Made by a program: the position numbers and the translations under genes | Shown: positions 1 through 64,000 of the stretch, piece by piece | How positions within the stretch are numbered: the first letter of the stretch is position 1 | How the letters are laid out: each line of letters begins with the position of its first letter | Notes under the pieces: generated by a model | Seen by the model: the letters and a program-made list of their open reading frames with translations, nothing else | What the model was told of the DNA's origin: nothing | Databases searched by the model: none | Virus record (IMG/VR): IMGVR_UViG_3300031772_000020 | Coordinates: 1 to 64,000 of that record | Reading direction: 5' to 3' (one strand) | From: a virus | Length of the DNA: 64,000 nucleotides

Positions 1-2
1 GT

Positions 3-1250
3 CAGGACTGGGATGAGAAATTGTTTACATTAAAAACCGGGTGGATCGACGAGGACTGGACGGCCCACACCGAAGACGGCTACGTCCACGACCTGATGGT
101 CTTGGCCATCCTGACCCGTGTCCGCTACAAGAGGTTCGGCTACCTGTTCTATCCCGGCTACGAATCCATCTTTTGCGATACCGAGTTCACCGAGGTCGCT
201 TACGGCGAAGGCCGGGTCATCAATGCCAAGCACATCCCCATTGAGCATCTTCACCCGGACTGCAACAAGCGCCCCCGCGACGAAGTTGATCTGGTCCACG
301 CCAGTAAAGAGCGGTGGAATCGGGGAGAGATGCTGTTCAATTTCCGCAAGCACCGCAATTTCCCCAACGACGTGAAGGGCGCGGTCAAGGCCGAGGCGGC
401 ACGCCCAAGCGCGGACTACAGCAAGTTCGCCGTCTATACGCAAGCGACCCGTGACGACCTTTGCCTGCGGGAAGTGGTCAAACGGCTGTTTGACGAGGGT
501 ATCCGCAACTTCTTTTTCTGCATCCCGGACGAATATTGGTCGGGCAAGTCCACACCCCAGGGCGACATCCAGCAGGTGCTCGACGCCGCCGAGTGGCTGC
601 GCTCCTTGGGTGCCAAGGCCCTGGCCAAAATCTTCTGCGTGTCCGATTACCGCTTCGCGGGCGACAGCCGGATCGCGGTTGAGACGCGGGTTCGCAACGA
701 CAGCCTGGCCTGGGTGCGGCAGAACGGCTTCAATCAAATCTGCGTCGTGGATAGCGACGAACTGTGGCAGATTGGTTCTCTGGCACTCATAAAGGATATT
801 GTTGACAAAAGCAACCCGCTGGCAATCTCATTGCCGATGATCCCGGTGGTGGGCTTTCCGGGCTACCCGATCCAAGGCGCGACCGACCGGGTGATTTCCT
901 ATGTCGGCCAGAGCTGCGTCTTCCGCGATTGCCGGACGCCCATCGGCCAGGTTTACAACGAAAACCGGGTCATCGTTTACCACTTCACAAGCACGCGCCG
1001 GACGAAAGAGGAAACCAGGGAGAAGCACGTCCAGAGTGGTCACTTTGACGATCCGCTTTACGATTTCGAGGAGTTTTTGAACAAGGTTTTGCCTAATATT
1101 CGTCCCGGCTATGTCCACAATTATCCCAATGGACCAAAAGGAATCCATTTTTTTAAGAATTACCAGATATGGCCCGCTGTCCGATCTTGGTCGAAACAAG
1201 AATGGGAAAGCATACCTGAAACGATCCATCCGTATATGGGTAAACTTTGA
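3..1250 (+). CDS. Glycosyltransferase-like protein, GT-A fold (5' partial)
   Basis: The reading frame is open to the left edge of the window, so the gene starts upstream; the TTG at 21 is only the first internal start-like codon. The middle of the protein reads like a GT-A nucleotide-sugar transferase: a segment RNDSLAWVRQNGFNQICVVD followed at once by SDELW gives a DxD-type metal/nucleotide-sugar site after a beta strand. The C-terminal part (HFTSTRRTKEETREK and onward) is typical of glycosyltransferases that read out 'talk'-type surface sugars, but no acceptor can be inferred. It is the first of several sugar-transfer genes in the window. The motif TTGTTTACA lies at 21-29 inside it. Family-level assignment is by motif only; the subfamily is unknown. 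Confidence 0.6.
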   Translation, partial: QDWDEKLFTLKTGWIDEDWTAHTEDGYVHDLMVLAILTRVRYKRFGYLFYPGYESIFCDTEFTEVAYGEGRVINAKHIPIEHLHPDCNKRPRDEVDLVHASKERWNRGEMLFNFRKHRNFPNDVKGAVKAEAARPSADYSKFAVYTQATRDDLCLREVVKRLFDEGIRNFFFCIPDEYWSGKSTPQGDIQQVLDAAEWLRSLGAKALAKIFCVSDYRFAGDSRIAVETRVRNDSLAWVRQNGFNQICVVDSDELWQIGSLALIKDIVDKSNPLAISLPMIPVVGFPGYPIQGATDRVISYVGQSCVFRDCRTPIGQVYNENRVIVYHFTSTRRTKEETREKHVQSGHFDDPLYDFEEFLNKVLPNIRPGYVHNYPNGPKGIHFFKNYQIWPAVRSWSKQEWESIPETIHPYMGKL

Positions 1251-1266
1251 GTGTATTTAGGGCAAT

Positions 1267-1788
1267 ATGTGGAAAAGACCGACTGGTTATTTTAAGAAAA
1301 AAGCGAGGTTGATTGGTAAACTCAGCCGAAAGCAAATTGGCCGTCTTTATGGCTACGGTTTGTCAGCCCAGGAAATCGCTAAAGTCGATGGAACCGCAAA
1401 ACCATCCATTTTAAGCGTGCTCAAGATGTTGGGAATTAAGCGGCGTCCTCCTCGACGCAAGAAAATTCACGGTGCGGTCTTTGAAGCAGCGAAGTTTGGT
1501 GTTTCTGGCCAGACTTATTTAAGGTTCTTAATTATTAGAAAACTGGGAGCCGCGTGTTCCGTTTGTGGAAATACAGATGTGCGGGTTCTTGCGATCAATC
1601 ATCTTAAGGACAAGAAGCGAAAATTATCTATGGGTGAACTGACTCTAATTTGGTTGGGTAAGAAACAGGATGTTGATATTCGCTGTCATAACTGCAATGC
1701 GCTTTACGAGTATGAACGGGGCAAATTTGTCAACCATCAAGGGATGATTAAGCAAATTTTTAACGAACCAAAATGTAGCGATGCTTGA
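1267..1788 (+). CDS. HNH-type homing endonuclease
   Basis: This 173-residue basic protein has an N-terminal helix-turn-helix-like stretch (KQIGRLYGYGLSAQEIAKVD, about residues 22-41) followed by a zinc-binding HNH-like core: CSVCG near residue 95, an N-H pair in AINHLKD, and CHNCN near residue 140. This is the usual layout of free-standing phage homing endonucleases, which cut related phage genomes that lack the insertion. Its third codon positions are visibly more A/T-rich than those of the flanking genes, a sign of separate origin. It sits between two genes without disrupting either and its 3' end overlaps the next start by 8 bp. Confidence 0.7.
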   Translation: MWKRPTGYFKKKARLIGKLSRKQIGRLYGYGLSAQEIAKVDGTAKPSILSVLKMLGIKRRPPRRKKIHGAVFEAAKFGVSGQTYLRFLIIRKLGAACSVCGNTDVRVLAINHLKDKKRKLSMGELTLIWLGKKQDVDIRCHNCNALYEYERGKFVNHQGMIKQIFNEPKCSDA

Positions 1789-2041
1789 TTTCACGGATGA
1801 CATTCTGGCCTATTTGCGGGTCAGGCGTGGCCAACTTGTCCAGACGATGGCGATGATCGACGAGCTGACGCGCCGGGTTAAAGATAGAACAGAATCGAGA
1901 CGGTTGAGAGGCAGGCTGCTCTCTGACCTGGCCGTGCTGACGCGGCAGAAGAAAGTGATCCGCTATCGGCGCGTGTCGATGGTCAGGAAGCAGCCACGGT
2001 CGTCCCAGGGCTTAATACGGATTTCGGAACGATACGTTTGA
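1781..2041 (+). CDS. Small basic protein of unknown function
   Basis: An 86-residue, arginine-rich, mostly helical protein that starts with ATG inside the end of the HNH gene and ends at a TGA overlapping the next possible start. The sequence (LAYLRVRRGQLVQTMAMIDE, then a run of Arg/Lys) could form a small DNA-binding or winged-helix-like fold, but no family is recognisable. The overlapping arrangement suggests translational coupling with its neighbours. It could belong functionally with the following glycosyltransferase only by position. Confidence 0.5.
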   Translation: MLDFTDDILAYLRVRRGQLVQTMAMIDELTRRVKDRTESRRLRGRLLSDLAVLTRQKKVIRYRRVSMVRKQPRSSQGLIRISERYV

Positions 2042-2061
2042 AAAAGGGTTCTTCTTTGAGC

Positions 2062-3324
2062 ATGAATCGAAAACCGCACAACGCGCGATGGGTAGTGGCA
2101 TCGTTAAACAGGCCGGTCATGATGCGCCGGTCGGATGACGAGACCTGGCTACTGAACCCAAAACGCCGCCACATCTTGAATGCCGACGTGCTGGATGACC
2201 TGGCTCCTTACATCGAAAAGATGTCCGATCTGGAGGGTTCGTCCCTCTACAAGCCGTTAAGGACGGCCTCGAAGGTGCGTCTGACCGACTCCACCATTTT
2301 GATCGAGCGATACCGCGACCGTGGAATCGGCGATCTGCTCTTTACGACCGGCCCGATGGCCTACCTTCACCATGTCACGGGCGGCGAAATCAATCTCTAC
2401 TTTTACGCCTACGCCGAGCGCGGCATGATCCTGAACGGGTGTCCTTACCTGGCGTCCGCCAGCCCTTTGGTCGGTCCAGTGCTCTATGACGATCTGCCGC
2501 AATACGACTACCACTGGTTCATCGACAGCGTGACCGAATACAATGAGGAGGCGGATCAGCTAAATGTTTACGATTCCCTCTACGCCAGCCTGGGCATCGA
2601 CCCGACAACGGTCGATGCCCGATTCAAACGTCCGTATGCGCGGATCGCCGACAGCGAGACCAAGACCCTCGACGATTTCTTCTACTGGGTTTTCCAGAAC
2701 ACGCGGCTTCATCTGGACTTGCGCCATACCGGCTACTACGTGGTCGCGCCCTTTTCCAATAGTTCCCTTCGTTCGACCTCGTATCAGACGATGCTGAGCA
2801 CGATTCAATGCCTGGCAGAACGCCGCCCGGTGCTGGTCGTGGGGGCGCTCCGAGACCGGATGCCCACGACGGACATGTCGGCAGGTGACTTCATAGGCAC
2901 CGTAGATCGTGATTTGGTGAGCGCGGGGCGGGTAGCCAACCTCTGCGGCAAGACTCAGCTCCGCAACCTGATGCAATTGATCTCCAGGGCAAATTGTTGT
3001 TTGAGCCTGGATTCGGCCACGCTCTACATCGCTCAGGCGCTCCGCACTCCCTGCGTGTCCCTGTGGGGCAGTCATGATCCCGGTGTCCGTCTCGGCTACG
3101 ACAAGGAATACATGGACACGGCCATTTGGGAACAGGGAGCCTGCCGTCATAGCCCTTGCTACGCCTGGGCGCAGTTCCCGCATAACCGTTGCCCGATGGG
3201 CGAGAGCCAGACGATCTGCCACTGTCATTTGGCCGTAACCCACGAAAAAATTCTTGAGCGTTTCGATGCTGTGGAAAGCCGAGCGCCCAAGCTCATTAAG
3301 TTATCCACTATCAAACCCGACTGA
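2062..3324 (+). CDS. Glycosyltransferase family 9 (heptosyltransferase-like)
   Basis: About 420 residues with both signature regions of GT9/ADP-heptose transferases: GIGDLLFTTGPM near residue 87, matching the N-terminal 'GD.l..tP' loop, and LDSATLYIAQAL followed by RTPCVSLWGSHDPG near residue 315, matching the C-terminal nucleotide-sugar site. These enzymes extend LPS inner core or related glycans with sugar nucleotides at the cytoplasmic membrane. A TTG at 2038 gives eight more residues, but I prefer the ATG at 2062. Cysteines near the C-terminus (CRHSPCYAW, CPMG, CHCH) are extra to the usual family and may bind metal. A second GT9-like module is fused inside the gene at 49517. Confidence 0.75.
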   Translation: MNRKPHNARWVVASLNRPVMMRRSDDETWLLNPKRRHILNADVLDDLAPYIEKMSDLEGSSLYKPLRTASKVRLTDSTILIERYRDRGIGDLLFTTGPMAYLHHVTGGEINLYFYAYAERGMILNGCPYLASASPLVGPVLYDDLPQYDYHWFIDSVTEYNEEADQLNVYDSLYASLGIDPTTVDARFKRPYARIADSETKTLDDFFYWVFQNTRLHLDLRHTGYYVVAPFSNSSLRSTSYQTMLSTIQCLAERRPVLVVGALRDRMPTTDMSAGDFIGTVDRDLVSAGRVANLCGKTQLRNLMQLISRANCCLSLDSATLYIAQALRTPCVSLWGSHDPGVRLGYDKEYMDTAIWEQGACRHSPCYAWAQFPHNRCPMGESQTICHCHLAVTHEKILERFDAVESRAPKLIKLSTIKPD

Positions 3325-3326
3325 TT

Positions 3327-3830
3327 ATGGCACGCGAACCCGTCAATAAACCATCCGCACCAATCCACGAGCCAAAACTCGACCCGAAAACGCCCATCCT
3401 TATCGCCATCGACAACGCGGAGTTGAAGTTGGACGTGGATCACTGGTTCAAAAAGCAATACAGCCTTGACTTCGGTCTGGCTGCGACCGAGTTGCCATGC
3501 GTCATGGAGGAGATCAACGACCACATCCAGAAATTCAGCATCACCATGCACGATGCGAAGAAGGACGCAGAGTGGCTGGCCGGTGAAAAGCTCATGAAAC
3601 TCCGTCAAGACTGGGGCACGCTTTATGCCGATAAGATGACCGAAACTACCGTGCAATCCGTTTTAGCCCAGGATCAGGAACTCTACGACGCATGGCATCG
3701 CTATGCCGTTCTAAAGAGTTACGTGGTTCGATTGTCGGAGACGATGGAGAACCTGCGGCTGAAGTTGCAGGCCATGCGTTCGTCCGAGGCTACGCGCCGG
3801 AAGACGATTGATGACGAGCCATCGCAGTAA
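3327..3830 (+). CDS. Unknown helical protein upstream of SSB
   Basis: This 167-residue protein is predicted from sequence to be mostly alpha-helical in its second half (charged heptad-like segments from about residue 70 to 150) with a short proline-rich N-terminus. It starts two bases after the GT9 stop and lies just before the single-strand binding protein and UvsX, so a role with the recombination proteins is possible, but only by position. Its TAA stop (3828-3830) sits inside a copy of the dispersed GTAAACAA motif. No family recognised. Confidence 0.6.
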   Translation: MAREPVNKPSAPIHEPKLDPKTPILIAIDNAELKLDVDHWFKKQYSLDFGLAATELPCVMEEINDHIQKFSITMHDAKKDAEWLAGEKLMKLRQDWGTLYADKMTETTVQSVLAQDQELYDAWHRYAVLKSYVVRLSETMENLRLKLQAMRSSEATRRKTIDDEPSQ

Positions 3831-3857
3831 ACAAAAATAACGATTGAAAGACTATCT

Positions 3858-5345
3858 ATGAGTGATATTAAACCATCGGCGATGTGGAAGTATATGGAGG
3901 AGGACGAACGGAGTGTGTCGCTCCTCACCAAAACTGCGCGTCGGGTTAAAATCGAGAACAACCACACCTGGAACCTCCGGCTGCTGCCGGTCACCTTCGG
4001 GGCGGACGGCATGTTTTACGCTCGGCTGGCCCAGCATTGGCGGAACAATAGGCCGGTCACTTGTCCGGTTTACACGCAGAAAGCTTTCGGCGGAAATTCT
4101 AACGCGCCCTGTCCGATCTGTGAACTGTCGGAGCGCCTGAACGAAAGCGGAGACGACGCCATCCGTGACCTGGGCTACCAGGCACGTTGCGTCCTGCGCT
4201 ACCGCGTTTGGTGCGTGGTGTTCGACAAGGAAGACGCTCGTGGAAAGATCGAGGAGATGCCCGACGAGGAACTGTTGAACCCTTACGAGTTCGACATGTA
4301 TAAGACCACTTGGGAGGACTTCAAAAAGTATCAGCGTTGGGCGACAACCCGCCGCAAGGGCGGCGGTGAACCCTCGGAGCTGGGCGTGCTGGATTTGGAG
4401 ACCGGTTGTAACCTCTTGGCAACTCATGGGACCAAAGGTGTGCGCTTGGATCGCCAGGAACTCGGCCCCATCTTCGACCCGAAAGACCCGGATTGGGACG
4501 CCAAGATTGGCAAGATTTGGGCGCGTCTCCGCAAGCCGACCATCACCATCGCCAGTGAGAGGCAACTGCTGGAAATGGCCGTCAAGTTCGAGGAGGACAC
4601 CGAAAGCGGCGGTGGTCGTCGCACGCGCACCCGCGACAGCGGAGGCAGCCGTGGTGGATACCGCCGTGGTGAGGAGGATGACGACCGAGGTGGTCGCCGC
4701 AACCGCTTCACCGGCGAAGATGATGATGATAGCGACCGTCCCGGCACTCGTTCCAGCCGCTCCACCGGCGGCAACGACGAAGCGCCGAGCACCCGCCGCT
4801 CATCGCGTGACGAAGCGCCCGCCGAGGATGACCGTCGCGCTCCTGCCCGCGAGGAAAGCCGCTCCGCTGCTCCCCCTCCCCGCCGCCGCGTAGTCGAGGA
4901 AGACGACCGGCCTAAGAAGCCGGTGACCCAGCGTGACTTGGAGAAAGACCAGATTCCAGGCGCGGAAGTTCCGGCCCGGCGCGAGGCTCCCGCCGTCCAG
5001 GAGGAAGCGCCTGCCACTTTGGCTCCTGTCCGCCGTTCCGTCGAAGCTCCAGCTCCTCCGACCCGCCGGAACACCCCAGTCCAGGAAGAAGCTCCAGCTC
5101 CGCCAACCCGTCATTCGGCTCCGGCCCCGCAAGAAAATGATGCGCCCGCACCCCCAGCTCGCCGCCAGGCTGAAAGCAGCGTAGAAGAGGAGGAAGGCGT
5201 GCCCGAAGAACGCCGCGACCCTGCTCCTCCAATGAAGGAAAAGGTGGAGGAGCCGCCCGCCACGTCCGCCGTGTCCCCACCCCCGACTCGTGGTTCGAGC
5301 GACCTCAAAGCCCGCTTGGATCGCATCACCAAGAAAGGCCAATAA
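3858..5345 (+). CDS. Single-stranded DNA-binding protein, gp32-like, with long disordered tail
   Basis: The first 250 residues resemble the T4 gp32 core: a basic N-terminus, an OB-fold-like region (TWNLRLLPVTFGADG, then YARLAQHW) and a zinc ribbon element, CPVY followed about 12 residues later by CPICE near residue 88. gp32-type proteins coat single-stranded DNA during replication and recombination. The remaining roughly 240 residues are low complexity: Gly/Arg/Asp repeats, then Pro/Ala/Glu/Arg repeats ending in acidic and proline blocks. gp32 itself has a much shorter acidic C-terminus that recruits partners, so this tail is unusual in length. UvsX follows three bases downstream, supporting a recombination operon. 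Confidence 0.75.
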   Translation: MSDIKPSAMWKYMEEDERSVSLLTKTARRVKIENNHTWNLRLLPVTFGADGMFYARLAQHWRNNRPVTCPVYTQKAFGGNSNAPCPICELSERLNESGDDAIRDLGYQARCVLRYRVWCVVFDKEDARGKIEEMPDEELLNPYEFDMYKTTWEDFKKYQRWATTRRKGGGEPSELGVLDLETGCNLLATHGTKGVRLDRQELGPIFDPKDPDWDAKIGKIWARLRKPTITIASERQLLEMAVKFEEDTESGGGRRTRTRDSGGSRGGYRRGEEDDDRGGRRNRFTGEDDDDSDRPGTRSSRSTGGNDEAPSTRRSSRDEAPAEDDRRAPAREESRSAAPPPRRRVVEEDDRPKKPVTQRDLEKDQIPGAEVPARREAPAVQEEAPATLAPVRRSVEAPAPPTRRNTPVQEEAPAPPTRHSAPAPQENDAPAPPARRQAESSVEEEEGVPEERRDPAPPMKEKVEEPPATSAVSPPPTRGSSDLKARLDRITKKGQ

Positions 5346-5348
5346 CCT

Positions 5349-6782
5349 ATGGCCAAGATGCCGAAAGACCTTACAGAGTCTTTCGTCGCCTCGATGTTGC
5401 GTTGCCGCCCCAAAAAAGAAGGGGCGGCGACGTTCGACATTGTGATGTCCGACGAGGACATCTTAGGCGACGTAAAGTATGTGCTTCTGACCGGCGTTGA
5501 CTCCTACGACCGCATCGTGGGCGGTTTCCCATTTGGGCGCATCAGCGAGGTGTTTGGCCTGGAAAATTGCGGCAAGACCGCGATGATGGTGCGGGCCATG
5601 TGCCGGTTCCAGACAGGCCACATCTATGAAGTCGTCTCCCGCGAGGGCTTCATCTACACGGTCAAACAGGTCAAACCGGAGAAGATCGAGGTCATCAAGT
5701 GTTATGTCGATAACGAGCACTCCCTGGAAAAAGGGTTCAAGGTGACCATTACGGACGTGGCCTATGACGCCGAGGGTAAGGAGGTCATCGAGCGCACCAC
5801 AATGAAGACGGCCATCATGATGTGCGACACGGTGGATCAGATTTTCCAGGCCATGGACATATTCATCGAGAAGATCAAGGGGCGCGAGAAGTATAATGCC
5901 GAGGAGCAAACTGGGCACATCGTTTTCGGCGTCTTTCTGGTGGACACTATCGCTGGCACCAGCTCGAAAGAAGAGCTGGAGCGCGAATGGGGCGAGCGCG
6001 ATTACCCCCGTCAGGCCCAGCAGATCAGCCTGGGCTTCCGCTGCATCGTCAACGAGGTCAGCCGCCATAACGTGGCCGCGATCTTCACCAACCAGGTGCG
6101 AACGAAGTTCAAAGACCTCCAGCAAGGCGGCGGCTATCGGGCACGGTTTAACACGCCCCAGGCGGGTGACTTCTCCACCTTTGGCGGCAAGGCACTGGGT
6201 TTCTATTCCAGTCATCGGGTGTTTATGTTCCAAATCCCGATCAAATACACGCTGGTCAAGGAGGCACAGTTCCCGGCTGGCTATTTGATTGGCTTTCGCA
6301 CGGTCAAGAACCGCATCCGTAAGCCGGGCCGTGAGGCCCGCATGGTGCTGCTGTTCGATGAGGAGCAGGGTGGTTTGCACAACGTGCTGAGCCTTCTGGA
6401 GTCGATGTGTTTCCTCAAGGTCGCCGAACTCCGCGACGACGGCTCCATCAGTTTCCTGTTCCGCAAATTCAAGGTCGAGACTACGACCTTTGCGGAAAAC
6501 GTAACGCTGGAGGAGCCGAAGGAGGGTAAACAAAAACGTCAGAAAGACCCCGGCATCGACGGACGCTACGAATGGATCAGCTTCTATAGGGCGCACCGCA
6601 GCGACCTGGAGCGGTTATGGGAGGTAGCTATGCGCCGGGCTTACGAGACCGAAGGGTTGAGTGAGTTCTACAAGCCAGACGCGAAAGATAAGGAGGATGC
6701 CGTTGACGCCGACCCCGAACCTCGTCCCACCCGCGCCAGCCGAAAACAACCAATACCCGGCGTCGCCGATGATGACCTATGA
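5349..6782 (+). CDS. uvsX: UvsX/RecA-like recombinase
   Basis: The 477-residue protein has a RecA-type ATPase core: Walker A GLENCGKT at residues 70-77, a YVDNEHSLEKGF segment (the RecA 'D-E' strand), Walker B-like VFLVDTIAG near residue 198, and the IFTNQVRTKF loop-2 region near residue 240. Such proteins form filaments on single-stranded DNA and drive strand exchange in phage recombination-dependent replication. Extra charged residues lie between Walker A and the YVDNE strand (about residues 88-118), making it longer than typical UvsX. The C-terminal 80 residues are charged and variable. It lies in a tight cluster with SSB and overlaps the next start by 4 bp (ATGA). Confidence 0.85.
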   Translation: MAKMPKDLTESFVASMLRCRPKKEGAATFDIVMSDEDILGDVKYVLLTGVDSYDRIVGGFPFGRISEVFGLENCGKTAMMVRAMCRFQTGHIYEVVSREGFIYTVKQVKPEKIEVIKCYVDNEHSLEKGFKVTITDVAYDAEGKEVIERTTMKTAIMMCDTVDQIFQAMDIFIEKIKGREKYNAEEQTGHIVFGVFLVDTIAGTSSKEELEREWGERDYPRQAQQISLGFRCIVNEVSRHNVAAIFTNQVRTKFKDLQQGGGYRARFNTPQAGDFSTFGGKALGFYSSHRVFMFQIPIKYTLVKEAQFPAGYLIGFRTVKNRIRKPGREARMVLLFDEEQGGLHNVLSLLESMCFLKVAELRDDGSISFLFRKFKVETTTFAENVTLEEPKEGKQKRQKDPGIDGRYEWISFYRAHRSDLERLWEVAMRRAYETEGLSEFYKPDAKDKEDAVDADPEPRPTRASRKQPIPGVADDDL

Positions 6783-7276
6783 ACACCGAATACGAAGTCA
6801 ATAAGAAGTTCGCCGAAGATGTGGACGCGATTGTAAACAATACTAGATTCGTGGAGTTCAATCCGCTCCGTGAACAGGAAATCAAAATCAGCTCCGTGGT
6901 GGTGACGCGCACCAACGACGAAGGCGAGCATGTTCCGCCGCCAGGCGGCGAAGCCGATGCCATCCGTTGCGTGAAGCTCTCACCCGTCCTTCAACTGTTG
7001 ACGGAAGTCTCCTGCCTGATCCTGGGCGACCACTATTTTTGGACGCACGCGGATGAGATCAAAAAGAACGCGGCCATACACCGCGCCCTCATGACCATAA
7101 ACGTGGAAAAGAGCAAGGAGGGCAAAATCGTCCTGAAGAAACGGAAACCCACGATTCAGGAGTTTCCAGCCACGGTTGCCCACTTTGGGGCCTACAATGA
7201 GTGCCTTTTGGACATGCGGGAGGCATTGAAGACCTCAGCTAAACAGTTCGCGGAGAACCAGAAACCGAGGGCTTAA
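6779..7276 (+). CDS. Phage metallopeptidase-like protein lacking the HExxH motif
   Basis: A 165-residue protein coupled to UvsX by an ATGA overlap. The order of its segments (VKLSPVLQLL, LILGDHYFW, AAIHRALMTI, then KPTIQEFPATVAHFGAY) resembles the small putative metallopeptidases of phages, in which a strand with 'fw' is followed by HELxHi and a C-terminal 'EF..vv..fG.w'. Where HExxH is expected this protein has HRALM, so the zinc site is missing and it is probably not a peptidase. This family placement is from my recollection of the pattern and is uncertain. A copy of TTGTAAACAA lies at 6831-6840. Confidence 0.5.
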   Translation: MNTEYEVNKKFAEDVDAIVNNTRFVEFNPLREQEIKISSVVVTRTNDEGEHVPPPGGEADAIRCVKLSPVLQLLTEVSCLILGDHYFWTHADEIKKNAAIHRALMTINVEKSKEGKIVLKKRKPTIQEFPATVAHFGAYNECLLDMREALKTSAKQFAENQKPRA

Positions 7277-7338
7277 CTTTTTTCACTTAAAAGTGTGGAC
7301 AAAAATCAGTGGCCCGCTAGATCGGTAATCAGCGACGT

Positions 7339-8142
7339 ATGAATACTACGATGACCAACGAAACGAAGCCGCAGAACAAGCTGCCGACTTCGATGCGGTA
7401 TGAGCGGGTGCAGGGAATTCTGGAAAGCCAGCCTGCCATCTGCGGCAGGCTTGGCCCCAAAACATATCCCATCGAGACGCGCTTCGGAGAAAAAGTCTTT
7501 TTCAGCAAGGAAGCGGTCGAAATCACCGAAGCTTTGCATAACGAGGGCAAAGATGCCCACAAGGTTCCGCTCAACGACGTGCTGCGAATGGCCGCTCGTG
7601 TCATGATGCGTCTTGGCGACCGCCCTGGGGGAGCGATGTCCGCGCCCAATCACCCTCCTTCGGCCCCATCGGCTGAGCCGAAGCGCAAGAAGGTCAAATC
7701 TGCGCCGGAAGTTGTCGAAACTCCGCCGCCTCCACCGCCCGAAAAACCAGTGGCTAAGAGGGAGGAACCCCATCTTCCTCTTACGCCGCCAGCAGTCGTT
7801 TTGGTCAAGAAGGTCAAGGTGGTTGCTGGTCCGCCCAAACCTGTCAAGGCTGTAACGCCGGTATCGCCGGTGGAAACAGCTCCCAAGTCGATTGAGGAAT
7901 CGACCTTGCCGGAGAGTGAGTTACCGCCCGAAAAGCAACCGCTCAAGCTGCCGCCTGACTTTGATCCAGCGAAATATCCACACTACAGCGTTCAATCGTC
8001 TATATACTCTCTCCTGTTGAGCGCCCTCAACATGAGTGAACACTACGAACGCTTTCCAAATGCGGAAGACCGGCAGAAAAAACTCGATGAGTTGGTTCGG
8101 GATTACCAGGATACCTGCGACCCGTTGAAGTTCAAGTCCTGA
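7339..8142 (+). CDS. Unknown protein with proline-rich linker
   Basis: 267 residues in three parts: a folded N-terminal domain to about residue 95 (MRYERVQGILESQP... with a helix NDVLRMAARVMMRLG), a Pro/Lys/Val-rich disordered linker from about 100 to 205 containing a run of six prolines, and a helical C-terminal domain (HYSVQSSIYSLLLSALNMSE). The architecture suggests an adaptor joining two partners. An ATG at 7351 is an alternative start. Its stop overlaps the ATG of the following sigma-like gene, so it may be co-expressed with it. No family recognised. The 62 bp before it hold a small CACTT-AA-AAGTG hairpin after a T-run, not a normal terminator for this strand. Confidence 0.6.
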   Translation: MNTTMTNETKPQNKLPTSMRYERVQGILESQPAICGRLGPKTYPIETRFGEKVFFSKEAVEITEALHNEGKDAHKVPLNDVLRMAARVMMRLGDRPGGAMSAPNHPPSAPSAEPKRKKVKSAPEVVETPPPPPPEKPVAKREEPHLPLTPPAVVLVKKVKVVAGPPKPVKAVTPVSPVETAPKSIEESTLPESELPPEKQPLKLPPDFDPAKYPHYSVQSSIYSLLLSALNMSEHYERFPNAEDRQKKLDELVRDYQDTCDPLKFKS

Positions 8143-9176
8143 TGTCCAAAAACCCCACACTGGTCGTTCCTGCGGTTGCCGGGGAACACATTTTCCCGGC
8201 CAGCTACTTGGAGCCGCTGGCTCTTCGCTGGAAGGAGCTTAATTCTCTGGGCAGGCACACGGAGGCCATGCTTGTCTTGGAGGAGATCATTGTGGGTTCG
8301 ACGCAAATGTTCGAGCGGCTGGCTCAGCACGAGGGTTACCATTACACGGTTGATCTGGACATCCTCGTATCCGCCGCGCAGGAGAAGGTGGTGAAGTGGC
8401 TGCTGCGCTGGCAGCGCAAAAAGGGTAAGCTGTTCGCTTGGTTCAGTAAATGTGCCAAGAATGCCTTTCGCAGCGAGCTGGTAAAGGTAAACCAGTTTCG
8501 TAAACGCTACCACGTCACCAGCGACAATTTGGAGAAGTTCTTTGGGGCCGAGGATCACGCAGTCGATAAGCATGACATGGCGACGGAGGTTCGCGCCAAG
8601 TTGGCCAACCTGACCTGCCGCTGGGGCACGCCCCAGGAGATCGGTGCCATCCACTTCCTGATTGAGTGTATCCTGGAGGAAGACCACGACAAGCAGGCGG
8701 CGGTCAAGGGCGCGGCTTACGCCTACGGCATCTCGATAGAGCTGGCCAAATTTTTTTATTCTTGGGCGCTCGTGGCCCTGCGCGACCAAATGTATCGCCG
8801 CATCCGAGTGCCCTTCACCGAAGAAGACCTGGTTCGAGCCGCCTACAGCTACACCCACTTCGTAAGCCTGTTCGACATGCCCAATACGCCATTCACTTGG
8901 CCCGTTCATGGCAAATATTTGTGCGCCAATTATGGAGGTATGCGGTTCAAAATTCCGACCATCGCCCAACTGGCCGCGCTGGTCGAAGCCAAACAGATTT
9001 TTGATGAAGTAGAAGTCGGGGACAAAGACCCTGATTCCGTTGCGGAAGTTGGGGAGCGCCACGGAAAGAATGCACGAACCGCGCAAGACCTTTACCATGA
9101 AATGGTCGAAGTTCTAAATCCACGACGATCCGGGGAGTATGAAGTTTATGGAGACGATGATTCACATAGCCATTGA
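8142..9176 (+). CDS. Sigma-like transcription factor (region 2-like), first of a pair
   Basis: Residues about 65-115 (LDILVSAAQEKVVKWLLRWQ, then KGKLFAWFSKCAKNAFRSEL) match the pattern of sigma region 2, where 'f.p.kG..F.tw....arn....' precedes basic residues that hold RNA polymerase and the -10 element. T4 gp55 is the classic small late sigma of this kind. A separate C-terminal region (residues 200-300) shows no clear region 4, also as in gp55. It starts at ATG overlapping the previous stop and its end overlaps the next gene, which looks like a second factor of the same type. A role in late transcription is an inference from family resemblance. Confidence 0.55.
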   Translation: MSKNPTLVVPAVAGEHIFPASYLEPLALRWKELNSLGRHTEAMLVLEEIIVGSTQMFERLAQHEGYHYTVDLDILVSAAQEKVVKWLLRWQRKKGKLFAWFSKCAKNAFRSELVKVNQFRKRYHVTSDNLEKFFGAEDHAVDKHDMATEVRAKLANLTCRWGTPQEIGAIHFLIECILEEDHDKQAAVKGAAYAYGISIELAKFFYSWALVALRDQMYRRIRVPFTEEDLVRAAYSYTHFVSLFDMPNTPFTWPVHGKYLCANYGGMRFKIPTIAQLAALVEAKQIFDEVEVGDKDPDSVAEVGERHGKNARTAQDLYHEMVEVLNPRRSGEYEVYGDDDSHSH

Positions 9177-10650
9177 TGTCAGGGGCAACTCACCTGCGCC
9201 CATCTGCATTGAACTGGGCTGCTTTGCCGCTCCTCGGAACCGCATGTTCCTCGTGTTCGCCGAGGCCGAGTTGCGCCCGCCCGTTTATGAGGAGATGGTC
9301 AATGACATGGGAAACTTGATTAACAAGGTCGTTGCAGGCTATGTCGATCAGTCCTGCGTCGAGCTTCACTATGAAGACTTGGTAGCCGAGTGCTGGGCCA
9401 AGACCAGCGAGATGATAAGCCGGGGCCTGCTCAACCGTTGCCGGAACCGGGTCGAATACTTCAAGCAATACAAAACGGCCCTCCGCAACCATATTTGTAG
9501 CCTGGTGCAGAAGCATCGCTTCACGGAAAAGCGCACCGGCATCAAACCTCCGCCCAAGGATCAACGCAACAACTTCAGCCCGGTCTCTACCAAGCCACGG
9601 GAAATCCGCATCGACGATCCTGACGCTGGATTCCAGGTTGCCGACATTGATTCCGGTTGCGACGCGATGGCCTTTGCGGAGTTGGTCGATCATGTCGCTT
9701 CCCGACTCAAGAAGGTGGAAAAGGCTGTGCTGGAGGAGCTGCTATCGCCCAGCGAAGACACCCTGTTCTATGCCCGGCAAGACGCGGAGCGCGGTCAGCG
9801 CACCGGCAAACCGCTGCGGATACGCATACGCTACGAGCACATGGCCGAAGCCCTGGGCATCAGCGTGGAGTCATTCCAAAATTGCCACAACCATATCAAG
9901 AAAAAGTGTTTGTTTATGAAGACCCACATCGAAGATGATCCGCGCCAGACGGCGGCGATGGCGACTTTACTCCAATTTTTCGGCGTGCAGATTCCGCGCA
10001 CCATCGACGACATCACGCGCAAGCGGGCGCTGATGCTGGCAGCTCAGCACCAGTTTGATCGCTTCAAGGATAACGAGGGCATCAAGGAAGCTATGCGGGT
10101 GTGCGGGGTGCCGGTGCCGGAGGTCAGGAATGACAGGTTCAAGTGCTTTGGAATCATGTTCCAGAAGCATCACCGCTCCTGTATCAACTGCGGGTTGCGT
10201 GAGGGTTGCGAGCTGAAGGCATCCAACTTCGGCCTGGGTGAAATTACCATTAGCCATAAGCTGCTCGGTTCCCGCCATGCCCGCGTGCCCATCATCCGTC
10301 CCACCCTCTCAATCAACGATGCGGCCTTCGCGGAGTCGGAGCGCGAGGAGGAAATCTTGGCTTTCTTGGATGAAAACTTTCGCCGGGTAATGCACCAGGG
10401 CGAGACGTGCTACCGGCACAAAGACCGGCTCAAAACGGAGGGGATGCAGTTGATCTTTTCCATCGGCAGGCAGACCACTCCTCTGCGCTTGCGCTTCATC
10501 AATCCGGTTGACGAAATCAAGTCGTCACTAAAGCTGGAATCAGGCAAAAAGGGCGGTCGGTCCTCTTGGTGTTTGCCAGACGATCTGAACGCTGCCGAAG
10601 CGATGAACCTTATCCGGGCGCACGCCCAGGTAACATTTACACAGGCATAG
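9139..10650 (+). CDS. Second sigma-like / DNA-binding factor with Cys cluster
   Basis: 503 residues. The N-terminal 120 residues (LHYEDLVAECWAKT, VEYFKQYKTALRNHICSLVQ, KHRFTEKRTG) again resemble a sigma region 2 helix pair followed by a basic strand, and RYEHMAEALGISVESFQNCH near residue 235 looks like a helix-turn-helix. A cysteine cluster, CINCGLREGCEL near residue 350, may bind zinc. The C-terminus is unrelated to known sigma parts. Starts at 9139, 9151 and 9160 are all possible; 9139 has GGGGAG just upstream, one of the few purine-rich sites here. Sitting beside another sigma-like gene, it may set a different transcription class. Confidence 0.5.
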   Translation: MKFMETMIHIAIDVRGNSPAPICIELGCFAAPRNRMFLVFAEAELRPPVYEEMVNDMGNLINKVVAGYVDQSCVELHYEDLVAECWAKTSEMISRGLLNRCRNRVEYFKQYKTALRNHICSLVQKHRFTEKRTGIKPPPKDQRNNFSPVSTKPREIRIDDPDAGFQVADIDSGCDAMAFAELVDHVASRLKKVEKAVLEELLSPSEDTLFYARQDAERGQRTGKPLRIRIRYEHMAEALGISVESFQNCHNHIKKKCLFMKTHIEDDPRQTAAMATLLQFFGVQIPRTIDDITRKRALMLAAQHQFDRFKDNEGIKEAMRVCGVPVPEVRNDRFKCFGIMFQKHHRSCINCGLREGCELKASNFGLGEITISHKLLGSRHARVPIIRPTLSINDAAFAESEREEEILAFLDENFRRVMHQGETCYRHKDRLKTEGMQLIFSIGRQTTPLRLRFINPVDEIKSSLKLESGKKGGRSSWCLPDDLNAAEAMNLIRAHAQVTFTQA

Positions 10651-10651
10651 T

Positions 10652-11044
10652 ATGGCAGACGCAATCCCAACTCCAACTGGGGCACCGCTCGCGCCCAGCC
10701 AGCCCCAGGGCACCGTCATCATCGAAAAGCCGATGACCCAATGGCAGGCGCTTAAAGAGGCAGGCTGGTGGACGCCCTACGACTGGATCATGGTCATCGT
10801 CCTCTTGGCGCTCTGGATCGTGACTGGGTTCTGGTTCCTGTTTCATCCGGCCAGCCCGGAGGGCACGCCTCGGATGACCGTGTTGCTCGCAGTCTTACTG
10901 GCCAGCATCAGCCTGAAGCTGGTTTGGCTCATCTCCCTGGTTTTCCGATGTTCGTGGTTCGTGCTAAAAATGCACGCGGACATCGCCATGCTGCCCAATG
11001 CTTCTGCTCGGATAGCAGTAGCTTACTTGTCAGGTCAAAAATAG
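10652..11044 (+). CDS. Small membrane protein with two transmembrane helices
   Basis: 130 residues with a Pro/Ala-rich N-terminus of about 40 residues, then two strongly hydrophobic segments: WIMVIVLLALWIVTGFWFLF (about 46-65) and MTVLLAVLLASISLKLVWLI (about 75-94). A short loop separates them. The topology would suit an inner-membrane protein such as a holin or superinfection-exclusion factor, but there is no lysis gene next to it and nothing decides between these. It starts one base after the previous stop and ends two bases before the HU-like gene. Confidence 0.6.
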   Translation: MADAIPTPTGAPLAPSQPQGTVIIEKPMTQWQALKEAGWWTPYDWIMVIVLLALWIVTGFWFLFHPASPEGTPRMTVLLAVLLASISLKLVWLISLVFRCSWFVLKMHADIAMLPNASARIAVAYLSGQK

Positions 11045-11046
11045 TT

Positions 11047-11430
11047 ATGAACAATCAAACATTAACCAAAATCGGAGCCGTCAAAGCTGTCTCCGCCACG
11101 ACCAAACAGTCGCAGGCGGTCGTTGAAACCGTCGTTGAGGCTTTCCTCAAACAAATCGAGAGCACCCTATCATCAGGCCGTCGCGTGGAATTTCGCGGCT
11201 TTGGCATTTGGGAAGTCCGCATGTCTAAGGAACGTGTCGGGCGGAATCCAAAGCGTCCCGAAGCGGGCGATGTCCGCATCCCATCACGCCCTGGCATCCG
11301 CTTCAAGGTTGGCAAGGAACTCAAATCCGCCATCCAGAACAACTTCAAGCGGTTCTTCAGCAGCCCTGACCCCACTCCCGTCGCCCCCGCCGTCGTTGCC
11401 TCGGTTGTGCAGGCTGCACCCACTGCATGA
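11047..11430 (+). CDS. HU/IHF-family DNA-binding protein
   Basis: 127 residues. The first 100 match the bacterial HU/IHF family: two N-terminal helices, the strand VEFRGFGIWEVR, the DNA-contact arm starting RVGRNPKRPE and ending in IPSRPGIRFKVGKELK. HU/IHF dimers bend DNA and help replication, recombination, packaging or transcription. A 25-residue Pro/Ala/Val tail is added at the C-terminus. I chose the ATG at 11047; a longer frame upstream overlaps the membrane protein and reads as noise. Its last bases overlap the start of the next glycosyltransferase (ATGA). A phage-coded bending protein is a candidate binder for the dispersed A/T-rich motif, but that is speculation. Confidence 0.85.
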   Translation: MNNQTLTKIGAVKAVSATTKQSQAVVETVVEAFLKQIESTLSSGRRVEFRGFGIWEVRMSKERVGRNPKRPEAGDVRIPSRPGIRFKVGKELKSAIQNNFKRFFSSPDPTPVAPAVVASVVQAAPTA

Positions 11431-12338
11431 AATCGCTTGTTTCGATTCTGACTTTCAACCGCATTGACGCGCTCAAAGAGACGCTTTCTGGGCTGTTAAA
11501 GCACTGCTCGGCTTATGATATTCATATTGTTGAGGATAATGGGCAAAGGGACGGAACGGAAACATTTTTGAAGGGTCCAACTCCAAAGTTGTTGGCGTCG
11601 CGGATAGACCTTTTGGCCGAGGAGTGGGATGGAAAACACTTAGGGTCAAACATCCGAGTCTTCTTGGGCAGCACTAACCTGGGTGTGGCTGGCAATAGTA
11701 ATCGAATACTGAAGCTTTTCGGAGAAGGGCAGTATGACCATCTTTGCCTCATGAACGATGATCTCCACGTCCTGGGAGATTTTGTAAACTTTTACGCTCA
11801 CGGCCATGAAGACCTGGGCGTGGGCATGTTCTGCTTCTGCGATTTCACCGTGGCAACTCCGGCAGCATCCGGCCTGCCGGAAACCTACCGCTGGATGACC
11901 GTCAACTCGCGGGGCTACATGGTCAAATTGTTGCCCCGGATGACTGGCATGATGATGTCGATGACCCGCGCCGTGTTCGACAAGATCGGTTATTTCGACG
12001 CTAGGTTTGGAAAATTTGGTGAGGAGCACTGTGATTACACGATCCGGGCGCGATTTGCTGGCGGGATCAACCTGGATGGCCAAATGCAGAATTGTCTCGA
12101 TCTGGAGCATCCCCATCTGCGGCACCAAGATGTTGCGAGCAGCGTAAGCGGGCCGGAACGCAAGCTTCTGGATCGGGAATCCTACGAAGTCATGTCCTAT
12201 ATCAGCAAGCGTTACGGTCAGGAGCCGATCTACCGGCCCTTCTTCCTGCGCCTGCCCAAGTATGCCGGGGGCCACAGCGGCATGGGCATCCCGGTGGATA
12301 GTCTTGGCCACTATGCCTTCGTCGATGTGCCCGCGTAG
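11427..12338 (+). CDS. Glycosyltransferase family 2
   Basis: 303 residues. The N-terminus KSLVSILTFNRIDALKETL is the typical GT2 first strand and helix, followed by IHIVEDNGQRDGT, a glycine-rich SNTL-like stretch (STNLGVAGNSNRIL) and the DxD-type site LMNDDLHVL at residues 107-115. GT2 enzymes transfer sugars from nucleotide donors to glycans, lipids or proteins. The second half (FGKFGEEHCDYTIRARFAG) carries the expected 'ED.d...R' acceptor/catalytic segment with E and D. Coupled to the HU-like gene by a 4-bp overlap. The acceptor cannot be inferred. Confidence 0.8.
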   Translation: MKSLVSILTFNRIDALKETLSGLLKHCSAYDIHIVEDNGQRDGTETFLKGPTPKLLASRIDLLAEEWDGKHLGSNIRVFLGSTNLGVAGNSNRILKLFGEGQYDHLCLMNDDLHVLGDFVNFYAHGHEDLGVGMFCFCDFTVATPAASGLPETYRWMTVNSRGYMVKLLPRMTGMMMSMTRAVFDKIGYFDARFGKFGEEHCDYTIRARFAGGINLDGQMQNCLDLEHPHLRHQDVASSVSGPERKLLDRESYEVMSYISKRYGQEPIYRPFFLRLPKYAGGHSGMGIPVDSLGHYAFVDVPA

Positions 12339-12349
12339 TTAGGGCGTAT

Positions 12350-12814
12350 ATGGCTGACATCATTAAGCTGATTCTCGGCGAGGCCGATGACAAACCTGAC
12401 ACTGACGAGAAGGAAAAGAAGTTCAAGGCCAAGAAGATCACAGGGCCGGAGTCTTCCGCGCCAAAAGCTGAGCCATCCAATTCTGAGGCGACACCCGAAG
12501 CTGAGATTGATGAGCTTGCCAACCTGTGGTCACAGGGCAACCGCCCGGACGTGACCGCACGGTTTCTGCTAATGGACAATGAGACTGCCGTAAAGTTAGT
12601 CTTTGCCATTGGCCGGGAAGGGGCCTTAGAGCTTGCCAAGATGGCGGACATCATGCTGAAGCAGCAGGGGGAGTATGAAGGTCAGGACATATCCCTGGGG
12701 GCCGAGGAAGGCCCTCCTGGCGAAGGTGTCGCAACCACTGAACCCGCCTCGGTCGAGTCGCCCCAGGACGCCCAGGGCTGTCCGATCCGGCAAATCCTTG
12801 GAGTTGAACGGTGA
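12350..12814 (+). CDS. Acidic, largely disordered protein
   Basis: 154 residues, rich in Glu, Asp, Lys and Pro for the first 55 residues, then a short helical part (DVTARFLLMDNETAVKLVFA). It begins with IIKLILGEA and ends with IRQILGVER, so an ILG core recurs near both ends; the next protein also has two ILG cores. The family is not recognised. It overlaps the next gene by 4 bp (GTGA), so the two are probably made together, perhaps as partners. Position before the prohead genes could suggest a head-assembly accessory, but this is only context. Confidence 0.55.
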   Translation: MADIIKLILGEADDKPDTDEKEKKFKAKKITGPESSAPKAEPSNSEATPEAEIDELANLWSQGNRPDVTARFLLMDNETAVKLVFAIGREGALELAKMADIMLKQQGEYEGQDISLGAEEGPPGEGVATTEPASVESPQDAQGCPIRQILGVER

Positions 12815-13545
12815 GCAACCTTGTTGACCAAATCTTGGGCCGCAGAGTGGCCGAAAGTGGGGACGTTCCACCGGTCTTGGCCGGTAAGCCCCGCCGTCCA
12901 TTGCCGTTGCGCATCCAGCCGCCGAAGGACAAAAACGATGACAAACTCCGGGCCAAGGCCCGCCAAAGTTCGGTCGTGGCCAGCATCATCGGCATGACCG
13001 AGAGCGATGACGAGTCGATCATCCCCTCCGAAGCGAAGCCGGTTGATACGACGCTCGGCGGCGAGACCATCCCCGGCGTCCGTAACGACCCTTTACCCTC
13101 GGCTGAAGGCCCGGCTGAACCACAGTTCATGGCCAACGTCGATGGCGCGGAATTGATCCAGCCGACCGCTGCCCTGGTCGCGCCGGACGTGACGCCCAAC
13201 GTCATGAAGCAGATCGACCCGTCCCAGGTTCCGGCCCCGCCGAAATCCATTGAGCGCCCAACGCCTCCGCCATCCGTTGCCGCCGCCCAGCAAATGGGCC
13301 ATCAAACCATGTCGGCTGGTGCCAGGGGGGCGATGGACACGATCCTGGGCCGTCAGAACCCCGCGCCGGAAGAGCTGGAAACGATGGCCGAATCGGTCGT
13401 GGCGGCAATGAACGTGAATCCGGCTGAGATCACGGTCAAAGTCGCTGAGGCTTTGACTCCGGCCCAGCCCGGCACTTCGCTCATGCCGGACCACAAAGAA
13501 GGCGACGGCAAGACGGTTTACAGTGCCTTTCGGCGTTTCATGTGA
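12811..13545 (+). CDS. Disordered Pro/Ala-rich protein with ILG motifs
   Basis: 244 residues starting at GTG that overlaps the previous stop. It is dominated by Pro, Ala, Glu and Lys with few aromatic residues, so most of it is likely unfolded. Two short hydrophobic motifs stand out: VDQILGRRV near residue 5 and MDTILGRQN near residue 172, echoing motifs in the preceding protein. A short helix-forming part (LETMAESVVAAMNV) follows. The C-terminus FRRFM overlaps the next start. Function unknown; such proteins often act as scaffold or docking partners. Confidence 0.55.
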   Translation: MSNLVDQILGRRVAESGDVPPVLAGKPRRPLPLRIQPPKDKNDDKLRAKARQSSVVASIIGMTESDDESIIPSEAKPVDTTLGGETIPGVRNDPLPSAEGPAEPQFMANVDGAELIQPTAALVAPDVTPNVMKQIDPSQVPAPPKSIERPTPPPSVAAAQQMGHQTMSAGARGAMDTILGRQNPAPEELETMAESVVAAMNVNPAEITVKVAEALTPAQPGTSLMPDHKEGDGKTVYSAFRRFM

Positions 13546-13817
13546 GCGAGATTGGCAAATCCCTGACGGTTCTTGTAAAGCGGGAGCCGTTCATTGACTT
13601 TTTCACCCTGCACATCCCCAAGGCGGACGGTTCAGTCCATACCGAAGAACTTGACCCAGACGAGACCGTCGAATGGTTCCGCGAGCGTGGGGCCGACATG
13701 ATCCTAGTTGAAAAAGCTCTTGACCACGTTTGGAACTTCTATAAGGGAGCCATCGAGATTGAAAGATACAGGGAACCGCCTGTCAAAGAGCCGTTATTAC
13801 AGCCGAAAATTGACTGA
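13542..13817 (+). CDS. Small unknown protein
   Basis: 91 residues beginning with GTG in a GTGA overlap with the previous stop. It looks folded: strands SLTVLVKREPFIDFFTLHI, then an acidic loop and the helix VEKALDHVWNFYKGAIEIER. No family is recognisable. Its 3' end runs 35 bp into the convergent HNH gene on the other strand, suggesting the HNH gene landed at the boundary of this operon without removing its last codons. Confidence 0.55.
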   Translation: MSEIGKSLTVLVKREPFIDFFTLHIPKADGSVHTEELDPDETVEWFRERGADMILVEKALDHVWNFYKGAIEIERYREPPVKEPLLQPKID

Positions 13818-14304
13818 TTTGGTGCGGACAATAGCCGTAGTGGCCGATGGAACAGTTGCAGTTATAGCACAATACTCTAAATCCTTCAGGATAGCTGTTT
13901 TTGCGTAACCACTCGTGAATGCTCCTGCCGAGGCCAATGCTTTTACGATGTTTGTTGCCGCCGCCATTAGCATGGTCCATCGTTAAAAATTCGAGCAGAG
14001 TTTCCCCGCAACATGCGCATTTTGGTGGGTTACTGCTATAGTGCGCAAAAGAAGCCAGTTTCAATCTGCGGCATCTTTCTGTCTGTGATTTTAGTTTTTG
14101 TTTACGAATGCTATCAGGGTCTTTCGCAAATCTAATCTCATAAGCTTTTTTATGCCGGGTTGGATTGGATTTCTGCCAGGCTCTAGCCGCTGCCTTGGAG
14201 CACTCTTTGCAGATCGGCTGAAGGTAGATTTTACCGTTTAGGGCGTGATTCGGATAAAATTCCGACTCATCCTTTGACCGGCTACACCGCTTGCAGGTTT
14301 TCAT
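13783..14304 (-). CDS. HNH homing endonuclease with zinc finger
   Basis: 173 residues. It opens with MKTCKRCSRSKDESEF and a matching CKEC, the N-terminal zinc finger seen in many free-standing phage HNH proteins. The catalytic part has CACCG, then LTMDHANGGGNKHRK and VLCYNCN, i.e. the HNH His/Asn residues framed by Cys pairs. The ATG at 14304 fits the family start; an upstream ATG at 14334 adds ten unrelated residues. Base composition is clearly A/T-richer than its neighbours, consistent with recent mobility. It lies against the direction of the flanking genes and separates the replication/transcription block from the head genes. Confidence 0.8.
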   Translation of the reverse strand: MKTCKRCSRSKDESEFYPNHALNGKIYLQPICKECSKAAARAWQKSNPTRHKKAYEIRFAKDPDSIRKQKLKSQTERCRRLKLASFAHYSSNPPKCACCGETLLEFLTMDHANGGGNKHRKSIGLGRSIHEWLRKNSYPEGFRVLCYNCNCSIGHYGYCPHQISQFSAVITAL

Positions 14305-14423
14305 AAATTCCACATTACAGCATGGAATTTCCACATCAAGGATATTAGCAGTTTCAAATTAGTTTTCAATCGGCTTAGGTGCAAGTCGTTGACATTTACA
14401 ACTTCAACTGCGCCCGTTTGTGG

Positions 14424-14452
14424 TTACATGTAGTTTTGCAGACTACATGTAA
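14424..14452 (+). promoter_or_regulatory. Perfect 11-bp inverted repeat before the prohead protease start
   Basis: TTACATGTAGT (14424-14434) is followed by the seven-base spacer TTTGCAG and its exact reverse complement ACTACATGTAA (14442-14452). The ATG of the protease/scaffold gene begins two bases later at 14455. In RNA this would fold into a stable hairpin over the ribosome landing area; in DNA it could be an operator. A TTGACA hexamer lies at 14389-14394, but I see no convincing -10 at the usual distance. The 120 bp before the gene otherwise hold nothing recognised. Confidence 0.6.
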
Positions 14453-14454
14453 TC

Positions 14455-16104
14455 ATGGCACGACAATACCTTGCTGAAGGCTTGAAAGGGGCCGTCCCTT
14501 TCATTGTTGATCGGAACAAGATCATCACCGAAAGCCTCCCCAACGGGGGCAGCCGGACGCGGATGCCTGGCCGCATTAGCCTGTGCGACACGCTCAACGG
14601 CAATGGTCGGCGCTACGGCAAGCGTGTTTGGGAGAAGAATTTGGAGCCTGGCTCCGTGCTCATGCAGTCCATCGGCAAGAGTGCCGCGTTCGGCCTCTTG
14701 GAGCACCCGACTGATGGCGCGGTTAACTGGCGCTCCCCCATTTCCCACCTGCTCACCGAGGCCAAGCTTCAAAAAGGCACCGATGAAAAGGGCAAGGAGA
14801 TATGGGAGGTTGTGGGCGAAATTCAAGTCCTCTCTGGCCCTGGCTTCCCAGATGGCGACCGCATCAAGACCCTTGTCGAGACCACCAATTACAATCCTTT
14901 GGTTTCGACCCGTGGGTTCGGCTCCTTGGTTCGCGCCTCAGATGGCGCGGATGATGTCCAAGAAGATTACGTGTGCGAAGGCGCGGACATTGTGATGAAG
15001 CCGTCCTTCGAGACTGCCGAGATGAAGCCACAACGCGAGGCAGTTACCGCCGAGGCAGCCGAGAAAAAGGCTGCTTTGCCGTCTTCAGGTGTTGCGCCTA
15101 TTTCCGAGACGACAGCGCCAGTTGCTCCTGCGGCCCCGGCTGTCCCACTGCAACAAACCACTTTGGAAGCTGAGCGGGGTTCTCAGGCTCCAACATCCGG
15201 GGCGTCAACTCCGGTGAAAACAACGGAATCATCCCAAGAAAAAGCTATGAACCTGAACGAAATCAAAACGACGATTGCTACGTTCCGGGGTTTGGAACCT
15301 TCCAAGCTCGGCCCGCAGCGGTTTGCCGAAGGGATGTCTCAACTGGGTGCGCTCCATCAGGAGGTTGCCAATTTTGTTGCCGAGGACGCGAAGCGTTCCT
15401 GGAATGGCCAGCAACTTCATGACGAGATCAAATCCATTGAGAACACCTGGCAGGAAGCGCAGCTCGCGCCCGGCAAACGGGCCTCGAAGCTGAACGAGGA
15501 CAACACCAAGCTCATGCAGGTCATCAAGGCTGTCGCGCAGACGGGCCTGACCTTCAAGAACAAGCTCGGCGAGTCCATCAAACAGGTCGGTCGTCAATCG
15601 GCCCTGCTCAACGAAGTCGTGGAGCGCGGCCAAGCCTGGCGTCAACTGGCCAAGGTCAATGAAGCCGAGTCGGCCAAGTATCGCCGCCGCTTCATGATGG
15701 CGTCCGAAGCCCTCCAGCAGCTCGCCTCGAAGTATAAGGCGGACGTGACTGAGATGGGCAGGCGCGTCATCCAACTGGAGTTCGCCGAGAAGGCTCAGAC
15801 GCCCGAAATCCAGAAGGCGCTCAAGGAAGCGACCAAGCCTCGTGACCTGGTTGCCATCCGCGCCCTTTGCGAAGGCAAAACCAATCCACCCGCTGGCAAG
15901 GTCGATGAGACCAAAAAGTCAGGGGCGGCGGCTCCGTCCGTGACGGAGGGAAAGAAACCTGCGGCTCCGCCAGCCGAAGGTAGCCCCAAGGCCCCGGTTA
16001 CCGAAGGGTTAACGATCATCAGTGCAACGCCGACCGATCCTCGCGGCCTTAACGAAGCCATTGGAATGGTGACGCGGCTGTCGAAGGCGAGCGTGAACGG
16101 CTGA
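14455..16104 (+). CDS. Prohead protease fused to scaffold (gp21/gp22-like)
   Basis: 549 residues. The first 190 match T4 gp21-type prohead proteases: LNGNGRRYGKRVWEKNL, LLEHPTDG (catalytic His), VVGEIQVLSG, and LVSTRGFGS (catalytic Ser). These proteases cut scaffold and capsid precursors during head maturation. After a Pro/Ala/Thr linker at about residues 195-260, residues 265-470 are long, charged and helical, like a scaffolding core protein, ending in another Pro/Ala-rich stretch. In T4 protease and scaffold are separate genes, so this looks like a fusion. An internal ATG at 15247 (MNLNEIKTT) could also give scaffold alone. The capsid gene follows 54 bp downstream. Confidence 0.75.
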   Translation: MARQYLAEGLKGAVPFIVDRNKIITESLPNGGSRTRMPGRISLCDTLNGNGRRYGKRVWEKNLEPGSVLMQSIGKSAAFGLLEHPTDGAVNWRSPISHLLTEAKLQKGTDEKGKEIWEVVGEIQVLSGPGFPDGDRIKTLVETTNYNPLVSTRGFGSLVRASDGADDVQEDYVCEGADIVMKPSFETAEMKPQREAVTAEAAEKKAALPSSGVAPISETTAPVAPAAPAVPLQQTTLEAERGSQAPTSGASTPVKTTESSQEKAMNLNEIKTTIATFRGLEPSKLGPQRFAEGMSQLGALHQEVANFVAEDAKRSWNGQQLHDEIKSIENTWQEAQLAPGKRASKLNEDNTKLMQVIKAVAQTGLTFKNKLGESIKQVGRQSALLNEVVERGQAWRQLAKVNEAESAKYRRRFMMASEALQQLASKYKADVTEMGRRVIQLEFAEKAQTPEIQKALKEATKPRDLVAIRALCEGKTNPPAGKVDETKKSGAAAPSVTEGKKPAAPPAEGSPKAPVTEGLTIISATPTDPRGLNEAIGMVTRLSKASVNG

Positions 16105-16158
16105 TGGTTGTCAGCCGACTAGCCGGAACAGTAAATAACAAAGAGAAAATCGAAACCT

Positions 16159-17613
16159 ATGGTTATACAAGATGCACTAACCGGTAGGCCGATGCTGGCG
16201 ACCAACGGCGGTCATATCGCCCGTTTCACGGAGACGCTGGAATGGGGCTATAAGTTGGCCGAAACGCCGGTCGGAATTACCGACAAAAATCCCAAGGGCC
16301 TTTGGGAAGCCAAAGGCTGGAAGGAGTTCGTCGCCCACATGCCCGAACACAAACGGGCCTATACGGCGATCATGCTCGAAAACTGCCGCAGCCGCTTCGG
16401 CCAACTGGACGAAGTGACGCGCACCACGTCCCTGGGCACGTTCGACAAGTGGATTTTCCCCATCATTGCGAACATGTCGGAGAATGATGTGATCGACCAG
16501 CTCGTCGCGCTTCAGCCTATGGCCGGGCCGGTGAGCCAGATCGTTTACATGGACATTGTGACCGGTCGCCGGAAAGGCCGCACCCCTGCGGGCGCCCCCA
16601 TGTGGCGTGCCCTGCAAGGCGCGGTTGACCGCGATGACGACGGTGACGAACTCGTCCAGGACGAGTCGGGCGTGCTGTCCGGCAATGCCGGTCAGTTGGA
16701 GTGGTATCCGATCCGTGCGGGCACCTTGACGGTGACCGTTGGTTCTGATGTCACCACCGACGACAGCAACGGCAGTATCTTGCCGGTCGGCACTATCGCT
16801 GGCGGCACGATCAACTACGTCACAGGTGCCATCACCGTTACGGGTGTGGGGGCAACGGCAGCCTACAGCGTGACCTATGCGTTCAACGCCGAAGGCAACC
16901 TGAACATCCAGGACTACGAGATGAAGCTCAGCTCCACGCCGGTTACGGCGAAGGTGATGAAGCTCAAGACTCTGTGGTCCGAAGAAGCCGACCAAAACCT
17001 CCAGGCGATGTATAACATCAAGGCGGAGAGCGTCCTGCTCAACGCCCTGACGAATGCGTTGACCTATCAAAAGCACCGCCAGGTGATCTTCGACCTCCGG
17101 GCGCGTGCCGACGCTGGCTTCGTGGTATGGGACGCCGTGGCCCCGCCCTCGGTGAACTACCAGACCCACAAGTTCTCCATCATCGACGCCTTCGAGACGG
17201 CGAGCAACTTCATCTTCGGGGCCACGAACATGGTCGCCGGAAACTGGCTGCTCCTCGGTCTTCAGGCTGCAACGGTCGTTGCCACGCTGCCCCAGTTCGT
17301 GGCTCGCAACGCCCGGACGCAGATGCAGGGCGTCACCTACCTGGGTGACCTCGGCAACAAGAAGGTCTTCGCTGACCCGCACTTTCCGGTCAACGAGTGG
17401 CTGGTCGGGCACAAGGGCGACCAGTTCCTCACGACGGGATATGTGCTGGCGGAATACCAGAAGCTCTACACCACGCCCGACGTGGTGCTGCCGGACTTCA
17501 TCCACCAGCGCGGATTCGCAACTTCGTTCGCACGCAAAATGATTAACTCGAAAATGTTTTGCCGTGGGTTAGTTGTCAATTCACCCACAACTTTTGGCAG
17601 CGTAATCGGTTAA
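16159..17613 (+). CDS. Major capsid protein (gp23-like, HK97 fold)
   Basis: 484 residues. Position after the protease/scaffold, length, and sequence features fit a T4-type capsid protein: a helical N-terminus, LDEVTRTTSLGTFDKWIFPI, VYMDIVTGRRKG near residue 130, and a C-terminal half with the axial-domain-like GNWLLLGLQAATVVATLP and FADPHFPVNEWLVGHKG. A Thr/Val/Gly-rich stretch at about residues 190-240 looks like an inserted beta domain, possibly exposed on the capsid surface. A strong terminator follows directly, as expected for a highly expressed gene. The N-terminus may be trimmed by the protease. Confidence 0.85.
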   Translation: MVIQDALTGRPMLATNGGHIARFTETLEWGYKLAETPVGITDKNPKGLWEAKGWKEFVAHMPEHKRAYTAIMLENCRSRFGQLDEVTRTTSLGTFDKWIFPIIANMSENDVIDQLVALQPMAGPVSQIVYMDIVTGRRKGRTPAGAPMWRALQGAVDRDDDGDELVQDESGVLSGNAGQLEWYPIRAGTLTVTVGSDVTTDDSNGSILPVGTIAGGTINYVTGAITVTGVGATAAYSVTYAFNAEGNLNIQDYEMKLSSTPVTAKVMKLKTLWSEEADQNLQAMYNIKAESVLLNALTNALTYQKHRQVIFDLRARADAGFVVWDAVAPPSVNYQTHKFSIIDAFETASNFIFGATNMVAGNWLLLGLQAATVVATLPQFVARNARTQMQGVTYLGDLGNKKVFADPHFPVNEWLVGHKGDQFLTTGYVLAEYQKLYTTPDVVLPDFIHQRGFATSFARKMINSKMFCRGLVVNSPTTFGSVIG

Positions 17614-17636
17614 GCGAGGCTAACCGACAATCTCGA

Positions 17637-17664
17637 AAACCCCCATGAAAATGGGGGTTTTTTA
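17637..17664. terminator. Bidirectional rho-independent terminator
   Basis: AAACCCCCAT (17637-17646), loop GAAA, ATGGGGGTTT (17651-17660), then TTTA. The 10-bp stem is perfect. On the minus strand the same stem is followed by TTTT, so it can end capsid transcription from the left and the accessory operon (17810-21190, minus strand) from the right. The 145 bp from here to 17809 hold no gene that I can support; a TTGACA N17 TAAGTT promoter-like pair (17748-17776, plus strand) is the only signal. Confidence 0.9.
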
Positions 17665-17809
17665 TTGGCTACACCTGATGACATTCACCTATCTAATGCA
17701 CCTCTATTGAGCATTTAAAATAACCCAACCTTGTTAGGAAAGAAATGTTGACAGAGAGTATGCGCTGCTTTAAGTTCTGGATATGCAGTCAATCAGGATT
17801 GAAGAACGA

Positions 17810-18136
17810 TTATTGGCGCGGCTTTTCGACTGGCGGGGCGGGAGTCTTTTCGACTGGCGGCTCGTCTTTCCGATCCTTGGAAGCGTCGGTCGTCATTGCG
17901 GCTGCAACGAACAGGCCAATAATTAGCGAAATAATAAGCATCGTGAGAACACCGCCATCCGTGGGCGACCGATCAACTCCGAATAGAACGATGCTGAGAA
18001 TCCCGACACCGATGAACGCAATGGGCGTGTCGCACAACAGCCAAACACAGATGAAGGTGAAGATGTCGGATTCATTTTTCATCGCCCAATTGATTAGACT
18101 GACGACTATCCAAATGATAATAATGGCATCTATCAT
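17810..18136 (-). CDS. Small membrane protein with repeated PPVEK tail
   Basis: 108 residues. Three hydrophobic segments are visible: IDAIIIIWIVVSLINWAM at the start, IFTFICVWLLCDTPIAFIGV, and LTMLIISLIIGLFVAAAM. The cytoplasmic tail is charged and ends PPVEKTPAPPVEKP, a short direct repeat. It is the last gene of the minus-strand accessory block. A holin-like or host-membrane role is possible but nothing specific supports it. The plus-strand frame in the same place is not a gene: it reads as low-complexity noise. Confidence 0.65.
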   Translation of the reverse strand: MIDAIIIIWIVVSLINWAMKNESDIFTFICVWLLCDTPIAFIGVGILSIVLFGVDRSPTDGGVLTMLIISLIIGLFVAAAMTTDASKDRKDEPPVEKTPAPPVEKPRQ

Positions 18137-18139
18137 AAT

Positions 18140-18367
18140 TCACTCCCAGTAAAGGTGAGGTTGGTTGAGGGGAAGGGTCTTTCCATCGCCGTCAACGGGG
18201 TTGCTCGCCTGGAACTGTCGGCCAGCCTCAAAGCCGACCGACATCAGCAGGAGGAACCCGTCATTGTTGCGCTCATGCTCGATGACCGGCTTGAGGTCAG
18301 GGCGGTGCGCGTCGCACCAGTCCAGGACGGCCTGGAGGTTCTTCGGGGTTTTGGTTGTCGCGTCCAT
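18140..18367 (-). CDS. Small unknown protein
   Basis: 75 residues, starting MDATTKTPKNLQAVLDWCDA and containing a short hydrophobic patch FLLLMSVGFEAGRQF. It is three bases upstream of the membrane protein gene, in the same direction, so the two are probably co-transcribed. No family recognised. Composition matches the neighbouring genes, which supports it being coding. Confidence 0.5.
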   Translation of the reverse strand: MDATTKTPKNLQAVLDWCDAHRPDLKPVIEHERNNDGFLLLMSVGFEAGRQFQASNPVDGDGKTLPLNQPHLYWE

Positions 18368-18382
18368 AACCAGCAGTTCGCG

Positions 18383-18715
18383 TCAGCATTCGCTGGGCGG
18401 AAAGTTTATTGGATCGTTTTTTCTTTGGATTTCCAGATGTTTTTGAAGGCTGGCTTCCCAAGACTCTTCCTTAACAACCACAAGGCGCAGCGAATTAACA
18501 CGGGGCCAGTATGGCCGTTTATTGGCACCGACCTGCACTAGATAGGATTCGTGTTTTCGCGGCGATCCAAAGCCTAGCCTATAATTCCTGAATCCAGAAG
18601 GAATAAATACGCATGGGTATTTGCCAGCCGGAACAACCGCAATTATTGTTCCCTTTTTATGTTTTCTGCTTCCCTGCGATTGGGAAGTCCAACTAACTTT
18701 GTCTCTGATTTTCAT
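18383..18715 (-). CDS. Small basic beta-rich protein
   Basis: 110 residues, strongly basic. The first half (KIRDKVSWTSQSQGSRKHKK, then GTIIAVVPAGKYPC) has the look of a small KOW/SH3-like barrel that is common among short phage proteins of unknown role; the second half has SLRLVVVKEESWE followed by a helix. Composition is A/T-richer than the flanking genes. It is four bases downstream of the next gene in the same minus-strand block. Binding to nucleic acid is possible from the fold guess only. Confidence 0.5.
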   Translation of the reverse strand: MKIRDKVSWTSQSQGSRKHKKGTIIAVVPAGKYPCVFIPSGFRNYRLGFGSPRKHESYLVQVGANKRPYWPRVNSLRLVVVKEESWEASLQKHLEIQRKNDPINFPPSEC

Positions 18716-18718
18716 ATT

Positions 18719-19102
18719 TTAGTTCATTTCGATCTGCCAGGCCGCGCTCGACTTGCCGCCGCCATATTGATCCATACGTTCAAAAAGCCAGCGGGCGACC
18801 TCGTGCTGCATGATCCCGTCAGACATAAGAATGAGGTCCGCTTTTTTGTTGCTCATGCTCACGTTCTGGCCCCGGTCGCCGGGCTTGCGGCCCTCCTGCT
18901 CGGAGATGTCGAAGTCCACCAGAACGAGTTGCCAATCGCCTACGTTGGCCTCCCACATGCGCGTGTTCTTCGGCATGGGTTCCGGTGACCCGGACTGCCA
19001 GGACATCGGCTCGCGCAGGACGCGGGCGAGGTCGTTGATGACCGTGGCGTCGCACCCGTTAATGATGGCCTGCACAGCGAACGTGGGGATTGGGTCGAGC
19101 AT
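18719..19102 (-). CDS. Unknown protein
   Basis: 127 residues. Beta-strand segments (WEANVGDWQLVLVDFDI and ADLILMSDG) are followed by a helix (MQHEVARWLFERMDQYGG). No family was recognised. It is preceded on its own strand by a strong GC hairpin at 19112-19133, so it may be expressed separately from, or at a lower level than, the DUF932 gene upstream. The plus-strand frames here are shadows. Confidence 0.5.
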   Translation of the reverse strand: MLDPIPTFAVQAIINGCDATVINDLARVLREPMSWQSGSPEPMPKNTRMWEANVGDWQLVLVDFDISEQEGRKPGDRGQNVSMSNKKADLILMSDGIMQHEVARWLFERMDQYGGGKSSAAWQIEMN

Positions 19103-19111
19103 ACGTTTATT

Positions 19112-19133
19112 GGGGGCCGGACTCCCGGCCCCC
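19112..19133 (-). terminator. GC-rich hairpin after the DUF932 gene
   Basis: GGGGGCCGG (19112-19120) pairs with CCGGCCCCC (19125-19133) around the loop ACTC: nine perfect GC-rich pairs. It sits between the stop of the DUF932 gene (19148) and the next start (19102) on the minus strand. The base run after the stem on that strand is AATAAA, not T-rich, so it is more likely an attenuator or RNA-stability hairpin than a full terminator. Confidence 0.6.
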
Positions 19134-19147
19134 GTTGGGGTGCGGGG

Positions 19148-19951
19148 TTAGTTGGCGCTGATCGTCATCGCCGTCTGGCGGGCCAGGAGGCCGACCTGTC
19201 CATCCATCAGCGCGTGGAGGGCCTGGGTGCGCTTCGGGAGCGCCCACAGATTGCCTTTGAGACCCTGAGTGAAGGCGTTGAACAGCCGCCACACGTTCTT
19301 GCTCTCGGCGAACTCCGGGTGACTCGGCGTGCGCCACTCGGTGATGACTTCCGGCAGGATGGTGATCGGGGCTACGCCGCCTTCATAGGCGCGAACGATG
19401 AGGTCATTGGCCTGACTGTCGGTCAGCTCATGGGTCTTGTAAGCCTCGATGCGGGTGCCCTGGTCGTTCCAGCGTTCGGCGAGCTGGCCAGTGGCGCGGC
19501 CAACGAGGTTGGGGAGGTCGAGGAGCACGCGGTTGGTGTGCTTGCGGAGCACCTGGATTTCGGCTGAGAACGAGAGGTTGTCGCACACAAAGGCATTCAA
19601 GCCGACGCCCATCATGATCTGCCAAGCTTTATCGTGGGCGTTGCGGAGGCTGACGACGTAGCCGTAGTCCTTCTCTTCGCGGTCGGCCAGGGCAACCTGC
19701 ATAAGACCGAAGAACCGGGTGCCTTCTTTGGCGAGCGCGAAGGCCGAGGCCACGACGCGCATCTGGAAGGTTTCGAGAGATGCCTCAACCTCGTCGATGA
19801 GGCGGATATGTGGCACGGGCTGCCAGCTTCGGGTGGGACTTGGAGTCACGACTTCGGCGATTTGTTCGCGGGTTGCGAGCTGACCGCCGCAGTGGAGCAT
19901 CAATTTTGATTCGTTCATAATCTCTATTCGTTCGTTGTTTTCGTCTTTCAT
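19148..19951 (-). CDS. DUF932 family phage/plasmid-like protein
   Basis: About 267 residues. The pattern follows the DUF932 family: HCGGQLATREQIAEV and PTRSWQPVPHIRLIDEV at the start, then RFFGLMQVALADREEKDYGY, SLRNAHDKAW, FVCDNLSFSAE, RKHTNRVLLDL and, near the end, WRLFNAFTQGLKGN. The family is common on phages and plasmids; its function is not established. ATGs exist at 19966, 19951 and 19918; I chose 19951, but 19918 (MNESKLML) also fits. A promoter and a leader hairpin lie just upstream, so it heads the minus-strand accessory operon. Confidence 0.75.
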   Translation of the reverse strand: MKDENNERIEIMNESKLMLHCGGQLATREQIAEVVTPSPTRSWQPVPHIRLIDEVEASLETFQMRVVASAFALAKEGTRFFGLMQVALADREEKDYGYVVSLRNAHDKAWQIMMGVGLNAFVCDNLSFSAEIQVLRKHTNRVLLDLPNLVGRATGQLAERWNDQGTRIEAYKTHELTDSQANDLIVRAYEGGVAPITILPEVITEWRTPSHPEFAESKNVWRLFNAFTQGLKGNLWALPKRTQALHALMDGQVGLLARQTAMTISAN

Positions 19952-19956
19952 TCTTC

Positions 19957-19977
19957 GGTTGAGCATCACGCTCAACC
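19957..19977 (-). promoter_or_regulatory. Leader hairpin of the DUF932 operon
   Basis: GGTTGAGC (19957-19964) and GCTCAACC (19970-19977) form a perfect 8-bp inverted repeat with a five-base loop. It lies between the predicted transcription start (about 19984 on the minus strand) and the chosen ATG at 19951. It could stabilise the mRNA or serve as an operator. The alternative ATG at 19966 would fall inside it. Confidence 0.5.
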
Positions 19978-19990
19978 ATCGTTACGCGAT

Positions 19991-20019
19991 AAAGTAAACG
20001 ATCTTCAGCCCAGTGTCAA
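19991..20019 (-). promoter_or_regulatory. Sigma70-type promoter for the DUF932 operon
   Basis: On the minus strand a perfect TTGACA (20019-20014) is followed after exactly 17 bases by TACTTT (19996-19991). The expected start near 19984 gives a leader of about 30 bases. The consensus -35 and 17-bp spacing suggest recognition by the host vegetative sigma factor early in infection. TACTTT keeps the key T-A and final T of the -10 element but is otherwise weak. Confidence 0.6.
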
Positions 20020-20059
20020 TAGAGTTCGTATCCTTTTAATCGAATAAAAGTTTATGCGA

Positions 20060-21190
20060 TTAAGACGGTGTGGCACAGGAATTGCTAGGGCTATCTGCTT
20101 CATCCCCAAGGAGAATGCCCTCGATCCACAGGCGCTCGTGAACGGTGCGGAACTTGTCAGCCAGCGGGGTGCCAGCGGTGTCGAAGTCGATAGTGCCATC
20201 TTCCTTGTGGGGCATGGCTTCCACGGAGACGAACTCCACATCCTTGAAACGCTTCGCTTGCCAGGTATAGTGGCCGCGCCGGAAAGTGAATCGGGGCTTG
20301 CTGCGCGGCCCGGTGCTGCCGGTTGTAATGATGCCCTGGCGCGGAATCTTGTAGCTACGGCCAATGACGTTGGGCGACCACATATCGCGGTGGGCAACGC
20401 GGCCCTTCTTGATCTTCATGAGCCGTGTGCATTGGCCGTGTTCGACCAGCCCTGGGCGGCAGGAGACTGCCATGAGGAGTTTCATGGCGAACATGAGCAT
20501 CTTGTTCACGTAGATTTTCTCCGCGTCACCGGCCAGTTCGTTCCCGCTGGCCTTGTAGGTGAAACCATGGTATTCCTCCTCGTAGATCGTCGAATCCACC
20601 CAGGCCGCGCTCTTGAAGACTTCGATGCCCATGCTCATCGGGTAGTTGCCGTTGTAGTCGATGGGCGTATTCATGCCGTGATAGACGGGGTAATCGACGG
20701 CCAGTTTGTCCGCATGGTTATTCATTGGGGTGTAGGGAATCTCAACGGAGGGCACCTTGAGGACATCGGGGTATTTGCCAGCCGGGCAGCGGGTCACGGC
20801 GATGAATGGGGCGTGGCAGCCGAAATACTGCGCGACGAACTGGTCGGGCAGCACAAAGAGCTGCGCGTTGAGCGGCCACTTGATCTCGGCGAATTTGAAG
20901 TCGAGCGGCAGGTCGGTGTTGGCCACGGCCAGGCAAAACTCGTAGGCGATGAAATAAGTGGGCATCTTGTTGGCCATGAGCGCCAGCGTGGTCATGTAGG
21001 CTGTCAGGTGCGGCAACTGGTTCATGGCTGGATCACGCACCACCATCAGATTGCCGACCATCGAGGCTGCGTAGTAGCGCGGATTGGTGTAGCCGGGCGG
21101 CGGGGTGACGTTGCGCGGGTGGGCGGCGTGAAAAGCCTGGGGAAAAGTCTTCTCCAGAAAGTCGGTGAGGGTTTTGATGCGTTCGTTCAT
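20060..21190 (-). CDS. Unknown 376-residue protein with RRGHYTWQ motif
   Basis: The protein has no recognised enzyme domain. Its C-terminal third contains SKPRFTFRRGHYTWQAKRFK, a pattern (basic strand, then RGH followed by an aromatic and Gln/Trp) seen at the end of several uncharacterised phage proteins of similar length. The middle part is rich in aromatic residues and short strands. The ATG at 21190 is preferred; a TTG nine bases upstream lies at the predicted transcription start. Its promoter is at 21201-21229, which would give a nearly leaderless mRNA. The long plus-strand frame opposite is a codon-bias shadow. Confidence 0.65.
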   Translation of the reverse strand: MNERIKTLTDFLEKTFPQAFHAAHPRNVTPPPGYTNPRYYAASMVGNLMVVRDPAMNQLPHLTAYMTTLALMANKMPTYFIAYEFCLAVANTDLPLDFKFAEIKWPLNAQLFVLPDQFVAQYFGCHAPFIAVTRCPAGKYPDVLKVPSVEIPYTPMNNHADKLAVDYPVYHGMNTPIDYNGNYPMSMGIEVFKSAAWVDSTIYEEEYHGFTYKASGNELAGDAEKIYVNKMLMFAMKLLMAVSCRPGLVEHGQCTRLMKIKKGRVAHRDMWSPNVIGRSYKIPRQGIITTGSTGPRSKPRFTFRRGHYTWQAKRFKDVEFVSVEAMPHKEDGTIDFDTAGTPLADKFRTVHERLWIEGILLGDEADSPSNSCATPS

Positions 21191-21200
21191 TTTGGTCAAA

Positions 21201-21229
21201 ACTGTAAACTATAAAAAGTTTGCTGTCAA
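21201..21229 (-). promoter_or_regulatory. Sigma70-type promoter for the 20060-21190 gene
   Basis: On the minus strand TTGACA (21229-21224), 17 bases, TACAGT (21206-21201). Transcription would start about 21194, only a few bases before the ATG at 21190, so translation would be almost leaderless. The two minus-strand promoters in this region share the same consensus -35 and spacing, which suggests a common early class. One TTGTTTACA copy (21246-21254) lies just upstream. Confidence 0.6.
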
Positions 21230-21355
21230 GAGGGTTGATGCACTTTTGTTTACACTTCTTTCGTGCCCAGCAGGGGGTAGTTATATTGGCAGAGTGCGCC
21301 AGGACAGTTTGTGCGCGTAGATATTATGATGTAACTAGCTTAAACTGAACGATAT

Positions 21356-21745
21356 ATGCCAGCATTAAGCAAAGCTCAAGCAGGGGCGGCGGGCGCAGCC
21401 TTGGCTGTGAAAAGGGGCGAAAAGTCCAAAAGCGAGTTGTTTGGCGCTTCCAAGCAAATGCTCAGCATGAGCCAGGACGAGCTGGCCAAGTTCGCCGGGA
21501 CGAAGCACAAAGGTCTCCCTGCCAAGAAGGGCGAGAGCCTGCAACAGATCGGCGCGGCCATCGTCACCACGCTGCTTTCCGAAGACCACGAAGACCCGGC
21601 CCTGGAAGGCCGCGAGGTTGCCGTTGCTCGGAATATCCTGGCGGCGCTGAAGCGGCTCCAGAGCAGTTTGACCAACCCATCGCCAGAGCAGCAGCACGCC
21701 CTGACGACCATCCGGGCAGCGGCCCACAGCCTCGTGCGACAATAA
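21356..21745 (+). CDS. DUF3008-like small protein
   Basis: 129 residues. The N-terminal 58 residues (MPALSKAQAGAAGAALAVKR, then a Met/Ser-rich helix, ELAKFAGTKHKGLPAKK) follow the DUF3008 pattern, in which 'MPa.SkaQq' is followed by 'dfa.tk.kgLP'. The family occurs in phages and bacteria with no known function. The rest is helical and poorly conserved in appearance. The 165-bp intergenic region before it contains the minus-strand promoter and one dispersed-motif copy; I see no convincing plus-strand promoter. Confidence 0.65.
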   Translation: MPALSKAQAGAAGAALAVKRGEKSKSELFGASKQMLSMSQDELAKFAGTKHKGLPAKKGESLQQIGAAIVTTLLSEDHEDPALEGREVAVARNILAALKRLQSSLTNPSPEQQHALTTIRAAAHSLVRQ

Positions 21746-22299
21746 TGCGTGATGACCTAGAAGAGCTGCCCCTGCCGCTAGAGGCCAAAGCCTACGCCCG
21801 GCGCAGAGGTCTGGCGGCGATGAAGCGCCAGCCCCAGGAGTTCATCAACGTGATGGCAACCCTCACCAACCAAAAGCACCTGAAGCCGGGCTTCAGGAAC
21901 ACCGATGCCGGTGGAAAAGTTCCGCACGCGATCAAGGAGCGGGCAGCCGAGGTTGTCAGGATCGTGCTGGAAGATGATGATGAGGAGGAAGGAATAGGTT
22001 TCAAAGACGTGTATCATCCCTCGGAACAGACCGCGTTCAAGGTCTATTCCAGGTATGACCTCGTGCCGGGCCATAACCTCAACATCGAGTGGAACTTTCA
22101 AGTGCCTTCGCCGGTCGTGGGAGGAAAATACGTCAACAGGATTTACACTCCATTTGGCATGACTTTCCGGGCGCAGCAGGTGCGGGCCATCCAGCGCATG
22201 AAAACTTTGGCCCAAGAAAGACAGTGGCCCGTGGGCGCGGAATTCGTGACCTCATGGGGGCGCTACTTAATCCAAAACGGCACGATTACAAAGATTTGA
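21745..22299 (+). CDS. Unknown protein preceding the tape measure
   Basis: 184 residues, starting in a TAATG overlap with the DUF3008 stop and ending one base before the tape-measure gene. The N-terminal half is helical and basic with an acidic stretch (VLEDDDEEEG); the C-terminal half has strands (NIEWNFQVPSPVVGGKYVNR) and QQVRAIQRMKTLAQ. Genes directly before tape measures often encode tail-assembly chaperones, but no known chaperone signature and no slippery frameshift site was seen here. Function unknown. Confidence 0.6.
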   Translation: MRDDLEELPLPLEAKAYARRRGLAAMKRQPQEFINVMATLTNQKHLKPGFRNTDAGGKVPHAIKERAAEVVRIVLEDDDEEEGIGFKDVYHPSEQTAFKVYSRYDLVPGHNLNIEWNFQVPSPVVGGKYVNRIYTPFGMTFRAQQVRAIQRMKTLAQERQWPVGAEFVTSWGRYLIQNGTITKI

Positions 22300-22300
22300 T

Positions 22301-24796
22301 ATGGCCTCGAACGAACAACGTGAACTGGAAACAGTCGCGCATCTGGTGCGGATGACGACGGAAAATCTGGACAAGATGGTAAACTCGACCAAGGGCATCG
22401 CTAAGAATTTTTCCGAGTTCGGTCAACAGCTTCGCGGCCATAACCGCAGCATGAGGGAAACACTGCTGAGCACCATCAACTTGCCGAAGTGGATGCAGAT
22501 TGGCTCGCAAGCCCTGGTTACTCCTATCGAGGAGATGAATACAGCACTCGCCGCCAGCCGGGATAAGCTGGCTGGAGCTACTTCAGAGCTGGATAAGCAG
22601 CAAAAACAACTGAATCAGTTTACCACGACATATACTGGGATATTTCCGCATCAGCAGAAGGCTGTTGATATGGCTAAGCAAGCGGTAAACCAGGCAGAAA
22701 AGGAAGTGGCGTTCGCCGAAAAGCTGCTCAGCTTCAAGCAGCAGTATGCCAAATGGTCAGGCGTCGAAATGGCACTCGAAGCCGCTGTGGCCAAAGGTTT
22801 TGCTGACGCCATCAGGCGCAGTGGCGCACTGAACCAATCGCTCATCGAAGCTAACAGCGCGACCTCTGTCCGGGCGCAGTTATCCCGCGACGTATGGGAG
22901 GTCATGGCCAAGACCGGCAATGCGCAGGCGGAGATGCTGGCTGCCGCCAAGGCGCTCACAGGTGTCGGCTTCGATCTGCGGAAGAATTTCAAGGACACGC
23001 TGGAGGTCATGGTCGAGATGGAGGAGGGCTTGGGCGTCTCCTACGAGAACTCGGCCCAACTCGCCCGGATTTTTGAAGTCAGCTTGAAGACTCCGGTGCG
23101 CGAGGTCGCCGACCAGATCGCGGCCATCGCCAACCAGACCTCTCTGATGGCAGACGAAGCCACGCGCTATGCCGTAGAGATCGGCAAGGCCCTGCGGCTG
23201 CTTGGCCCGCTGGAAGGAAATACGTCAAAAGCTACCGGTTATGTGGCGATGATGGCTGGCCGCATGAAGGACGTGGGCGGCAATGCCGAGGATGTCGTCA
23301 AGATGTTTGGTGAGATGACCAAGGGGACGGCCCAGGGCTTCATGCTTCGCGGCCTCGCTGGCGTCGGTGCTCCGGGCACTCTTAGAACCCAGGCAGGGGC
23401 ACAGCAAGCTATGGAGGGCATCGACCGGATTATTAAGTCCATCGTCAGTGCGGCCCCCGGCAGCGCGGCCTATACCGCGCAGCTCGAAACTGCCGCGCAG
23501 ATGTTCGGCACCAGCGCCGAAGCGATCACATATTGGCGGGACATGATGGCCAAGGCCAATGAGCCGTTGAACGAACAGCAGAAATTGCAGGCGCGTTGGC
23601 AGGAACAAATTGCCAACGCCAACAAGTCTTTGGGCCTCATTAAAAATTCGTTGTTCGCGCTTATTCAGCGCGGGCTGACCCCGTGGATTGAATATTTGTC
23701 CATAGCCCTCAAGTGGATCGCCAAAATCGTCTCCTCTATCGCCGAGAATAAATATGCCATGTGGGCTGCGGCTGTTATCCTTCCAGCGGTGATTGGCAAA
23801 GCGGTTTGGTCGCTAAGGGCGCTTTACTTGGCGCTAAAACAAGTCGCCAAGAATGCCACAGCGGCATCCATCGCGGAAGCTGCTCGCGGAGGATTGGGTG
23901 GGGTAGGTGGTCTGCCGAAGTCATTGGCGGCACAGGCTGCCTATGGCAAGGCGATTCAAGGCTTTAGCGGTTTTGTCAGCAAATGGACTGGTTTTAGCCT
24001 GCTCAGCAAAACGGTCGCTGCGCATTTGCCGAAAGTCAGCGGCTTTCTTGGCAACTGGCTGCCGAAAATGTTCCAAACTCAATACAGCGGGGTTTTAGGT
24101 CTCGGCAAACTGAATACTCTTACGTCCGGTTTGAACACGCGGATATGGGGTTTGGTTGGCCGTCTCGGCGTGATGGGGCCGGTTGCGGCAGTTGCCGCCG
24201 CCTGGGCCGCAAGCCATGCCGTGGGCCGCTGGTATGATAAAAAGTTTCCCGGTAACTGGATCGCGGCGCTTTCCGAAAAAATAGGGGAGGCTTGGTATGC
24301 CAAAGCCAACGCAAAATCTGCCGCCATCGTAGGCAAATCCAGGGAGGGCACTAAGAGCTGGCAGGAAGTGGCTGCTGAAATCCGGCAGGCGATCTACACG
24401 GGAAAAGAGGATACCATCCAGAGTATTTGGGAACAAAATATTGGCAAGGTTAGAGGATTAACTACAGAGGCGGCTGCCGCCGCATACAAAGCTATCGTCC
24501 TGCCCGCAACGGCTGAGGCGCGTGAGCGGATGGGTCTGGCTTCTGTCACATCGGCGGAGGCTCAAACGGCGGAGAAGGATCGTAAGTCAATTGAGCTTAG
24601 CAAGCAGGGCGTCGGTGCCCAACTCAGTATTAAAGATACGCTTGCAAAGGCCAATGCCGACCGTAAGCAAGAAGAAGCTCAACGGAGGCGGGATGAGTTC
24701 ATAATAGCGTTCCAGGAGACCACGCACCGCAAGTTAATGGTGAATCCGGGGACAAACACCAAAACCAGCGCAAGCATGTGGGCAATTTCACCGTAG
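22301..24796 (+). CDS. Tail tape measure protein
   Basis: 831 residues. It has the hallmarks of a tape measure: long helical, Ala/Gln/Lys-rich N-terminal half (coiled-coil prone between about residues 80 and 150), hydrophobic segments between about residues 460 and 540 (IEYLSIALKWIAKIVSSIAE and MWAAAVILPAVIGKAVWSLR), and a Gly/Ala-rich region followed by a charged helical tail. Such proteins set tail length and cross the membrane at DNA injection. By the usual rule of about 1.5 angstrom per residue, the tail would be about 120 nm. Flanked by tail genes. Confidence 0.8.
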   Translation: MASNEQRELETVAHLVRMTTENLDKMVNSTKGIAKNFSEFGQQLRGHNRSMRETLLSTINLPKWMQIGSQALVTPIEEMNTALAASRDKLAGATSELDKQQKQLNQFTTTYTGIFPHQQKAVDMAKQAVNQAEKEVAFAEKLLSFKQQYAKWSGVEMALEAAVAKGFADAIRRSGALNQSLIEANSATSVRAQLSRDVWEVMAKTGNAQAEMLAAAKALTGVGFDLRKNFKDTLEVMVEMEEGLGVSYENSAQLARIFEVSLKTPVREVADQIAAIANQTSLMADEATRYAVEIGKALRLLGPLEGNTSKATGYVAMMAGRMKDVGGNAEDVVKMFGEMTKGTAQGFMLRGLAGVGAPGTLRTQAGAQQAMEGIDRIIKSIVSAAPGSAAYTAQLETAAQMFGTSAEAITYWRDMMAKANEPLNEQQKLQARWQEQIANANKSLGLIKNSLFALIQRGLTPWIEYLSIALKWIAKIVSSIAENKYAMWAAAVILPAVIGKAVWSLRALYLALKQVAKNATAASIAEAARGGLGGVGGLPKSLAAQAAYGKAIQGFSGFVSKWTGFSLLSKTVAAHLPKVSGFLGNWLPKMFQTQYSGVLGLGKLNTLTSGLNTRIWGLVGRLGVMGPVAAVAAAWAASHAVGRWYDKKFPGNWIAALSEKIGEAWYAKANAKSAAIVGKSREGTKSWQEVAAEIRQAIYTGKEDTIQSIWEQNIGKVRGLTTEAAAAAYKAIVLPATAEARERMGLASVTSAEAQTAEKDRKSIELSKQGVGAQLSIKDTLAKANADRKQEEAQRRRDEFIIAFQETTHRKLMVNPGTNTKTSASMWAISP

Positions 24797-24799
24797 TTT

Positions 24800-25777
24800 A
24801 TGGCTACTCCGACTACATCGCTCCTGCGCCAGAGCAGCTATCCTTATTGCGGCAGGCTGTTTGTGTTGGAGACGGGGCGGACGACGGGCTACGATCCGTT
24901 TGCCGGTCTTAGCTCCTTCCCAGGGATCAACTTTCCGGCCATGCCGGACTCTATCGAGCTGGCCCGCAGCGTCGAATACTTGGTGGTCAACAGCCCAGTC
25001 ATGCCGGATGGTATTCATCAATATAAGTGGACGAACCCGTTAACCATCCCCTTTTCTTTCAAACTCCAGTCCTTCGACAAAGATTTTTGCCCCAAGGGAG
25101 CCAAGTCCCTGCTGGAACTGGCCGCGCTCTTGCACGCGATGGTTCTGCCAATTTCCGTGTCTGGCCAGGCTACGAAAATGGACATCACTGCGGCGGAGAG
25201 GAGACCAGACCCAAAAGATAAAGATAAAGATAAAAATAAAAATAAAAATGAACCTGGGGGCAGCACCGATGATCTGGCCAGCCGGGGCCAGGACAGCGAT
25301 GTGCCCTACAATGTCTCTTCCCATTCCAAATCCGACTTCAATCCGCCGGTGACATTGAGATTGGAACTGATCTTCACGGAAGATACTGGACCGGGCATCG
25401 TTTGCACTGGTTATTTGAAAGACGTAAAGGTTAAGTTGAATGGCCCCTGGTTGCGCGGTCCTGACCGATCTTGCAATTTGCCCACGTCGGCGGACTTCGA
25501 TTTTACTTTTGTCCATGTTCCAGGCTACGGCAACAACTTCTCGATTTCGACCAGCACGATTGAAAAGAATAGCACGCAGGCCCAGGCTTTTGCGCACGAC
25601 GTGAAAGACACGCTGTATAACACTCGCCAATTGTCACTAATTTCCGAGCGTAGCTACCAGGGGTTCAGCCCACCCCCGCCGCCCCCGCCGCCCCCCGCTC
25701 CGCCGCTCTCGCTCTCGCCGGTGTGGACGCCCACTACCATTCCGCCGTCCACGCCACTGTGGGTGCCATTGACGTAG
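24800..25777 (+). CDS. Putative tail/baseplate protein after tape measure
   Basis: 325 residues. The N-terminal 115 residues are beta-rich (ARSVEYLVVNSPVMPDGIHQ, then LTIPFSFKLQSFDKDF) in the style of small baseplate or tail-initiator proteins that follow the tape measure in contractile tails. A lysine/aspartate/asparagine linker (KDKDKDKNKNKN near residue 145) is coded by a six-base microsatellite. The C-terminus has a run of nine prolines and a Pro/Ser/Thr tail. Its role as a hub- or tube-end protein is inferred from position. It is the last gene before a minus-strand gene and 78 bp of non-coding sequence. Confidence 0.6.
   Translation: MATPTTSLLRQSSYPYCGRLFVLETGRTTGYDPFAGLSSFPGINFPAMPDSIELARSVEYLVVNSPVMPDGIHQYKWTNPLTIPFSFKLQSFDKDFCPKGAKSLLELAALLHAMVLPISVSGQATKMDITAAERRPDPKDKDKDKNKNKNEPGGSTDDLASRGQDSDVPYNVSSHSKSDFNPPVTLRLELIFTEDTGPGIVCTGYLKDVKVKLNGPWLRGPDRSCNLPTSADFDFTFVHVPGYGNNFSISTSTIEKNSTQAQAFAHDVKDTLYNTRQLSLISERSYQGFSPPPPPPPPPAPPLSLSPVWTPTTIPPSTPLWVPLT
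25212..25249 (+). repeat. Hexanucleotide microsatellite inside the tail gene
   Basis: Three units of AAGATA followed by about three units of AAAATA code for alternating Lys-Asp and Lys-Asn. The six-base period keeps the frame, so copy-number changes would only lengthen or shorten the linker. Such A-rich runs are rare in this GC-rich genome. Confidence 0.7.
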
Positions 25778-25855
25778 CACCAGTTTCACGGTGTGTCAGG
25801 CGGCTGGTGAATGGAGCTTGAAAGAAAACAGGATGTCGAGTTCGTCCACTTGCAC

Positions 25856-27805
25856 TTAGCGCCAGAAAAAGCGCGTGCCTTTGTCTTTGACCTTTTCAGC
25901 GATCAGCACGAAATCCGCGTAGCTGGCCGCTTCGACGTGGTGATCGACGACGAAGATCAGAATGCCCAGACGATGGCTCACTTCCCTCAAGTAAGAGAAG
26001 ATGCTCCGGCGCACGACCGCATCCTGGCCGCTGGTGATTTCGTCATACCAGCGAAAGCCCACCCGGCTGGAGACTTGACCGATCTCTGACAGGTTCTCGG
26101 CGATGATGAGGTTGGTCAGGCCCGCCTCGCCCTTGGAGCTTCCTTCCAGGCGTTTGCTGCCGATTCGGTTTTCGACCTTGATAATGAGCTGGGCTTTATT
26201 GTCGCCGCTGGCCAGTTCGCGCTTGGTCGAGTAACTGACTTGGAGCGTGCCTCCGGTCATCATGTTCGAGATGCGCTGGGCCACGCGGTTCAAGGGAGCG
26301 ATGGCGTCGGCCAAGACCATGTTAGGGATGCCAGTCGGCCCGAAAGCACGATGCCAGTATGCGAGCACCTTGAAAACTTCCTCCTCCCCAGCCAGATCGG
26401 CGGCTGCCATCTCGATGGCTTTCTGCTCAGCCTCCAGCGCCCGCTGGCGTTCTTGCACCACAGCAGATTTTTTGTTTACAAAACTGGCGTCAATGCCGTT
26501 GCCCAGGGACGCGATTTTGACCTCGCGGGCCTGGATGCAAGCGCCCACGTTGCGGATCACGCGCTCGTTGCCGGTGACCTGTTCTCCCAATTCTCTGGCG
26601 TCGTCCAGGTGGGTCTCGGCGTCCATCTGCTCCTCGATTTCTTTTATCGAAGTCTTGACGCCATCGCGTTTGGTTTTGATGGCGAGATAAGCCCTGTCGG
26701 ATGCCTGGTAGTCTAGGGTCGCCTGATTGAGCGCGGCCTCGGCCTTTTTCATCTCGATCTCGCTGAGGGCTTTATCCCAGGGTTTGCCACAAGTCGGGCA
26801 GGTCTTAGGTATCTTCTGCATCTCGTGCAGCCGTTCCTGCACTTGCTGCTCATAGGCATCGCGGGAGGACCGGGTTTCCACGGCTCGCTGCCATGCCACG
26901 TCGAGCACGGCCAACTTGTCGCGGAGTTCCTGGCGCTGGATGTCGAGCTGGTGCGCGGCAGCGGCGTTTTGCTCCTCCAGCAACTTGATCTTCTTCCTGA
27001 GCTTGCCGATAGCTTCCTCGGCAGCAATCACGGAGTTGCGGTCGTTTACATTTTGGCGCTTCAACTCCTTGATCCGGTCTTCCAGTTCCTCGACCTGGCG
27101 CTGGTATTCCTTTGCCGCGTCGGCGTGATCCTGCTTGGCATCGGCTAGGTCTTCTTCCAGGCCCTCCCGGCGCAGTTTGGCGCTTTGGAGCGCCTGGTTG
27201 GCCACGGCGACCTGCCTTTGGCCAGTCTGAAGCGCCTTGGTCGCCCGACCGAAGTATTCCGTCCAGGGCGGCTGGGCCAAGGCCGTCATCAGCAGGTTCA
27301 CGGAGTTCTGCTGGGACATCCGATTGAACTTGAGTTTGTCGCCATCAAGAAAGACCGTCCATTCCGCGAGTTCTGGCGTGACCCGGATCGTTTTGGACAG
27401 TTCCTCGCGGGTTTGGTCAACGTGCCCCCGTTGGGTAGTTTTGCCGTCGTAGATGAACCGCAGGCCCTCGCCGGTCTTGGACAGCTCCGGGCATTTGAAG
27501 CCCATCTCCACGGTCAAGGGCTTTCCGAGCAATTCGGCGTCAACTTTGACCAGCATATTCGGCACGCTGGCAGTGTCCCCGGCATAATGGCCCAGTTCAG
27601 TGAAGCGCCCGGCGACGCCGGTGAGTGTGCGGCTTAGGGCTTCGCCCAGGCACGTCTTGCCGGAGCCGACGCTTTGGAATTTGCCGTCCGAGGCCAGATT
27701 CGAGCCGATGACCAAAACTAAGCCCTTGTCGGGAAAGCTGATGTCCGCCGATTGCACGGTCGTCCAGTTCCGCATCCGTATCCGCTTGATCCGAAGGTCG
27801 GTCAT
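25856..27805 (-). CDS. Recombination nuclease subunit, Rad50/SbcC-like (gp46)
   Basis: 649 residues. The N-terminus has an ABC ATPase P-loop (GSNLASDGKFQSVGSGKTCL), the middle is a long coiled coil interrupted by a zinc hook CPTCGKPW near residue 344, and the C-terminus carries the signature-type segment LEGSSKGEAGLTNLIIAENL, the Walker B FRWYDEITSGQD and the H-loop FVVDHHVEA. This is the arrangement of Rad50/SbcC/T4 gp46, which works with the Mre11-type gp47 to process DNA ends. The partner nuclease is at 62337-63371, far away, whereas gp46 and gp47 are adjacent in T4. One TTTTTTGTTTACAAAA copy lies inside it. Confidence 0.85.
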   Translation of the reverse strand: MTDLRIKRIRMRNWTTVQSADISFPDKGLVLVIGSNLASDGKFQSVGSGKTCLGEALSRTLTGVAGRFTELGHYAGDTASVPNMLVKVDAELLGKPLTVEMGFKCPELSKTGEGLRFIYDGKTTQRGHVDQTREELSKTIRVTPELAEWTVFLDGDKLKFNRMSQQNSVNLLMTALAQPPWTEYFGRATKALQTGQRQVAVANQALQSAKLRREGLEEDLADAKQDHADAAKEYQRQVEELEDRIKELKRQNVNDRNSVIAAEEAIGKLRKKIKLLEEQNAAAAHQLDIQRQELRDKLAVLDVAWQRAVETRSSRDAYEQQVQERLHEMQKIPKTCPTCGKPWDKALSEIEMKKAEAALNQATLDYQASDRAYLAIKTKRDGVKTSIKEIEEQMDAETHLDDARELGEQVTGNERVIRNVGACIQAREVKIASLGNGIDASFVNKKSAVVQERQRALEAEQKAIEMAAADLAGEEEVFKVLAYWHRAFGPTGIPNMVLADAIAPLNRVAQRISNMMTGGTLQVSYSTKRELASGDNKAQLIIKVENRIGSKRLEGSSKGEAGLTNLIIAENLSEIGQVSSRVGFRWYDEITSGQDAVVRRSIFSYLREVSHRLGILIFVVDHHVEAASYADFVLIAEKVKDKGTRFFWR

Positions 27806-27862
27806 TGCCAGAGAGAACGTAATTAGGGTGTGCTTGGCTGTGGAAAAAAGAAAAAACCGGCT

Positions 27863-27881
27863 CCCGTGATGTCATCACGGG
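27863..27881. promoter_or_regulatory. 19-bp palindrome over the start codon at 27869
   Basis: CCCGTGATGTCATCACGGG is a perfect palindrome of two 9-bp arms around one central base. It lies in the 63-bp divergent region between the Rad50-like gene (start 27805, minus) and the plus-strand gene, and the ATG at 27869 sits in it. It could be a repressor operator serving both genes or an RNA hairpin hiding the start codon. Confidence 0.55.
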
Positions 27882-28381
27882 GAGTATTCTACATTCCTCG
27901 GATTACTCCCAACAGCGGCTTGTTTTTTGAAGATCGTGGCGAGACCTATGTCTTTGCCGCGCTCTTGAAGGCGCTATCTTCCTTCGTGGGCCGGACATTT
28001 CCTGCGATGGTCTTCGAGCACCCGGATACTGCTGTCAATGAATATGTTACTAATTACGGCATGGTTATCGGCATGACCGACCACGAGGGCAACAAGACCG
28101 TCATCAGCGCCCAATACCGGAATAATCTTCCATCGCTCTATGTGGACCGGCTACGCTCATTTTTGCAGTTCATGCCTGGCGACATCGTTTTGTGGGCCAA
28201 AAACGTCTTCGACACACCTCAGCCCGCCCCGGCCAAGGAGGTTGTGTATGGCGAAAAGCCCGAACAGTCGCCCAGGCGGCTGTCAAAAACGGAAATAGCG
28301 GCGAAATGGCAGCACCCTGATGCCCTTTCTTCGGGGGAGATGGACTACCTGACTGGCAAAAAGAGTCCTCTCCGCCCATGA
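27869..28381 (+). CDS. Unknown protein, 170 residues
   Basis: A beta-rich N-terminal half (MSSRGVFYIPRITPNSGLFF, then ETYVFAALLKALSSFVG) and a hydrophobic strand at VNEYVTNYGMVIGMTDHEGN, followed by a Pro-rich, basic tail (SPRRLSKTEIAAKW). No family recognised. A GTG at 27830 would extend it through a lysine run that looks non-coding, so I use the ATG inside the palindrome. It is separated by only six bases from the SWIM/intein gene, so the two are probably one transcript. Confidence 0.5.
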   Translation: MSSRGVFYIPRITPNSGLFFEDRGETYVFAALLKALSSFVGRTFPAMVFEHPDTAVNEYVTNYGMVIGMTDHEGNKTVISAQYRNNLPSLYVDRLRSFLQFMPGDIVLWAKNVFDTPQPAPAKEVVYGEKPEQSPRRLSKTEIAAKWQHPDALSSGEMDYLTGKKSPLRP

Positions 28382-28387
28382 CTTGAT

Positions 28388-31057
28388 ATGCGCGGAATGC
28401 GATTCAAAAAACTGCTGGAAGTGGCCGAGAGCTTGGAAATGATCCAGGAATACCTGACCTACGACCAGCTTTACCGGATGTCCGAGCCGAAGCGGTTCGT
28501 TCGGTCGCATTACGTCCGCATTCCTCCGATGGAAGTCGAGGCGTATCAGACAGCCAACCACTGGGTTTTTTCCTATTATTTTAATGCCAAGTCCGCGCCC
28601 GGCCATTCGACCACCGGCCTGCGACACCGGGGCTTTGTTCGATTCCTCAAGCCCAAACGCGGGCACAAGGGCAAAAATACGCCGCTCTCCCAGCTTCCGG
28701 TAGAAGTTGACTGTATGTGCTTTGCGCCTGAAACCTTGGTTATGCTGGGTGATGGCACCTATAAACCCATCCGTGAAATCAAGAAGGGTGATTCCGTTTA
28801 TACGCACCGGGGCAGAATTAGGCGCGTGCTTGGAAATGTTCCACGGTTGGTCAAACAAGATGAGAATGTTTACAAAATTAAGGTTGTTGGATTTCTAGGC
28901 GAGTTGATCGCTACAGGCAACCATCCGTTTTATGTTTTGCGCGGCAATGAAAAGTGTTTGTGCGGGTGCGGCCAATCTTTGTTCGAGGATGGTGCTGGTG
29001 GGTTTAAAACCGCAAATCGGCTCTTTAGCCCCAACTTAATTTTGTCCAAGAAATATCGGCAAGGGCACTGGGCCAAAGGCACAGTCCTGGAAAATGATCC
29101 TGGGCACTTCGAGTGGATTAAAGTAGATGATTTCAGGCCGCAGGAGTGGTTCCTGCTGCCTTGGTTAGAAGAGGGCAAAATCAGCGTGGACCTGGCTTTT
29201 GCCCGACTCCTTGGTTATTACGCCGCCGAGGGTCATGTTCCAGCGCGAAGCGCCTGCGTTTTTCTTACACTCAATACCAACGAAAAAGAAACTATTGCTG
29301 CTGATATTTTGGGATTGTGTGCCAAGCTTGGTTACCCGGCAGAGATCAAAAATCGGAGCTACAAAAAGCAAAAATGGTTGTCCGTAATCATTCGCAGCCG
29401 CAAGCTACGCGACGAGTGCCTGGCGCACGTTGGCCGGGGATCGAACTCAAAACGATTTTCACCGGAAATCATGGGGTTTGACAACGCGGCGCTAAAAGAG
29501 GTTTTTATCGGTGCTATGTTGGGCGACGGTTGGATTTATCCAAGCCGGGGAATGAAATACATCTCTACGAGTTTTGCGCTGGCTAGCCAAATGAGCTGCA
29601 TACTGAGCCGCCTGGGGGTAAGACACTCTGTTTCAATTCACACAGAGGCAAAAGCAAGCAAGCAGCGCAGTTATCAAGTTGTAGTGCCGGGAGGAGGTTC
29701 AGCGGATGAAGTTAGAAAATGGCTCTGGCCGCATCTCCGAGAAAAGGACAAGTTTTCACTTGGTTCCGGCGTTTTTCACTGTGCCGATTACGTCCGCGAC
29801 GAAGGCCAGTTGAAAACCCTGCTCAAGCGAGAGAAAGTCGAATACACTGGTGAAGTTTACGACTTGGCCGTAGAGGAGGACGAGTCGTTCATCGTTCATG
29901 GCGTTGCCGTTCATAACTGCCCGGACTATCGTTACCGCTGGGCTTGGGCCAACCACCAGAAGAAGGCTGGCCCCATCGGCAAGAATTCGCTCAACCAGTG
30001 CATCAGCCGCGCCCCTAGAAAGACCAACCCGCAGGGCATACCTGGACTTTGTAAACATATTCTAGCCACGCGGGATTTCATTTATGGCCTGCTGTCCGGT
30101 TTCCCGGAGGACATGGGGCCTTCGGATCGCCTGGATAGGCTCACCAAACATGCTACCAAACGCTGGATCAATTTCGATGCGGAGATGGCCGCAGCCCGCG
30201 AGCGCGACGCCAAGATTGCTGCTGCGAAAGCCCGCCGCAATATCGGGTTGCCGCCTCAGCGCCAGAATCGGCTGGCCAGCAAACTGGCCGCAGTCATGCC
30301 CCCGGAACTCACTGGAATACCGATGGAACCGTGGATAAGACCACCGCCTTCGCCCCAGGAACTCAAAGCCAAATACGGCAAAGCGCCCGCCGCCCCGAAA
30401 GCCCCGCAAGCTCCCAAAGGCCCCAAGGCTCCGGCCCCCGCGCCGCCGCCGCCAGGACAGCGCAGGCGCGAATTGCCTCCGGCTGCCCCAGTAAAGAAAA
30501 TCCCAATCAAGCCTGCCAAGCCTGCCAAGGCTGCCGAGAAACCTGCCAAGAAAGCGGCTGCTCCAGGCGAGATCAAAGGACTTACGCCGGGCCAATTTCT
30601 CGGTCGCAGGTTCCTCAAGACTGAAGGAGTAGATAGTATGACGAACATGAAAACGCTGCTGACGTTACAAGAGATCAAAGTCGTAAAGAACGCCTATAAG
30701 CTCGTAGTCGAGATGGGCGACGAGATGGGCGACGAGCTGGGCGGGCTGGACTCTGCGGGTGATGTGGGCGATATGCCCTCGCCATCCGGGGCCGACATGC
30801 CGATGGAACCACCGGTATCGGACAGCGCGGTCGGCGCGTCCACCCAGGACAATGTGGCCGTTGGCCTTTTGCGCGAAATCCGCGACCTACTGGCCGACCT
30901 GGTAGCTGATGAAGCTGCTGAGGGCGGCGAGGCCCCGGAGATTCCCGAAGAAGGCGAGCTGGAGCCAGGTGAAGGCGGCGAGGAGGACAAACTTGCGGGT
31001 GAAGAAGAATTTCGACCGGGCAAACGTCCCATGCCCGTTCCAAGCGGAGCTGAATAA
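28388..31057 (+). CDS. SWIM zinc-finger protein interrupted by an intein
   Basis: 889 codons including a 400-residue intein (residues 111-510). After splicing, the host protein has the SWIM-type zinc pattern C109-M-C511 ... C555-K-H557, typical of phage and bacterial DNA- or protein-binding modules. The C-terminal third is a Pro/Ala/Lys-rich linker (APKAPQAPKGPKAPAPAPPP), then helices and a strongly acidic end. Position amid structural genes and its length suggest a virion or head-related protein, but the function is unknown. The C555-K-H557 codons lie in one copy of the dispersed TTTGTAAACAT motif. Confidence 0.7.
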   Translation: MRGMRFKKLLEVAESLEMIQEYLTYDQLYRMSEPKRFVRSHYVRIPPMEVEAYQTANHWVFSYYFNAKSAPGHSTTGLRHRGFVRFLKPKRGHKGKNTPLSQLPVEVDCMCFAPETLVMLGDGTYKPIREIKKGDSVYTHRGRIRRVLGNVPRLVKQDENVYKIKVVGFLGELIATGNHPFYVLRGNEKCLCGCGQSLFEDGAGGFKTANRLFSPNLILSKKYRQGHWAKGTVLENDPGHFEWIKVDDFRPQEWFLLPWLEEGKISVDLAFARLLGYYAAEGHVPARSACVFLTLNTNEKETIAADILGLCAKLGYPAEIKNRSYKKQKWLSVIIRSRKLRDECLAHVGRGSNSKRFSPEIMGFDNAALKEVFIGAMLGDGWIYPSRGMKYISTSFALASQMSCILSRLGVRHSVSIHTEAKASKQRSYQVVVPGGGSADEVRKWLWPHLREKDKFSLGSGVFHCADYVRDEGQLKTLLKREKVEYTGEVYDLAVEEDESFIVHGVAVHNCPDYRYRWAWANHQKKAGPIGKNSLNQCISRAPRKTNPQGIPGLCKHILATRDFIYGLLSGFPEDMGPSDRLDRLTKHATKRWINFDAEMAAARERDAKIAAAKARRNIGLPPQRQNRLASKLAAVMPPELTGIPMEPWIRPPPSPQELKAKYGKAPAAPKAPQAPKGPKAPAPAPPPPGQRRRELPPAAPVKKIPIKPAKPAKAAEKPAKKAAAPGEIKGLTPGQFLGRRFLKTEGVDSMTNMKTLLTLQEIKVVKNAYKLVVEMGDEMGDELGGLDSAGDVGDMPSPSGADMPMEPPVSDSAVGASTQDNVAVGLLREIRDLLADLVADEAAEGGEAPEIPEEGELEPGEGGEEDKLAGEEEFRPGKRPMPVPSGAE
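28718..29917 (+). mobile_element. Intein with LAGLIDADG-type endonuclease
   Basis: The intein begins with Cys (CFAPETLVMLGDG, block A), has the TxxH block B in LIATGNHPF, two LAGLIDADG-like helices (LLGYYAAEGHV near residue 275 and IGAMLGDGWIYPS near residue 378), block F (YTGEVYDLAVEEDESF) and the C-terminal H-N followed by Cys+1 (VHN, then C511). All splicing residues are present, so autocatalytic splicing should work. It has more A/T than the host gene. It is inserted exactly before a zinc-ligand Cys of the SWIM motif, a conserved site that homing inteins favour because it cannot be lost easily. Confidence 0.9.
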
Positions 31058-31060
31058 TTT

Positions 31061-31549
31061 ATGACACCCGGCGCATATCCTGAACCACTGGCAAGAACGA
31101 CTTGGGTTCAAGTCCCGATGGTTTCGGGCTATGTCGGCAGCCGATTGCGGGTTGCCGACTACTCGTTCGGAACCAACTACGCGGGTTATGTCCTGGAGGA
31201 CAGCAAAGTCCACCTGACCATTGAAAACGTCACCAATGGCACGACTTTGTTCTTCCAGGTTCAGCAGAGCTACGGTGATGGCTCAGCCGATCCAAGAACG
31301 TCGATCACCCCCCAATATGGCATCGCGCCTCTAGGCACGCGCGTCGTGGATTTCACCATTAACGCTCCGTTTATCGAGATCAAGTGTGTTGGCGGCGCGG
31401 GCGCGATTCGCGCCCAATTGGATTCCCGCCTGAAGTGGGAGCAGATGGCGATGAGCCGCACTGATCCCTTTGGTGCTCCCAGTCTGTGGAGCAAGAGTTA
31501 CCACGCAGGCCCAGGCGTAGTAGTGCCCGCCCCATTCCCGACCATTTAA
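31061..31549 (+). CDS. Putative virion protein, beta-rich
   Basis: 162 residues rich in Thr, Gly and Val with short beta strands (KVHLTIENVTNGTTLFFQVQ and VVDFTINAPFIEIKCVGG). It follows the SWIM gene and ends in a TTAA shared with the convergent hub gene's stop. The composition resembles phage decoration or baseplate accessory proteins. No family recognised; structural role is inferred from neighbours and composition. Confidence 0.55.
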   Translation: MTPGAYPEPLARTTWVQVPMVSGYVGSRLRVADYSFGTNYAGYVLEDSKVHLTIENVTNGTTLFFQVQQSYGDGSADPRTSITPQYGIAPLGTRVVDFTINAPFIEIKCVGGAGAIRAQLDSRLKWEQMAMSRTDPFGAPSLWSKSYHAGPGVVVPAPFPTI

Positions 31550-32886
31550 TACGTCGGTGTCGGATTCGGAGCTGCGCTCTTGCTCTGAGTCGTCGAGAAT
31601 ACCGAAGTAAAAGCAGATTGACCAGCTCCGTGCGCAAGCTCGGAGCTTTGTATTGCTTTCAGGTTGAGCGCCTGGCCCGGAGCTTCCTGGTCGCTGATGA
31701 TGACTGTTTCCCCAAGAACCTGGAGCGAGGTCGCCGCCGCGCTGCTGGTTTGAAATTCGCCCCGTTTGGCGATGAACGACGACAACATGGCCCCGCTCTC
31801 AATCATGTAGCAGGCGTTGGTGACCTGGTAGGTGCCAGACCAAACGGTGGACTTGTCAGAGGACGGGCTGATGATAATGCGCACGATGTCGCCGACGCGC
31901 AGAAAAATAGAGTGAGCCACGTCGAGTTTGATCCCCAGGATTTGCGCCCGCGCATTTTCATACATGGTCTGTGCCATGTTCTCGGCCTCCGTAGGGGCGT
32001 TCGTGCTCAGATGGAATGGATAATTCAGGTCGGCTCCCTTCACGTTGGCCAACGAGTGCATGACGTTGCCCAGCTTGAGAGCCTTGGCCGGATCGGAGGC
32101 GATTTCTTTCATCTGGCCGGTATAGGGATCGTAAACGATCAGGCGCACGCCGGATGCGCCCGCTTCCAGCAGGTTTTGGCTCTCGTCCAATTGCGTCAGT
32201 CCAATGTTGTTGGTCTGGTAATAGACCAGCTCCTTGAGCGCGGCATGGTAGTCCGGTGAGTGAAAATGAAGCGTGTTGTCCTGGACGTAGATGCTGTAGT
32301 TGCCCCGGCCCTTGGCGTTGATGGCACGCGGCACCATGCGATGCAGGATGAAGTCGAAATCGTCAACAAAACTTTGAATCCACATGCCTTCGCCCACGGT
32401 TTCCTCGATGACGGTGTTGGCGATGCCGTTTTCTTCGGCAATCTGAGCCACGATGGCGCTGATTTTTCCCTTTCGAGTCACGACCTTCGTCCGGCGTGTA
32501 ACTGTAAACAAATAATCCGACAAGCTCAGCCGGACAAAATGACCGGCACTTTTGCCTACGCCGTCGATGGCCGCGCCCAGGCTGGTGATAATTGAGTCTT
32601 GCCAGGGCAGGTAGGCCATCTGGCCTGGCAGTCCGACGCCAATCCGGTAACGGATTTTCGGCGTGCCCTGGGACTGGGCGAAGCGGATCAGGCCATCCAC
32701 GTAGTCTGTCGTTGGGGCCTGAACCCACAGCTCGTGTTGGCTCGGCATCTTCAGGCCCTCCGTGATGATGGACTTACTGTGGACGACGTTGATCTTGCTG
32801 AACGGGATGATCTTGCTATTTGGCAGCCTTAGCTCGATTTCTACGACCGTTCGGCCTTCCAGGTTGGTATTGCCAGATTGAGCCAC
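31546..32886 (-). CDS. Baseplate hub protein, gp27/gpD-like
   Basis: 446 residues on the minus strand. The region from about residue 120 to 260 (LSDYLFTVTRRTKVVTRKGK, AQIAEENGIANTVIEETVGE, FVDDFDFILHRMVPR, YVQDNTLHFHSPDY) matches the pattern of phage late-control/hub proteins such as P2 gpD and T4 gp27, which cap the tube and hold the spike. The C-terminal 60 residues are variable and Ser/Ala-rich. The spike-like partner lies at 45855-46952, not adjacent as in most tails. Its end shares bases with the convergent gene at 31549. Confidence 0.7.
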   Translation of the reverse strand: MAQSGNTNLEGRTVVEIELRLPNSKIIPFSKINVVHSKSIITEGLKMPSQHELWVQAPTTDYVDGLIRFAQSQGTPKIRYRIGVGLPGQMAYLPWQDSIITSLGAAIDGVGKSAGHFVRLSLSDYLFTVTRRTKVVTRKGKISAIVAQIAEENGIANTVIEETVGEGMWIQSFVDDFDFILHRMVPRAINAKGRGNYSIYVQDNTLHFHSPDYHAALKELVYYQTNNIGLTQLDESQNLLEAGASGVRLIVYDPYTGQMKEIASDPAKALKLGNVMHSLANVKGADLNYPFHLSTNAPTEAENMAQTMYENARAQILGIKLDVAHSIFLRVGDIVRIIISPSSDKSTVWSGTYQVTNACYMIESGAMLSSFIAKRGEFQTSSAAATSLQVLGETVIISDQEAPGQALNLKAIQSSELAHGAGQSAFTSVFSTTQSKSAAPNPTPTY

Positions 32887-32894
32887 AAAATTGT

Positions 32895-33194
32895 TTACAT
32901 TTCATCGACGTTTGAAGCGTAGCTTTCAAGCTCAACCATGATCTCCTCGTCAATCGTCAAGTTTTGGAGTTCGATAAAACTCTCTTCCGGGTAGCCCAGG
33001 GCCTCGAACAGCCGTTCCACAGTGTCCCGGTTCGCCAAGAGCAGTTTGGCCTCCGGCCCAGTGAAATCGTAGTGGGCCTCGATGTCGTCGATGACCACCA
33101 CAAGATGGCTGTCGTCCTGGATAATGATGGTAGAGCTGGGGTTTTCACCTTTCAGCTCCGCAAGCAATTGCGCCAGTTCAACAGGTCGTTCCAT
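32895..33194 (-). CDS. Small acidic unknown protein
   Basis: 99 residues, very acidic (about a quarter Asp/Glu), with a mixed alpha/beta look (STIIIQDDSHLVVVIDDIEA). A TTG at 33200 gives two more residues; the ATG at 33194 is preferred. It is eight bases upstream of the hub gene on the same strand, so may be co-expressed with it. Its TAA stop (32895-32897) is embedded in the motif TTGTTTACAT (32891). Function unknown. Confidence 0.6.
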   Translation of the reverse strand: MERPVELAQLLAELKGENPSSTIIIQDDSHLVVVIDDIEAHYDFTGPEAKLLLANRDTVERLFEALGYPEESFIELQNLTIDEEIMVELESYASNVDEM

Positions 33195-33201
33195 ATCCAA
33201 G

Positions 33202-33849
33202 CTAGTTACACGACTTCTGCCAAATCTTTTTGATAAGACTCAAGAAGTCATCGCGGCTCATCGCTCTTTTTAGCCGATTGCACGTAGTGCAACAGGATAC
33301 GGTGTTTTGCGGGGTGTAACCTTCAGTATTTTTTACGCGGTCGATGCCATTGCAGGTAAAAGCGATAGTTCTGGTGCGAAAGTTGAATAAGCGCGTGGCT
33401 GGTGGTTCACCACAGTAGTTGCAGGGATTATTTATTAGTTTATCGAATTGTGCGCTAGATAGGGTATAATCCAAGTTTCTAGCTCTAGCAGACCCGATGT
33501 AAACATGGCGGAAATGCGTCAAACCGACTGCTTGGTCGGATTTCCTCCTGGTTATTCTTGGGCGTTTTTTAAGACAGCCGCAGCTTTTGACCGAATGATG
33601 CGCGGTTGTTGATATTTCACCGCCACACTCACATTTGAATTTGTAAAGTGTTCTGCCGTATTTGGTTCCAAGAACTTCTACAGGGGTAAGCTTTCCTTTC
33701 CATTTGATATTAAGCGGCAATTTGTTGCTGCTATTAAAGCAGGATTTGCAGATAAGTGATCTGGAATAGTAGATTACCGGCCACCAAGCCCACCGTGGCG
33801 CTTTGCATGTCGGGCATGTGATTTGAAATTGGACGTTTTTGCCCATCAT
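33202..33849 (-). CDS. HNH homing endonuclease with two zinc modules
   Basis: About 215 residues from the ATG at 33849; the frame is open for another 52 codons upstream, so the true start may be a non-ATG codon further out. N-terminal CPTCKAPRW with CKSC is one zinc module; CECGG and CGCLKK are a second. The catalytic part has CNYCGEPP, FTCNGIDRVKNTEGYTPQN and CCTTCNRLKRAM, the usual His/Asn-containing HNH core with basic C-terminus. Low GC compared with neighbours, and opposite to the next gene, fit mobile insertion. Confidence 0.8.
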   Translation of the reverse strand: MMGKNVQFQITCPTCKAPRWAWWPVIYYSRSLICKSCFNSSNKLPLNIKWKGKLTPVEVLGTKYGRTLYKFKCECGGEISTTAHHSVKSCGCLKKRPRITRRKSDQAVGLTHFRHVYIGSARARNLDYTLSSAQFDKLINNPCNYCGEPPATRLFNFRTRTIAFTCNGIDRVKNTEGYTPQNTVSCCTTCNRLKRAMSRDDFLSLIKKIWQKSCN

Positions 33850-33999
33850 TCTGATCGGAGCTTCGATGACTCCAAGGTATTTTGTCTTCCACCTTTTGCA
33901 GTTCACGCCGGTATTTAAGCTGTGCGATACGCTGAACGCAAGGAATTTTTGTTTGATAGTGAACTCTGGAAAAAAACGGATGTCGGAATAGCACTGAAG

Positions 34000-34563
34000 A
34001 TGCACGCCGAATACGTGAGAACCAGCTCACCCAGGCCCTACCCGAAGTTCTTCGAGGTTGATCGTAGTGAGGAGGCCGTTGATCCGCTCTGGCACATGCC
34101 GATGACGGAGCGCACCGTGTTCAAGCGCACCCTGGACATTCCCTCCATCGTCACGTTCGAGAAGCCCAACTGGGCTATGACCAAGCTGGGCCTCACCCCC
34201 AAGCAACACTTTAAATTTTGGTTGGCGAATCTCCACCTAAACCCTTCTGGCACACTGATCGACGGGCGTGAAATAGACCCGGTTCGCCTAGACTATTTTC
34301 CTCTGCGCGGCGACCTGATTTATTACATCGGCTACCGGCTCATGGTTATCAACGTGGTGCTGGACCCCAGCACCTACTGGTTGCAGACCAACGTCTGGTT
34401 GGGCTTGGTCTGCGAAGCATCCATTGCTCCCGATGGCGATGCCCGGCCTACAATCGACCTCTTAACGCCCGTGCCCGCTGAACAGCCTGGGGCCAAGCCC
34501 CTGCCTGATTGGCCAGGCCCGGCACCCACAGGCCCGGCCAACATCCCCCATAACTGGCCATGA
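34000..34563 (+). CDS. Putative neck/head-completion protein
   Basis: About 187 residues from the ATG at 34000; a GTG at 33922 would add 26 residues, but the third codon positions there are A/T-rich like the HNH region, so I use the later start. Segments such as PKFFEVDRSEEAVDPLWHMP, KFWLANLHL, and PLRGDLIYYIGYRLMVINVV with VWLGLVCEA loosely resemble T4-type neck proteins (gp13/gp14), which seal the head and join the tail. The Pro-rich C-terminus is unusual. This identification is tentative. Confidence 0.45.
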   Translation: MHAEYVRTSSPRPYPKFFEVDRSEEAVDPLWHMPMTERTVFKRTLDIPSIVTFEKPNWAMTKLGLTPKQHFKFWLANLHLNPSGTLIDGREIDPVRLDYFPLRGDLIYYIGYRLMVINVVLDPSTYWLQTNVWLGLVCEASIAPDGDARPTIDLLTPVPAEQPGAKPLPDWPGPAPTGPANIPHNWP

Positions 34564-34925
34564 TTATTGGCCATAAAGAGGGTGTGTTCGCGGACGCCGT
34601 GCGGAGTGCGCTCCAAGATAATTTGTTTACGAATACGACCCAAAAGCAGAATGCGGTGGTTGAACGGTTTATGAACTGGTTCAACCGGGATGCCCGCTTC
34701 AAGCCGGTGCCCGATCTGGCGCAGAGGATTGCGAACATGGAGCCAAGATTGCGGAAAATGGCCAAAAATTTGGAAGTGAGCATCCAGCGAGGCAAGCTCG
34801 TAATTAGGTCAGATGCGGAATCCGTGGCTCTGCTGAATTTGCTTCGGCGTGGGTCGGACTGGTTTGACCCGCATCCTGATGTTGATACGGCAATATTGTT
34901 GGCGCTCTCGAAGGGCGCTAGTTAA
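34560..34925 (+). CDS. Unknown helical protein
   Basis: 121 residues, starting at ATG in an ATGA overlap with the previous stop. It is mostly helical (FADAVRSALQDNLFTNTTQK and VERFMNWFNRDARFK) with a basic middle, and ends in a hydrophobic helix TAILLALSKG. No family recognised. A copy of TTGTTTACG (34623) lies near its start. It probably belongs with the adjacent neck-like protein by position. Confidence 0.55.
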   Translation: MIIGHKEGVFADAVRSALQDNLFTNTTQKQNAVVERFMNWFNRDARFKPVPDLAQRIANMEPRLRKMAKNLEVSIQRGKLVIRSDAESVALLNLLRRGSDWFDPHPDVDTAILLALSKGAS

Positions 34926-34930
34926 AGCGC

Positions 34931-35206
34931 ATGAAGAAGAACATTGATACAACGATCCAAGAAGCGGTCGCGCAAGCCGACATGAGGAAGCCGGAGACGA
35001 TTAAGGCAGCCGCCAACGCCATCCTCTCTGAGGACGTGAACTCTGGGGATACGGTAGCCATAATCGACGATCCGACTTACGCTTTTCCTGGCCAGAAGGC
35101 TCGCGTGATCGGGGATTCTGCCAAGGGAAGCGGGTGGGTTGACGTTGAGCTGGCTAACGGGCTGAAAATCCCAGTGCAGTCCAGCCTTCTGCTGAAGGTG
35201 AGCTGA
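34931..35206 (+). CDS. Small protein, KOW/SH3-like
   Basis: 91 residues. The second half (VNSGDTVAIIDDPTYAFPGQ, KARVIGDSAKGSGWVDVELA, GLKIPVQSSLLLKV) is a compact beta pattern like a KOW or SH3-like barrel: GDxVxV, then a Lys-Ala-Arg-Val turn and a V-D-V-x-L strand. Many phages carry such small barrels whose role is unknown. Five bases separate it from the previous gene. The HNH remnant begins directly downstream on the other strand. Confidence 0.5.
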   Translation: MKKNIDTTIQEAVAQADMRKPETIKAAANAILSEDVNSGDTVAIIDDPTYAFPGQKARVIGDSAKGSGWVDVELANGLKIPVQSSLLLKVS

Positions 35207-35208
35207 AT

Positions 35209-35415
35209 CGTGCCGCGACGGACTTGGCCCAGGTGATAAACTCCGCCTGGGTTAGGCGTTCCTTTTGCACGGTTGCACCCTTCGCAGCATGGGATCACGT
35301 TGTCAGCGACGTAACCGCGAGTGTTGCCGATACGGTCGAAGGCCATTCCAGGTGTAAGTATCTTTGCGGTAGATTTTTACTTTGCTAGGAGGGCTGCCGC
35401 GTTTGCCGGTGTAGA
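35209..35415 (-). pseudogene. HNH endonuclease remnant with two frameshifts
   Basis: On the minus strand three fragments in different frames line up as one HNH C-terminus: GSPPSKVKIYRKDTYTWN (frame 1), FDRIGNTRGYVADNVIPCC followed by EGCNRAKG (frame 2), and LTQAEFITWAKSVAAR (frame 3). Read together they match the end of the other HNH proteins here (compare YNGLDRV, NVVPCC, NVAK, EEFIAWIERV at 63352-63966). Two single-base shifts break it, and the N-terminal half is missing, so it cannot make an enzyme. It fills the 218 bp between two plus-strand genes. Confidence 0.75.
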
Positions 35416-35424
35416 TATGAGGAG

Positions 35425-36987
35425 ATGGCAGACGAAACACTTAGTGTGCGGCCTGGATCACTCGGCTCTTACGGCATGAGGTATCACGAGCTTGCTCTGC
35501 AAAGATGGCTGTATTCCAATTTTTTTGTAAGGGAGGGTGCTCCAATTCCATGCGTTTTTTCCACCCCAATGGATGCGTTTGGGAACTTCGACAGGTTGTG
35601 GAAAAGTAATGCCAATCCGTTCAAATACCTGTTCGACCTAAAGGACGAGCAGGGTAAGCCTCTTTACGAACCGTATCCGGCCAACCTCCGTTATCCCCTG
35701 ATTTCCATCTTCCGGCGTGGCTGGCGTTACCGCCCGGAGCAGAATTACTCCATCCATCAGTGGCGGAAGATGAACTGGCCCACGGTCTCGAATCCGGTGG
35801 GCCGCTGCCAGCTTGCCAACGTGGCCGTCAGCTACCGCCCGATGGCTTGGGATTACCGTTGGCAGATCGACCACTACGCCATGCGCCCGGACACGCAGGC
35901 GTATTTCGTCGAGAAGCTGATGCGTTCCATGTGGATCACGGGGGGCACGCCCCAATGCTGGGTTTTGATCCACTACCCTGGAATTGGTCTCCACAGAATC
36001 CGCATGTTCATCGAGGGGGACATCGAAAACACCACCTTGGAGGAGCCGGAGGACCAAAAACACGTCGAGTTTCGCACCACGTTTACCCTCTGCCTGGAGG
36101 GCTACTCGATTGACCAAGACATCCAATTCTTGCCTGCCCTCTGGACGCTCATCATTCGCGGTCAGGAGCAGTCAGCTAACCCCGACGAATTGGGCGAAGC
36201 TCTCGATCAACAGACCGAAGACTTGAGGCTCCGCGACGACAACGCGACCATGCTGGCCCGGCAGAACGTGCCGCCAGATGAAGAATGTCAACAAAATCTA
36301 CGACACGCAACCTACGGCACCTACCCTGGGCATGACGTTTACTTGAGCGGCAGTCTCCAGCCCAACGGCTATTTGCTCTATGGGTTCAACAGCAGCAACA
36401 CGAACAGCCCCTATTTTTTGGGCGGCATTCCCTCAACCTCCGGCTACGGCCTGGCGACGTTGACGGAGGTAACCCGCTGTGCGGGAACCTTTTACGAGAC
36501 CGGCACGACCGCAAGCGTCTTCTTATTTGGCGATTACATTTACCCAGCGGGAACGGTCGTCAACTACGGCAGTATCGTGGAAGCTGGAACTACCTACGGC
36601 GGATTCCTTTACGGAGCAAACGAGAAGCTTATCCTCTTCGATGACGGGGCATCCTCTGGCAGTCTCACCGAGGGCGCATACGTCCTCACGTTGCAACCGG
36701 GCGGCACCTACTTCGAGGCCGGAACCGTGGTGGGCTTGTTCACGATGGGCACCTATGTCTCGACCGTGGTCGATATTGGCACCTACTACGAGACCGGCAC
36801 GACAGCCGCAGTCTTCGGAACGGGCATTTATATGATGACTTCGGTGGATAGCGGTAGTTACTTCGATGCGGGCACGACCGCAGCCGTTTTCTTGATCGGA
36901 ACGAGTTCGATGAGGGTTGCGAATGCTGGCACCTGGTTCGCCTCCGGCAGTATGGCGGGCCTGTTTTTGGTTGGCGCGTATGCGTAG
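35425..36987 (+). CDS. Virion protein with tandem beta repeats
   Basis: 520 residues. The first 300 residues form a folded domain with many aromatic and charged residues (RRGWRYRPEQNYSIHQWRKM, HQVEFRTTFTLCLEGYSI-like) and no recognised family. From about residue 350 the sequence becomes a series of beta repeats of about 25 residues built on GTYYETGTTAAVF, SGSYFDAGTTAAVFLIG and similar units. Low charge and many Tyr, Thr and Gly suggest a stacked beta structure, perhaps a fibre or receptor-binding tip. The gene starts with GGAG directly before ATG and follows the HNH remnant. Structural role is inferred. Confidence 0.6.
   Translation: MADETLSVRPGSLGSYGMRYHELALQRWLYSNFFVREGAPIPCVFSTPMDAFGNFDRLWKSNANPFKYLFDLKDEQGKPLYEPYPANLRYPLISIFRRGWRYRPEQNYSIHQWRKMNWPTVSNPVGRCQLANVAVSYRPMAWDYRWQIDHYAMRPDTQAYFVEKLMRSMWITGGTPQCWVLIHYPGIGLHRIRMFIEGDIENTTLEEPEDQKHVEFRTTFTLCLEGYSIDQDIQFLPALWTLIIRGQEQSANPDELGEALDQQTEDLRLRDDNATMLARQNVPPDEECQQNLRHATYGTYPGHDVYLSGSLQPNGYLLYGFNSSNTNSPYFLGGIPSTSGYGLATLTEVTRCAGTFYETGTTASVFLFGDYIYPAGTVVNYGSIVEAGTTYGGFLYGANEKLILFDDGASSGSLTEGAYVLTLQPGGTYFEAGTVVGLFTMGTYVSTVVDIGTYYETGTTAAVFGTGIYMMTSVDSGSYFDAGTTAAVFLIGTSSMRVANAGTWFASGSMAGLFLVGAYA
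36472..36984 (+). repeat. Coding repeats of about 25 residues
   Basis: At least five related units are visible: GTFYETGTTASVFLFG, GTYFEAGTVVGLFTMG, GTYYETGTTAAVFGTG, GSYFDAGTTAAVFLIG and GTWFASGSMAGLFLVG. The pattern GT[YFW][YF]xxGTxxxxF repeats with a 21-28-residue period. The nucleotide copies are diverged, so this is old duplication under selection, not a recent one. Confidence 0.7.
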
Positions 36988-36994
36988 ATAGATT

Positions 36995-38164
36995 ATGACT
37001 TGGACAGCACAGACAGCAGGCGGCTACCTGAAGTGGGCGGTAGTCGAGGGAAAGACCAGCAAGGTCATCCGTGATTCAGGCCCGGACTGGATCAGGAACC
37101 TGATCCTGAATACCGGCTTGAACGGCATTGCCACTCGAACTTGGGTCGGCAGCTTCGAGTATGCGATCTGTGGCACCGGCGTTCGCCCAACCTCCGTGGA
37201 CAGCCTGACCACCAACGCCACACTCGCCGGTGGAACCATTTCCAGCGACGCACCATTTTTCGATCCCAGCGATGTCGGAGCCGAGCTGGAGTGGGATGAC
37301 GGCACCCGCGCCATTATCACCAGCTACTCCAGCTCCAGCACGGTTTACACGGATGCCACGGGTTCGGCCAGCGGCCATTTCATCAAATACAACACCCAAG
37401 ACACAGCCCTCTCGGTCGAAACCAAGCGCACCAACACCAAGTTGACGGGCGTCGGCAACTGCGGCACTGCCCAGGTTGCCAATCAGTTCCAATTTCGGCG
37501 CACCTTCGACTTCACTATCGAGGTTGCCCCGCAGAACTACACCGAAGTCGGGTTCTCCTGGGCCGCAGCGGGTGCCAGCACGACTTTCGCTCGCGTTCTC
37601 CTGCCCGGCCCGGTTTTTGTGGACATTGGCCAGCAACTTCGCGTCACCTACGAACTGCGGATCACCTTGAATCCCGGATCACCTATTTCGCGCTCGGCAG
37701 CAATCTCCGGCTGGACGGGCACGACCGGCACTGAGCAGGCTCAAATTTCCTACATGGGGACGGTGAACACAGATGGTGACTCTCAGGTTACCGGGAGGCT
37801 GACTTCGGAACCTTCCAATGCTGGCCAAACCCACTGGGGCGTCTTTTTGTCCCCAAACAGTTCCGCGCCAGCCACTTTCGGCACGGCGGTTGACCGCCAT
37901 CTCAATGTGGGCTACGCCGATACCATCACACGGGCGGTTTACGCGAGCAACAGTTTTTACGTGGATGTGACCGCTGTTTTCAATGTGGGCACGGCCAATC
38001 GGGTGGACATGCAAAGTTTCGGTTATGGATACCATGATCCGAACAACTTCTTTGCGTCGATCCAGACTGCTTACGTTTTCGTTTTGGATAGCCCGCAGAT
38101 CAAAGACAACTCGCACACGTTGACCTTGGTGTTCCGGTCGAGTTGGAGCCGGGATTTGGCGTAA
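36995..38164 (+). CDS. Tail fibre or structural protein
   Basis: 389 residues, Thr/Ser/Gly/Val-rich with beta-strand spacing throughout and few Lys. The N-terminus (LILNTGLNGIATRTWVGSFE) and the ending (SHTLTLVFRSSWSRDLA) resemble small fibre-associated proteins like the one at 42372, which also has 'NLFLDQG' and a 'LTLTWRIRF' end; the two may be distant paralogs. Seven bases follow the previous gene. Its stop is followed directly by one TTGTTTACAAA copy (38165). Role in the tail is inferred. Confidence 0.55.
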   Translation: MTWTAQTAGGYLKWAVVEGKTSKVIRDSGPDWIRNLILNTGLNGIATRTWVGSFEYAICGTGVRPTSVDSLTTNATLAGGTISSDAPFFDPSDVGAELEWDDGTRAIITSYSSSSTVYTDATGSASGHFIKYNTQDTALSVETKRTNTKLTGVGNCGTAQVANQFQFRRTFDFTIEVAPQNYTEVGFSWAAAGASTTFARVLLPGPVFVDIGQQLRVTYELRITLNPGSPISRSAAISGWTGTTGTEQAQISYMGTVNTDGDSQVTGRLTSEPSNAGQTHWGVFLSPNSSAPATFGTAVDRHLNVGYADTITRAVYASNSFYVDVTAVFNVGTANRVDMQSFGYGYHDPNNFFASIQTAYVFVLDSPQIKDNSHTLTLVFRSSWSRDLA

Positions 38165-38232
38165 TTGTTTACAAATTCGACCCCAAAACCAGGAAATGAC
38201 GAAGTGTAGATAAAGAGAAAGAATGAACGTGT

Positions 38233-40449
38233 ATGGCAACGATTAAGCGAAAGAACTTTCCGGGAGTTTATACCCAGATAATCGACCAGTCGTTCGTGAA
38301 CACGAACACTGCTCGATTCCGCCCCGGTTTGATTGGTGTCGCCAGCAAAGGCCCATTTAACACGCCGACCCAGGTTCGCACTCTCCAGGATTTTGTCCGC
38401 CTTTTCGGCCAGCCGATTGACGGCGATTATTTCCTGGGAACGGCAGTGGGCGTGGTTGCGCCATACAGCGATGGCTCTATAGTTGTGCGGGTTGGGTTGC
38501 TATACAATGATCTGCCAGGAAACATTGTCAGTGCCGTGGTCGGAACCTCCGGTGCGACGACTTTTGACACCGCAGCGGCTCCGCTGGTGGACAAAAATCA
38601 GACTTATACCCCGACTGGCAACTATTACGTCCAGATCACCGAGGATGGCAAGAAGAGCCTTGTCAATGCGAAGGTGCTCAGCGTCTCCGGCACCGTGGTC
38701 ACGCTGAACACGGATACCCTGCCGGACACCTACGCGAACGGTTTGCTTCAGTTCAGCTATTGGGCCAACGCCGCCAGCAAGGCCCAAGGCGTCTTGGAAG
38801 GTTACAGTTACACCCCCATCTCCACCCTTGGTGTCGTTTCCGGTGAAAAGGGCAACTACTATTTCTCGGTCACAACCAATCCAACCGACATCGTGGTGGG
38901 CGACCTGCTGCGAATCACCCAAACGGGCAAGTTTCCGACCTACGAAGTTTATTGCGCCAAAACGAATCCTATTATCGGGTCTGGTTCTAACGCCTCAGCA
39001 ACCATCGAACTTCAGGCCACGGACGACACCGAACGTGGCTACCAGGCGCTTCCGCTCCAGGACACATACACTGCCGCGACGGTCGAGAAGGTCAGCTCGA
39101 AGCCCAACGCAGCCCTCATTTACGCACTCACCGAAGGCACCTGGGCCAACACGACCAACTCGAATCCGGTTGGCGGGTTGCAGGTCAAGATCAGTCCAGG
39201 AACTCAAGCGGGCACCAAGAAAATCAGCATCTATTGGGATTCGGCTTTGGTCGAGGTTTACGACAACCTGGGCGTCGCGGCTCAGTTTCCCACGACTGCG
39301 CCTCCGTTGGACTTCGCGGATACCATCAATACCAACGCGCCTTCCAGCTACATCACCATCAAGATGCTGGGCAACTATGTCCCGGCCAACACGGTCGATC
39401 CTTGGAACAGCTCCCCGTCCACGCCGGTGCCGCAGGCTCCGACAAACACGGCGAAATACGGCGTGCCGCTTCCCGGTGGGGCCTTCGATAGAGGATGCAA
39501 CGGCGAGGCTGCCCGTGCTCAGGATTTCGTTGGCAAGCTCAATCCCGTGGACGACACCCTGACTGGCATCAAGTCCTTCGAGGACTTGGACAACATATAT
39601 GTTACTGTCCTCTGTGCTCCTGGCGAGACTTCGCCGGACGCCTCTAAGCTGCCGATCCACACTCAGTTGCGCGACACGGCTTACATTACCAAATCCATTG
39701 GCCTGATTGACGTGCCCCTCAGCCTCAATGGGGTGCCGTTGAACGTGTGGGATGCCATCGACTGGCACAACGGTCAGGGCAAGTTCAAAGATCGTGGCAA
39801 GATGGACACCGCCTATTTGGCGTGTTTCTGGAACTGGTTCACGATGAGTGATCCACTGACCCAGCAGCCCAAGCTGTGCCCGCCGACCATCGGTGCTCTG
39901 CGGGTCATGGCCTACACCTGGCTGCACGACCAGCCGTGGTCCGCCGCTGCCGGTGAAAACCGTGGCGTCATCAGTGAAGCGACTTCGGTCACCTTCCCGC
40001 GCCTGTCCGACAACGCCAAAGAGGCTATGTATGGCTCTGGCAATGCGGTCAACCCCATCATCCAGCGCAACGGGGTCATCATGGTTTACGGCGAGCGCAC
40101 CCTCCAGCGAACGGAGAGCAAGCTCACCGCGATCCACAACCTCGTTCTGGTCGAGTATGTGGTTCAGGGGTTGGCGGCTATCGGTCGCCGATTCGTCTTC
40201 GATCCGAATGACCTCACCCTGCTCAATTCGCTGGAACTAGCCATGAGGCAGTTCCTCGATGGCGTCAAGAACCTGCGGGGCATCGAAGCCTACAACCTGG
40301 TTTGCGACGAATCGAACAACAGCACCACGACTCGGAACCGCCGCGAAGTGATTGTCGATCTCTACGTCGTGCCGACTGACGCCGTGGAGCGTATCTACAT
40401 CAACGCTGTTGTCCGCGAATCGGGCGCAGACCTCACTAATGTAACGTAA
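38233..40449 (+). CDS. Tail sheath protein (gp18-like)
   Basis: 738 residues. The C-terminal 300 residues contain the conserved sheath core: IGLIDVPLSLNGVPLNVWDA, TAYLACFWNWFTMSDPL, MAYTWLHDQPWSAAAGENRG, NPIIQRNGVIMVYGERTLQR and LVEYVVQGLAAIGRRFVFDP, with the final RREVIVDLYVVPTDAVERIY strand that joins neighbouring subunits. The N-terminus PGVYTQIIDQSF is the typical start. Such proteins form the contractile outer tail. The middle 250 residues (about 150-400) are a variable inserted part. The tube gene follows. Confidence 0.9.
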   Translation: MATIKRKNFPGVYTQIIDQSFVNTNTARFRPGLIGVASKGPFNTPTQVRTLQDFVRLFGQPIDGDYFLGTAVGVVAPYSDGSIVVRVGLLYNDLPGNIVSAVVGTSGATTFDTAAAPLVDKNQTYTPTGNYYVQITEDGKKSLVNAKVLSVSGTVVTLNTDTLPDTYANGLLQFSYWANAASKAQGVLEGYSYTPISTLGVVSGEKGNYYFSVTTNPTDIVVGDLLRITQTGKFPTYEVYCAKTNPIIGSGSNASATIELQATDDTERGYQALPLQDTYTAATVEKVSSKPNAALIYALTEGTWANTTNSNPVGGLQVKISPGTQAGTKKISIYWDSALVEVYDNLGVAAQFPTTAPPLDFADTINTNAPSSYITIKMLGNYVPANTVDPWNSSPSTPVPQAPTNTAKYGVPLPGGAFDRGCNGEAARAQDFVGKLNPVDDTLTGIKSFEDLDNIYVTVLCAPGETSPDASKLPIHTQLRDTAYITKSIGLIDVPLSLNGVPLNVWDAIDWHNGQGKFKDRGKMDTAYLACFWNWFTMSDPLTQQPKLCPPTIGALRVMAYTWLHDQPWSAAAGENRGVISEATSVTFPRLSDNAKEAMYGSGNAVNPIIQRNGVIMVYGERTLQRTESKLTAIHNLVLVEYVVQGLAAIGRRFVFDPNDLTLLNSLELAMRQFLDGVKNLRGIEAYNLVCDESNNSTTTRNRREVIVDLYVVPTDAVERIYINAVVRESGADLTNVT

Positions 40450-40460
40450 CGGGCCAATTT

Positions 40461-41069
40461 ATGAGCAGAATGCTATTCAAGAACACGTTCGGGTCGCAAA
40501 ACTCCCGCCTGGACTTGCAGCGCCAAGACCTGTTTAAGTTCACGCTCAATCTGCCCCAAGCTCTCCGCATGAATTGGACGGATCAGGTCGAGTTCGCGGT
40601 GGAGAAGTTTCCTTTCCCGGAGCGCAGCATCGAAGTCATCGGTATCAAATACATGCAACAGACCAACTTTCTGATTGGCGGCGACACCCCGACACCCGCC
40701 GTGGAAATTCCTGTTCGCTACGCCTTTGCCGCTGACATTGCCACGGCGTTGGAAAAGTGGTTTTGGCTCATCCGAAATCCGCTTACAGGCGGCGTGGCCT
40801 TGACCAGCTTCGTCAAGTCGGATGGGTTTTTCACCTGGATTGTCCCCAACCAGGTCGCGCAAAACGCGGACATCCGTGGTGTGCCCCAGTCGATGCCCAA
40901 TACGATGAAAAACGGCTTGAAGTATTACCTGGAAGGCGTGCTCTTGAAGGGCTTCAAGTTTTCGGATGCTGATATGACCACCAGCGGCAAGGTGGACTGC
41001 CAGCTCTCCCTCCAAATTGATAGGTATTACCCCGTAAATATCGACTCAATGATCGTAAGTGTGCCATAA
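40461..41069 (+). CDS. Tail tube protein (gp19-like)
   Basis: 202 residues directly after the sheath gene, the usual order. The tail-tube fold is suggested by ERSIEVIGIKYMQQTNFL, the long helix with FAADIATALEKWFWLIRNP, and the strand pair KNGLKYYLEGVLLKGFKFSD followed by VDCQLSLQIDRYYPV, which match the conserved C-terminal end of gp19-type proteins. Tube rings stack inside the sheath. Its TAA overlaps the start of an HNH gene (TAATG). A second tube-like protein is at 46971-47780. Confidence 0.75.
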   Translation: MSRMLFKNTFGSQNSRLDLQRQDLFKFTLNLPQALRMNWTDQVEFAVEKFPFPERSIEVIGIKYMQQTNFLIGGDTPTPAVEIPVRYAFAADIATALEKWFWLIRNPLTGGVALTSFVKSDGFFTWIVPNQVAQNADIRGVPQSMPNTMKNGLKYYLEGVLLKGFKFSDADMTTSGKVDCQLSLQIDRYYPVNIDSMIVSVP

Positions 41070-41641
41070 TGAATGGGTTACAGATAAATGCTGGACAAAA
41101 GTTTGGACGGTTAACCGTGCTTCGAGAACTTGAAAGGACGGTTAGTGGGGGCCAAATCCTCCGCCAAATCGAACTTCAGTGCGCTTGCGGAAAAATTACA
41201 GTCACACGGCCTTCTGTTTTGTCTCGTGGGCGCACAAAAAGCTGCGGCTGTCTTCAGCGTGAAAAAGCATCAAATTCTGGCAAACTTCGCCGTAAAGCAC
41301 CGGGTGAGCACGCGATCAATTCGGTCGTAAACACCTATGTTCAAGCTGCCAGAAAGCGTCAACTCGACTTTGCGCTTACCCGCGAGGACGTGGTTCGATT
41401 GATTTTCTCCGATTGTCGCTACTGTGGTGCTGAACCTCAGAATGTCCGGGGTCGTATAGGCATGTTTGGCTCGATCCATTACAATGGTATTGACCGCGTA
41501 GATAATACCAAAGGCTACACGCCGGAGAATAGTGTGGCTTGCTGCGAAATCTGTAACAAAGCAAAAAGAACAATGAGCGCCGCTGATTTTCAAGCTTGGA
41601 TCGAGCGTGCTCACAGCCATCTCAGTCAATTACCAATATGA
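41069..41641 (+). CDS. HNH homing endonuclease
   Basis: 190 residues starting in a TAATG overlap with the tube stop. The N-terminus (GQKFGRLTVLRELERTVSGG, then QCACGK and CGCLQRE) is the basic strand-rich DNA-binding module common to phage HNH proteins. The catalytic end has CRYCGAEPQN, HYNGIDRVDNTKGYTPEN and CCEICNKAKRTM, all HNH residues in place. It lies between the tube and fibre-like genes without disrupting them. Confidence 0.85.
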   Translation: MNGLQINAGQKFGRLTVLRELERTVSGGQILRQIELQCACGKITVTRPSVLSRGRTKSCGCLQREKASNSGKLRRKAPGEHAINSVVNTYVQAARKRQLDFALTREDVVRLIFSDCRYCGAEPQNVRGRIGMFGSIHYNGIDRVDNTKGYTPENSVACCEICNKAKRTMSAADFQAWIERAHSHLSQLPI

Positions 41642-42372
41642 AAGCATTCGAGTTCATTTCGAGATTGGACGATGCCCGGCACGCTCGCAGGGTTAGCGAA
41701 GACGGTATTCCCGCCCCCGTGGCTGCGGCCCCATCGCACGCGCCGACCAGCGGCAAGGACGCCACGACCACCGGCCAGGGCAAGAGCGAGGACGAGGGCG
41801 AACCCGTCAAGAAGGCTTACAAGCAACCTTCGGGGTCGATTCCCGCCCCCGTGGCTGCGGCCCCATCGCACGCGCCGACCAGCGGCAAGGACGCCACGAC
41901 CACCGGCCAGGGCAAGAGCGAGGACGAGGGCGAAGCAATCAGCAAGGAGGCCATGAAGGAGACTTTGCGCCAGCTCATCGACGGCGACGACACTGATGTC
42001 GCTGCGCTGCTGTCCGAAGGCGGACATAAAGCCGGTTGCCAATGCGGCTTCTGCAAGAACAAAGGCTCCTTCGGCAAGAAGAAGGACGAGGGCGTCGGCA
42101 AGACCAAGGACGGCGAACAGCCGGACAAGGCCATGAAGGAGGATTTGGGCATGGCGGGGGCAGGCCGGGGTATGCCTCTTCGCCGCCGCCTCGGCGGTGC
42201 TCCTCCGAGCCGAATGAATTTCCGTCAACGAGTCAAGCTGCCTCCCAAAGCCTGTGGCGTCCCCTCCAAAGCGGCCATCAATCCAATGCAGCCCGCGATG
42301 GAGCAATTGGACGGCAGGGCGTCGATCCAGGACATCGCCGACCGGCTCTTGGAGGCCCCTGGAGCTGACTGA
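41638..42372 (+). CDS. Unknown protein with perfect internal duplication
   Basis: 244 residues from the ATG at 41638. Residues 24-55 and 68-99 are identical (IPAPVAAAPSHAPTSGKDAT and following), reflecting a 96-bp exact repeat with a 132-bp period. After this comes a helical acidic part and a compact Cys motif, HKAGCQCGFCKNKG. The C-terminus is helical (SIQDIADRLLEAPG). The overlapping HNH stop gives its start. No family recognised; the charged, repetitive middle looks unstructured. Confidence 0.6.
   Translation: MKAFEFISRLDDARHARRVSEDGIPAPVAAAPSHAPTSGKDATTTGQGKSEDEGEPVKKAYKQPSGSIPAPVAAAPSHAPTSGKDATTTGQGKSEDEGEAISKEAMKETLRQLIDGDDTDVAALLSEGGHKAGCQCGFCKNKGSFGKKKDEGVGKTKDGEQPDKAMKEDLGMAGAGRGMPLRRRLGGAPPSRMNFRQRVKLPPKACGVPSKAAINPMQPAMEQLDGRASIQDIADRLLEAPGAD
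41707..41934 (+). repeat. 96-bp exact direct repeat, 132-bp period
   Basis: Bases 41707-41802 recur exactly at 41839-41934. The 36 bases between differ (EPVKKAYKQPSGS in protein). Identity at the DNA level, including third positions, shows a recent duplication that keeps the frame; such a repeat would be prone to expansion or loss by recombination or slippage. Confidence 0.9.
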
Positions 42373-42908
42373 TGCGAGCTGAAGGTCTAATCACGGTTTC
42401 CAAGATCACGCTTGCGGATGGCAAGGAATTGCCACTCCGCAAGGCTTGTGATTACGGATGGATCACCCCGGAGCGAACGCCGAGCGGTTGGAGTGTCGGC
42501 CACGATGAAGCTTGCCTGGGGCGAAACTTATTTTTGGACCAAGGCCGTCAACTTCTGGCTTACGCCTTTGGTTTCCGTGCCCCTATCGAGAATTACACCG
42601 TCCAAAAATTTGCGGTGGGCACTGGCTTGACCGCCGCCAGAGTAACGGATGTTGCCCTGGAATCTGCCGTGGCGCTGGCCTCTGGGTTCGGAGCGACCGT
42701 AGCCAAGATCACCAGCGTTGACTTTCTGACGGCCTTCGTAATGCGCGTCGGTTTCAATGTCGCGGTTGGCGATGCCAATGGCTATCTCTTGACCGAATTC
42801 GGTTTGTTTTCGGGCAACGACACGCTCCTGGCTCGGAAAGTCCGCAGCGTCGGGATCAACAAGACCTCCGATTTCAGCCTAACTTTAACCTGGCGGATAC
42901 GCTTTTGA
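42372..42908 (+). CDS. Tail fibre-associated protein
   Basis: 178 residues. It begins with beta strands, has GRNLFLDQGRQLLAYAFGF and VQKFAVGTGLTAARVTD, and ends YLLTEFGLFSGNDTLLARKV followed by INKTSDFSLTLTWRIRF. The 'TE.GLF...LLARK....I.K....L....I.F' ending is common to small tail-fibre or tail-collar proteins. The start overlaps the preceding stop (TGATG). It shares fold features with the protein at 36995. Confidence 0.6.
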   Translation: MRAEGLITVSKITLADGKELPLRKACDYGWITPERTPSGWSVGHDEACLGRNLFLDQGRQLLAYAFGFRAPIENYTVQKFAVGTGLTAARVTDVALESAVALASGFGATVAKITSVDFLTAFVMRVGFNVAVGDANGYLLTEFGLFSGNDTLLARKVRSVGINKTSDFSLTLTWRIRF

Positions 42909-42911
42909 TTT

Positions 42912-43265
42912 ATGGTCATACATGTTACTGACAGCCAAGTGGTTGGCGAGGCTCTTGGCACGCTGTTTACCATCATCCAACCGTCGCCCGTGGATGCCGC
43001 TATCATTCTCAAAAACTCTGGCGTCAACACAATGAACTACCGTTTCCAGGAGTGGAACGGATCAATTTGGGTGGACATGGGAGCCAGCGGCAGCGACTTC
43101 TACAACACGCTTTCGGCGAACGAGACCAAGCTGATCGAGTGCGAATCTAGCAACTCCAAAATCCAAATGATTGGCAACGCCTCCGGGGGTGCTTTCCTGG
43201 AGTTCGCCATCACGCGCTATTTCAACCGTGATTCAGGTGGGGCGGTTCCGATCTTGAATCTGTGA
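42912..43265 (+). CDS. Small beta-rich virion protein
   Basis: 117 residues built of strands (FTIIQPSPVDAAIILKNSGV and MNYRFQEWNGSIWVDMGAS). It looks like a small immunoglobulin- or jelly-roll-like capsid or tail decoration protein. It is three bases downstream of the fibre-like gene and overlaps the next start by 4 bp (GTGA). No family recognised; the structural role is from composition and context. Confidence 0.55.
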   Translation: MVIHVTDSQVVGEALGTLFTIIQPSPVDAAIILKNSGVNTMNYRFQEWNGSIWVDMGASGSDFYNTLSANETKLIECESSNSKIQMIGNASGGAFLEFAITRYFNRDSGGAVPILNL

Positions 43266-44035
43266 GCCGCTATCTTGCGCCAACCAACACCGAGATTATC
43301 CTGGCCGCGCTGCTGGAGGACGACACTGAAGTCGCTGAGGCGCTGAACAGGCGCGGATTCTTTGGCCTCATGGGCAAGATACTGGGGGCCATCAGCGCCA
43401 ATCCATTTAGTATGGCCGGAGCTGCAACCCCTGTGCTCGCGCCTGCCGCTTGGCAGCCGAGTCCAGCTCATCTCGCTTGGTTTACGGCCTTGTTGAATCG
43501 GATGCAGGATGGCCAGCAGTGGGCGGTGCCTGCCACGGGTCAGGTTTATCAGCTTGACAAGAATGCTAGAACTTTGGCGCTTGTGTCCGGGTCACCCAAT
43601 GATCCCCTCGGCTGGCACGAAAGAAACAAGGTTGCGCTTGGCAGGTTAGGTTACGGCGTTTTAGACATGCTGCCGGGTCTGGTCGGGGGAAAAGCACAAG
43701 GTAAAGCGCAAGAACCAGATCCCGGTCTTGATCGTTGTTGGAAGTGCGGAAAACCAGGCACGCACGCTCTTATGCCTCCCCTTGGCGGATCGGTGTGCGA
43801 CGATTGCTGGTCTGAACTTAACACTGATGCCGATATATTGAAGAAGAAGGGGGACGCGGAAGTAGAAGCAAATAAGAAGCAGCGCAAAGAACGGCGGGAA
43901 AGAGAACGCCCGGATGACAGGTCTCGCTTTGACTACGCGGGCGGCAGCGAGGACGAGGGCTACGCGAAGCACTACGAATCTTCGCTCAATACCAAAATTA
44001 TACTGACCGCGCTGTTGCAGGACGGCTTGATTTAA
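43262..44035 (+). CDS. Unknown protein with zinc ribbon and matching termini
   Basis: 257 residues starting at GTG. A four-cysteine zinc ribbon lies at about residues 158-182 (CWKCGKPGTH, then CDDCW). A basic, charged linker follows. The two ends are alike: TNTEIILAALLEDD near residue 9 and LNTKIILTALLQDG at the very C-terminus, so the protein may use one short hydrophobic motif twice to bind a partner. Its last 38 bp overlap the convergent exonuclease gene. No family recognised. Confidence 0.55.
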   Translation: MSRYLAPTNTEIILAALLEDDTEVAEALNRRGFFGLMGKILGAISANPFSMAGAATPVLAPAAWQPSPAHLAWFTALLNRMQDGQQWAVPATGQVYQLDKNARTLALVSGSPNDPLGWHERNKVALGRLGYGVLDMLPGLVGGKAQGKAQEPDPGLDRCWKCGKPGTHALMPPLGGSVCDDCWSELNTDADILKKKGDAEVEANKKQRKERRERERPDDRSRFDYAGGSEDEGYAKHYESSLNTKIILTALLQDGLI

Positions 44036-44876
44036 GCATCTCGTCCAGGGTTGCTTCTCCTCCTCCTCCGTCTTCATACTGCCGGGCGACGCGCTCGTAG
44101 CTTTGCGCGATTTCCTTGATGCCCAGCGCCATCAACTCGCGGCTGGAGCAGAACCTCAACTCGGATGGTTCTGGCACGCCAGGCACATCACTGTAGAGCA
44201 GGGTCTTGTCTAGCGAGTCTAAGAAGAAGGGCAGCAAGTTTCCGGGAATTTGGGCTTGGATGGTCACCAGGGCCGACTCGAAATTCATGGCCTCGGTCAC
44301 GGCTTTGAACAGCTTCTCGACCTTCTTCGGCCCCCATTTCGGTATGCCGCCAACGCCGTCGCCGCGATCACCGATGATGGCCAGGGCAATGGCGACTTGG
44401 GACGGGCGCTTGACAGCAAATTTGTGGCAGATCGTGCGGGACGGCAGCATTGATTTCGAGTTCAGGCAGTAGTAGGCCACGTTGCCGCCCTGGAGCTGCA
44501 TGAGGTCTTTGTCGCCGCTCACGACGACGATTTGCTCGGCCTTGGAATTGAACACGACGGTCGCCACAATGTCGTCCGCCTCGTAGTCGGGGTGGTAGCC
44601 GTTGGTGGTGTCAAAAAGCGTCAGGATGTCTTCCTGGACACGCTTGCGGGTGTCCGCATAAGCCTGGGGCTTGGGTTGGCGTGGCTTGTCGGTCTTGGCA
44701 TGGCCGTCCCAACCGAACAGCGTCCGCGTGATGGGCATGTTGATCCGGCCCTCATTTTGATCGAGGAGCTGGAGCGCCGACTGGACAAAGACTCTGCGGG
44801 TTGCCTCCGGGTCTTCTTTCACGGCAAACCAGCATCGGGCAAAGAGCGAATTTCCGTCGAGGATAATATCGGTCAT
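43998..44876 (-). CDS. 5'-3' exonuclease / RNase H (flap nuclease family)
   Basis: 292 residues. Flap-nuclease motifs are present in order: LDGNSLFARCWF (N-terminal Asp), YADTRKRVQ (helical gateway), DYEADDIVATVVF, VVVSGDKDLMQL, and GDRGDGVGGIPKWGPKKVEK (helix-3-turn-helix DNA-binding loop). T4 RNase H of this family removes RNA primers and flaps. It begins with ATG overlapping the TGA of the frameshifted gene upstream (ATGA). The C-terminus overlaps the convergent 43262 gene. Confidence 0.85.
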   Translation of the reverse strand: MTDIILDGNSLFARCWFAVKEDPEATRRVFVQSALQLLDQNEGRINMPITRTLFGWDGHAKTDKPRQPKPQAYADTRKRVQEDILTLFDTTNGYHPDYEADDIVATVVFNSKAEQIVVVSGDKDLMQLQGGNVAYYCLNSKSMLPSRTICHKFAVKRPSQVAIALAIIGDRGDGVGGIPKWGPKKVEKLFKAVTEAMNFESALVTIQAQIPGNLLPFFLDSLDKTLLYSDVPGVPEPSELRFCSSRELMALGIKEIAQSYERVARQYEDGGGGEATLDEMLKSSRPATARSV

Positions 44877-45818
44877 GGTCCGGCCAATCCGCTTAATTGG
44901 TCATTTTGCGCTTCGATCTTTTCGTTTGCCCAACCCACCATCTGCTCCAGAAATTGGTCCGGCACTTCCCTGAGATTTAAAATTAGCCCCTTCCCGTTCC
45001 ACGCCAGGTCGAACATTTGATGCCATCTTAGTTCCGTGGCTCGGCTTGAGGCTTGGACGAAAAAATTCCGCTGTAAAGTCCAAGGTATGCTTGAACTTTT
45101 TTTGGCACTGGTCGCACAGGTGCGGAATCTCAGTAGCGAGGTGGGGATACAGTTCGTTCTCTCGGTCCTCCAAGTATTGGGCATCAGAGGGCGACAGTGC
45201 GTTATACCAGCGCGTCGCTTCCTCCCAAGCGTCTGGCTTGCCGTCGTTGATGGAGACAATGGGCATCAGGATGTGCATAACCCGATCCGTCATGAGCGCC
45301 TTGGAGGCTGGCTCACGGGCCAAGATGATGCTTTCGTCCTTCACCTGGAGCGGGCGCACTTGGAGCACGTCCTGGCACTCCGGCAGCGTGAGGGTGTCGA
45401 AGCCAGGGTAGCTGGTGTCTTTCTCACCAACCCGGCCAAGCTCATCGGGCACGGTGATCGTCTCGACGGTCGTGGTGCGGCAGTTGGGGCACGTGCATTC
45501 GTATTCCACGATGCCGTTGTAACGGAGCGACCGTGAGACCAACAGAACCGTGTTCACATCGCCGATCACGAACGCATCCAGGGGGCAGCCATTCAAATCG
45601 CAGACCTGGGCGCACAGGTCGAACAGCAACATATCCCGGTTGCCCTTGCGGACGCGCTCGGCGAGCCAATCGTCGATGTTGGCATCCCAGGGGAATACCG
45701 TGATCTCGCCGTTCGGAAACGAGTCTGGTTTCACGTAGCCGCCCGACAGCAGCTTGATCCGCTTTTGAAATCGCAGCCTGCGCGGTTCCAGGCTGGTCAG
45801 CTTCGATTGGAATGCCAT
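44873..45818 (-). CDS. Baseplate hub-assembly protein (gp26-like) with +1 frameshift
   Basis: The first 253 codons include a treble-clef-type pattern (ECTCPNCRTTT near residue 108, LCDQCQKKFKHTLDFTAEFF near residue 233) like T4-type hub-assembly subunits. At a run of six T (45065-45060, minus strand) the frame that continues is poor (SLKPSHGTKMASN and on), while the +1 frame reads VQASSRATELRWHQMFDLAW and another 41 residues, and stops at a TGA overlapping the next ATG. So the real product is about 314 residues, read through either by a programmed +1 slip (TTT TTC) or by an assembly error in the homopolymer. Hub role tentative. Confidence 0.65.
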
Positions 45819-45854
45819 ACAGCGAGAAGAACGAGAAAGGTTTGTTTACAAAAT

Positions 45855-46952
45855 CTACTTACCCTTGATGACGGTGCTGAGCAGGGCAATGGTGGGCAGG
45901 ATTGGCGGAGGTAACATCGGGCCGGTTGCGCCTCCCTGTGGATCGGTATGGGTGTGACCGAGCAAGGTCGTAACAAGGTTGGTCAGATAGGTAAGCAGCC
46001 TATTTCCAAGGACATAAGCTTCGATTGACCCAGTGCCCAGGAACAGGCTGCCGAAGTCCAGCGCCATGATCGCTGGGGTGCCGACACTGATCCCCGCCGT
46101 GCTGGTGACATCCAAAAGGCCGGTGACGGTCAAATTGACATCGGTGAACACGCTCATTATCCAACTTCCGGTCACGTCGATAGTCGCGTCACCAACCAGC
46201 GTCAAGAAGGTATCGCCGGTTACGTCCATTTTCCAATCGCCGCCGATGGTAACCTCCAGATTGCCCAGGGTGTCGATGGACATGTAGCTGCCGGAGATCA
46301 TCTCGATTTCGTTGGCCATCGTTTGGAGGCTGATGGCGTCGCAAATAGCGACCATCTGGTTGCCGACGTTGATCTGCCAGTCCTGATTGACGTTCAAATT
46401 GCACTGGTTGAGCTGGTCATCGAACTCGAAGTATTGGCCCATCGCCGTGGCGAGCTGGATGTCGCCGTCATTGCCCGCTTTGCTAGCGTCGGTCAGGAGC
46501 AGCCGGTAGCCTTTGCTGGTGGTTAGGATCAGGCCATCCGAGTTCCACTCCACGGTGTGGCCGTAGCGCACCAGTGCTCCGCGCTTGGGGCTGCCGCCAC
46601 TGCTGCCGGGAGTGCTCCCTGGCGCGTCCTTGTATTGGTGCAGTTTGAAGCTCTGAGCGGCCTTTTGCGTCTGCATGAACCACTCGTAAACGGGCTTTTC
46701 TGGTTCTCCGTCAAGGAAACGCACGAGCACCTGGTCGCCGATTATCGGGAGCCAGTCGAAGCCGCCGCTCTGCTGGGAAAGGCCATTCGGCAGGCCCGCA
46801 GGCAGCGCCCAGGGCAGATTTTCCGTGCTGATCGCTCCAAAGACGCCGCCGACTGCTCCGTAAGCGTGCGGGACTCTGACCTTTAATCGGCCAAGCTTTT
46901 CCGGGTCTTTGTCGTCTTCAACCAAACCGGCGTATGTTCCAGGCAAACCCAT
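45855..46952 (-). CDS. Baseplate central spike (gp5/VgrG-like)
   Basis: 365 residues from the ATG at 46952. The N-terminus has the OB-fold segment YAGLVEDDKDPEKLGRLKVR, then WLPIIGDQVLVRFLDGEPEK, typical of gp5/VgrG spikes. From about residue 190 the sequence is a regular beta-helix-like series (LNVNQDWQINVGNQMVAICD, DVTGDTFLTLVGDATIDVTG). The end carries LGHTHTDPQGG, a conserved His-containing motif at the spike base or tip region in many phages. It has no lysozyme domain, unlike T4 gp5. The start is 18 bp from the divergent gene at 46971. Confidence 0.75.
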   Translation of the reverse strand: MGLPGTYAGLVEDDKDPEKLGRLKVRVPHAYGAVGGVFGAISTENLPWALPAGLPNGLSQQSGGFDWLPIIGDQVLVRFLDGEPEKPVYEWFMQTQKAAQSFKLHQYKDAPGSTPGSSGGSPKRGALVRYGHTVEWNSDGLILTTSKGYRLLLTDASKAGNDGDIQLATAMGQYFEFDDQLNQCNLNVNQDWQINVGNQMVAICDAISLQTMANEIEMISGSYMSIDTLGNLEVTIGGDWKMDVTGDTFLTLVGDATIDVTGSWIMSVFTDVNLTVTGLLDVTSTAGISVGTPAIMALDFGSLFLGTGSIEAYVLGNRLLTYLTNLVTTLLGHTHTDPQGGATGPMLPPPILPTIALLSTVIKGK

Positions 46953-46970
46953 GTCCAGAGTAGTTACAGC

Positions 46971-47780
46971 GTGAGTCGCGTAATCGACAACCAGACCAAT
47001 CTTTGGGGCCGAACATCGGGCCTCGAAGCTCAACGCTCCGATTTTTGGATCGTGGACTTCAAAGATGCCCTGGCGGGATTGAACCTGAGCATCTTATACA
47101 GCAAGCCGATGACGGACGGTTTGGCTGCTTTTTATCTGCCGCCCAAGTTGCAGTCGTATTTTGCGCAATCCGTCACCCTTCCAGAGCTGAAAGTGCGGGC
47201 AGAACCGATCCGGCGTGATTCACGGGCCTACCCCACACCAGCCTGGGAGGAAGCCCTGGAGCCGATCACGATGACCTTCATCCTGGACTCTTACACCAGC
47301 GGGGCCACGGGCACGGCCAACCGGTCGCCCTACAAGTCGGACATCTACCAGATGCTCGATGGTTGGAGGATGGTTGTTCGGGCTGGGCGCGGCCCGATGT
47401 CGGGCGAAAGCTCGATCCGCCTAAACACGGATTACCGGATCGACTACTGTTTCGACGTGCGCCTGCTCTTGCTGCGCGGCTGCTCCAACCCGCGAGTCTA
47501 TGACACTGCTGCCGGTCAAAAGGCCCTCATGACTGCGAGCGCCCTGGCTGGAGCTTTCGGCTTTTCAACCCTGCAAACAGTCGGCGAGGCCGTGTCCAAC
47601 TACGCTGCTGACAACTCCGTCATTAACGACCTTGAGTTTTCGATGGAATACCGGTTGGTGAACTGCTGGCTCGGTGGGTTCAAAATCAGCGATCTGAGCT
47701 ATGAGGCGGCGAAGATCGTCACGCTGTCCACGACGTTCTACGCCGACGACATTCAACAAGTGCCTCAGAACGCTACTTAG
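46971..47780 (+). CDS. Tail tube-like or tube terminator protein
   Basis: 269 residues from GTG. The pattern is like the gp19/gp54-type tube family: WIVDFKDALAGLNLSILYSK, LPPKLQSYFAQSVTLPELKV (the 'tp...~~sv.~p' first half), WEEALEPITMTFILDSYTSG, DIYQMLDGWRMVVRAGRG and, near the end, LEFSMEYRLVNCWLGGFKIS, which is the conserved strand. It may close the tube or join it to the baseplate. Divergent from the spike gene. Two related tube proteins (also 40461) are in this window. Confidence 0.65.
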   Translation: MSRVIDNQTNLWGRTSGLEAQRSDFWIVDFKDALAGLNLSILYSKPMTDGLAAFYLPPKLQSYFAQSVTLPELKVRAEPIRRDSRAYPTPAWEEALEPITMTFILDSYTSGATGTANRSPYKSDIYQMLDGWRMVVRAGRGPMSGESSIRLNTDYRIDYCFDVRLLLLRGCSNPRVYDTAAGQKALMTASALAGAFGFSTLQTVGEAVSNYAADNSVINDLEFSMEYRLVNCWLGGFKISDLSYEAAKIVTLSTTFYADDIQQVPQNAT

Positions 47781-47789
47781 AGTGACATT

Positions 47790-49520
47790 ATGACTCCAGA
47801 CCTATCGCCATTGAAATTTCCAGCGCGGTGGACACTCCAGAAACTTCGTCCGCCGAGCCGGAAGAAGTTGTTCCTCCTGGAGGACTTCTCCGTTGAGGGC
47901 GAAACCAACCTGGGGTGCTGCTACCGCTTCGAGCCGGGAGAGCAGGTATTGGCTGCTGGGGACGGCAAAGTCATTTCGATTCGCTTGATTTTTTCGATCT
48001 GGAAATTCACGCCCAATACGCTCTTGGGAACGCAGCCAACCTACGAGGTCACGATTGACCACGGCAACGAAATCTGGACGACCGTCCATGGTCTGGCCTC
48101 CTGCACGGTTCAGACGGCGACGCCGGTGGTGCGCGGCGACGTGATCGGCAACCTCCTGACGGACGAGCTTTTCTTCCAGATCAAATGGATGGGCACGCCG
48201 CATGATCCAGCTTCGGTCAGCCGCCATTTTCAGGTCCAGGACGGCACCCACGCGATTGGGCGCACAGGCTTCATTCGAGAAGCTGCCGACCGGCTCCCTC
48301 GGACATTCCTTTCGGTCATCCGCCAGATCATCGTCAACGGTGTCCATTATTTTGTAAACATTTTTGGCTATCATCCGCCTGTGCTGGCGGACATTGACTT
48401 CAACGGCAGTGATGGCACCGTGCTCGAAGGCCGGGGGGCGCTCGGCTACTCGTTTTTCATAAACTTCAACGTGGTGGACAACGGCAGCGTCGATTTGATC
48501 GGCAGGGGATTTTATGACTTCAGGCCCGGCAATGGCCTTTATGTGGATATGGCGGGCAGCGGCAATGCCGGAGGTTCGATGAGCTGGTATGGCCGTATGG
48601 AGAGCAAGACGACCTTTACCTTCACGACCGGGCACATCTTCCGGTTAAGCTGGCGGGCGGCGGGCAACCAGCGCCTTGCTCGTGCCCACGAAATTCTGAA
48701 TTACAAAGCCGGGGCACTGGTCGATGCCAACCTGGACATCACCGACTGGATGCAGGATTTCCAGGACTACTACGTCGATTTTACTGGCGATGGTTCCACC
48801 GGCACCATTTCGTTCCGCAAAATCGCCTTGGAAACCGATCCCGGTCAAGCTTATGGGTCGCTGCTGGATGATGTAGTGCTCGAAGACCTCACCGGCAGCA
48901 CCGTGCTGCTCAACGACAATTTCGACACCGAGAACGGGATCACGGTCACCCGCTACTGGGGGCCTGCGGTGGTCGGCGACACCAGCGACTACTGGAACAT
49001 CTACGTGCCGGTGCTTTACACAAAGGATTACCGGGACTGCTACTGCTCCTACGGCTATGGCGGCACACCCGAAGTCTGCTTCACCTACTCCTCGGTGTCT
49101 TACATCTACCTGAAGGACGCCAAGCAGGTGGACACGCGCATCTGGCTGGAACGGGTTGCTCCCTTGGTGAATAACAGTGGTGTCACAGCGACCTGGAACG
49201 GGATGCTGATGACCTGGATCGGCGGGTTCGATATGGGCGGCGTCCCCTATACCACCGTCTTTCGGCTCCACGGCCTGCCTCCCGGCATTTATGGGCTTTA
49301 CCTTTACAGCAATCAGACTTTCAGTGGCAGTGGTTCCGACTACTACGTCCAGGTGGACGGCGGAACCATCCTCAGCGCGACGACTACCCCCACGGGGGCA
49401 ACCTCCTGGATTCAGGATGACAACTACGTTCTGTTCAGCAGCCTGGATATTGTTCCCGGTTCTACTATCAGAATCGAAGTTCTTGGCTATTTGGCCGGGT
49501 TGCAGATTCGCCGCGTATGA
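47790..49520 (+). CDS. Virion protein with degenerate M23-type domain
   Basis: 576 residues. Residues about 30-160 resemble an M23 (LytM) endopeptidase: EPGEQVLAAGDGKVISIRL, YEVTIDHGNEIWTTVHGLAS, and VVRGDVIGNLL followed by ELFFQI, where the HLHFE zinc motif should be. The His-x-His pair is absent, so it probably is not an active peptidase. The rest (residues 195-576) is beta-rich with Cys and looks like carbohydrate-binding or fibre modules (FNGSDGTVLEGRGALGY and DNFDTENG repeats). It sits in a tail region and overlaps the next gene by 4 bp. Confidence 0.55.
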   Translation: MTPDLSPLKFPARWTLQKLRPPSRKKLFLLEDFSVEGETNLGCCYRFEPGEQVLAAGDGKVISIRLIFSIWKFTPNTLLGTQPTYEVTIDHGNEIWTTVHGLASCTVQTATPVVRGDVIGNLLTDELFFQIKWMGTPHDPASVSRHFQVQDGTHAIGRTGFIREAADRLPRTFLSVIRQIIVNGVHYFVNIFGYHPPVLADIDFNGSDGTVLEGRGALGYSFFINFNVVDNGSVDLIGRGFYDFRPGNGLYVDMAGSGNAGGSMSWYGRMESKTTFTFTTGHIFRLSWRAAGNQRLARAHEILNYKAGALVDANLDITDWMQDFQDYYVDFTGDGSTGTISFRKIALETDPGQAYGSLLDDVVLEDLTGSTVLLNDNFDTENGITVTRYWGPAVVGDTSDYWNIYVPVLYTKDYRDCYCSYGYGGTPEVCFTYSSVSYIYLKDAKQVDTRIWLERVAPLVNNSGVTATWNGMLMTWIGGFDMGGVPYTTVFRLHGLPPGIYGLYLYSNQTFSGSGSDYYVQVDGGTILSATTTPTGATSWIQDDNYVLFSSLDIVPGSTIRIEVLGYLAGLQIRRV

Positions 49521-51805
49521 ACGATGTCCCAGTCCTGATTTCGACAATCGTGGTGGTGGACGAAAAGACCGTAGGGTCAATAGGTTCCATCCATGGGAGC
49601 TTTCACCGGCAGAGCCATCCGCACAAAGAGCTGGTTTTTGTAAACCTTTTGGACAAAGACCTCGGAGATGGCATTCAGGTCAAGCCGATCAACGGTGAAA
49701 ACGCTATTGCTGCTGGTGTGCGGGCAGCCAGGGGCCAGATTTGCGTGCTTTGGACGCTTGGCTGGTGGTATCACAGGGACGTGCTCAGCATCCACGCTCG
49801 GCTGACCACGACTTACCTGAAAATCGAACTGCGCCACGACCTCCATGAGCCGGTCTATAGCACGTCATTTTACCGCCGCGCTTACAAGGCCCTGGATTCA
49901 CCGCTGATGAAGACCCACCAGGTCGGTGCGGTCGGCTTGGTTGAGCGTATGGAGGGCAACCATGACCCCAAGGGATGGCGGCTCTATCATAGCGGCAACT
50001 TGGGTGACATCATCTATTCCATGCCTGCCTTGAAGGTCATGGGCCACGGCATCTTTTACTTGGGCACGGAGATCAAGATGAACCCAAAACCGGACTTGCG
50101 CGAAGTCATGTCGCCCAAGGTGGTCAAGAACATCGCGCCCCTGATGCTGGCCCAGCCCTATGTCCGGTCAGTTTACTTCACGGAGAAGATGCCGGTTGTG
50201 AACTACGACCTGAACCTGTTCCGCAACTTCGCGGCACCAGGGAAGAACCTGGTCACTCAATCCCTCGACGCCTGCTGCCTGAGCGCCGAGACCTTTTTCA
50301 ACGATCAGGTGCCCTGGTTGGATGTTGACCCGATCATTCTCAAGCGCAGCGTGCTCGTCCACCGAAGCCATCGTTGGCGCAATCCGCAGTTCCCCTGGCA
50401 CGACATCGTGAACAGGTTCCGGCGCGACATGGTATTCATCGGCACGCCGGAGGAGTATGCCTCGTTTGTTTCGGACTTCGGCCTGATTCCGCACGCGCAG
50501 ACGGCCAACCTCCTGGAACTGGCCCGGCTGATTGCGGGCTGTCATTTGTTCGTCGGCAACCAGAGCTGTCCCTACGCTATTGCCGAGGGGCTAAAGGTGA
50601 ACACCGTCCAGGAAACCTATCCACAGCTCGCCAATTGCTTGTTCAAGCGGCCCAACGCCATCTACGGCCAGGACAAATTTGTTTACATTCCTGAGCTGAG
50701 GCACCTGCCGCTCAATCCGCGCCGGAAGGAGAAATGGCACGTCCGAAAACTGACGCACCAGGCCCCGGAAATTAACGTCGTCGAGCAGCCCACTAAGTTT
50801 GAGGAATTCTACACCCACAATGGCGTCCCGGCCACGATCAGCGGCCTGCACCGAAGTATCGGCATGGCTTCCACGCACCTGTTCGACAACAGCCGGATGC
50901 TTCAGGCCATTCCCCTGCCCCTGCCGATGAAGCGCAACGCCATCCAGTGGACATTCGGCAGAAAGGGCCGGGTTGAGGCGTGGTTCAATCCCAGCCTGGC
51001 CATCTGGAAGGGTAAAAAGTTCCTGGCTTATCGCGTCGAGTGTATCCCCTGGTTCCGACTCTCGATGGTTGCCGTCAACGAACTGGATCGGGAATGGAAC
51101 CCAATCCTGGAGACGACCAGAGTGTTCGATCTCCATTCCAAGTTTGGCAACTACTGCGTGGAAGACCCAAGGTTTTTTGTTTACAAAGAAAATTTGTGGT
51201 TGGCCTACACCGACTCTCTTGAGGTCGGTATCGCCCGATTAAACGACGACATGACCACGGCGGAGAGTTTTTACCTAGAGCGCCCCTGGTATCACACCAG
51301 GCCGGAGAAAAACTGGACGTTCTTCGAGGCGGAAGGTCGGCTGTTCGCTACCTACGGCATTGTGCCTCACAAGGTTCTTGAGGTCAGCGTGGAAGACCAC
51401 ACGACCAAGTTCGTATATGAGACCCGCTTCGACCACAACTGGACGCGGGGCGACCTGCGCGGCGGCTCCTCGCCGGTGCTGCACGACGGGCTGCTCTGGT
51501 CGTTTTTCCACTCCAGCGTCAACATCCGTGAGGAGTCCTACGGCCCCATCCGTCAATACTTTATCGGCGTTTACGCCTTCGATCCCAAGCCTCCCTTCAA
51601 GCCGGTTTACATGTCCAAAGTGCCACTCTTGGCGGGCGAGGAGGAGAAAATTCAGCATAATCGGCCTTCCCAGCACTCCGTGATCTTCCCTTGCGGGGCA
51701 ATCCGGGCCGCGTGCGGCTGGCTGGTCACCTTCGGCGAAAATGATTGCCGCTGCCGAATGGCGTTCTTTGATGATGGAATCGTGAATGAATTGCAAAAGC
51801 TATGA
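49517..51805 (+). CDS. GT2-GT9-GH130 three-part glycan enzyme
   Basis: 762 residues in three modules. Residues 1-130: a shortened GT2-like part (VLISTIVVVDEKTVGSIGSI). Residues about 150-400: a GT9-like part (GNLGDIIYSMPALKVMGH near residue 160, FVGNQSCPYAIAEGL near 345). Residues about 470-760: a five-bladed propeller like GH130 mannoside phosphorylases (FNPSLAIWKGKKFLAYR, VEDPRFFVYKENLWLAY, EKNWTFFEAEGRLFATYG, GSSPVLHDGLLWSFFHSS, IGVYAFDP). GH130 enzymes act on beta-mannosides; the usual catalytic Asp lies in the EDPR motif. I know no described phage enzyme with this order, but I cannot search. It starts the glycan cluster. Confidence 0.65.
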   Translation: MNDVPVLISTIVVVDEKTVGSIGSIHGSFHRQSHPHKELVFVNLLDKDLGDGIQVKPINGENAIAAGVRAARGQICVLWTLGWWYHRDVLSIHARLTTTYLKIELRHDLHEPVYSTSFYRRAYKALDSPLMKTHQVGAVGLVERMEGNHDPKGWRLYHSGNLGDIIYSMPALKVMGHGIFYLGTEIKMNPKPDLREVMSPKVVKNIAPLMLAQPYVRSVYFTEKMPVVNYDLNLFRNFAAPGKNLVTQSLDACCLSAETFFNDQVPWLDVDPIILKRSVLVHRSHRWRNPQFPWHDIVNRFRRDMVFIGTPEEYASFVSDFGLIPHAQTANLLELARLIAGCHLFVGNQSCPYAIAEGLKVNTVQETYPQLANCLFKRPNAIYGQDKFVYIPELRHLPLNPRRKEKWHVRKLTHQAPEINVVEQPTKFEEFYTHNGVPATISGLHRSIGMASTHLFDNSRMLQAIPLPLPMKRNAIQWTFGRKGRVEAWFNPSLAIWKGKKFLAYRVECIPWFRLSMVAVNELDREWNPILETTRVFDLHSKFGNYCVEDPRFFVYKENLWLAYTDSLEVGIARLNDDMTTAESFYLERPWYHTRPEKNWTFFEAEGRLFATYGIVPHKVLEVSVEDHTTKFVYETRFDHNWTRGDLRGGSSPVLHDGLLWSFFHSSVNIREESYGPIRQYFIGVYAFDPKPPFKPVYMSKVPLLAGEEEKIQHNRPSQHSVIFPCGAIRAACGWLVTFGENDCRCRMAFFDDGIVNELQKL

Positions 51806-52569
51806 CGGTTACGCTGCCGCAGATAATTGACTGGACGGTCACCGAAGACGCGGAGGCATACGTCCAGTCTCATCGTATCCGGTTGTTGAGGACGCTGGAG
51901 TGCGTCCCGGAGGGAGGCCCCGGCAAGGCCCTGCTGGACATGGGCAGCTATCTCCAGATGGCTCCGGTTTGCAAGTTCATCGGCGGCTACCCGGACGTGT
52001 ATGCCTGCTACTTGGGGACAGGCACGCGGAACGCAAACATCATGTCCCGCGAGGGTAAAGAGTTCCAAAGCCGGATGGACTTCTTCGATGCCGAGAAGGA
52101 CACTTTTCCCTACCAAGATGCCCAGTTCGACTGCGTGCTCTGCTGCGAGGTCTTGTCCTACATGCAGTGCGACCCGATGTGGATGATGTATGAGATCAAC
52201 CGCACCATGAAGGTCGGCGGCACCCTGATCCTGTCCGTGCCCAACGCCTGCTCGATCAAGGCCGTCTGGAAAGTGCTGAACGGGTTCCACCCCGGATTTT
52301 TCAGCAACTACATCATCTCCAGCGAGCCGCGCCTGGCCAGGGAATACTCGCCCGGCGAGCTGAAAGACCTGGCTGAAGCCAGCGGCTACCAGGTGACAGA
52401 AGTCAAAGGCTGTAATTACGCGCTTGATTTCACCGAGACCGACCGCCACTTGATCGACCACCTGAGAGCCAATAGCTTCCCGGAGATCATCCGCGAGGAG
52501 TGCCTGATTACGGCTGCCCGGAAAATGACGGCACCGCAGTCTCGCTATCCAAAGTGGTTATACTACTAA
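51802..52569 (+). CDS. Class I SAM-dependent methyltransferase
   Basis: 255 residues. Motif I is weak: KALLDMGSYLQMAPVCKF replaces the usual GxGxG. The post-motifs are clearer: FDCVLCCEVLSYMQCD (motif II/III), MKVGGTLILSVPNACS (motif IV-like), and YSPGELKDLAEASGYQVTEV (late strand). Such methyltransferases in glycan clusters often cap sugars or lipids. It overlaps the preceding GT/GH130 gene by 4 bp and ends in a TAATG overlap with the next transferase, so the cluster is transcribed as a unit. Substrate unknown. Confidence 0.7.
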   Translation: MTVTLPQIIDWTVTEDAEAYVQSHRIRLLRTLECVPEGGPGKALLDMGSYLQMAPVCKFIGGYPDVYACYLGTGTRNANIMSREGKEFQSRMDFFDAEKDTFPYQDAQFDCVLCCEVLSYMQCDPMWMMYEINRTMKVGGTLILSVPNACSIKAVWKVLNGFHPGFFSNYIISSEPRLAREYSPGELKDLAEASGYQVTEVKGCNYALDFTETDRHLIDHLRANSFPEIIREECLITAARKMTAPQSRYPKWLYY

Positions 52570-53219
52570 TGAAGATAAAATTGGTCATGCTCTACGACGA
52601 GGGCCGGGCGATGCTGGGGGAAGTCAGCGCCCCGCTGGTCCAGGCGTATGCCAGCAAACACGGCTATGGATTTGTCTGCTACCGGTCGTTGTTCAATCCG
52701 CAGCAGCCTGCTTCCTGGAACAAGCTCATGGCCGTGTGCTCGCAGATGGACGACTGCGACTGGATTATGTGGCTCGACGCGGACATCGTGCTGATGCGCC
52801 AGGACATCAAGTTGGAGGAGATCGTCAATACCTTTTCGTGGAATAAGCCGTTGCTCATCTCCCTGGATAAGTGGGGCGTGTGTTTTGGCGCTTTCTTGGT
52901 CAAAAATTGCGCCTGGTCGAAGGCTCTTTTTGATCTGCTGCCTATGCTGGGGACGGTTGATCCGGTTGGTCCGTTTGGCACCCGTGACGCCTGGGAGCAA
53001 AACGCCATCAAGTGCCTGATGCAGTTCTTCCCGGATTTTCGGAGCAAAATTTCGTTCATCCCGGAGTGGCTGATCTGCAACCAAGACTCCGACTTTTGGC
53101 CGGACGCCTGGATGAAACATTATTGGGCTGCCGGAAAGGTTGCCGTCTTAGAAACAGTCCGCGAACGAATGCTGGCGTGCGTGCGCGATGGCTGGTCAAC
53201 GGAGGTGCATAAGCTATGA
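52569..53219 (+). CDS. GT34-type galactosyl/mannosyltransferase
   Basis: 216 residues from the ATG overlapping the methyltransferase stop. It reads KLVMLYDEGRAMLGEVSAPL, then SWNKLMAVCSQMDDCDWIMW followed by LDADIVLM, giving the DxD site typical of GMA12/MNN10 (GT34) transferases, which are mainly known from eukaryotes, fungi and some bacteria or viruses. The C-terminus has FIPEWLICNQDSDFW with acceptor-site aromatic residues. Function in the phage is sugar addition to an unknown acceptor. Confidence 0.7.
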   Translation: MKIKLVMLYDEGRAMLGEVSAPLVQAYASKHGYGFVCYRSLFNPQQPASWNKLMAVCSQMDDCDWIMWLDADIVLMRQDIKLEEIVNTFSWNKPLLISLDKWGVCFGAFLVKNCAWSKALFDLLPMLGTVDPVGPFGTRDAWEQNAIKCLMQFFPDFRSKISFIPEWLICNQDSDFWPDAWMKHYWAAGKVAVLETVRERMLACVRDGWSTEVHKL

Positions 53220-53974
53220 GAAATTGCCTTATCTTCGGTTCTGGCAGGTGCGGCACTTCCGCCCTCGCGGGGGCCTTGGCCAAGTCAGGAGTGTTCACGG
53301 GTCTGCACCCGGTCGGTGCGACCAGCCAGATGCCACAGGGCTACTGGGAAGACCACGGGGTATGCTGCTGGAACAACGATCTGCTGAAGCAGGTCTGCGA
53401 CTTCAAAGGCATTTTAGTCGCTCCCATCCCGTTGGAAGCCCGCGAGAAAATGCCGCTGGCAAGGTTCCCCGATCTGATGGCCGTGCGGCGCTACTTTTGG
53501 TTTCAGCCCTATGCTTTCAAAGACCCGCGCTTCTCTTTCACCTACCCGGCCTGGAAGCCTTTCTTCGTTCAGCCGCACGTCAACATCGTCCTGTTCCGCA
53601 AACCATCCGATTTCGTGGATAGTGCCCTGCGCTTGCGGGCGGATCATCCCGTGATCGCCCAGGAGAGGTCTGCCCTGGAGCAGATGTGGCTCAATACTTA
53701 TGAGCATGTGCTGGCCAACGACGACGGCACTTTTTGCTATATCGAGACCGACGAACTGATCGACGGCTCGATCCTGCCCTTCCTGGAGACACTGCTGAGT
53801 TACACGATCAAGCGGGACTTCATCCAGCCGAAAATGGCGCACATCACCAGGGGTAAAATGACCGCTAACGATCTGTGGCCGTGCTACCGTGAGCTGTTGG
53901 AGCGAACAAGCAAGAGGAGCGAACTTTTAGATTCTTCGGCTCAGGCAGCCGCCCCGTCAGCTCGGAATGGCTAA
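53216..53974 (+). CDS. Sulfotransferase family protein
   Basis: 252 residues. It has the 5'-phosphosulfate-binding loop CLIFGSGRCGTSALAGALAK at residues 4-23, the FKDPRFSFTYPAWKP segment that follows in this family, and the 3'-phosphate part VLFRKPSDFVDSALRLRA near residue 125. Such enzymes move sulfate from PAPS to sugars or proteins. PAPS must come from the host, since no PAPS-making gene is in view. It overlaps the GT34-type gene by 4 bp. A phage that sulfates a polymer is rare. Confidence 0.75.
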   Translation: MRNCLIFGSGRCGTSALAGALAKSGVFTGLHPVGATSQMPQGYWEDHGVCCWNNDLLKQVCDFKGILVAPIPLEAREKMPLARFPDLMAVRRYFWFQPYAFKDPRFSFTYPAWKPFFVQPHVNIVLFRKPSDFVDSALRLRADHPVIAQERSALEQMWLNTYEHVLANDDGTFCYIETDELIDGSILPFLETLLSYTIKRDFIQPKMAHITRGKMTANDLWPCYRELLERTSKRSELLDSSAQAAAPSARNG

Positions 53975-54148
53975 GACCCCCAAACAGGGAATTCTTACCG
54001 CTTCTTCGGGCTTCGGAGGTTCTTGGGGCATCCGCTGGATCAAGTTCAAGGCGAAGGCAGCTTTGGCCTGGCCGTCCTGCTGGATGGCCTGCTGCTGTTT
54101 GTTCGGCTCGAACTTTCTCGAAATGTCGATCATTTGGTTCAATTCCAT
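53957..54148 (-). CDS. Possible small protein between sulfotransferase and primase
   Basis: 63 residues on the minus strand in the 196 bp between the sulfotransferase and the primase start. The sequence MELNQMIDISRKFEPNKQQQ and AIQQDGQAKAAFALNLIQRM is plausible for a helical protein, whereas the plus strand here reads WPSCWMACCCLFGSNF, which looks like noise. It overlaps the sulfotransferase end by 18 bp, convergently. I cannot name it. Confidence 0.4.
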   Translation of the reverse strand: MELNQMIDISRKFEPNKQQQAIQQDGQAKAAFALNLIQRMPQEPPKPEEAVRIPCLGVLAIPS

Positions 54149-54170
54149 AAACTTCGTTCTTAACTACAGC

Positions 54171-55247
54171 ATGTCGCCGGATAAGATCAAACGCGAGATT
54201 GGCAATGCCTTCGAGGTCATCAAAAACCGTTCGACGGACGATGAAATCTACATCCTCTGTCCGGTTAGCGGGTGCGATGACAAAACAGGAAATCGGAGCA
54301 TCAATGTCAAGACCCTCTACACACATTGCTGGCGCTGCCACGACCCCCAGCCCCATCACGTCAAGTCCCTGTTCAAGTTAAAAGGCTTGGAATGGGCCGA
54401 CGATGAGGGCAGCGATGGCTTTGAAGGCTTTGGGCAGCAGCTTATGGAAGGCGACATGAGAAAGGCGGTTACGCCCGTCCAGGACATCGAACTGCCGACC
54501 GGGTTTGAGCTGCTGAGCAATAACCGCAAGAGCTGCTATTGGCGTTTCTGTCGGGACATGGCCGAACGCAAGCACTTGAGCATCGAAGACCTGGAGGAAG
54601 CCGGGGCTGGATTTACGCGCACGGGGCCATGGGAGCCGTTCTGCATTTTCCCGGTTTACGAAGGTATGCGATGCGTGTATTACCAGGGTCGCACCTACAA
54701 CGACGAAGGCTTTGAGAGCACCAAGCGGTTTCCCGGCAAAAAAGAGGTTCCCTACGGGCCAAGCTATTGGGTTTACAACCTAGACGCCCTGACTGACCTC
54801 CAGGTGAGCCGGGTGATCGTCGTGGAGTCGATCCTTAACGCGCTGTCGCTCCGGCACAAGTTGCGCGAGCTGGATGTGGCCCATATCGCACCGGTCTGCG
54901 TTTTTACCCATCGCCTCAGTCGCTCCCAGGTTGCCAAGTTCCAGCGATACCGCCACATCAAGGAGTTCTGCATCCTGTTCGACAGCGATTCCAGTGACCT
55001 GGCCGTCGAGACCGGGGCCAGGCTTGGGGCGCTCCTGCCGGTCACGGTTGCCCGGATGCCCCACAGCCGAAGTGCCGATGGCACCGCCCGGTTGACCAAT
55101 GACGCTAACGATGATGTAGAAGCGGCCCTATACGCCGTGACGGAACGACAAACGCCACTCCCGCAGGACGTAGCCATGATGCGCCTGGGTAAAGACTTCC
55201 CTGGCGCACGTGGCAGCCTGGCCCACGATCCAGGAGCAAAATTGTAA
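54171..55247 (+). CDS. DNA primase, Toprim-type
   Basis: 358 residues from the ATG at 54171; the frame is open 68 codons further upstream, but that part looks non-coding. The N-terminus has a zinc-binding pattern CPVSGCDD with CWRC near residue 52, the primase Zn-finger that picks the start site. The Toprim-type catalytic core follows: VVESILNALSLRHK (conserved Glu) near residue 216 and LFDSDSSD (Asp-x-Asp) near residue 269. No helicase domain is fused. Its TAA stop lies inside one copy of TTGTAAACAA. Confidence 0.75.
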   Translation: MSPDKIKREIGNAFEVIKNRSTDDEIYILCPVSGCDDKTGNRSINVKTLYTHCWRCHDPQPHHVKSLFKLKGLEWADDEGSDGFEGFGQQLMEGDMRKAVTPVQDIELPTGFELLSNNRKSCYWRFCRDMAERKHLSIEDLEEAGAGFTRTGPWEPFCIFPVYEGMRCVYYQGRTYNDEGFESTKRFPGKKEVPYGPSYWVYNLDALTDLQVSRVIVVESILNALSLRHKLRELDVAHIAPVCVFTHRLSRSQVAKFQRYRHIKEFCILFDSDSSDLAVETGARLGALLPVTVARMPHSRSADGTARLTNDANDDVEAALYAVTERQTPLPQDVAMMRLGKDFPGARGSLAHDPGAKL

Positions 55248-55311
55248 ACAAAAGTAACTGCGTTCTTTTTAGGTGGTCGGTGCGGGGACAAGCAGAAGGT
55301 GTGCGAAGCCT

Positions 55312-55896
55312 ATGAATATGAGAGTTATGGCGGGCAGAGTGGTGGTCAAGCAACACGCAACGAAGCTCAAGGGCGCGATCCAGCTTCCTCCCAATCGGGC
55401 GAAGCTCTACGAGATCGGCGAAGTGATCGCGGTCGGCGCGATGGAGGGTTATGGGCCGGATGGCAAACACAGCACCAAAGAGACTTACATCGCTGGCGAT
55501 CTTGTGCTGTTCCAGCTTCCATCGTCTTTAGTCGAGAGTCTCACCTTCGACATCAAGGGCGTGCTGAATTGCTTCCTCCACGTCGAGGACATCATCGCCA
55601 GGCTCACCAGGGACGTGATCGAGTTGGAATCGTTCAAGATCGTGGGGCGTTTTGTGCTCATCGAGCCGTCTGTTCGCCGCGAAAGCCTTATCGTTCTGCC
55701 GGATACCGCCGAGGATGCCAAGAGGGAAAACCTCCATTTCAGCGTGCGCCAGGTCGGTGCGGACGTTGGCTATCCATTTTACACCGGCCAGGAGGTTTTC
55801 CCGGATAAAGGCCGGGTCAACCCCATGACTATCGAGAATACTGAGCTGGCTTTCGTCGATCAGCAGTTCATCTACGGCGCACTGGCCACGGATTGA
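55312..55896 (+). CDS. GroES-like co-chaperonin with two tandem domains
   Basis: 194 residues. Residues 1-95 match the GroES family: VMAGRVVVKQHATKLKGAIQ, LYEIGEVIAVGAMEG (basic turn) and YIAGDLVLFQLPSS, ending in the VEDIIARL 'lid' strand. Residues 105-194 look like a second GroES-type barrel (FKIVGRFVLIEPSVRRESLI, YPFYTGQEVFPDKGRV, LAFVDQQFIYGAL). T4 gp31 has one such domain; tandem forms are known from chloroplast Cpn20-type proteins. Seven such units on a GroEL ring could not form with an odd 7 from a two-domain subunit without special geometry, so it may pair with the host ring in another way. Confidence 0.65.
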   Translation: MNMRVMAGRVVVKQHATKLKGAIQLPPNRAKLYEIGEVIAVGAMEGYGPDGKHSTKETYIAGDLVLFQLPSSLVESLTFDIKGVLNCFLHVEDIIARLTRDVIELESFKIVGRFVLIEPSVRRESLIVLPDTAEDAKRENLHFSVRQVGADVGYPFYTGQEVFPDKGRVNPMTIENTELAFVDQQFIYGALATD

Positions 55897-55943
55897 AAAG
55901 ATAGCGATGGCTGGGCCACGGCGTAAAGCGCGTAGTTAAGCCG

Positions 55944-58900
55944 ATGATAACGCTGATGTTTGCTGGCAAGCCGCTACCACCGATTCTGACTGCCAACGTA
56001 TCGGCGGCGCTGAGCATCCTGGTGGACGGCCAGGTTCCGTTGCAGTCCGTTTGGTCGGTCTGGGCGACGGTCGAAATTGCCTCTGGAACGACCCCGGTGA
56101 TTTCGTTCACGCCGGTTGATCCGGTCACCACTTTGATCGACGTGTTCGTCGTTAAAGGCGACGGTTCTGCTCAGCACCAAAGCTTTTTCGTTCAAGTTGT
56201 TAGCACTCCCATTGGCCCGATTACGACCTCCATCAATTGGAGCAAGATTCAATACCGCAAGAGCGACCCTATCGACGCTCAAATCGTCTTCAGCGACCCC
56301 AGGGGCCGGAACTACCAGTCGCTCACTTGGAACCTTTACCGGAACAGCATTTGGCAGGCATCAGGCACCACCGCCACGATCCACTACGAAAACGCCGATC
56401 ACGGTGTTTACCGGATCGTCTCCAAGGTCATTGACAACGATAACAACACTGTCACTGGCGACAGCTCAACGGTCGTGGTCGGCGACTACGAAATTCAGGC
56501 CAGCCTCCAGCCGCAGCCGGGCAAGACAATGCAATTCCTGGGCTATGCTTATACTGGCGAGCAGATCGGCGAGGCGAGCTTTTCATCCACCGTGGCTATG
56601 CCTATGACCGCAATGGCCGAGCAAATTTACCTGCTGCCAGGCACGACTTATTTCCAGGTCGAACTTGATCCAGAGACGGTGCGTGCGCCGGGCCAGGTCG
56701 TCGTCCGCACACCCACAGGCAACTGGTCTGTCCGAGGCGAAGCTCCGGGCACGATTGACCTGCCCTACGAGTTTCTGAGCAACACTTACTTCGTGCCCGC
56801 GCCCGCCGACCTCCGGCTCCAGATCACGACCGAAGGTTTCGCCACGTCGGTCGGCCCGCAATTGCCATTCCGCTTCCGCATCCGGGTGAAGTGCTTTTAT
56901 GATAAGACCCAGGTTTATGAGTTCAGGCTGTGCCCTGAATCCACGTCCGAGGGTGGAGCAGGCCAGCGTGCCCGGCGCTTCGCCGTCCTGTTCAGCAAGG
57001 TGAACCTGCTGACCGATACGGATACGCCCGAAGGCCGCATGGGCAGCTCGCCGACCGCTATCCAGACCTATGAAACTGACTTGCCCGAAACGCTGCCGGT
57101 CACCCTCAGCTTGGAAGGCAGGCCCGACATTTCGGAGCAGTCGCACCGGCTGTTCTACACCGATCAAAACTGGACGACTTCGTATGACCCGGCGACTGAA
57201 GGACTTCTGGAAGTCGATGCCCACTCGACCTATGCCATCGAGGAATCGCGTCCGTTCACAATTTCATTCATGATGCCCGCCTACCCCACGATCATCCAGC
57301 GTCCTCGCCGGGTTTGGGGCAAGGTCGCCATCTACTTGGCCAATGGCTATGTGAATGCGGGGACAGTCATCAGCGTGAACCTGCTCACCGCAGGCGGTTA
57401 CAGCACTCGTTCGGTCGCGGTGCCGGTTATGGCGGATGCTTTCAGCCCTGACCTCCAAACCTACCTCAAAATCGCAGAGGCAAATGTTGACATTTCCGAC
57501 GCTGAGTTCATTGACAACGGCATTGTTGGCATCGTCAACCTCGACGAGAGTGGGGCCGATCTCGTCTCCTGGCCGGTTGGAGTTACCCGGCCCGATCCAG
57601 CCGAGCTGCAAGGCACGGTTTACTCGATGGTTTCAGGTCCATTCGCCCGTTTTGACGGCGCGTGCTATCACAACGTCGGCCCGTTGGTCGCCATGATGGG
57701 CACTACGACGGCTAGCGCCAACGGCACCTACACCGTGGACGCTTCCGGCACCATCTACCCACTGGTCGCTGACATCATCGCCTGCTACGACCCAAAATGC
57801 GTGCCAGCGGGCCTGTTCTGCTACGGCGAATACAATGGGGCTACTAAGCTCCATGTCCTCCAGCCGCTCTATAATCCGGCTCCTTACGTGGCCCCCGCTG
57901 ACCAGGTAACGCGCTGTTACTGCAATCCGTGCATCACTTTGGAGTGGGTCGGCACTGATGGCATCCTGCCCGCCTATGATCCGTTTGTGGCCTACACGAA
58001 CGGGAGCTACTGCGGTGTGGCTTATGCCTTCCTGGCCTGCAACGGCACCAGCAATCCACTGGTCATTCCCTATCCCAGCACGACAATTCCTCCCGGCTAC
58101 GTGGCCTACAACGGCACCTGCTACGGCAACGCGGGCAGCCTAGCTTACACAACCGGCTACAGCCTGGTCGGGCGCGACGAAGTGGATGTGGTCTATGACT
58201 GCCAGGACTCCTTCTGCACCGGCTCCGCCACGGGCGGCATGGTTGTGCGCTACCGCGACCACGAGACCCAGCGCGACGTGGACGTTTACATGAACCACAT
58301 GGACACGGGAGTTCCGTTCCAAGGTGTCGTGCCGCAAACTTACGACGACGGCGCGGCTGGTTTGATCGAAGGCCACGCAACGGTTATCGTCAGCAAGAAT
58401 GTCGTCGAGCAGCCGGTTTTGGTGGTTCCTGGCAGTGGCACTCTGGAGTTCATCGTTTCGGTGAGCAGCAACGACAAGCAACTCATCCGCTATCGCGCCG
58501 GGGTTCCAACCCGATTCCCAATGCGCTTGGGCACGTTCGTCACGAAGATGGACGTGAGGGCAGGCGATCAGATCAACTTCAGGATGTATGCCAAGAGAGC
58601 GACTATTCACATCTCCTGGAAGCCCTGGGTGCCCCGGCCTCGCCTCTACGCGACCGGCACGCTTTATCCTACGGCCCCGACACCAATCCGCGCCGTAGGT
58701 TTCACCGGCCTGACGAATCGCAGTGAGTATGCCTTCTACGGAACGCTGCCCGCCGATGTGTCCATGACCGAGGTTAATCCCGACAGCATCCTGACAGTTA
58801 AAGCGAGCGGCGTGGAATACGCCCTGGTGCGAGCCAGAGGTATCACCGATTCAGTCCCGGCATTGCCGTTTCCCTGCGTTTGGTATGGCAGCAACACCCC

Positions 58901-60134
58901 GTTGGTCGGCCCGCTGGTCTTCAAGCTCTATTCCGGGCGCGAAGATGCCGGTGGAAACGGCGATCTCGATGTGTGGCTGGCCGAACAGGGAGAGTTGGCA
59001 CCCATCTTCGCGGCCAATTCCTACCAAAGTTTGGTGCGATACGGAGACCCGCTGCCAACTAACCGGGTGCCGGAGGTCGAACGCAACAGCCTTCGGGTGG
59101 TGGACTCGGCCTTCACCTATCGCTGGCCTTCCGCCTATATTGCAAACAACGGCAACCGTCTGGTCGTAGCCGCTCCGCCGATCCCGAATCGGCCCGTCGC
59201 ACTGGTCTATGCCGATCTTTACACCTGGGCTGGCACCGTGCCTGGCGGGGCCTACAACATTTTGCCCTGGAACATCGGCAGCCGGATGTCCGTCAACGAC
59301 CACATTTACGTGGATATGCTGGTGATGCCGGACGGCACGCGCATGTTCGTAGCTGTGGTCAATCTCATAAATTCCAGCACCTTCGTCACCAGCCCTGGCG
59401 GCTCGCGGGATACGGTTCGACAGACGACCCTTGACTTTGCTGCCAGCGTGGGCGCTGACCTGGCCTTCAATGGCAACTTCTTCCTGCCCTTCCCGTCTGC
59501 CAGCCCGAACGCGGCGGATGTTGGATTTGTGGCGTCGTCAGGCATCGTTTTCTCGCCCTTCGAGCCTCAGCCTATCGGTATTGGCTACGCCAATCAGAGC
59601 TACGCGATCCTGCCGTATGCCCCGGCGCTAAACATCGGCGTCAGCGGCATGGCCACGGTCGTCCACCGCGACGGAGCCTACGTGGACAACAAACACGTCC
59701 TGGAGGGCGTGGCCTTGTGGAATGGCGTTGCGGGCAGCGCCCAGGTCGTTACGAACGGCGTCAAAACCATTCCGATCTATGGATCAGGCACGAACCAGCT
59801 CACCGCCATGAGCGGCTACTCGAACAGCAACTCGTGGTATAACCTCAAGCGTGCCCGCACCGTTGTTGGCGTGAAGAGCGACAGAAGCACCCTGGTCGTC
59901 TGTGTGGCCGAAGGTGTGAGCGGATCGTTGGGAGGCAACGGCGGCATGGCCGTGGGTGACATCGTGGACATTTTGATGCGGAACTACGCCGTCTATAACG
60001 CGCTCAATCTCGATGGCGGCGGCAGCTCGTCATTGGTGGTCAAGATGAACGGCAACTACACTATGCTGAACACCAGCCTTGATGGGCCGCTGGGCCGTGC
60101 CGTGGGTTGCAACTTGGCCATCTCTATACCATAG
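55944..60134 (+). CDS. Giant tail fibre/spike with phosphodiester glycosidase domain
   Basis: 1396 residues, the longest protein here. The N-terminal 1000 residues are beta-rich repeats (Ig-like strands and Cys-rich parts, e.g. CYDPKCVPAGLFCYGEYNGA). Residues about 1085-1396 match the NAGPA/DUF2233 phosphodiester glycosidase family: LAFNGNFFLPF, SGIVFSPFEPQPIGIGYAN, RTVVGVKSDRSTLVVCVAEG, GGNGGMAVGDIVDILMRNYA and NLDGGGSSSLVV. This family cleaves phosphodiester-linked sugars in capsular, lipid or teichoic-acid-like polymers. As a large tail protein with an enzyme at its end it is most likely a surface depolymerase. Confidence 0.7.
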   Translation: MITLMFAGKPLPPILTANVSAALSILVDGQVPLQSVWSVWATVEIASGTTPVISFTPVDPVTTLIDVFVVKGDGSAQHQSFFVQVVSTPIGPITTSINWSKIQYRKSDPIDAQIVFSDPRGRNYQSLTWNLYRNSIWQASGTTATIHYENADHGVYRIVSKVIDNDNNTVTGDSSTVVVGDYEIQASLQPQPGKTMQFLGYAYTGEQIGEASFSSTVAMPMTAMAEQIYLLPGTTYFQVELDPETVRAPGQVVVRTPTGNWSVRGEAPGTIDLPYEFLSNTYFVPAPADLRLQITTEGFATSVGPQLPFRFRIRVKCFYDKTQVYEFRLCPESTSEGGAGQRARRFAVLFSKVNLLTDTDTPEGRMGSSPTAIQTYETDLPETLPVTLSLEGRPDISEQSHRLFYTDQNWTTSYDPATEGLLEVDAHSTYAIEESRPFTISFMMPAYPTIIQRPRRVWGKVAIYLANGYVNAGTVISVNLLTAGGYSTRSVAVPVMADAFSPDLQTYLKIAEANVDISDAEFIDNGIVGIVNLDESGADLVSWPVGVTRPDPAELQGTVYSMVSGPFARFDGACYHNVGPLVAMMGTTTASANGTYTVDASGTIYPLVADIIACYDPKCVPAGLFCYGEYNGATKLHVLQPLYNPAPYVAPADQVTRCYCNPCITLEWVGTDGILPAYDPFVAYTNGSYCGVAYAFLACNGTSNPLVIPYPSTTIPPGYVAYNGTCYGNAGSLAYTTGYSLVGRDEVDVVYDCQDSFCTGSATGGMVVRYRDHETQRDVDVYMNHMDTGVPFQGVVPQTYDDGAAGLIEGHATVIVSKNVVEQPVLVVPGSGTLEFIVSVSSNDKQLIRYRAGVPTRFPMRLGTFVTKMDVRAGDQINFRMYAKRATIHISWKPWVPRPRLYATGTLYPTAPTPIRAVGFTGLTNRSEYAFYGTLPADVSMTEVNPDSILTVKASGVEYALVRARGITDSVPALPFPCVWYGSNTPLVGPLVFKLYSGREDAGGNGDLDVWLAEQGELAPIFAANSYQSLVRYGDPLPTNRVPEVERNSLRVVDSAFTYRWPSAYIANNGNRLVVAAPPIPNRPVALVYADLYTWAGTVPGGAYNILPWNIGSRMSVNDHIYVDMLVMPDGTRMFVAVVNLINSSTFVTSPGGSRDTVRQTTLDFAASVGADLAFNGNFFLPFPSASPNAADVGFVASSGIVFSPFEPQPIGIGYANQSYAILPYAPALNIGVSGMATVVHRDGAYVDNKHVLEGVALWNGVAGSAQVVTNGVKTIPIYGSGTNQLTAMSGYSNSNSWYNLKRARTVVGVKSDRSTLVVCVAEGVSGSLGGNGGMAVGDIVDILMRNYAVYNALNLDGGGSSSLVVKMNGNYTMLNTSLDGPLGRAVGCNLAISIP

Positions 60135-60732
60135 GCGGCAGTTGCCGGGCGTCCTCCCGGCTCAGCCGGTCCAAGTCTTTCTCCAGATCGCGCCTCGCCA
60201 GCGCGGCCTGAATTTTAGCCATCAAGTGAGGGTCTTTGCTGATGAAGGTCCGTGCCACTGCCAGAATACCCATGAATGCCTCCCTGAGCACATCTGGGGA
60301 GTTCTGGCGGATCATTACATAGCACGGCGCAAAGGTGCCTCTGGGATACGAAGCGACGACCTGGATCACGTAATCGTTGCTATCCGTAGGGCAGGAAGCC
60401 ATTTCGACCCTGGCCGTAACATTCTGTGGGTCATACACGTAGCCTGGATAGCTGGTGACATAGACCAGGCGCGGTGCCTCCTTAACCATCATTTCCAGGA
60501 TGAACCGGTCCATCTCGATGCAGAAACCGGAGTGACCCACATCGGCTACGGTCTGGAAACCAACCTCGCGGAGCAGGGCGCTGGCGGCGCGAAGGGCCTT
60601 GAAATAGAGCGTGGCCCGTTGGTGCCGGGTCAGCGGCCCCGGCGGCTGGGCAGGCTCGCGGACAGCGTGAATCCTGGGGTCGTATTTGACGACGGCCCCG
60701 TCCTGGTTGGCGATGAAACCGATTTGCTTCAC
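60124..60732 (-). CDS. Unknown protein, 202 residues
   Basis: Start at GTG 60732, just after a terminator; the longer frame upstream reads as arginine/serine noise and lies over the next gene. The protein has strands MKQIGFIANQDGAVVKYDPR and YVTSYPGYVYDPQNVTARVE, and a basic C-terminal helix LEKDLDRLSREDARQLPP. Its last 11 bp overlap the end of the giant fibre gene, convergently. No family recognised. Since the terminator separates it from the gene upstream, it needs its own promoter or readthrough. Confidence 0.5.
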   Translation of the reverse strand: MKQIGFIANQDGAVVKYDPRIHAVREPAQPPGPLTRHQRATLYFKALRAASALLREVGFQTVADVGHSGFCIEMDRFILEMMVKEAPRLVYVTSYPGYVYDPQNVTARVEMASCPTDSNDYVIQVVASYPRGTFAPCYVMIRQNSPDVLREAFMGILAVARTFISKDPHLMAKIQAALARRDLEKDLDRLSREDARQLPPMV

Positions 60733-60743
60733 GCCAGGAAGAA

Positions 60744-60772
60744 CAAAAAGGCCGAGCCATTCGGCCCGGCCT
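60744..60772 (-). terminator. Rho-independent terminator on the minus strand
   Basis: On the minus strand AGGCCGGGCC, loop GAAT, GGCTCGGCCT, then TTTTTG: a ten-pair stem with one G-T pair and a five-T run. It directly follows the stop of the 60806-61348 gene and should end its transcript. It lies before the start of the downstream gene at 60732. Confidence 0.85.
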
Positions 60773-60805
60773 GCGACTGTATGACTGCCTTTGTCCGCGA
60801 AAAGC

Positions 60806-61348
60806 TTACGATGCGGCAGGCTCGTTGTAATTGAGACCGTCCGGGTTGAGCTGGCCGGTTGTGGCGTCGAGGGAACCCCACTTCTTGGTGAGATTCGGGG
60901 TGTTGAAGGCCGGGTCGAAGCCCCAGCCCTGACGACTGACCTGGCTGATGTCGATCTGTGCCCCACGAATGTCGCTCTTGTTGCGGAGGACAGCCGTGAT
61001 GTTGACAGTGGTCGAGCGAACGACGATGCCGTTGACTGTTGCGGCGACACCCGACCCGAAGAAGCCGATGCGTTTGCTCAGGAGGTTGTAGCTGCGGGTC
61101 ACGGCACCCCGTGCGGCAACCGTGATTTCCGGCCCGACGTATGCGCCGATGCCAAGTGGCGTCACGTCAGCGTAGCCGGATGGGGTTGTGGTGGGAGCCA
61201 CATATTGTTTGACGCGGATGTAGGCCGCGATTGAGCCGGTGTTTTCAAAGATGAAATCCACCGCGCCCAGGCGCTCGTTAGCCGTCTGTGCGTAGCCGGA
61301 AAGCCGGGTTGCGTCTGTTCCAAAGGGAACTAAACTTGCTTGATTCAT
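60806..61348 (-). CDS. Putative capsid or tail decoration protein
   Basis: 180 residues, beta-rich and low in charge, with many Thr, Ala and Gly (GSIAAYIRVKQYVAPTTTPS, GAYVGPEITVAARGAVTRSY). The composition and its own strong terminator point to an abundant structural protein. No family recognised. A 134-bp leader with a hairpin precedes it, and no clear promoter was found. It is downstream of the small gene at 61483-61638 on the same strand. Confidence 0.6.
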   Translation of the reverse strand: MNQASLVPFGTDATRLSGYAQTANERLGAVDFIFENTGSIAAYIRVKQYVAPTTTPSGYADVTPLGIGAYVGPEITVAARGAVTRSYNLLSKRIGFFGSGVAATVNGIVVRSTTVNITAVLRNKSDIRGAQIDISQVSRQGWGFDPAFNTPNLTKKWGSLDATTGQLNPDGLNYNEPAAS

Positions 61349-61373
61349 AGGTTATGTGTTTTTGCTGCGTTTT

Positions 61374-61398
61374 GCACTCCCGGCTTGGCCTGGAGTGC
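61374..61398 (-). promoter_or_regulatory. Leader hairpin before the decoration-protein gene
   Basis: GCACTCC (61374-61380) pairs with GGAGTGC (61392-61398), seven pairs, around a GC-rich 11-base loop that can itself partly pair. It lies 25 bases before the ATG at 61348 on the minus strand, in the 134-bp leader, and may stabilise the mRNA or be an operator. Confidence 0.45.
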
Positions 61399-61482
61399 CT
61401 TAATCACAAGTAACCACGCGAGCACTTTTTAAGATGCCTAACACTATTGAGAGTTAAGGCGCTTCGATGGGATAGAATTTGT

Positions 61483-61638
61483 TTACACCTTTTGGAAAAT
61501 CAGCACGAGATTGGTCTGCCAGACGAAGGAGGCAGCCAAATTGAACCCCTCGGTGAGCTGCTTGTTGCAGAGGACCACGATGCTGTTGGCCAGATCGGTG
61601 ACCGTCGCCATGTCAATGCGGAAGACTCGTGTGTTCAT
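61483..61638 (-). CDS. 51-residue protein, unknown
   Basis: A short minus-strand gene, MNTRVFRIDMATVTDLANSI and then VVLCNKQLTEGFNLAASFVW, ending in IFQKV. It starts with ATG overlapping the upstream lipoprotein's TGA (ATGA), so translation is coupled. Its TAA lies inside the motif TTGTTTACA (61479-61487). Hydrophobic helices with few charges suggest membrane association. Good coding composition supports it in spite of the length. Confidence 0.6.
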   Translation of the reverse strand: MNTRVFRIDMATVTDLANSIVVLCNKQLTEGFNLAASFVWQTNLVLIFQKV

Positions 61639-62048
61639 TTCGGAGCTTCCGGGATGTTGTTCACTTTGCGGGTGATAAATTCAACTGCGTTGCTGCTCAG
61701 GTTGCCATCGGAGTCCCTGGCGAACATCAGAGAAGCACCCGGCTGGCTAACGGCATTTTTGCCCACCGCAAGGCGCTGGTAAACCAGTCCACCCTTGATG
61801 ATGTGCTCCATCCGAATCTCCATTATTACGTCGGGCACCGTGGCTGGGTCGTTGGTATTGCCGGGGACGAAAGCGAACTCGCTCCTGAAATACCCGAAGC
61901 GTATCTCGTAGAGCTGGGTGGATGGGTTTTCCGAAACGCTGACGCCCAGGCCCGTTTGGGTCGTGGTGATGACCGAGTTCAGGTTTTTGCAGCCCGTGGC
62001 ACAGAGTGCCAAAGCCGCGCCGAGGAAAAGAATTTGCAGCTTTCTCAT
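61635..62048 (-). CDS. Lipoprotein
   Basis: 137 residues. MRKLQILFLGAALALCATGC is a signal peptide with basic start, hydrophobic core and lipobox LCATGC, cleaved before Cys20. The mature part is beta-rich (VPDVIMEIRMEHIIKGGLVY) with no recognised domain. Phage lipoproteins often block superinfection or act in lysis as outer-membrane spanins. It follows another small lipoprotein by five bases on the same strand. Confidence 0.7.
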   Translation of the reverse strand: MRKLQILFLGAALALCATGCKNLNSVITTTQTGLGVSVSENPSTQLYEIRFGYFRSEFAFVPGNTNDPATVPDVIMEIRMEHIIKGGLVYQRLAVGKNAVSQPGASLMFARDSDGNLSSNAVEFITRKVNNIPEAPK

Positions 62049-62053
62049 ACAAC

Positions 62054-62299
62054 TTACCTACCTTTAATTTCCAGGATCGTGCTGCTGTTGGTTGGGATGC
62101 TCGCCGCCACAACGCTGGAGAGGCCCACGTTTACACGGCCAGACCCGGTATAAACGCCCAGCGTGCTTGCTTTGACCACGGTCACCTGGTTGGTATTGTT
62201 TACGCGGAACACTCCGAGGCCGAGAACCAGGTGGGTGCTCTTTCCCAGGGGCACGCACCCGGTAAGCGCCAACAGAATAAGTGGTAAGAGCCTTTTCAT
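62054..62299 (-). CDS. Small lipoprotein
   Basis: 81 residues from the ATG at 62299. MKRLLPLILLALTGCVPLGK is a signal peptide with lipobox LTGC, cleaved before Cys15. The mature part is about 67 residues with strands (HLVLGLGVFRVNNTNQVTVV). Together with the following lipoprotein it may be a paired surface or lysis system, but no known spanin motifs are visible. A frame extended upstream at 62374 reads as noise. Confidence 0.7.
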   Translation of the reverse strand: MKRLLPLILLALTGCVPLGKSTHLVLGLGVFRVNNTNQVTVVKASTLGVYTGSGRVNVGLSSVVAASIPTNSSTILEIKGR

Positions 62300-62336
62300 G
62301 CACCTGATCCCGCACTGACCGTAAAGTAGAACGGAA

Positions 62337-63371
62337 TTATTTAGAAATTTGATCCCCGTAGGCCAACATGGCATCGTCTTCCAGGACGACCCCCGCGTTC
62401 TGCGGCGGATTCTGCTTTAGGTATCGGAGCATGATGTCCTGCTTGGAGCGCGGGATCGGCTGGTTGCCCACTTCCCCCTCTTTGTTCCCCGCGACGGTCA
62501 TCTCGAAATCGTAGATGGCCTCGTCGGCGCGGTTGGCCAGGGGATGGGCATAATACCGCTCAGCCTCCGCGATGTCCTTCAGGATGACCTTGTAGCGATC
62601 CTCCGAGTCCGCTTTGACGCTGGCCAGGAAGTCGTCGAGCGACACTTGACGATAGGCCGGGAAGCCCTCCAGAGGCACCCAGGACACGTCGATCCGGCCC
62701 CCCTGAATGTCCACGATGGCCACGCGCTTGGCTTCCCCGGACTCGCCCCAGTCCTGCTGAAAGGGGGAGCCGATGTAATGAAGCTTGCCGAGGGTTTGCG
62801 GCTTGTGAATATGTCCAAGTAAGCCAATGTTTACAAAATCTAGCGCCTCCTTGGAGAAGCCGCCCGCTGCCGTGCCCGTAGGCATCTGGCATCCGGCGAC
62901 CTGGAAGTGGCCGAGGAGCAGCGCGGGTCTTTTGGGCCGGTTCAGCCGCAGGAAGTCCGTAATCGAGCGTTCGTCGTCTTGATAGCTGATGCACAAAATG
63001 TTTACTTTTCCGCACGGAATGGCCTCGCAGCCGTCCACGACATGGAAAAAGGCCCGGAACATTTTCCCGGCGTGGATTTTTGGCGAGCGTAACCATTGCT
63101 CATGGTTGCCCACTAATTTTAGATTCCATTCCCCTTTAAATTCCTTCAAGTGATCGCATAAAAGGTCAATAACTGGCACCGGAATTGCGCTTCTGTCGTC
63201 CGTAGTATCACCGAGATCAAAGAGGGCGTCACATTTTTGCTCGCGGTATATCCGTTTCAGTTCTTTGAAAAACCGGTCTATTCTCCAGAGTTGGAGAGAT
63301 CGGCTAGGGTCCGCAAAACAGCGTTCGTGGCCGTCCGTCGCCTGTAAATCGCTATACACTAAGGCACGCAT
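62337..63371 (-). CDS. Mre11/SbcD-type nuclease subunit (gp47-like)
   Basis: 344 residues. Metallophosphoesterase motifs are in order: VYSDLQATDGHE (motif I, with Gln where His is usual), FDLGDTTDDR (GDxxD), KLVGNHEQWL (GNHE), LLLGHFQVAG and NIGLLGHIHKPQ (GHxH). The protein is the expected partner of the Rad50-like subunit at 25856-27805. It starts with ATG overlapping the HNH gene's end by 20 bp. The Gln substitution in motif I might change metal use. Located 37 bp upstream of the lipoproteins. Confidence 0.8.
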   Translation of the reverse strand: MRALVYSDLQATDGHERCFADPSRSLQLWRIDRFFKELKRIYREQKCDALFDLGDTTDDRSAIPVPVIDLLCDHLKEFKGEWNLKLVGNHEQWLRSPKIHAGKMFRAFFHVVDGCEAIPCGKVNILCISYQDDERSITDFLRLNRPKRPALLLGHFQVAGCQMPTGTAAGGFSKEALDFVNIGLLGHIHKPQTLGKLHYIGSPFQQDWGESGEAKRVAIVDIQGGRIDVSWVPLEGFPAYRQVSLDDFLASVKADSEDRYKVILKDIAEAERYYAHPLANRADEAIYDFEMTVAGNKEGEVGNQPIPRSKQDIMLRYLKQNPPQNAGVVLEDDAMLAYGDQISK

Positions 63372-63966
63372 ATTGATGATTATGAACACGTTCAATCCAA
63401 GCGATGAACTCCTCTTTTGTCATGATAGATTTAGCCACGTTGCAGATTCGGCAGCACGGCACCACGTTGCTCAGCAGGTAGCCGCGTTTGGGATCAACCC
63501 GGTCAAGACCGTTATACGTGAACGTGCCGTAGGCATCGTGGTATTTTGTCTCGATATTGCTGGGAGGACACCCGCAATAGTGGCACGCCTGCTGAGTCAG
63601 TGCCAAAAACTGGGCCTTGCTGATGACGAACTCAAGGCATTTGTTCCGTGCCCGCATGAGATAGCGGTTGTAAACAAAGTTCAAGCAGGCTTCGCCACAA
63701 CCAAGACGCTTTTTATAGTTGGTGATGTGAATTGTCGTTTCTCGCTGGAGGCACCCGCAGCTCCTCGTAATCCCCCACCGGGCAACGACTTCACTGCCAC
63801 AATCGCATTTGAAAAGGAACTGCCGACCGCCCCAGCGGTCGGGTTCCGACTCTTTGACCAGGGTTAAGCGCCCATTGTGGTCGCCGGACTTGCGTTCAAT
63901 CCGTGCTGGCATACCGCCGTATAGAACCAAATCCAGCAAGTTAATAGTAGTGACAAATTGATCCAT
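63352..63966 (-). CDS. HNH homing endonuclease
   Basis: 204 residues with the same plan as the other HNH proteins: N-terminal basic strand module (GRLTLVKESEPDRWGGRQFL, FKCDCG, CGCLQRE), then CHYCGCPPSN, FTYNGLDRVDPKRGYLLSN and CCRICNVAKSIM, ending EEFIAWIERV. All HNH Cys, His and Asn are present. It starts at 63966 and overlaps the Mre11-like gene's start by 20 bp. A/T content is higher than the neighbours. Motif TTGTTTACA lies inside it (63669). Confidence 0.85.
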   Translation of the reverse strand: MDQFVTTINLLDLVLYGGMPARIERKSGDHNGRLTLVKESEPDRWGGRQFLFKCDCGSEVVARWGITRSCGCLQRETTIHITNYKKRLGCGEACLNFVYNRYLMRARNKCLEFVISKAQFLALTQQACHYCGCPPSNIETKYHDAYGTFTYNGLDRVDPKRGYLLSNVVPCCRICNVAKSIMTKEEFIAWIERVHNHQYACLSV

Positions 63967-64000
63967 AATGCGCTTAGGCGCGACTCGGCGCTGCTTTCTG

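Follow-up and report, generated by a model that had tools for sequence, protein, structure and literature searches.

A conserved phage gene cassette built around a GH130/GT108-type propeller fusion and its possible part in glycan assembly

Introduction

The methyl-capped polymannan O-antigens of Escherichia coli O8/O9 (the WbdD system) illustrate how a mannosyltransferase and a methyltransferase can work on one and the same chain. Among phages, virion glycans have been demonstrated for few, and the enzymes underlying them are little explored; in mycobacteriophages, phage-encoded enzymes glycosylate capsid and tail-tube subunits (Freeman et al. 2023, cited in PMC12619734). The locus considered here lies in a stretch of 64,000 nucleotides (hereafter the window), part of a 70-kb virus record (IMGVR_UViG_3300031772_000020), and consists of four genes that encode, in order, a fusion protein ending in a GH130-like propeller, a methyltransferase, a GT34-type transferase and a sulfotransferase-family protein. 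Glycan modification by phages is of a known kind; the composition found here is new.

A conserved four-gene cassette

The four open reading frames were found at 49517-53974, encode proteins of 762, 255, 216 and 252 amino acids and are joined, in gene order, by overlaps of 4 bp (ATGA), 1 bp (TAATG) and 4 bp (ATGA) (Table 1). The 1-4-bp overlaps noticed in a preceding sequence-only reading of this DNA are thus confirmed from the coordinates, and they recur elsewhere: the contig L071 carries all four in unchanged order, at 79% identity in the query module and again with overlaps of 4, 1 and 4 bp, and the 238-kb contig L003 (57-69% protein identity) has the same four in the same order, with junctions overlapping as in the window except for a short gap between the methyltransferase and GT34 genes. 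A further 4-bp overlap, read from the sequence, joins gene 1 to the upstream M23-peptidase-like gene (27.2 bits against Peptidase_M23, slightly below the cut-off of 28.7), which is kept in L003 and in the contig L007, so that the coupled run comprises at least five genes. L003 also preserves the wider arrangement, from tail and baseplate genes through the cluster to the primase-like and fibre genes; one contig (L002) is identical, and two others (L035 and L040) begin within the sulfotransferase gene, adjoining the primase-like gene. Searches for close relatives of the primase-like and the tube-like gene returned few loci.

Could the cluster, or the fusion in its first gene, have arisen by misassembly or chance? 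Both are ruled out by the independent contigs L003 and L071, which contain the four-gene unit as well as the gene 1 fusion in the same order; the fused order, sought in other phages, is hence present there. Values of dN/dS against L003 of 0.08-0.20 across all domains and 0.37 in the linker, which are rough owing to high dS, indicate that the unit is under purifying selection. The cluster is a real, conserved phage cassette. A recent foreign origin was considered on the basis of GC content and rejected (56.9% in the cluster, 56.4% in the window), scans for promoters and terminators gave background levels only, and neither an Rfam match nor a tRNA was found. In an annotated phage collection, the fusion protein has no relative and genes 2, 3 and 4 have a single weak or distant match each, which agrees with the first impression that a phage operon of this composition is unfamiliar; the arrangement is nevertheless a member of a recurrent modular set rather than a one-off. 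The separate glycosyltransferases noted elsewhere in the window are likewise matched (Table 1).

Several neighbouring genes are recorded here as observations in their own right. A 1396-aa fibre-like protein (55944-60134) has a phosphodiester glycosidase domain at its C-terminus (NAGPA, 5.7e-15), and its L003 homologue, which ends at 1102 aa, apparently lacks that domain. The gene at 55273-55896, whose product by eye resembles a doubled GroES-type co-chaperonin, is kept in L003 and L007. Two related genes of endonuclease VII/HNH type, at 41069-41641 and 63352-63966 (minus strand), the former among tail genes, are possibly a pair of homing endonucleases.

Table 1. Positions of the cassette, its predicted modules and related genes in the window
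Feature	Positions	Strand	Basis
Glycosyltransferase, weaker match	3-1250		7e-8
GT9	2038-3324		8e-13
GT2	11427-12338		PHROG 1e-13
M23-peptidase-like gene, tail/baseplate region	47790-49520	+	Pfam Peptidase_M23 4.5e-6
Gene 1, 762 aa: putative GT2-like remnant, HSGNLGDIIY (GT9-like) module and predicted GH130/GT108-type propeller	49517-51805	+	
GT2-like module, aa 1-150; TLGWW from aa 80	49517-49966	+	alignment with relatives
HSGNLGDIIY module, aa 151-400, GT9-like by motif only	49967-50716	+	
Predicted five-bladed GH130/GT108-type propeller, aa 445-762	50849-51802	+	model, fold match, profile
Gene 2, class I SAM methyltransferase, atypical motif I (LLDMGSYLQMAP)	51802-52569	+	Pfam Methyltransf_11 8.1e-7
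Gene 3, GT34-type glycosyltransferase, DAD motif	52569-53219	+	Pfam PF05637 9.1e-18
Gene 4, sulfotransferase-family protein	53216-53974	+	homology

The fusion protein of gene 1

The N-terminal module, first taken for a glycosyltransferase N-terminus, is indeed GT2-like by its relatives, aligning with modules of this kind in L004 and L007, but the metal-binding Asp motif of GT2 is gone: where those relatives have DDDDW or YDDTW, gene 1 has TLGWW, and the loss is common to L003 (TPGWW) and L071 (RPGFW). Judged by this motif, the GT2 part has probably given up metal-dependent transferase activity. Since the Asp-less module is still constrained (dN/dS 0.20 against L003), we infer that it is a non-catalytic remnant serving structure. 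It gave no match to the other GT2 of the window.

The middle part had been called GT9-like, and a likeness at the level of motif does exist; it belongs, however, to a large phage family of its own, which numbers at least 200 viral relatives and in which the likeness to GT9 is marginal. GT9 (PF01075) is not detected in gene 1 and is matched by 2 of 42 relatives (best E 0.014), the window's own GT9 gave no profile match, and searches of Pfam and PDB produced no firm match, a 42-member profile against PDB included, which found nothing convincing. The family, seen in L070-L149 besides the window, thus stands without a firm Pfam family and displays fusions to many types of glycosyltransferase, its members being joined to GT4, methyltransferase or DUF5672 domains (once also with a GT9 domain). 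What might bring such modules together in a single protein? L007, whose flanking genes are those of the window, encodes the GT2-like, middle and propeller parts separately and has its middle part fused to a methyltransferase; L086 contains a protein of GT4 plus middle module, then a methyltransferase-like ORF and then a propeller; and a deltaproteobacterium (L045:7932-10863) carries, ahead of a HSGNLGDIIY module, a propeller that is fused to polysaccharide pyruvyl transferase. The fusion in gene 1 therefore joins parts that are neighbours elsewhere.

The predicted model of gene 1 was poor for the N-terminal and middle parts, and the fold comparison covered residues 433-762, of which residues 445-762 were modelled with pLDDT mostly above 90. 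The closest match was Uhgb_MP (4udg; Z 26.1, rmsd 3.2 over 286 residues), GH130 structures as a group giving Z scores of 22.5-26.1, the mannoside synthase Uhgb_MS 25.9 and the Leishmania GT108 enzymes 21.8-22.5, the last value, for the GDP-Man-dependent 6q4z, lying below the GH130 matches. A profile of the propeller family agrees best with the beta-1,2-mannobiose phosphorylase Lin0857 (1.4e-12) and also matches Uhgb_MS; GT108 chains are not among the matches listed, an absence that does not amount to exclusion. Against Pfam GH130 (PF04041), gene 1 scores 16.6 bits and does not reach the gathering score of 26, which the L004 relative clears with 26.5; 19 of 24 propeller relatives match this family at E <=0.1, and two of the 24 also match the fungal beta-mannosyltransferases of PF12141. 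The model and the profiles together allow the C-terminus of gene 1 to be assigned with confidence as a predicted five-bladed propeller of the GH130/GT108 type, and the GH130-like part of the original description is strongly confirmed.

The residues that recognise mannose have been defined in BfMGP and Teth514_1789 (PMC4264767). By profile alignment, the Asn/Asp/Asp of this mannose site are conserved in gene 1 as N491, D550 and D743; the L007 propeller is devoid of the Asn and the final Asp. An EKNW block (597-600 in gene 1) is invariant among the first 14 propeller relatives, and we know of no phage EKNW propeller with an established activity.

The companion genes

The methyltransferase call for gene 2 is borne out by Methyltransf_11 (30.0 bits, cut-off 21.2), the matched stretch beginning downstream of SAM motif I, which is atypical (LLDMGSYLQMAP), as it is in the DSL-LC01 relative. 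Outside the window's own lineage, relatives of this methyltransferase are nearly always paired with a GH130-like propeller: a propeller ORF lies directly downstream in 25 of 30, and two of the five exceptions (L165 and L174) are short loci that end near the methyltransferase. By comparison, such adjacency occurs in 5 of 90 loci found via GT34 or middle-module relatives. With the own lineage removed, these contigs form 16 clusters at 90% identity, 15 of them with a propeller, and one clade at 50%, and the 25 are therefore not independent events. The gene order elsewhere is methyltransferase-propeller and in the window propeller-methyltransferase, implying that the pairing either outlived a rearrangement or originated twice. 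In the actinophage DSL-LC01 the pair is annotated as methyltransferase and beta-mannosyltransferase, and the phages of this type (L152-L178) share a conserved two-gene unit of a methyltransferase and a beta-mannosyltransferase-like propeller.

Gene 3 passes the cut-off for PF05637 (65.3 bits against 23), has a DAD motif at 70-72 that is retained in L003, and matches a xyloglucan xylosyltransferase in PDB (7.6e-5), so the GT34-type assignment holds through family and motif alike. For gene 4, the proposed sulfotransferase finds support in homology to a Cereibacter 'sulfotransferase family protein' (29% over 92%, E 1e-6; hhalign probability 95%, E 4e-8) but not in Pfam or NCBIfam, where gene 4 and its two orthologues gave no match. 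A PAPS-loop-like GSGRCGTS near the N-terminus and R128...S136 are both invariant in three phages; an AlphaFold model from three sequences reached a pLDDT of 34. In a Sulfotransfer_3 search of 16 phage records, the sole match was weak and fell in L017, an unrelated phage in which a sulfotransferase (PF17784, 6e-27) adjoins a propeller. The gene directly after the sulfotransferase in L003 is related to a domain fused to the propellers of L008 and L009. The literature searched yielded no phage sulfotransferase, which does not prove their absence.

A possible glycan-assembly pathway

What, then, would this cassette make? It very probably serves the assembly of a glycan by the phage. The product would most likely be a short mannose-type glycan, branched, methylated and sulfated, with a beta-mannosyl (or similar) residue. 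At the level of the enzymes this reading has good support; we infer that the propeller works in the synthetic direction, that mannose is the sugar, that methyl and sulfate sit on one glycan and that the virion is the target. The propeller would take a mannosyl (or similar) residue from GDP-mannose or mannose-1-phosphate and attach it in beta linkage, using inverting chemistry of the GH130/GT108 type, with D550 as the key Asp, while the HSGNLGDIIY module would probably add another sugar, or bind donor or acceptor, and the GT2-like remnant would probably act as a non-catalytic docking part. The methyltransferase may methylate the residue laid down by the propeller, by analogy to methyl-capped mannans, the GT34 enzyme may add a branch and the sulfotransferase may sulfate the product from PAPS. 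Genes for APS kinase and sugar nucleotidyltransferase were not found in the four records searched, which may be fragments, and as far as these incomplete records go PAPS and the sugar nucleotides must be supplied by the host. The product would most likely decorate the virion, on some part of its tail or baseplate. Taken as a whole, this explanation, a propeller-based glycan-assembly cassette whose product ends up on the virion tail or baseplate, stands in our estimate at about an even chance.

The earlier proposal that the phage builds a glycan is upheld as to the cassette, the possible methylation and sulfation, and the fusion, but the glycosidase-like label of the GH130 part has had to be corrected: this part is better read as a synthetic mannosyltransferase, GT108-like or a phosphorylase working in reverse, than as a glycosidase, and it is rather likely to act in synthesis.

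Virion, host surface or degradation

In another phage group (L012-L016, L018-L031 and L033; e.g. L013:9968), the propeller is encoded right behind the major head protein (phrog_617): exactly 2 bp separate the stop codon of the head-protein gene from the start of the propeller gene, in 20 of 20 testable contigs. These propellers fall into 13 clusters at 90% identity and one clade at 50%; the coupling, a matter of gene position, is a strong lead for glycosylation of the capsid. Taken as proof of virion glycosylation it was rejected, because adjacency is not activity and the contigs are of one clade. Further propellers stand between tape-measure-like and portal genes (L008), just before a portal gene (L009), in a tail region (L017), among tail-fibre genes (Synechococcus phage DSL-LC02) and after a baseplate/tail-pin gene (Synechococcus phage S-SCSM2R), and the window's cluster lies between baseplate and fibre genes. 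In L005, L006, L008 and L009, the propeller is fused to a different N-terminal domain and followed by varying combinations of methyltransferase, GT25-like, hexapeptide transferase, DegT and GT2 genes, the sets standing ahead of a portal gene where tested.

Do these neighbourhoods place the glycan on the virion, or do they reflect late expression only? It is possible, though we lean against it, that the cassette remodels a host surface polysaccharide, an O-antigen-like chain being capped, branched or sulfated so as to block superinfection or alter recognition. Bacterial propeller relatives do occur in polysaccharide gene neighbourhoods, and in three Opitutaceae one is flanked by the genes of a DegT aminotransferase and of an ABC-2 transporter (exporter), a context that supports synthesis yet keeps the host-surface alternative alive; cyanophages bear host cell-wall and GDP-mannose genes (PMC9602691), and the window has its further glycosyltransferases. 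The pairs outside the window's lineage also count against the virion, since they adjoin non-virion genes, those of DSL-LC01 type lying near Fpg/Nei-type DNA-glycosylase and ribonucleotide-reductase genes. The head-protein coupling and the tail and portal settings of several other phage groups nevertheless argue against the host surface, and nothing noticed in the cassette points to a gene for an exporter or a lipid carrier. Gene context thus tips slightly to the virion, and a virion rather than a host target is put, tentatively, at a little short of an even bet.

A degradative propeller, acting as a phosphorylase or mannosidase on mannans that stem from the host or are scavenged, with the other genes working on the products, would be in line with the nearest solved structures and sequence matches, which are mostly GH130 phosphorylases and hydrolases, but is improbable given the transferases, methyltransferase and sulfotransferase that keep it company, the export and pyruvyl-transfer genes adjoining its bacterial relatives, and a cassette in which no transporter or sugar-catabolism gene was seen. 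No enzyme of GH130 fold, GT34 enzyme or sulfotransferase is known to modify DNA. That the cassette modifies phage DNA or nucleotides instead of protein or polysaccharide is highly improbable, even though a primase-like gene comes after it and DNA-hypermodifying phage glycosyltransferases are known (cited in PMC12619734); no gene for modified-base synthesis was noticed nearby, the neighbourhood having been viewed without a systematic search.

Returning to glycan assembly, would the proposal extend beyond the window? A widespread class of phage virion glycosyltransferases, EKNW-type GH130-fold propellers made together with capsid or tail proteins and building methylated and sulfated beta-mannosyl glycans, so that some phages would wear a mannan-like coat of their own making with chemical caps, seems unlikely. 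The propeller locked 2 bp behind a capsid gene and the cassette beside tail genes are concrete, testable candidates all the same. If the reading is right, they would reveal a way in which certain uncultured phages mask or tune their surface, and would supply new enzymes for making beta-mannosides, a linkage that is hard for chemists (PMC4264767).

Comparison with known systems

The enzymes of mycobacteriophage virion glycosylation (Freeman et al. 2023) differ from those described here. Likewise, the enzymes of the E. coli O8/O9 polymannans are unrelated to the cassette, and the likeness is one of analogy only. By annotation only, DSL-LC01 and DSL-LC02 resemble the window in that an EKN-type propeller adjoins a methyltransferase, in DSL-LC02 amid tail-fibre genes; they differ in having separate genes in another order, at 23-31% identity, and neither GT34 nor sulfotransferase was seen beside the pair. 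With the GH130 phosphorylases (Uhgb_MP, Lin0857, Teth514_1788/1789), gene 1 shares the predicted five-bladed propeller, the Asp of EDPR and the mannose-site Asn and Asp, whereas identity in structure alignments is 12-18%, the EKNW block and two extra fused modules set it apart, and the phage gene adjoins methyltransferase, GT34 and sulfotransferase genes. The Leishmania GT108 mannosyltransferases/phosphorylases and Uhgb_MS have the same predicted fold as gene 1 (Z 21.8-25.9) and, although no GT108 sequence match is reported for the propeller, they use GH130 chemistry synthetically.
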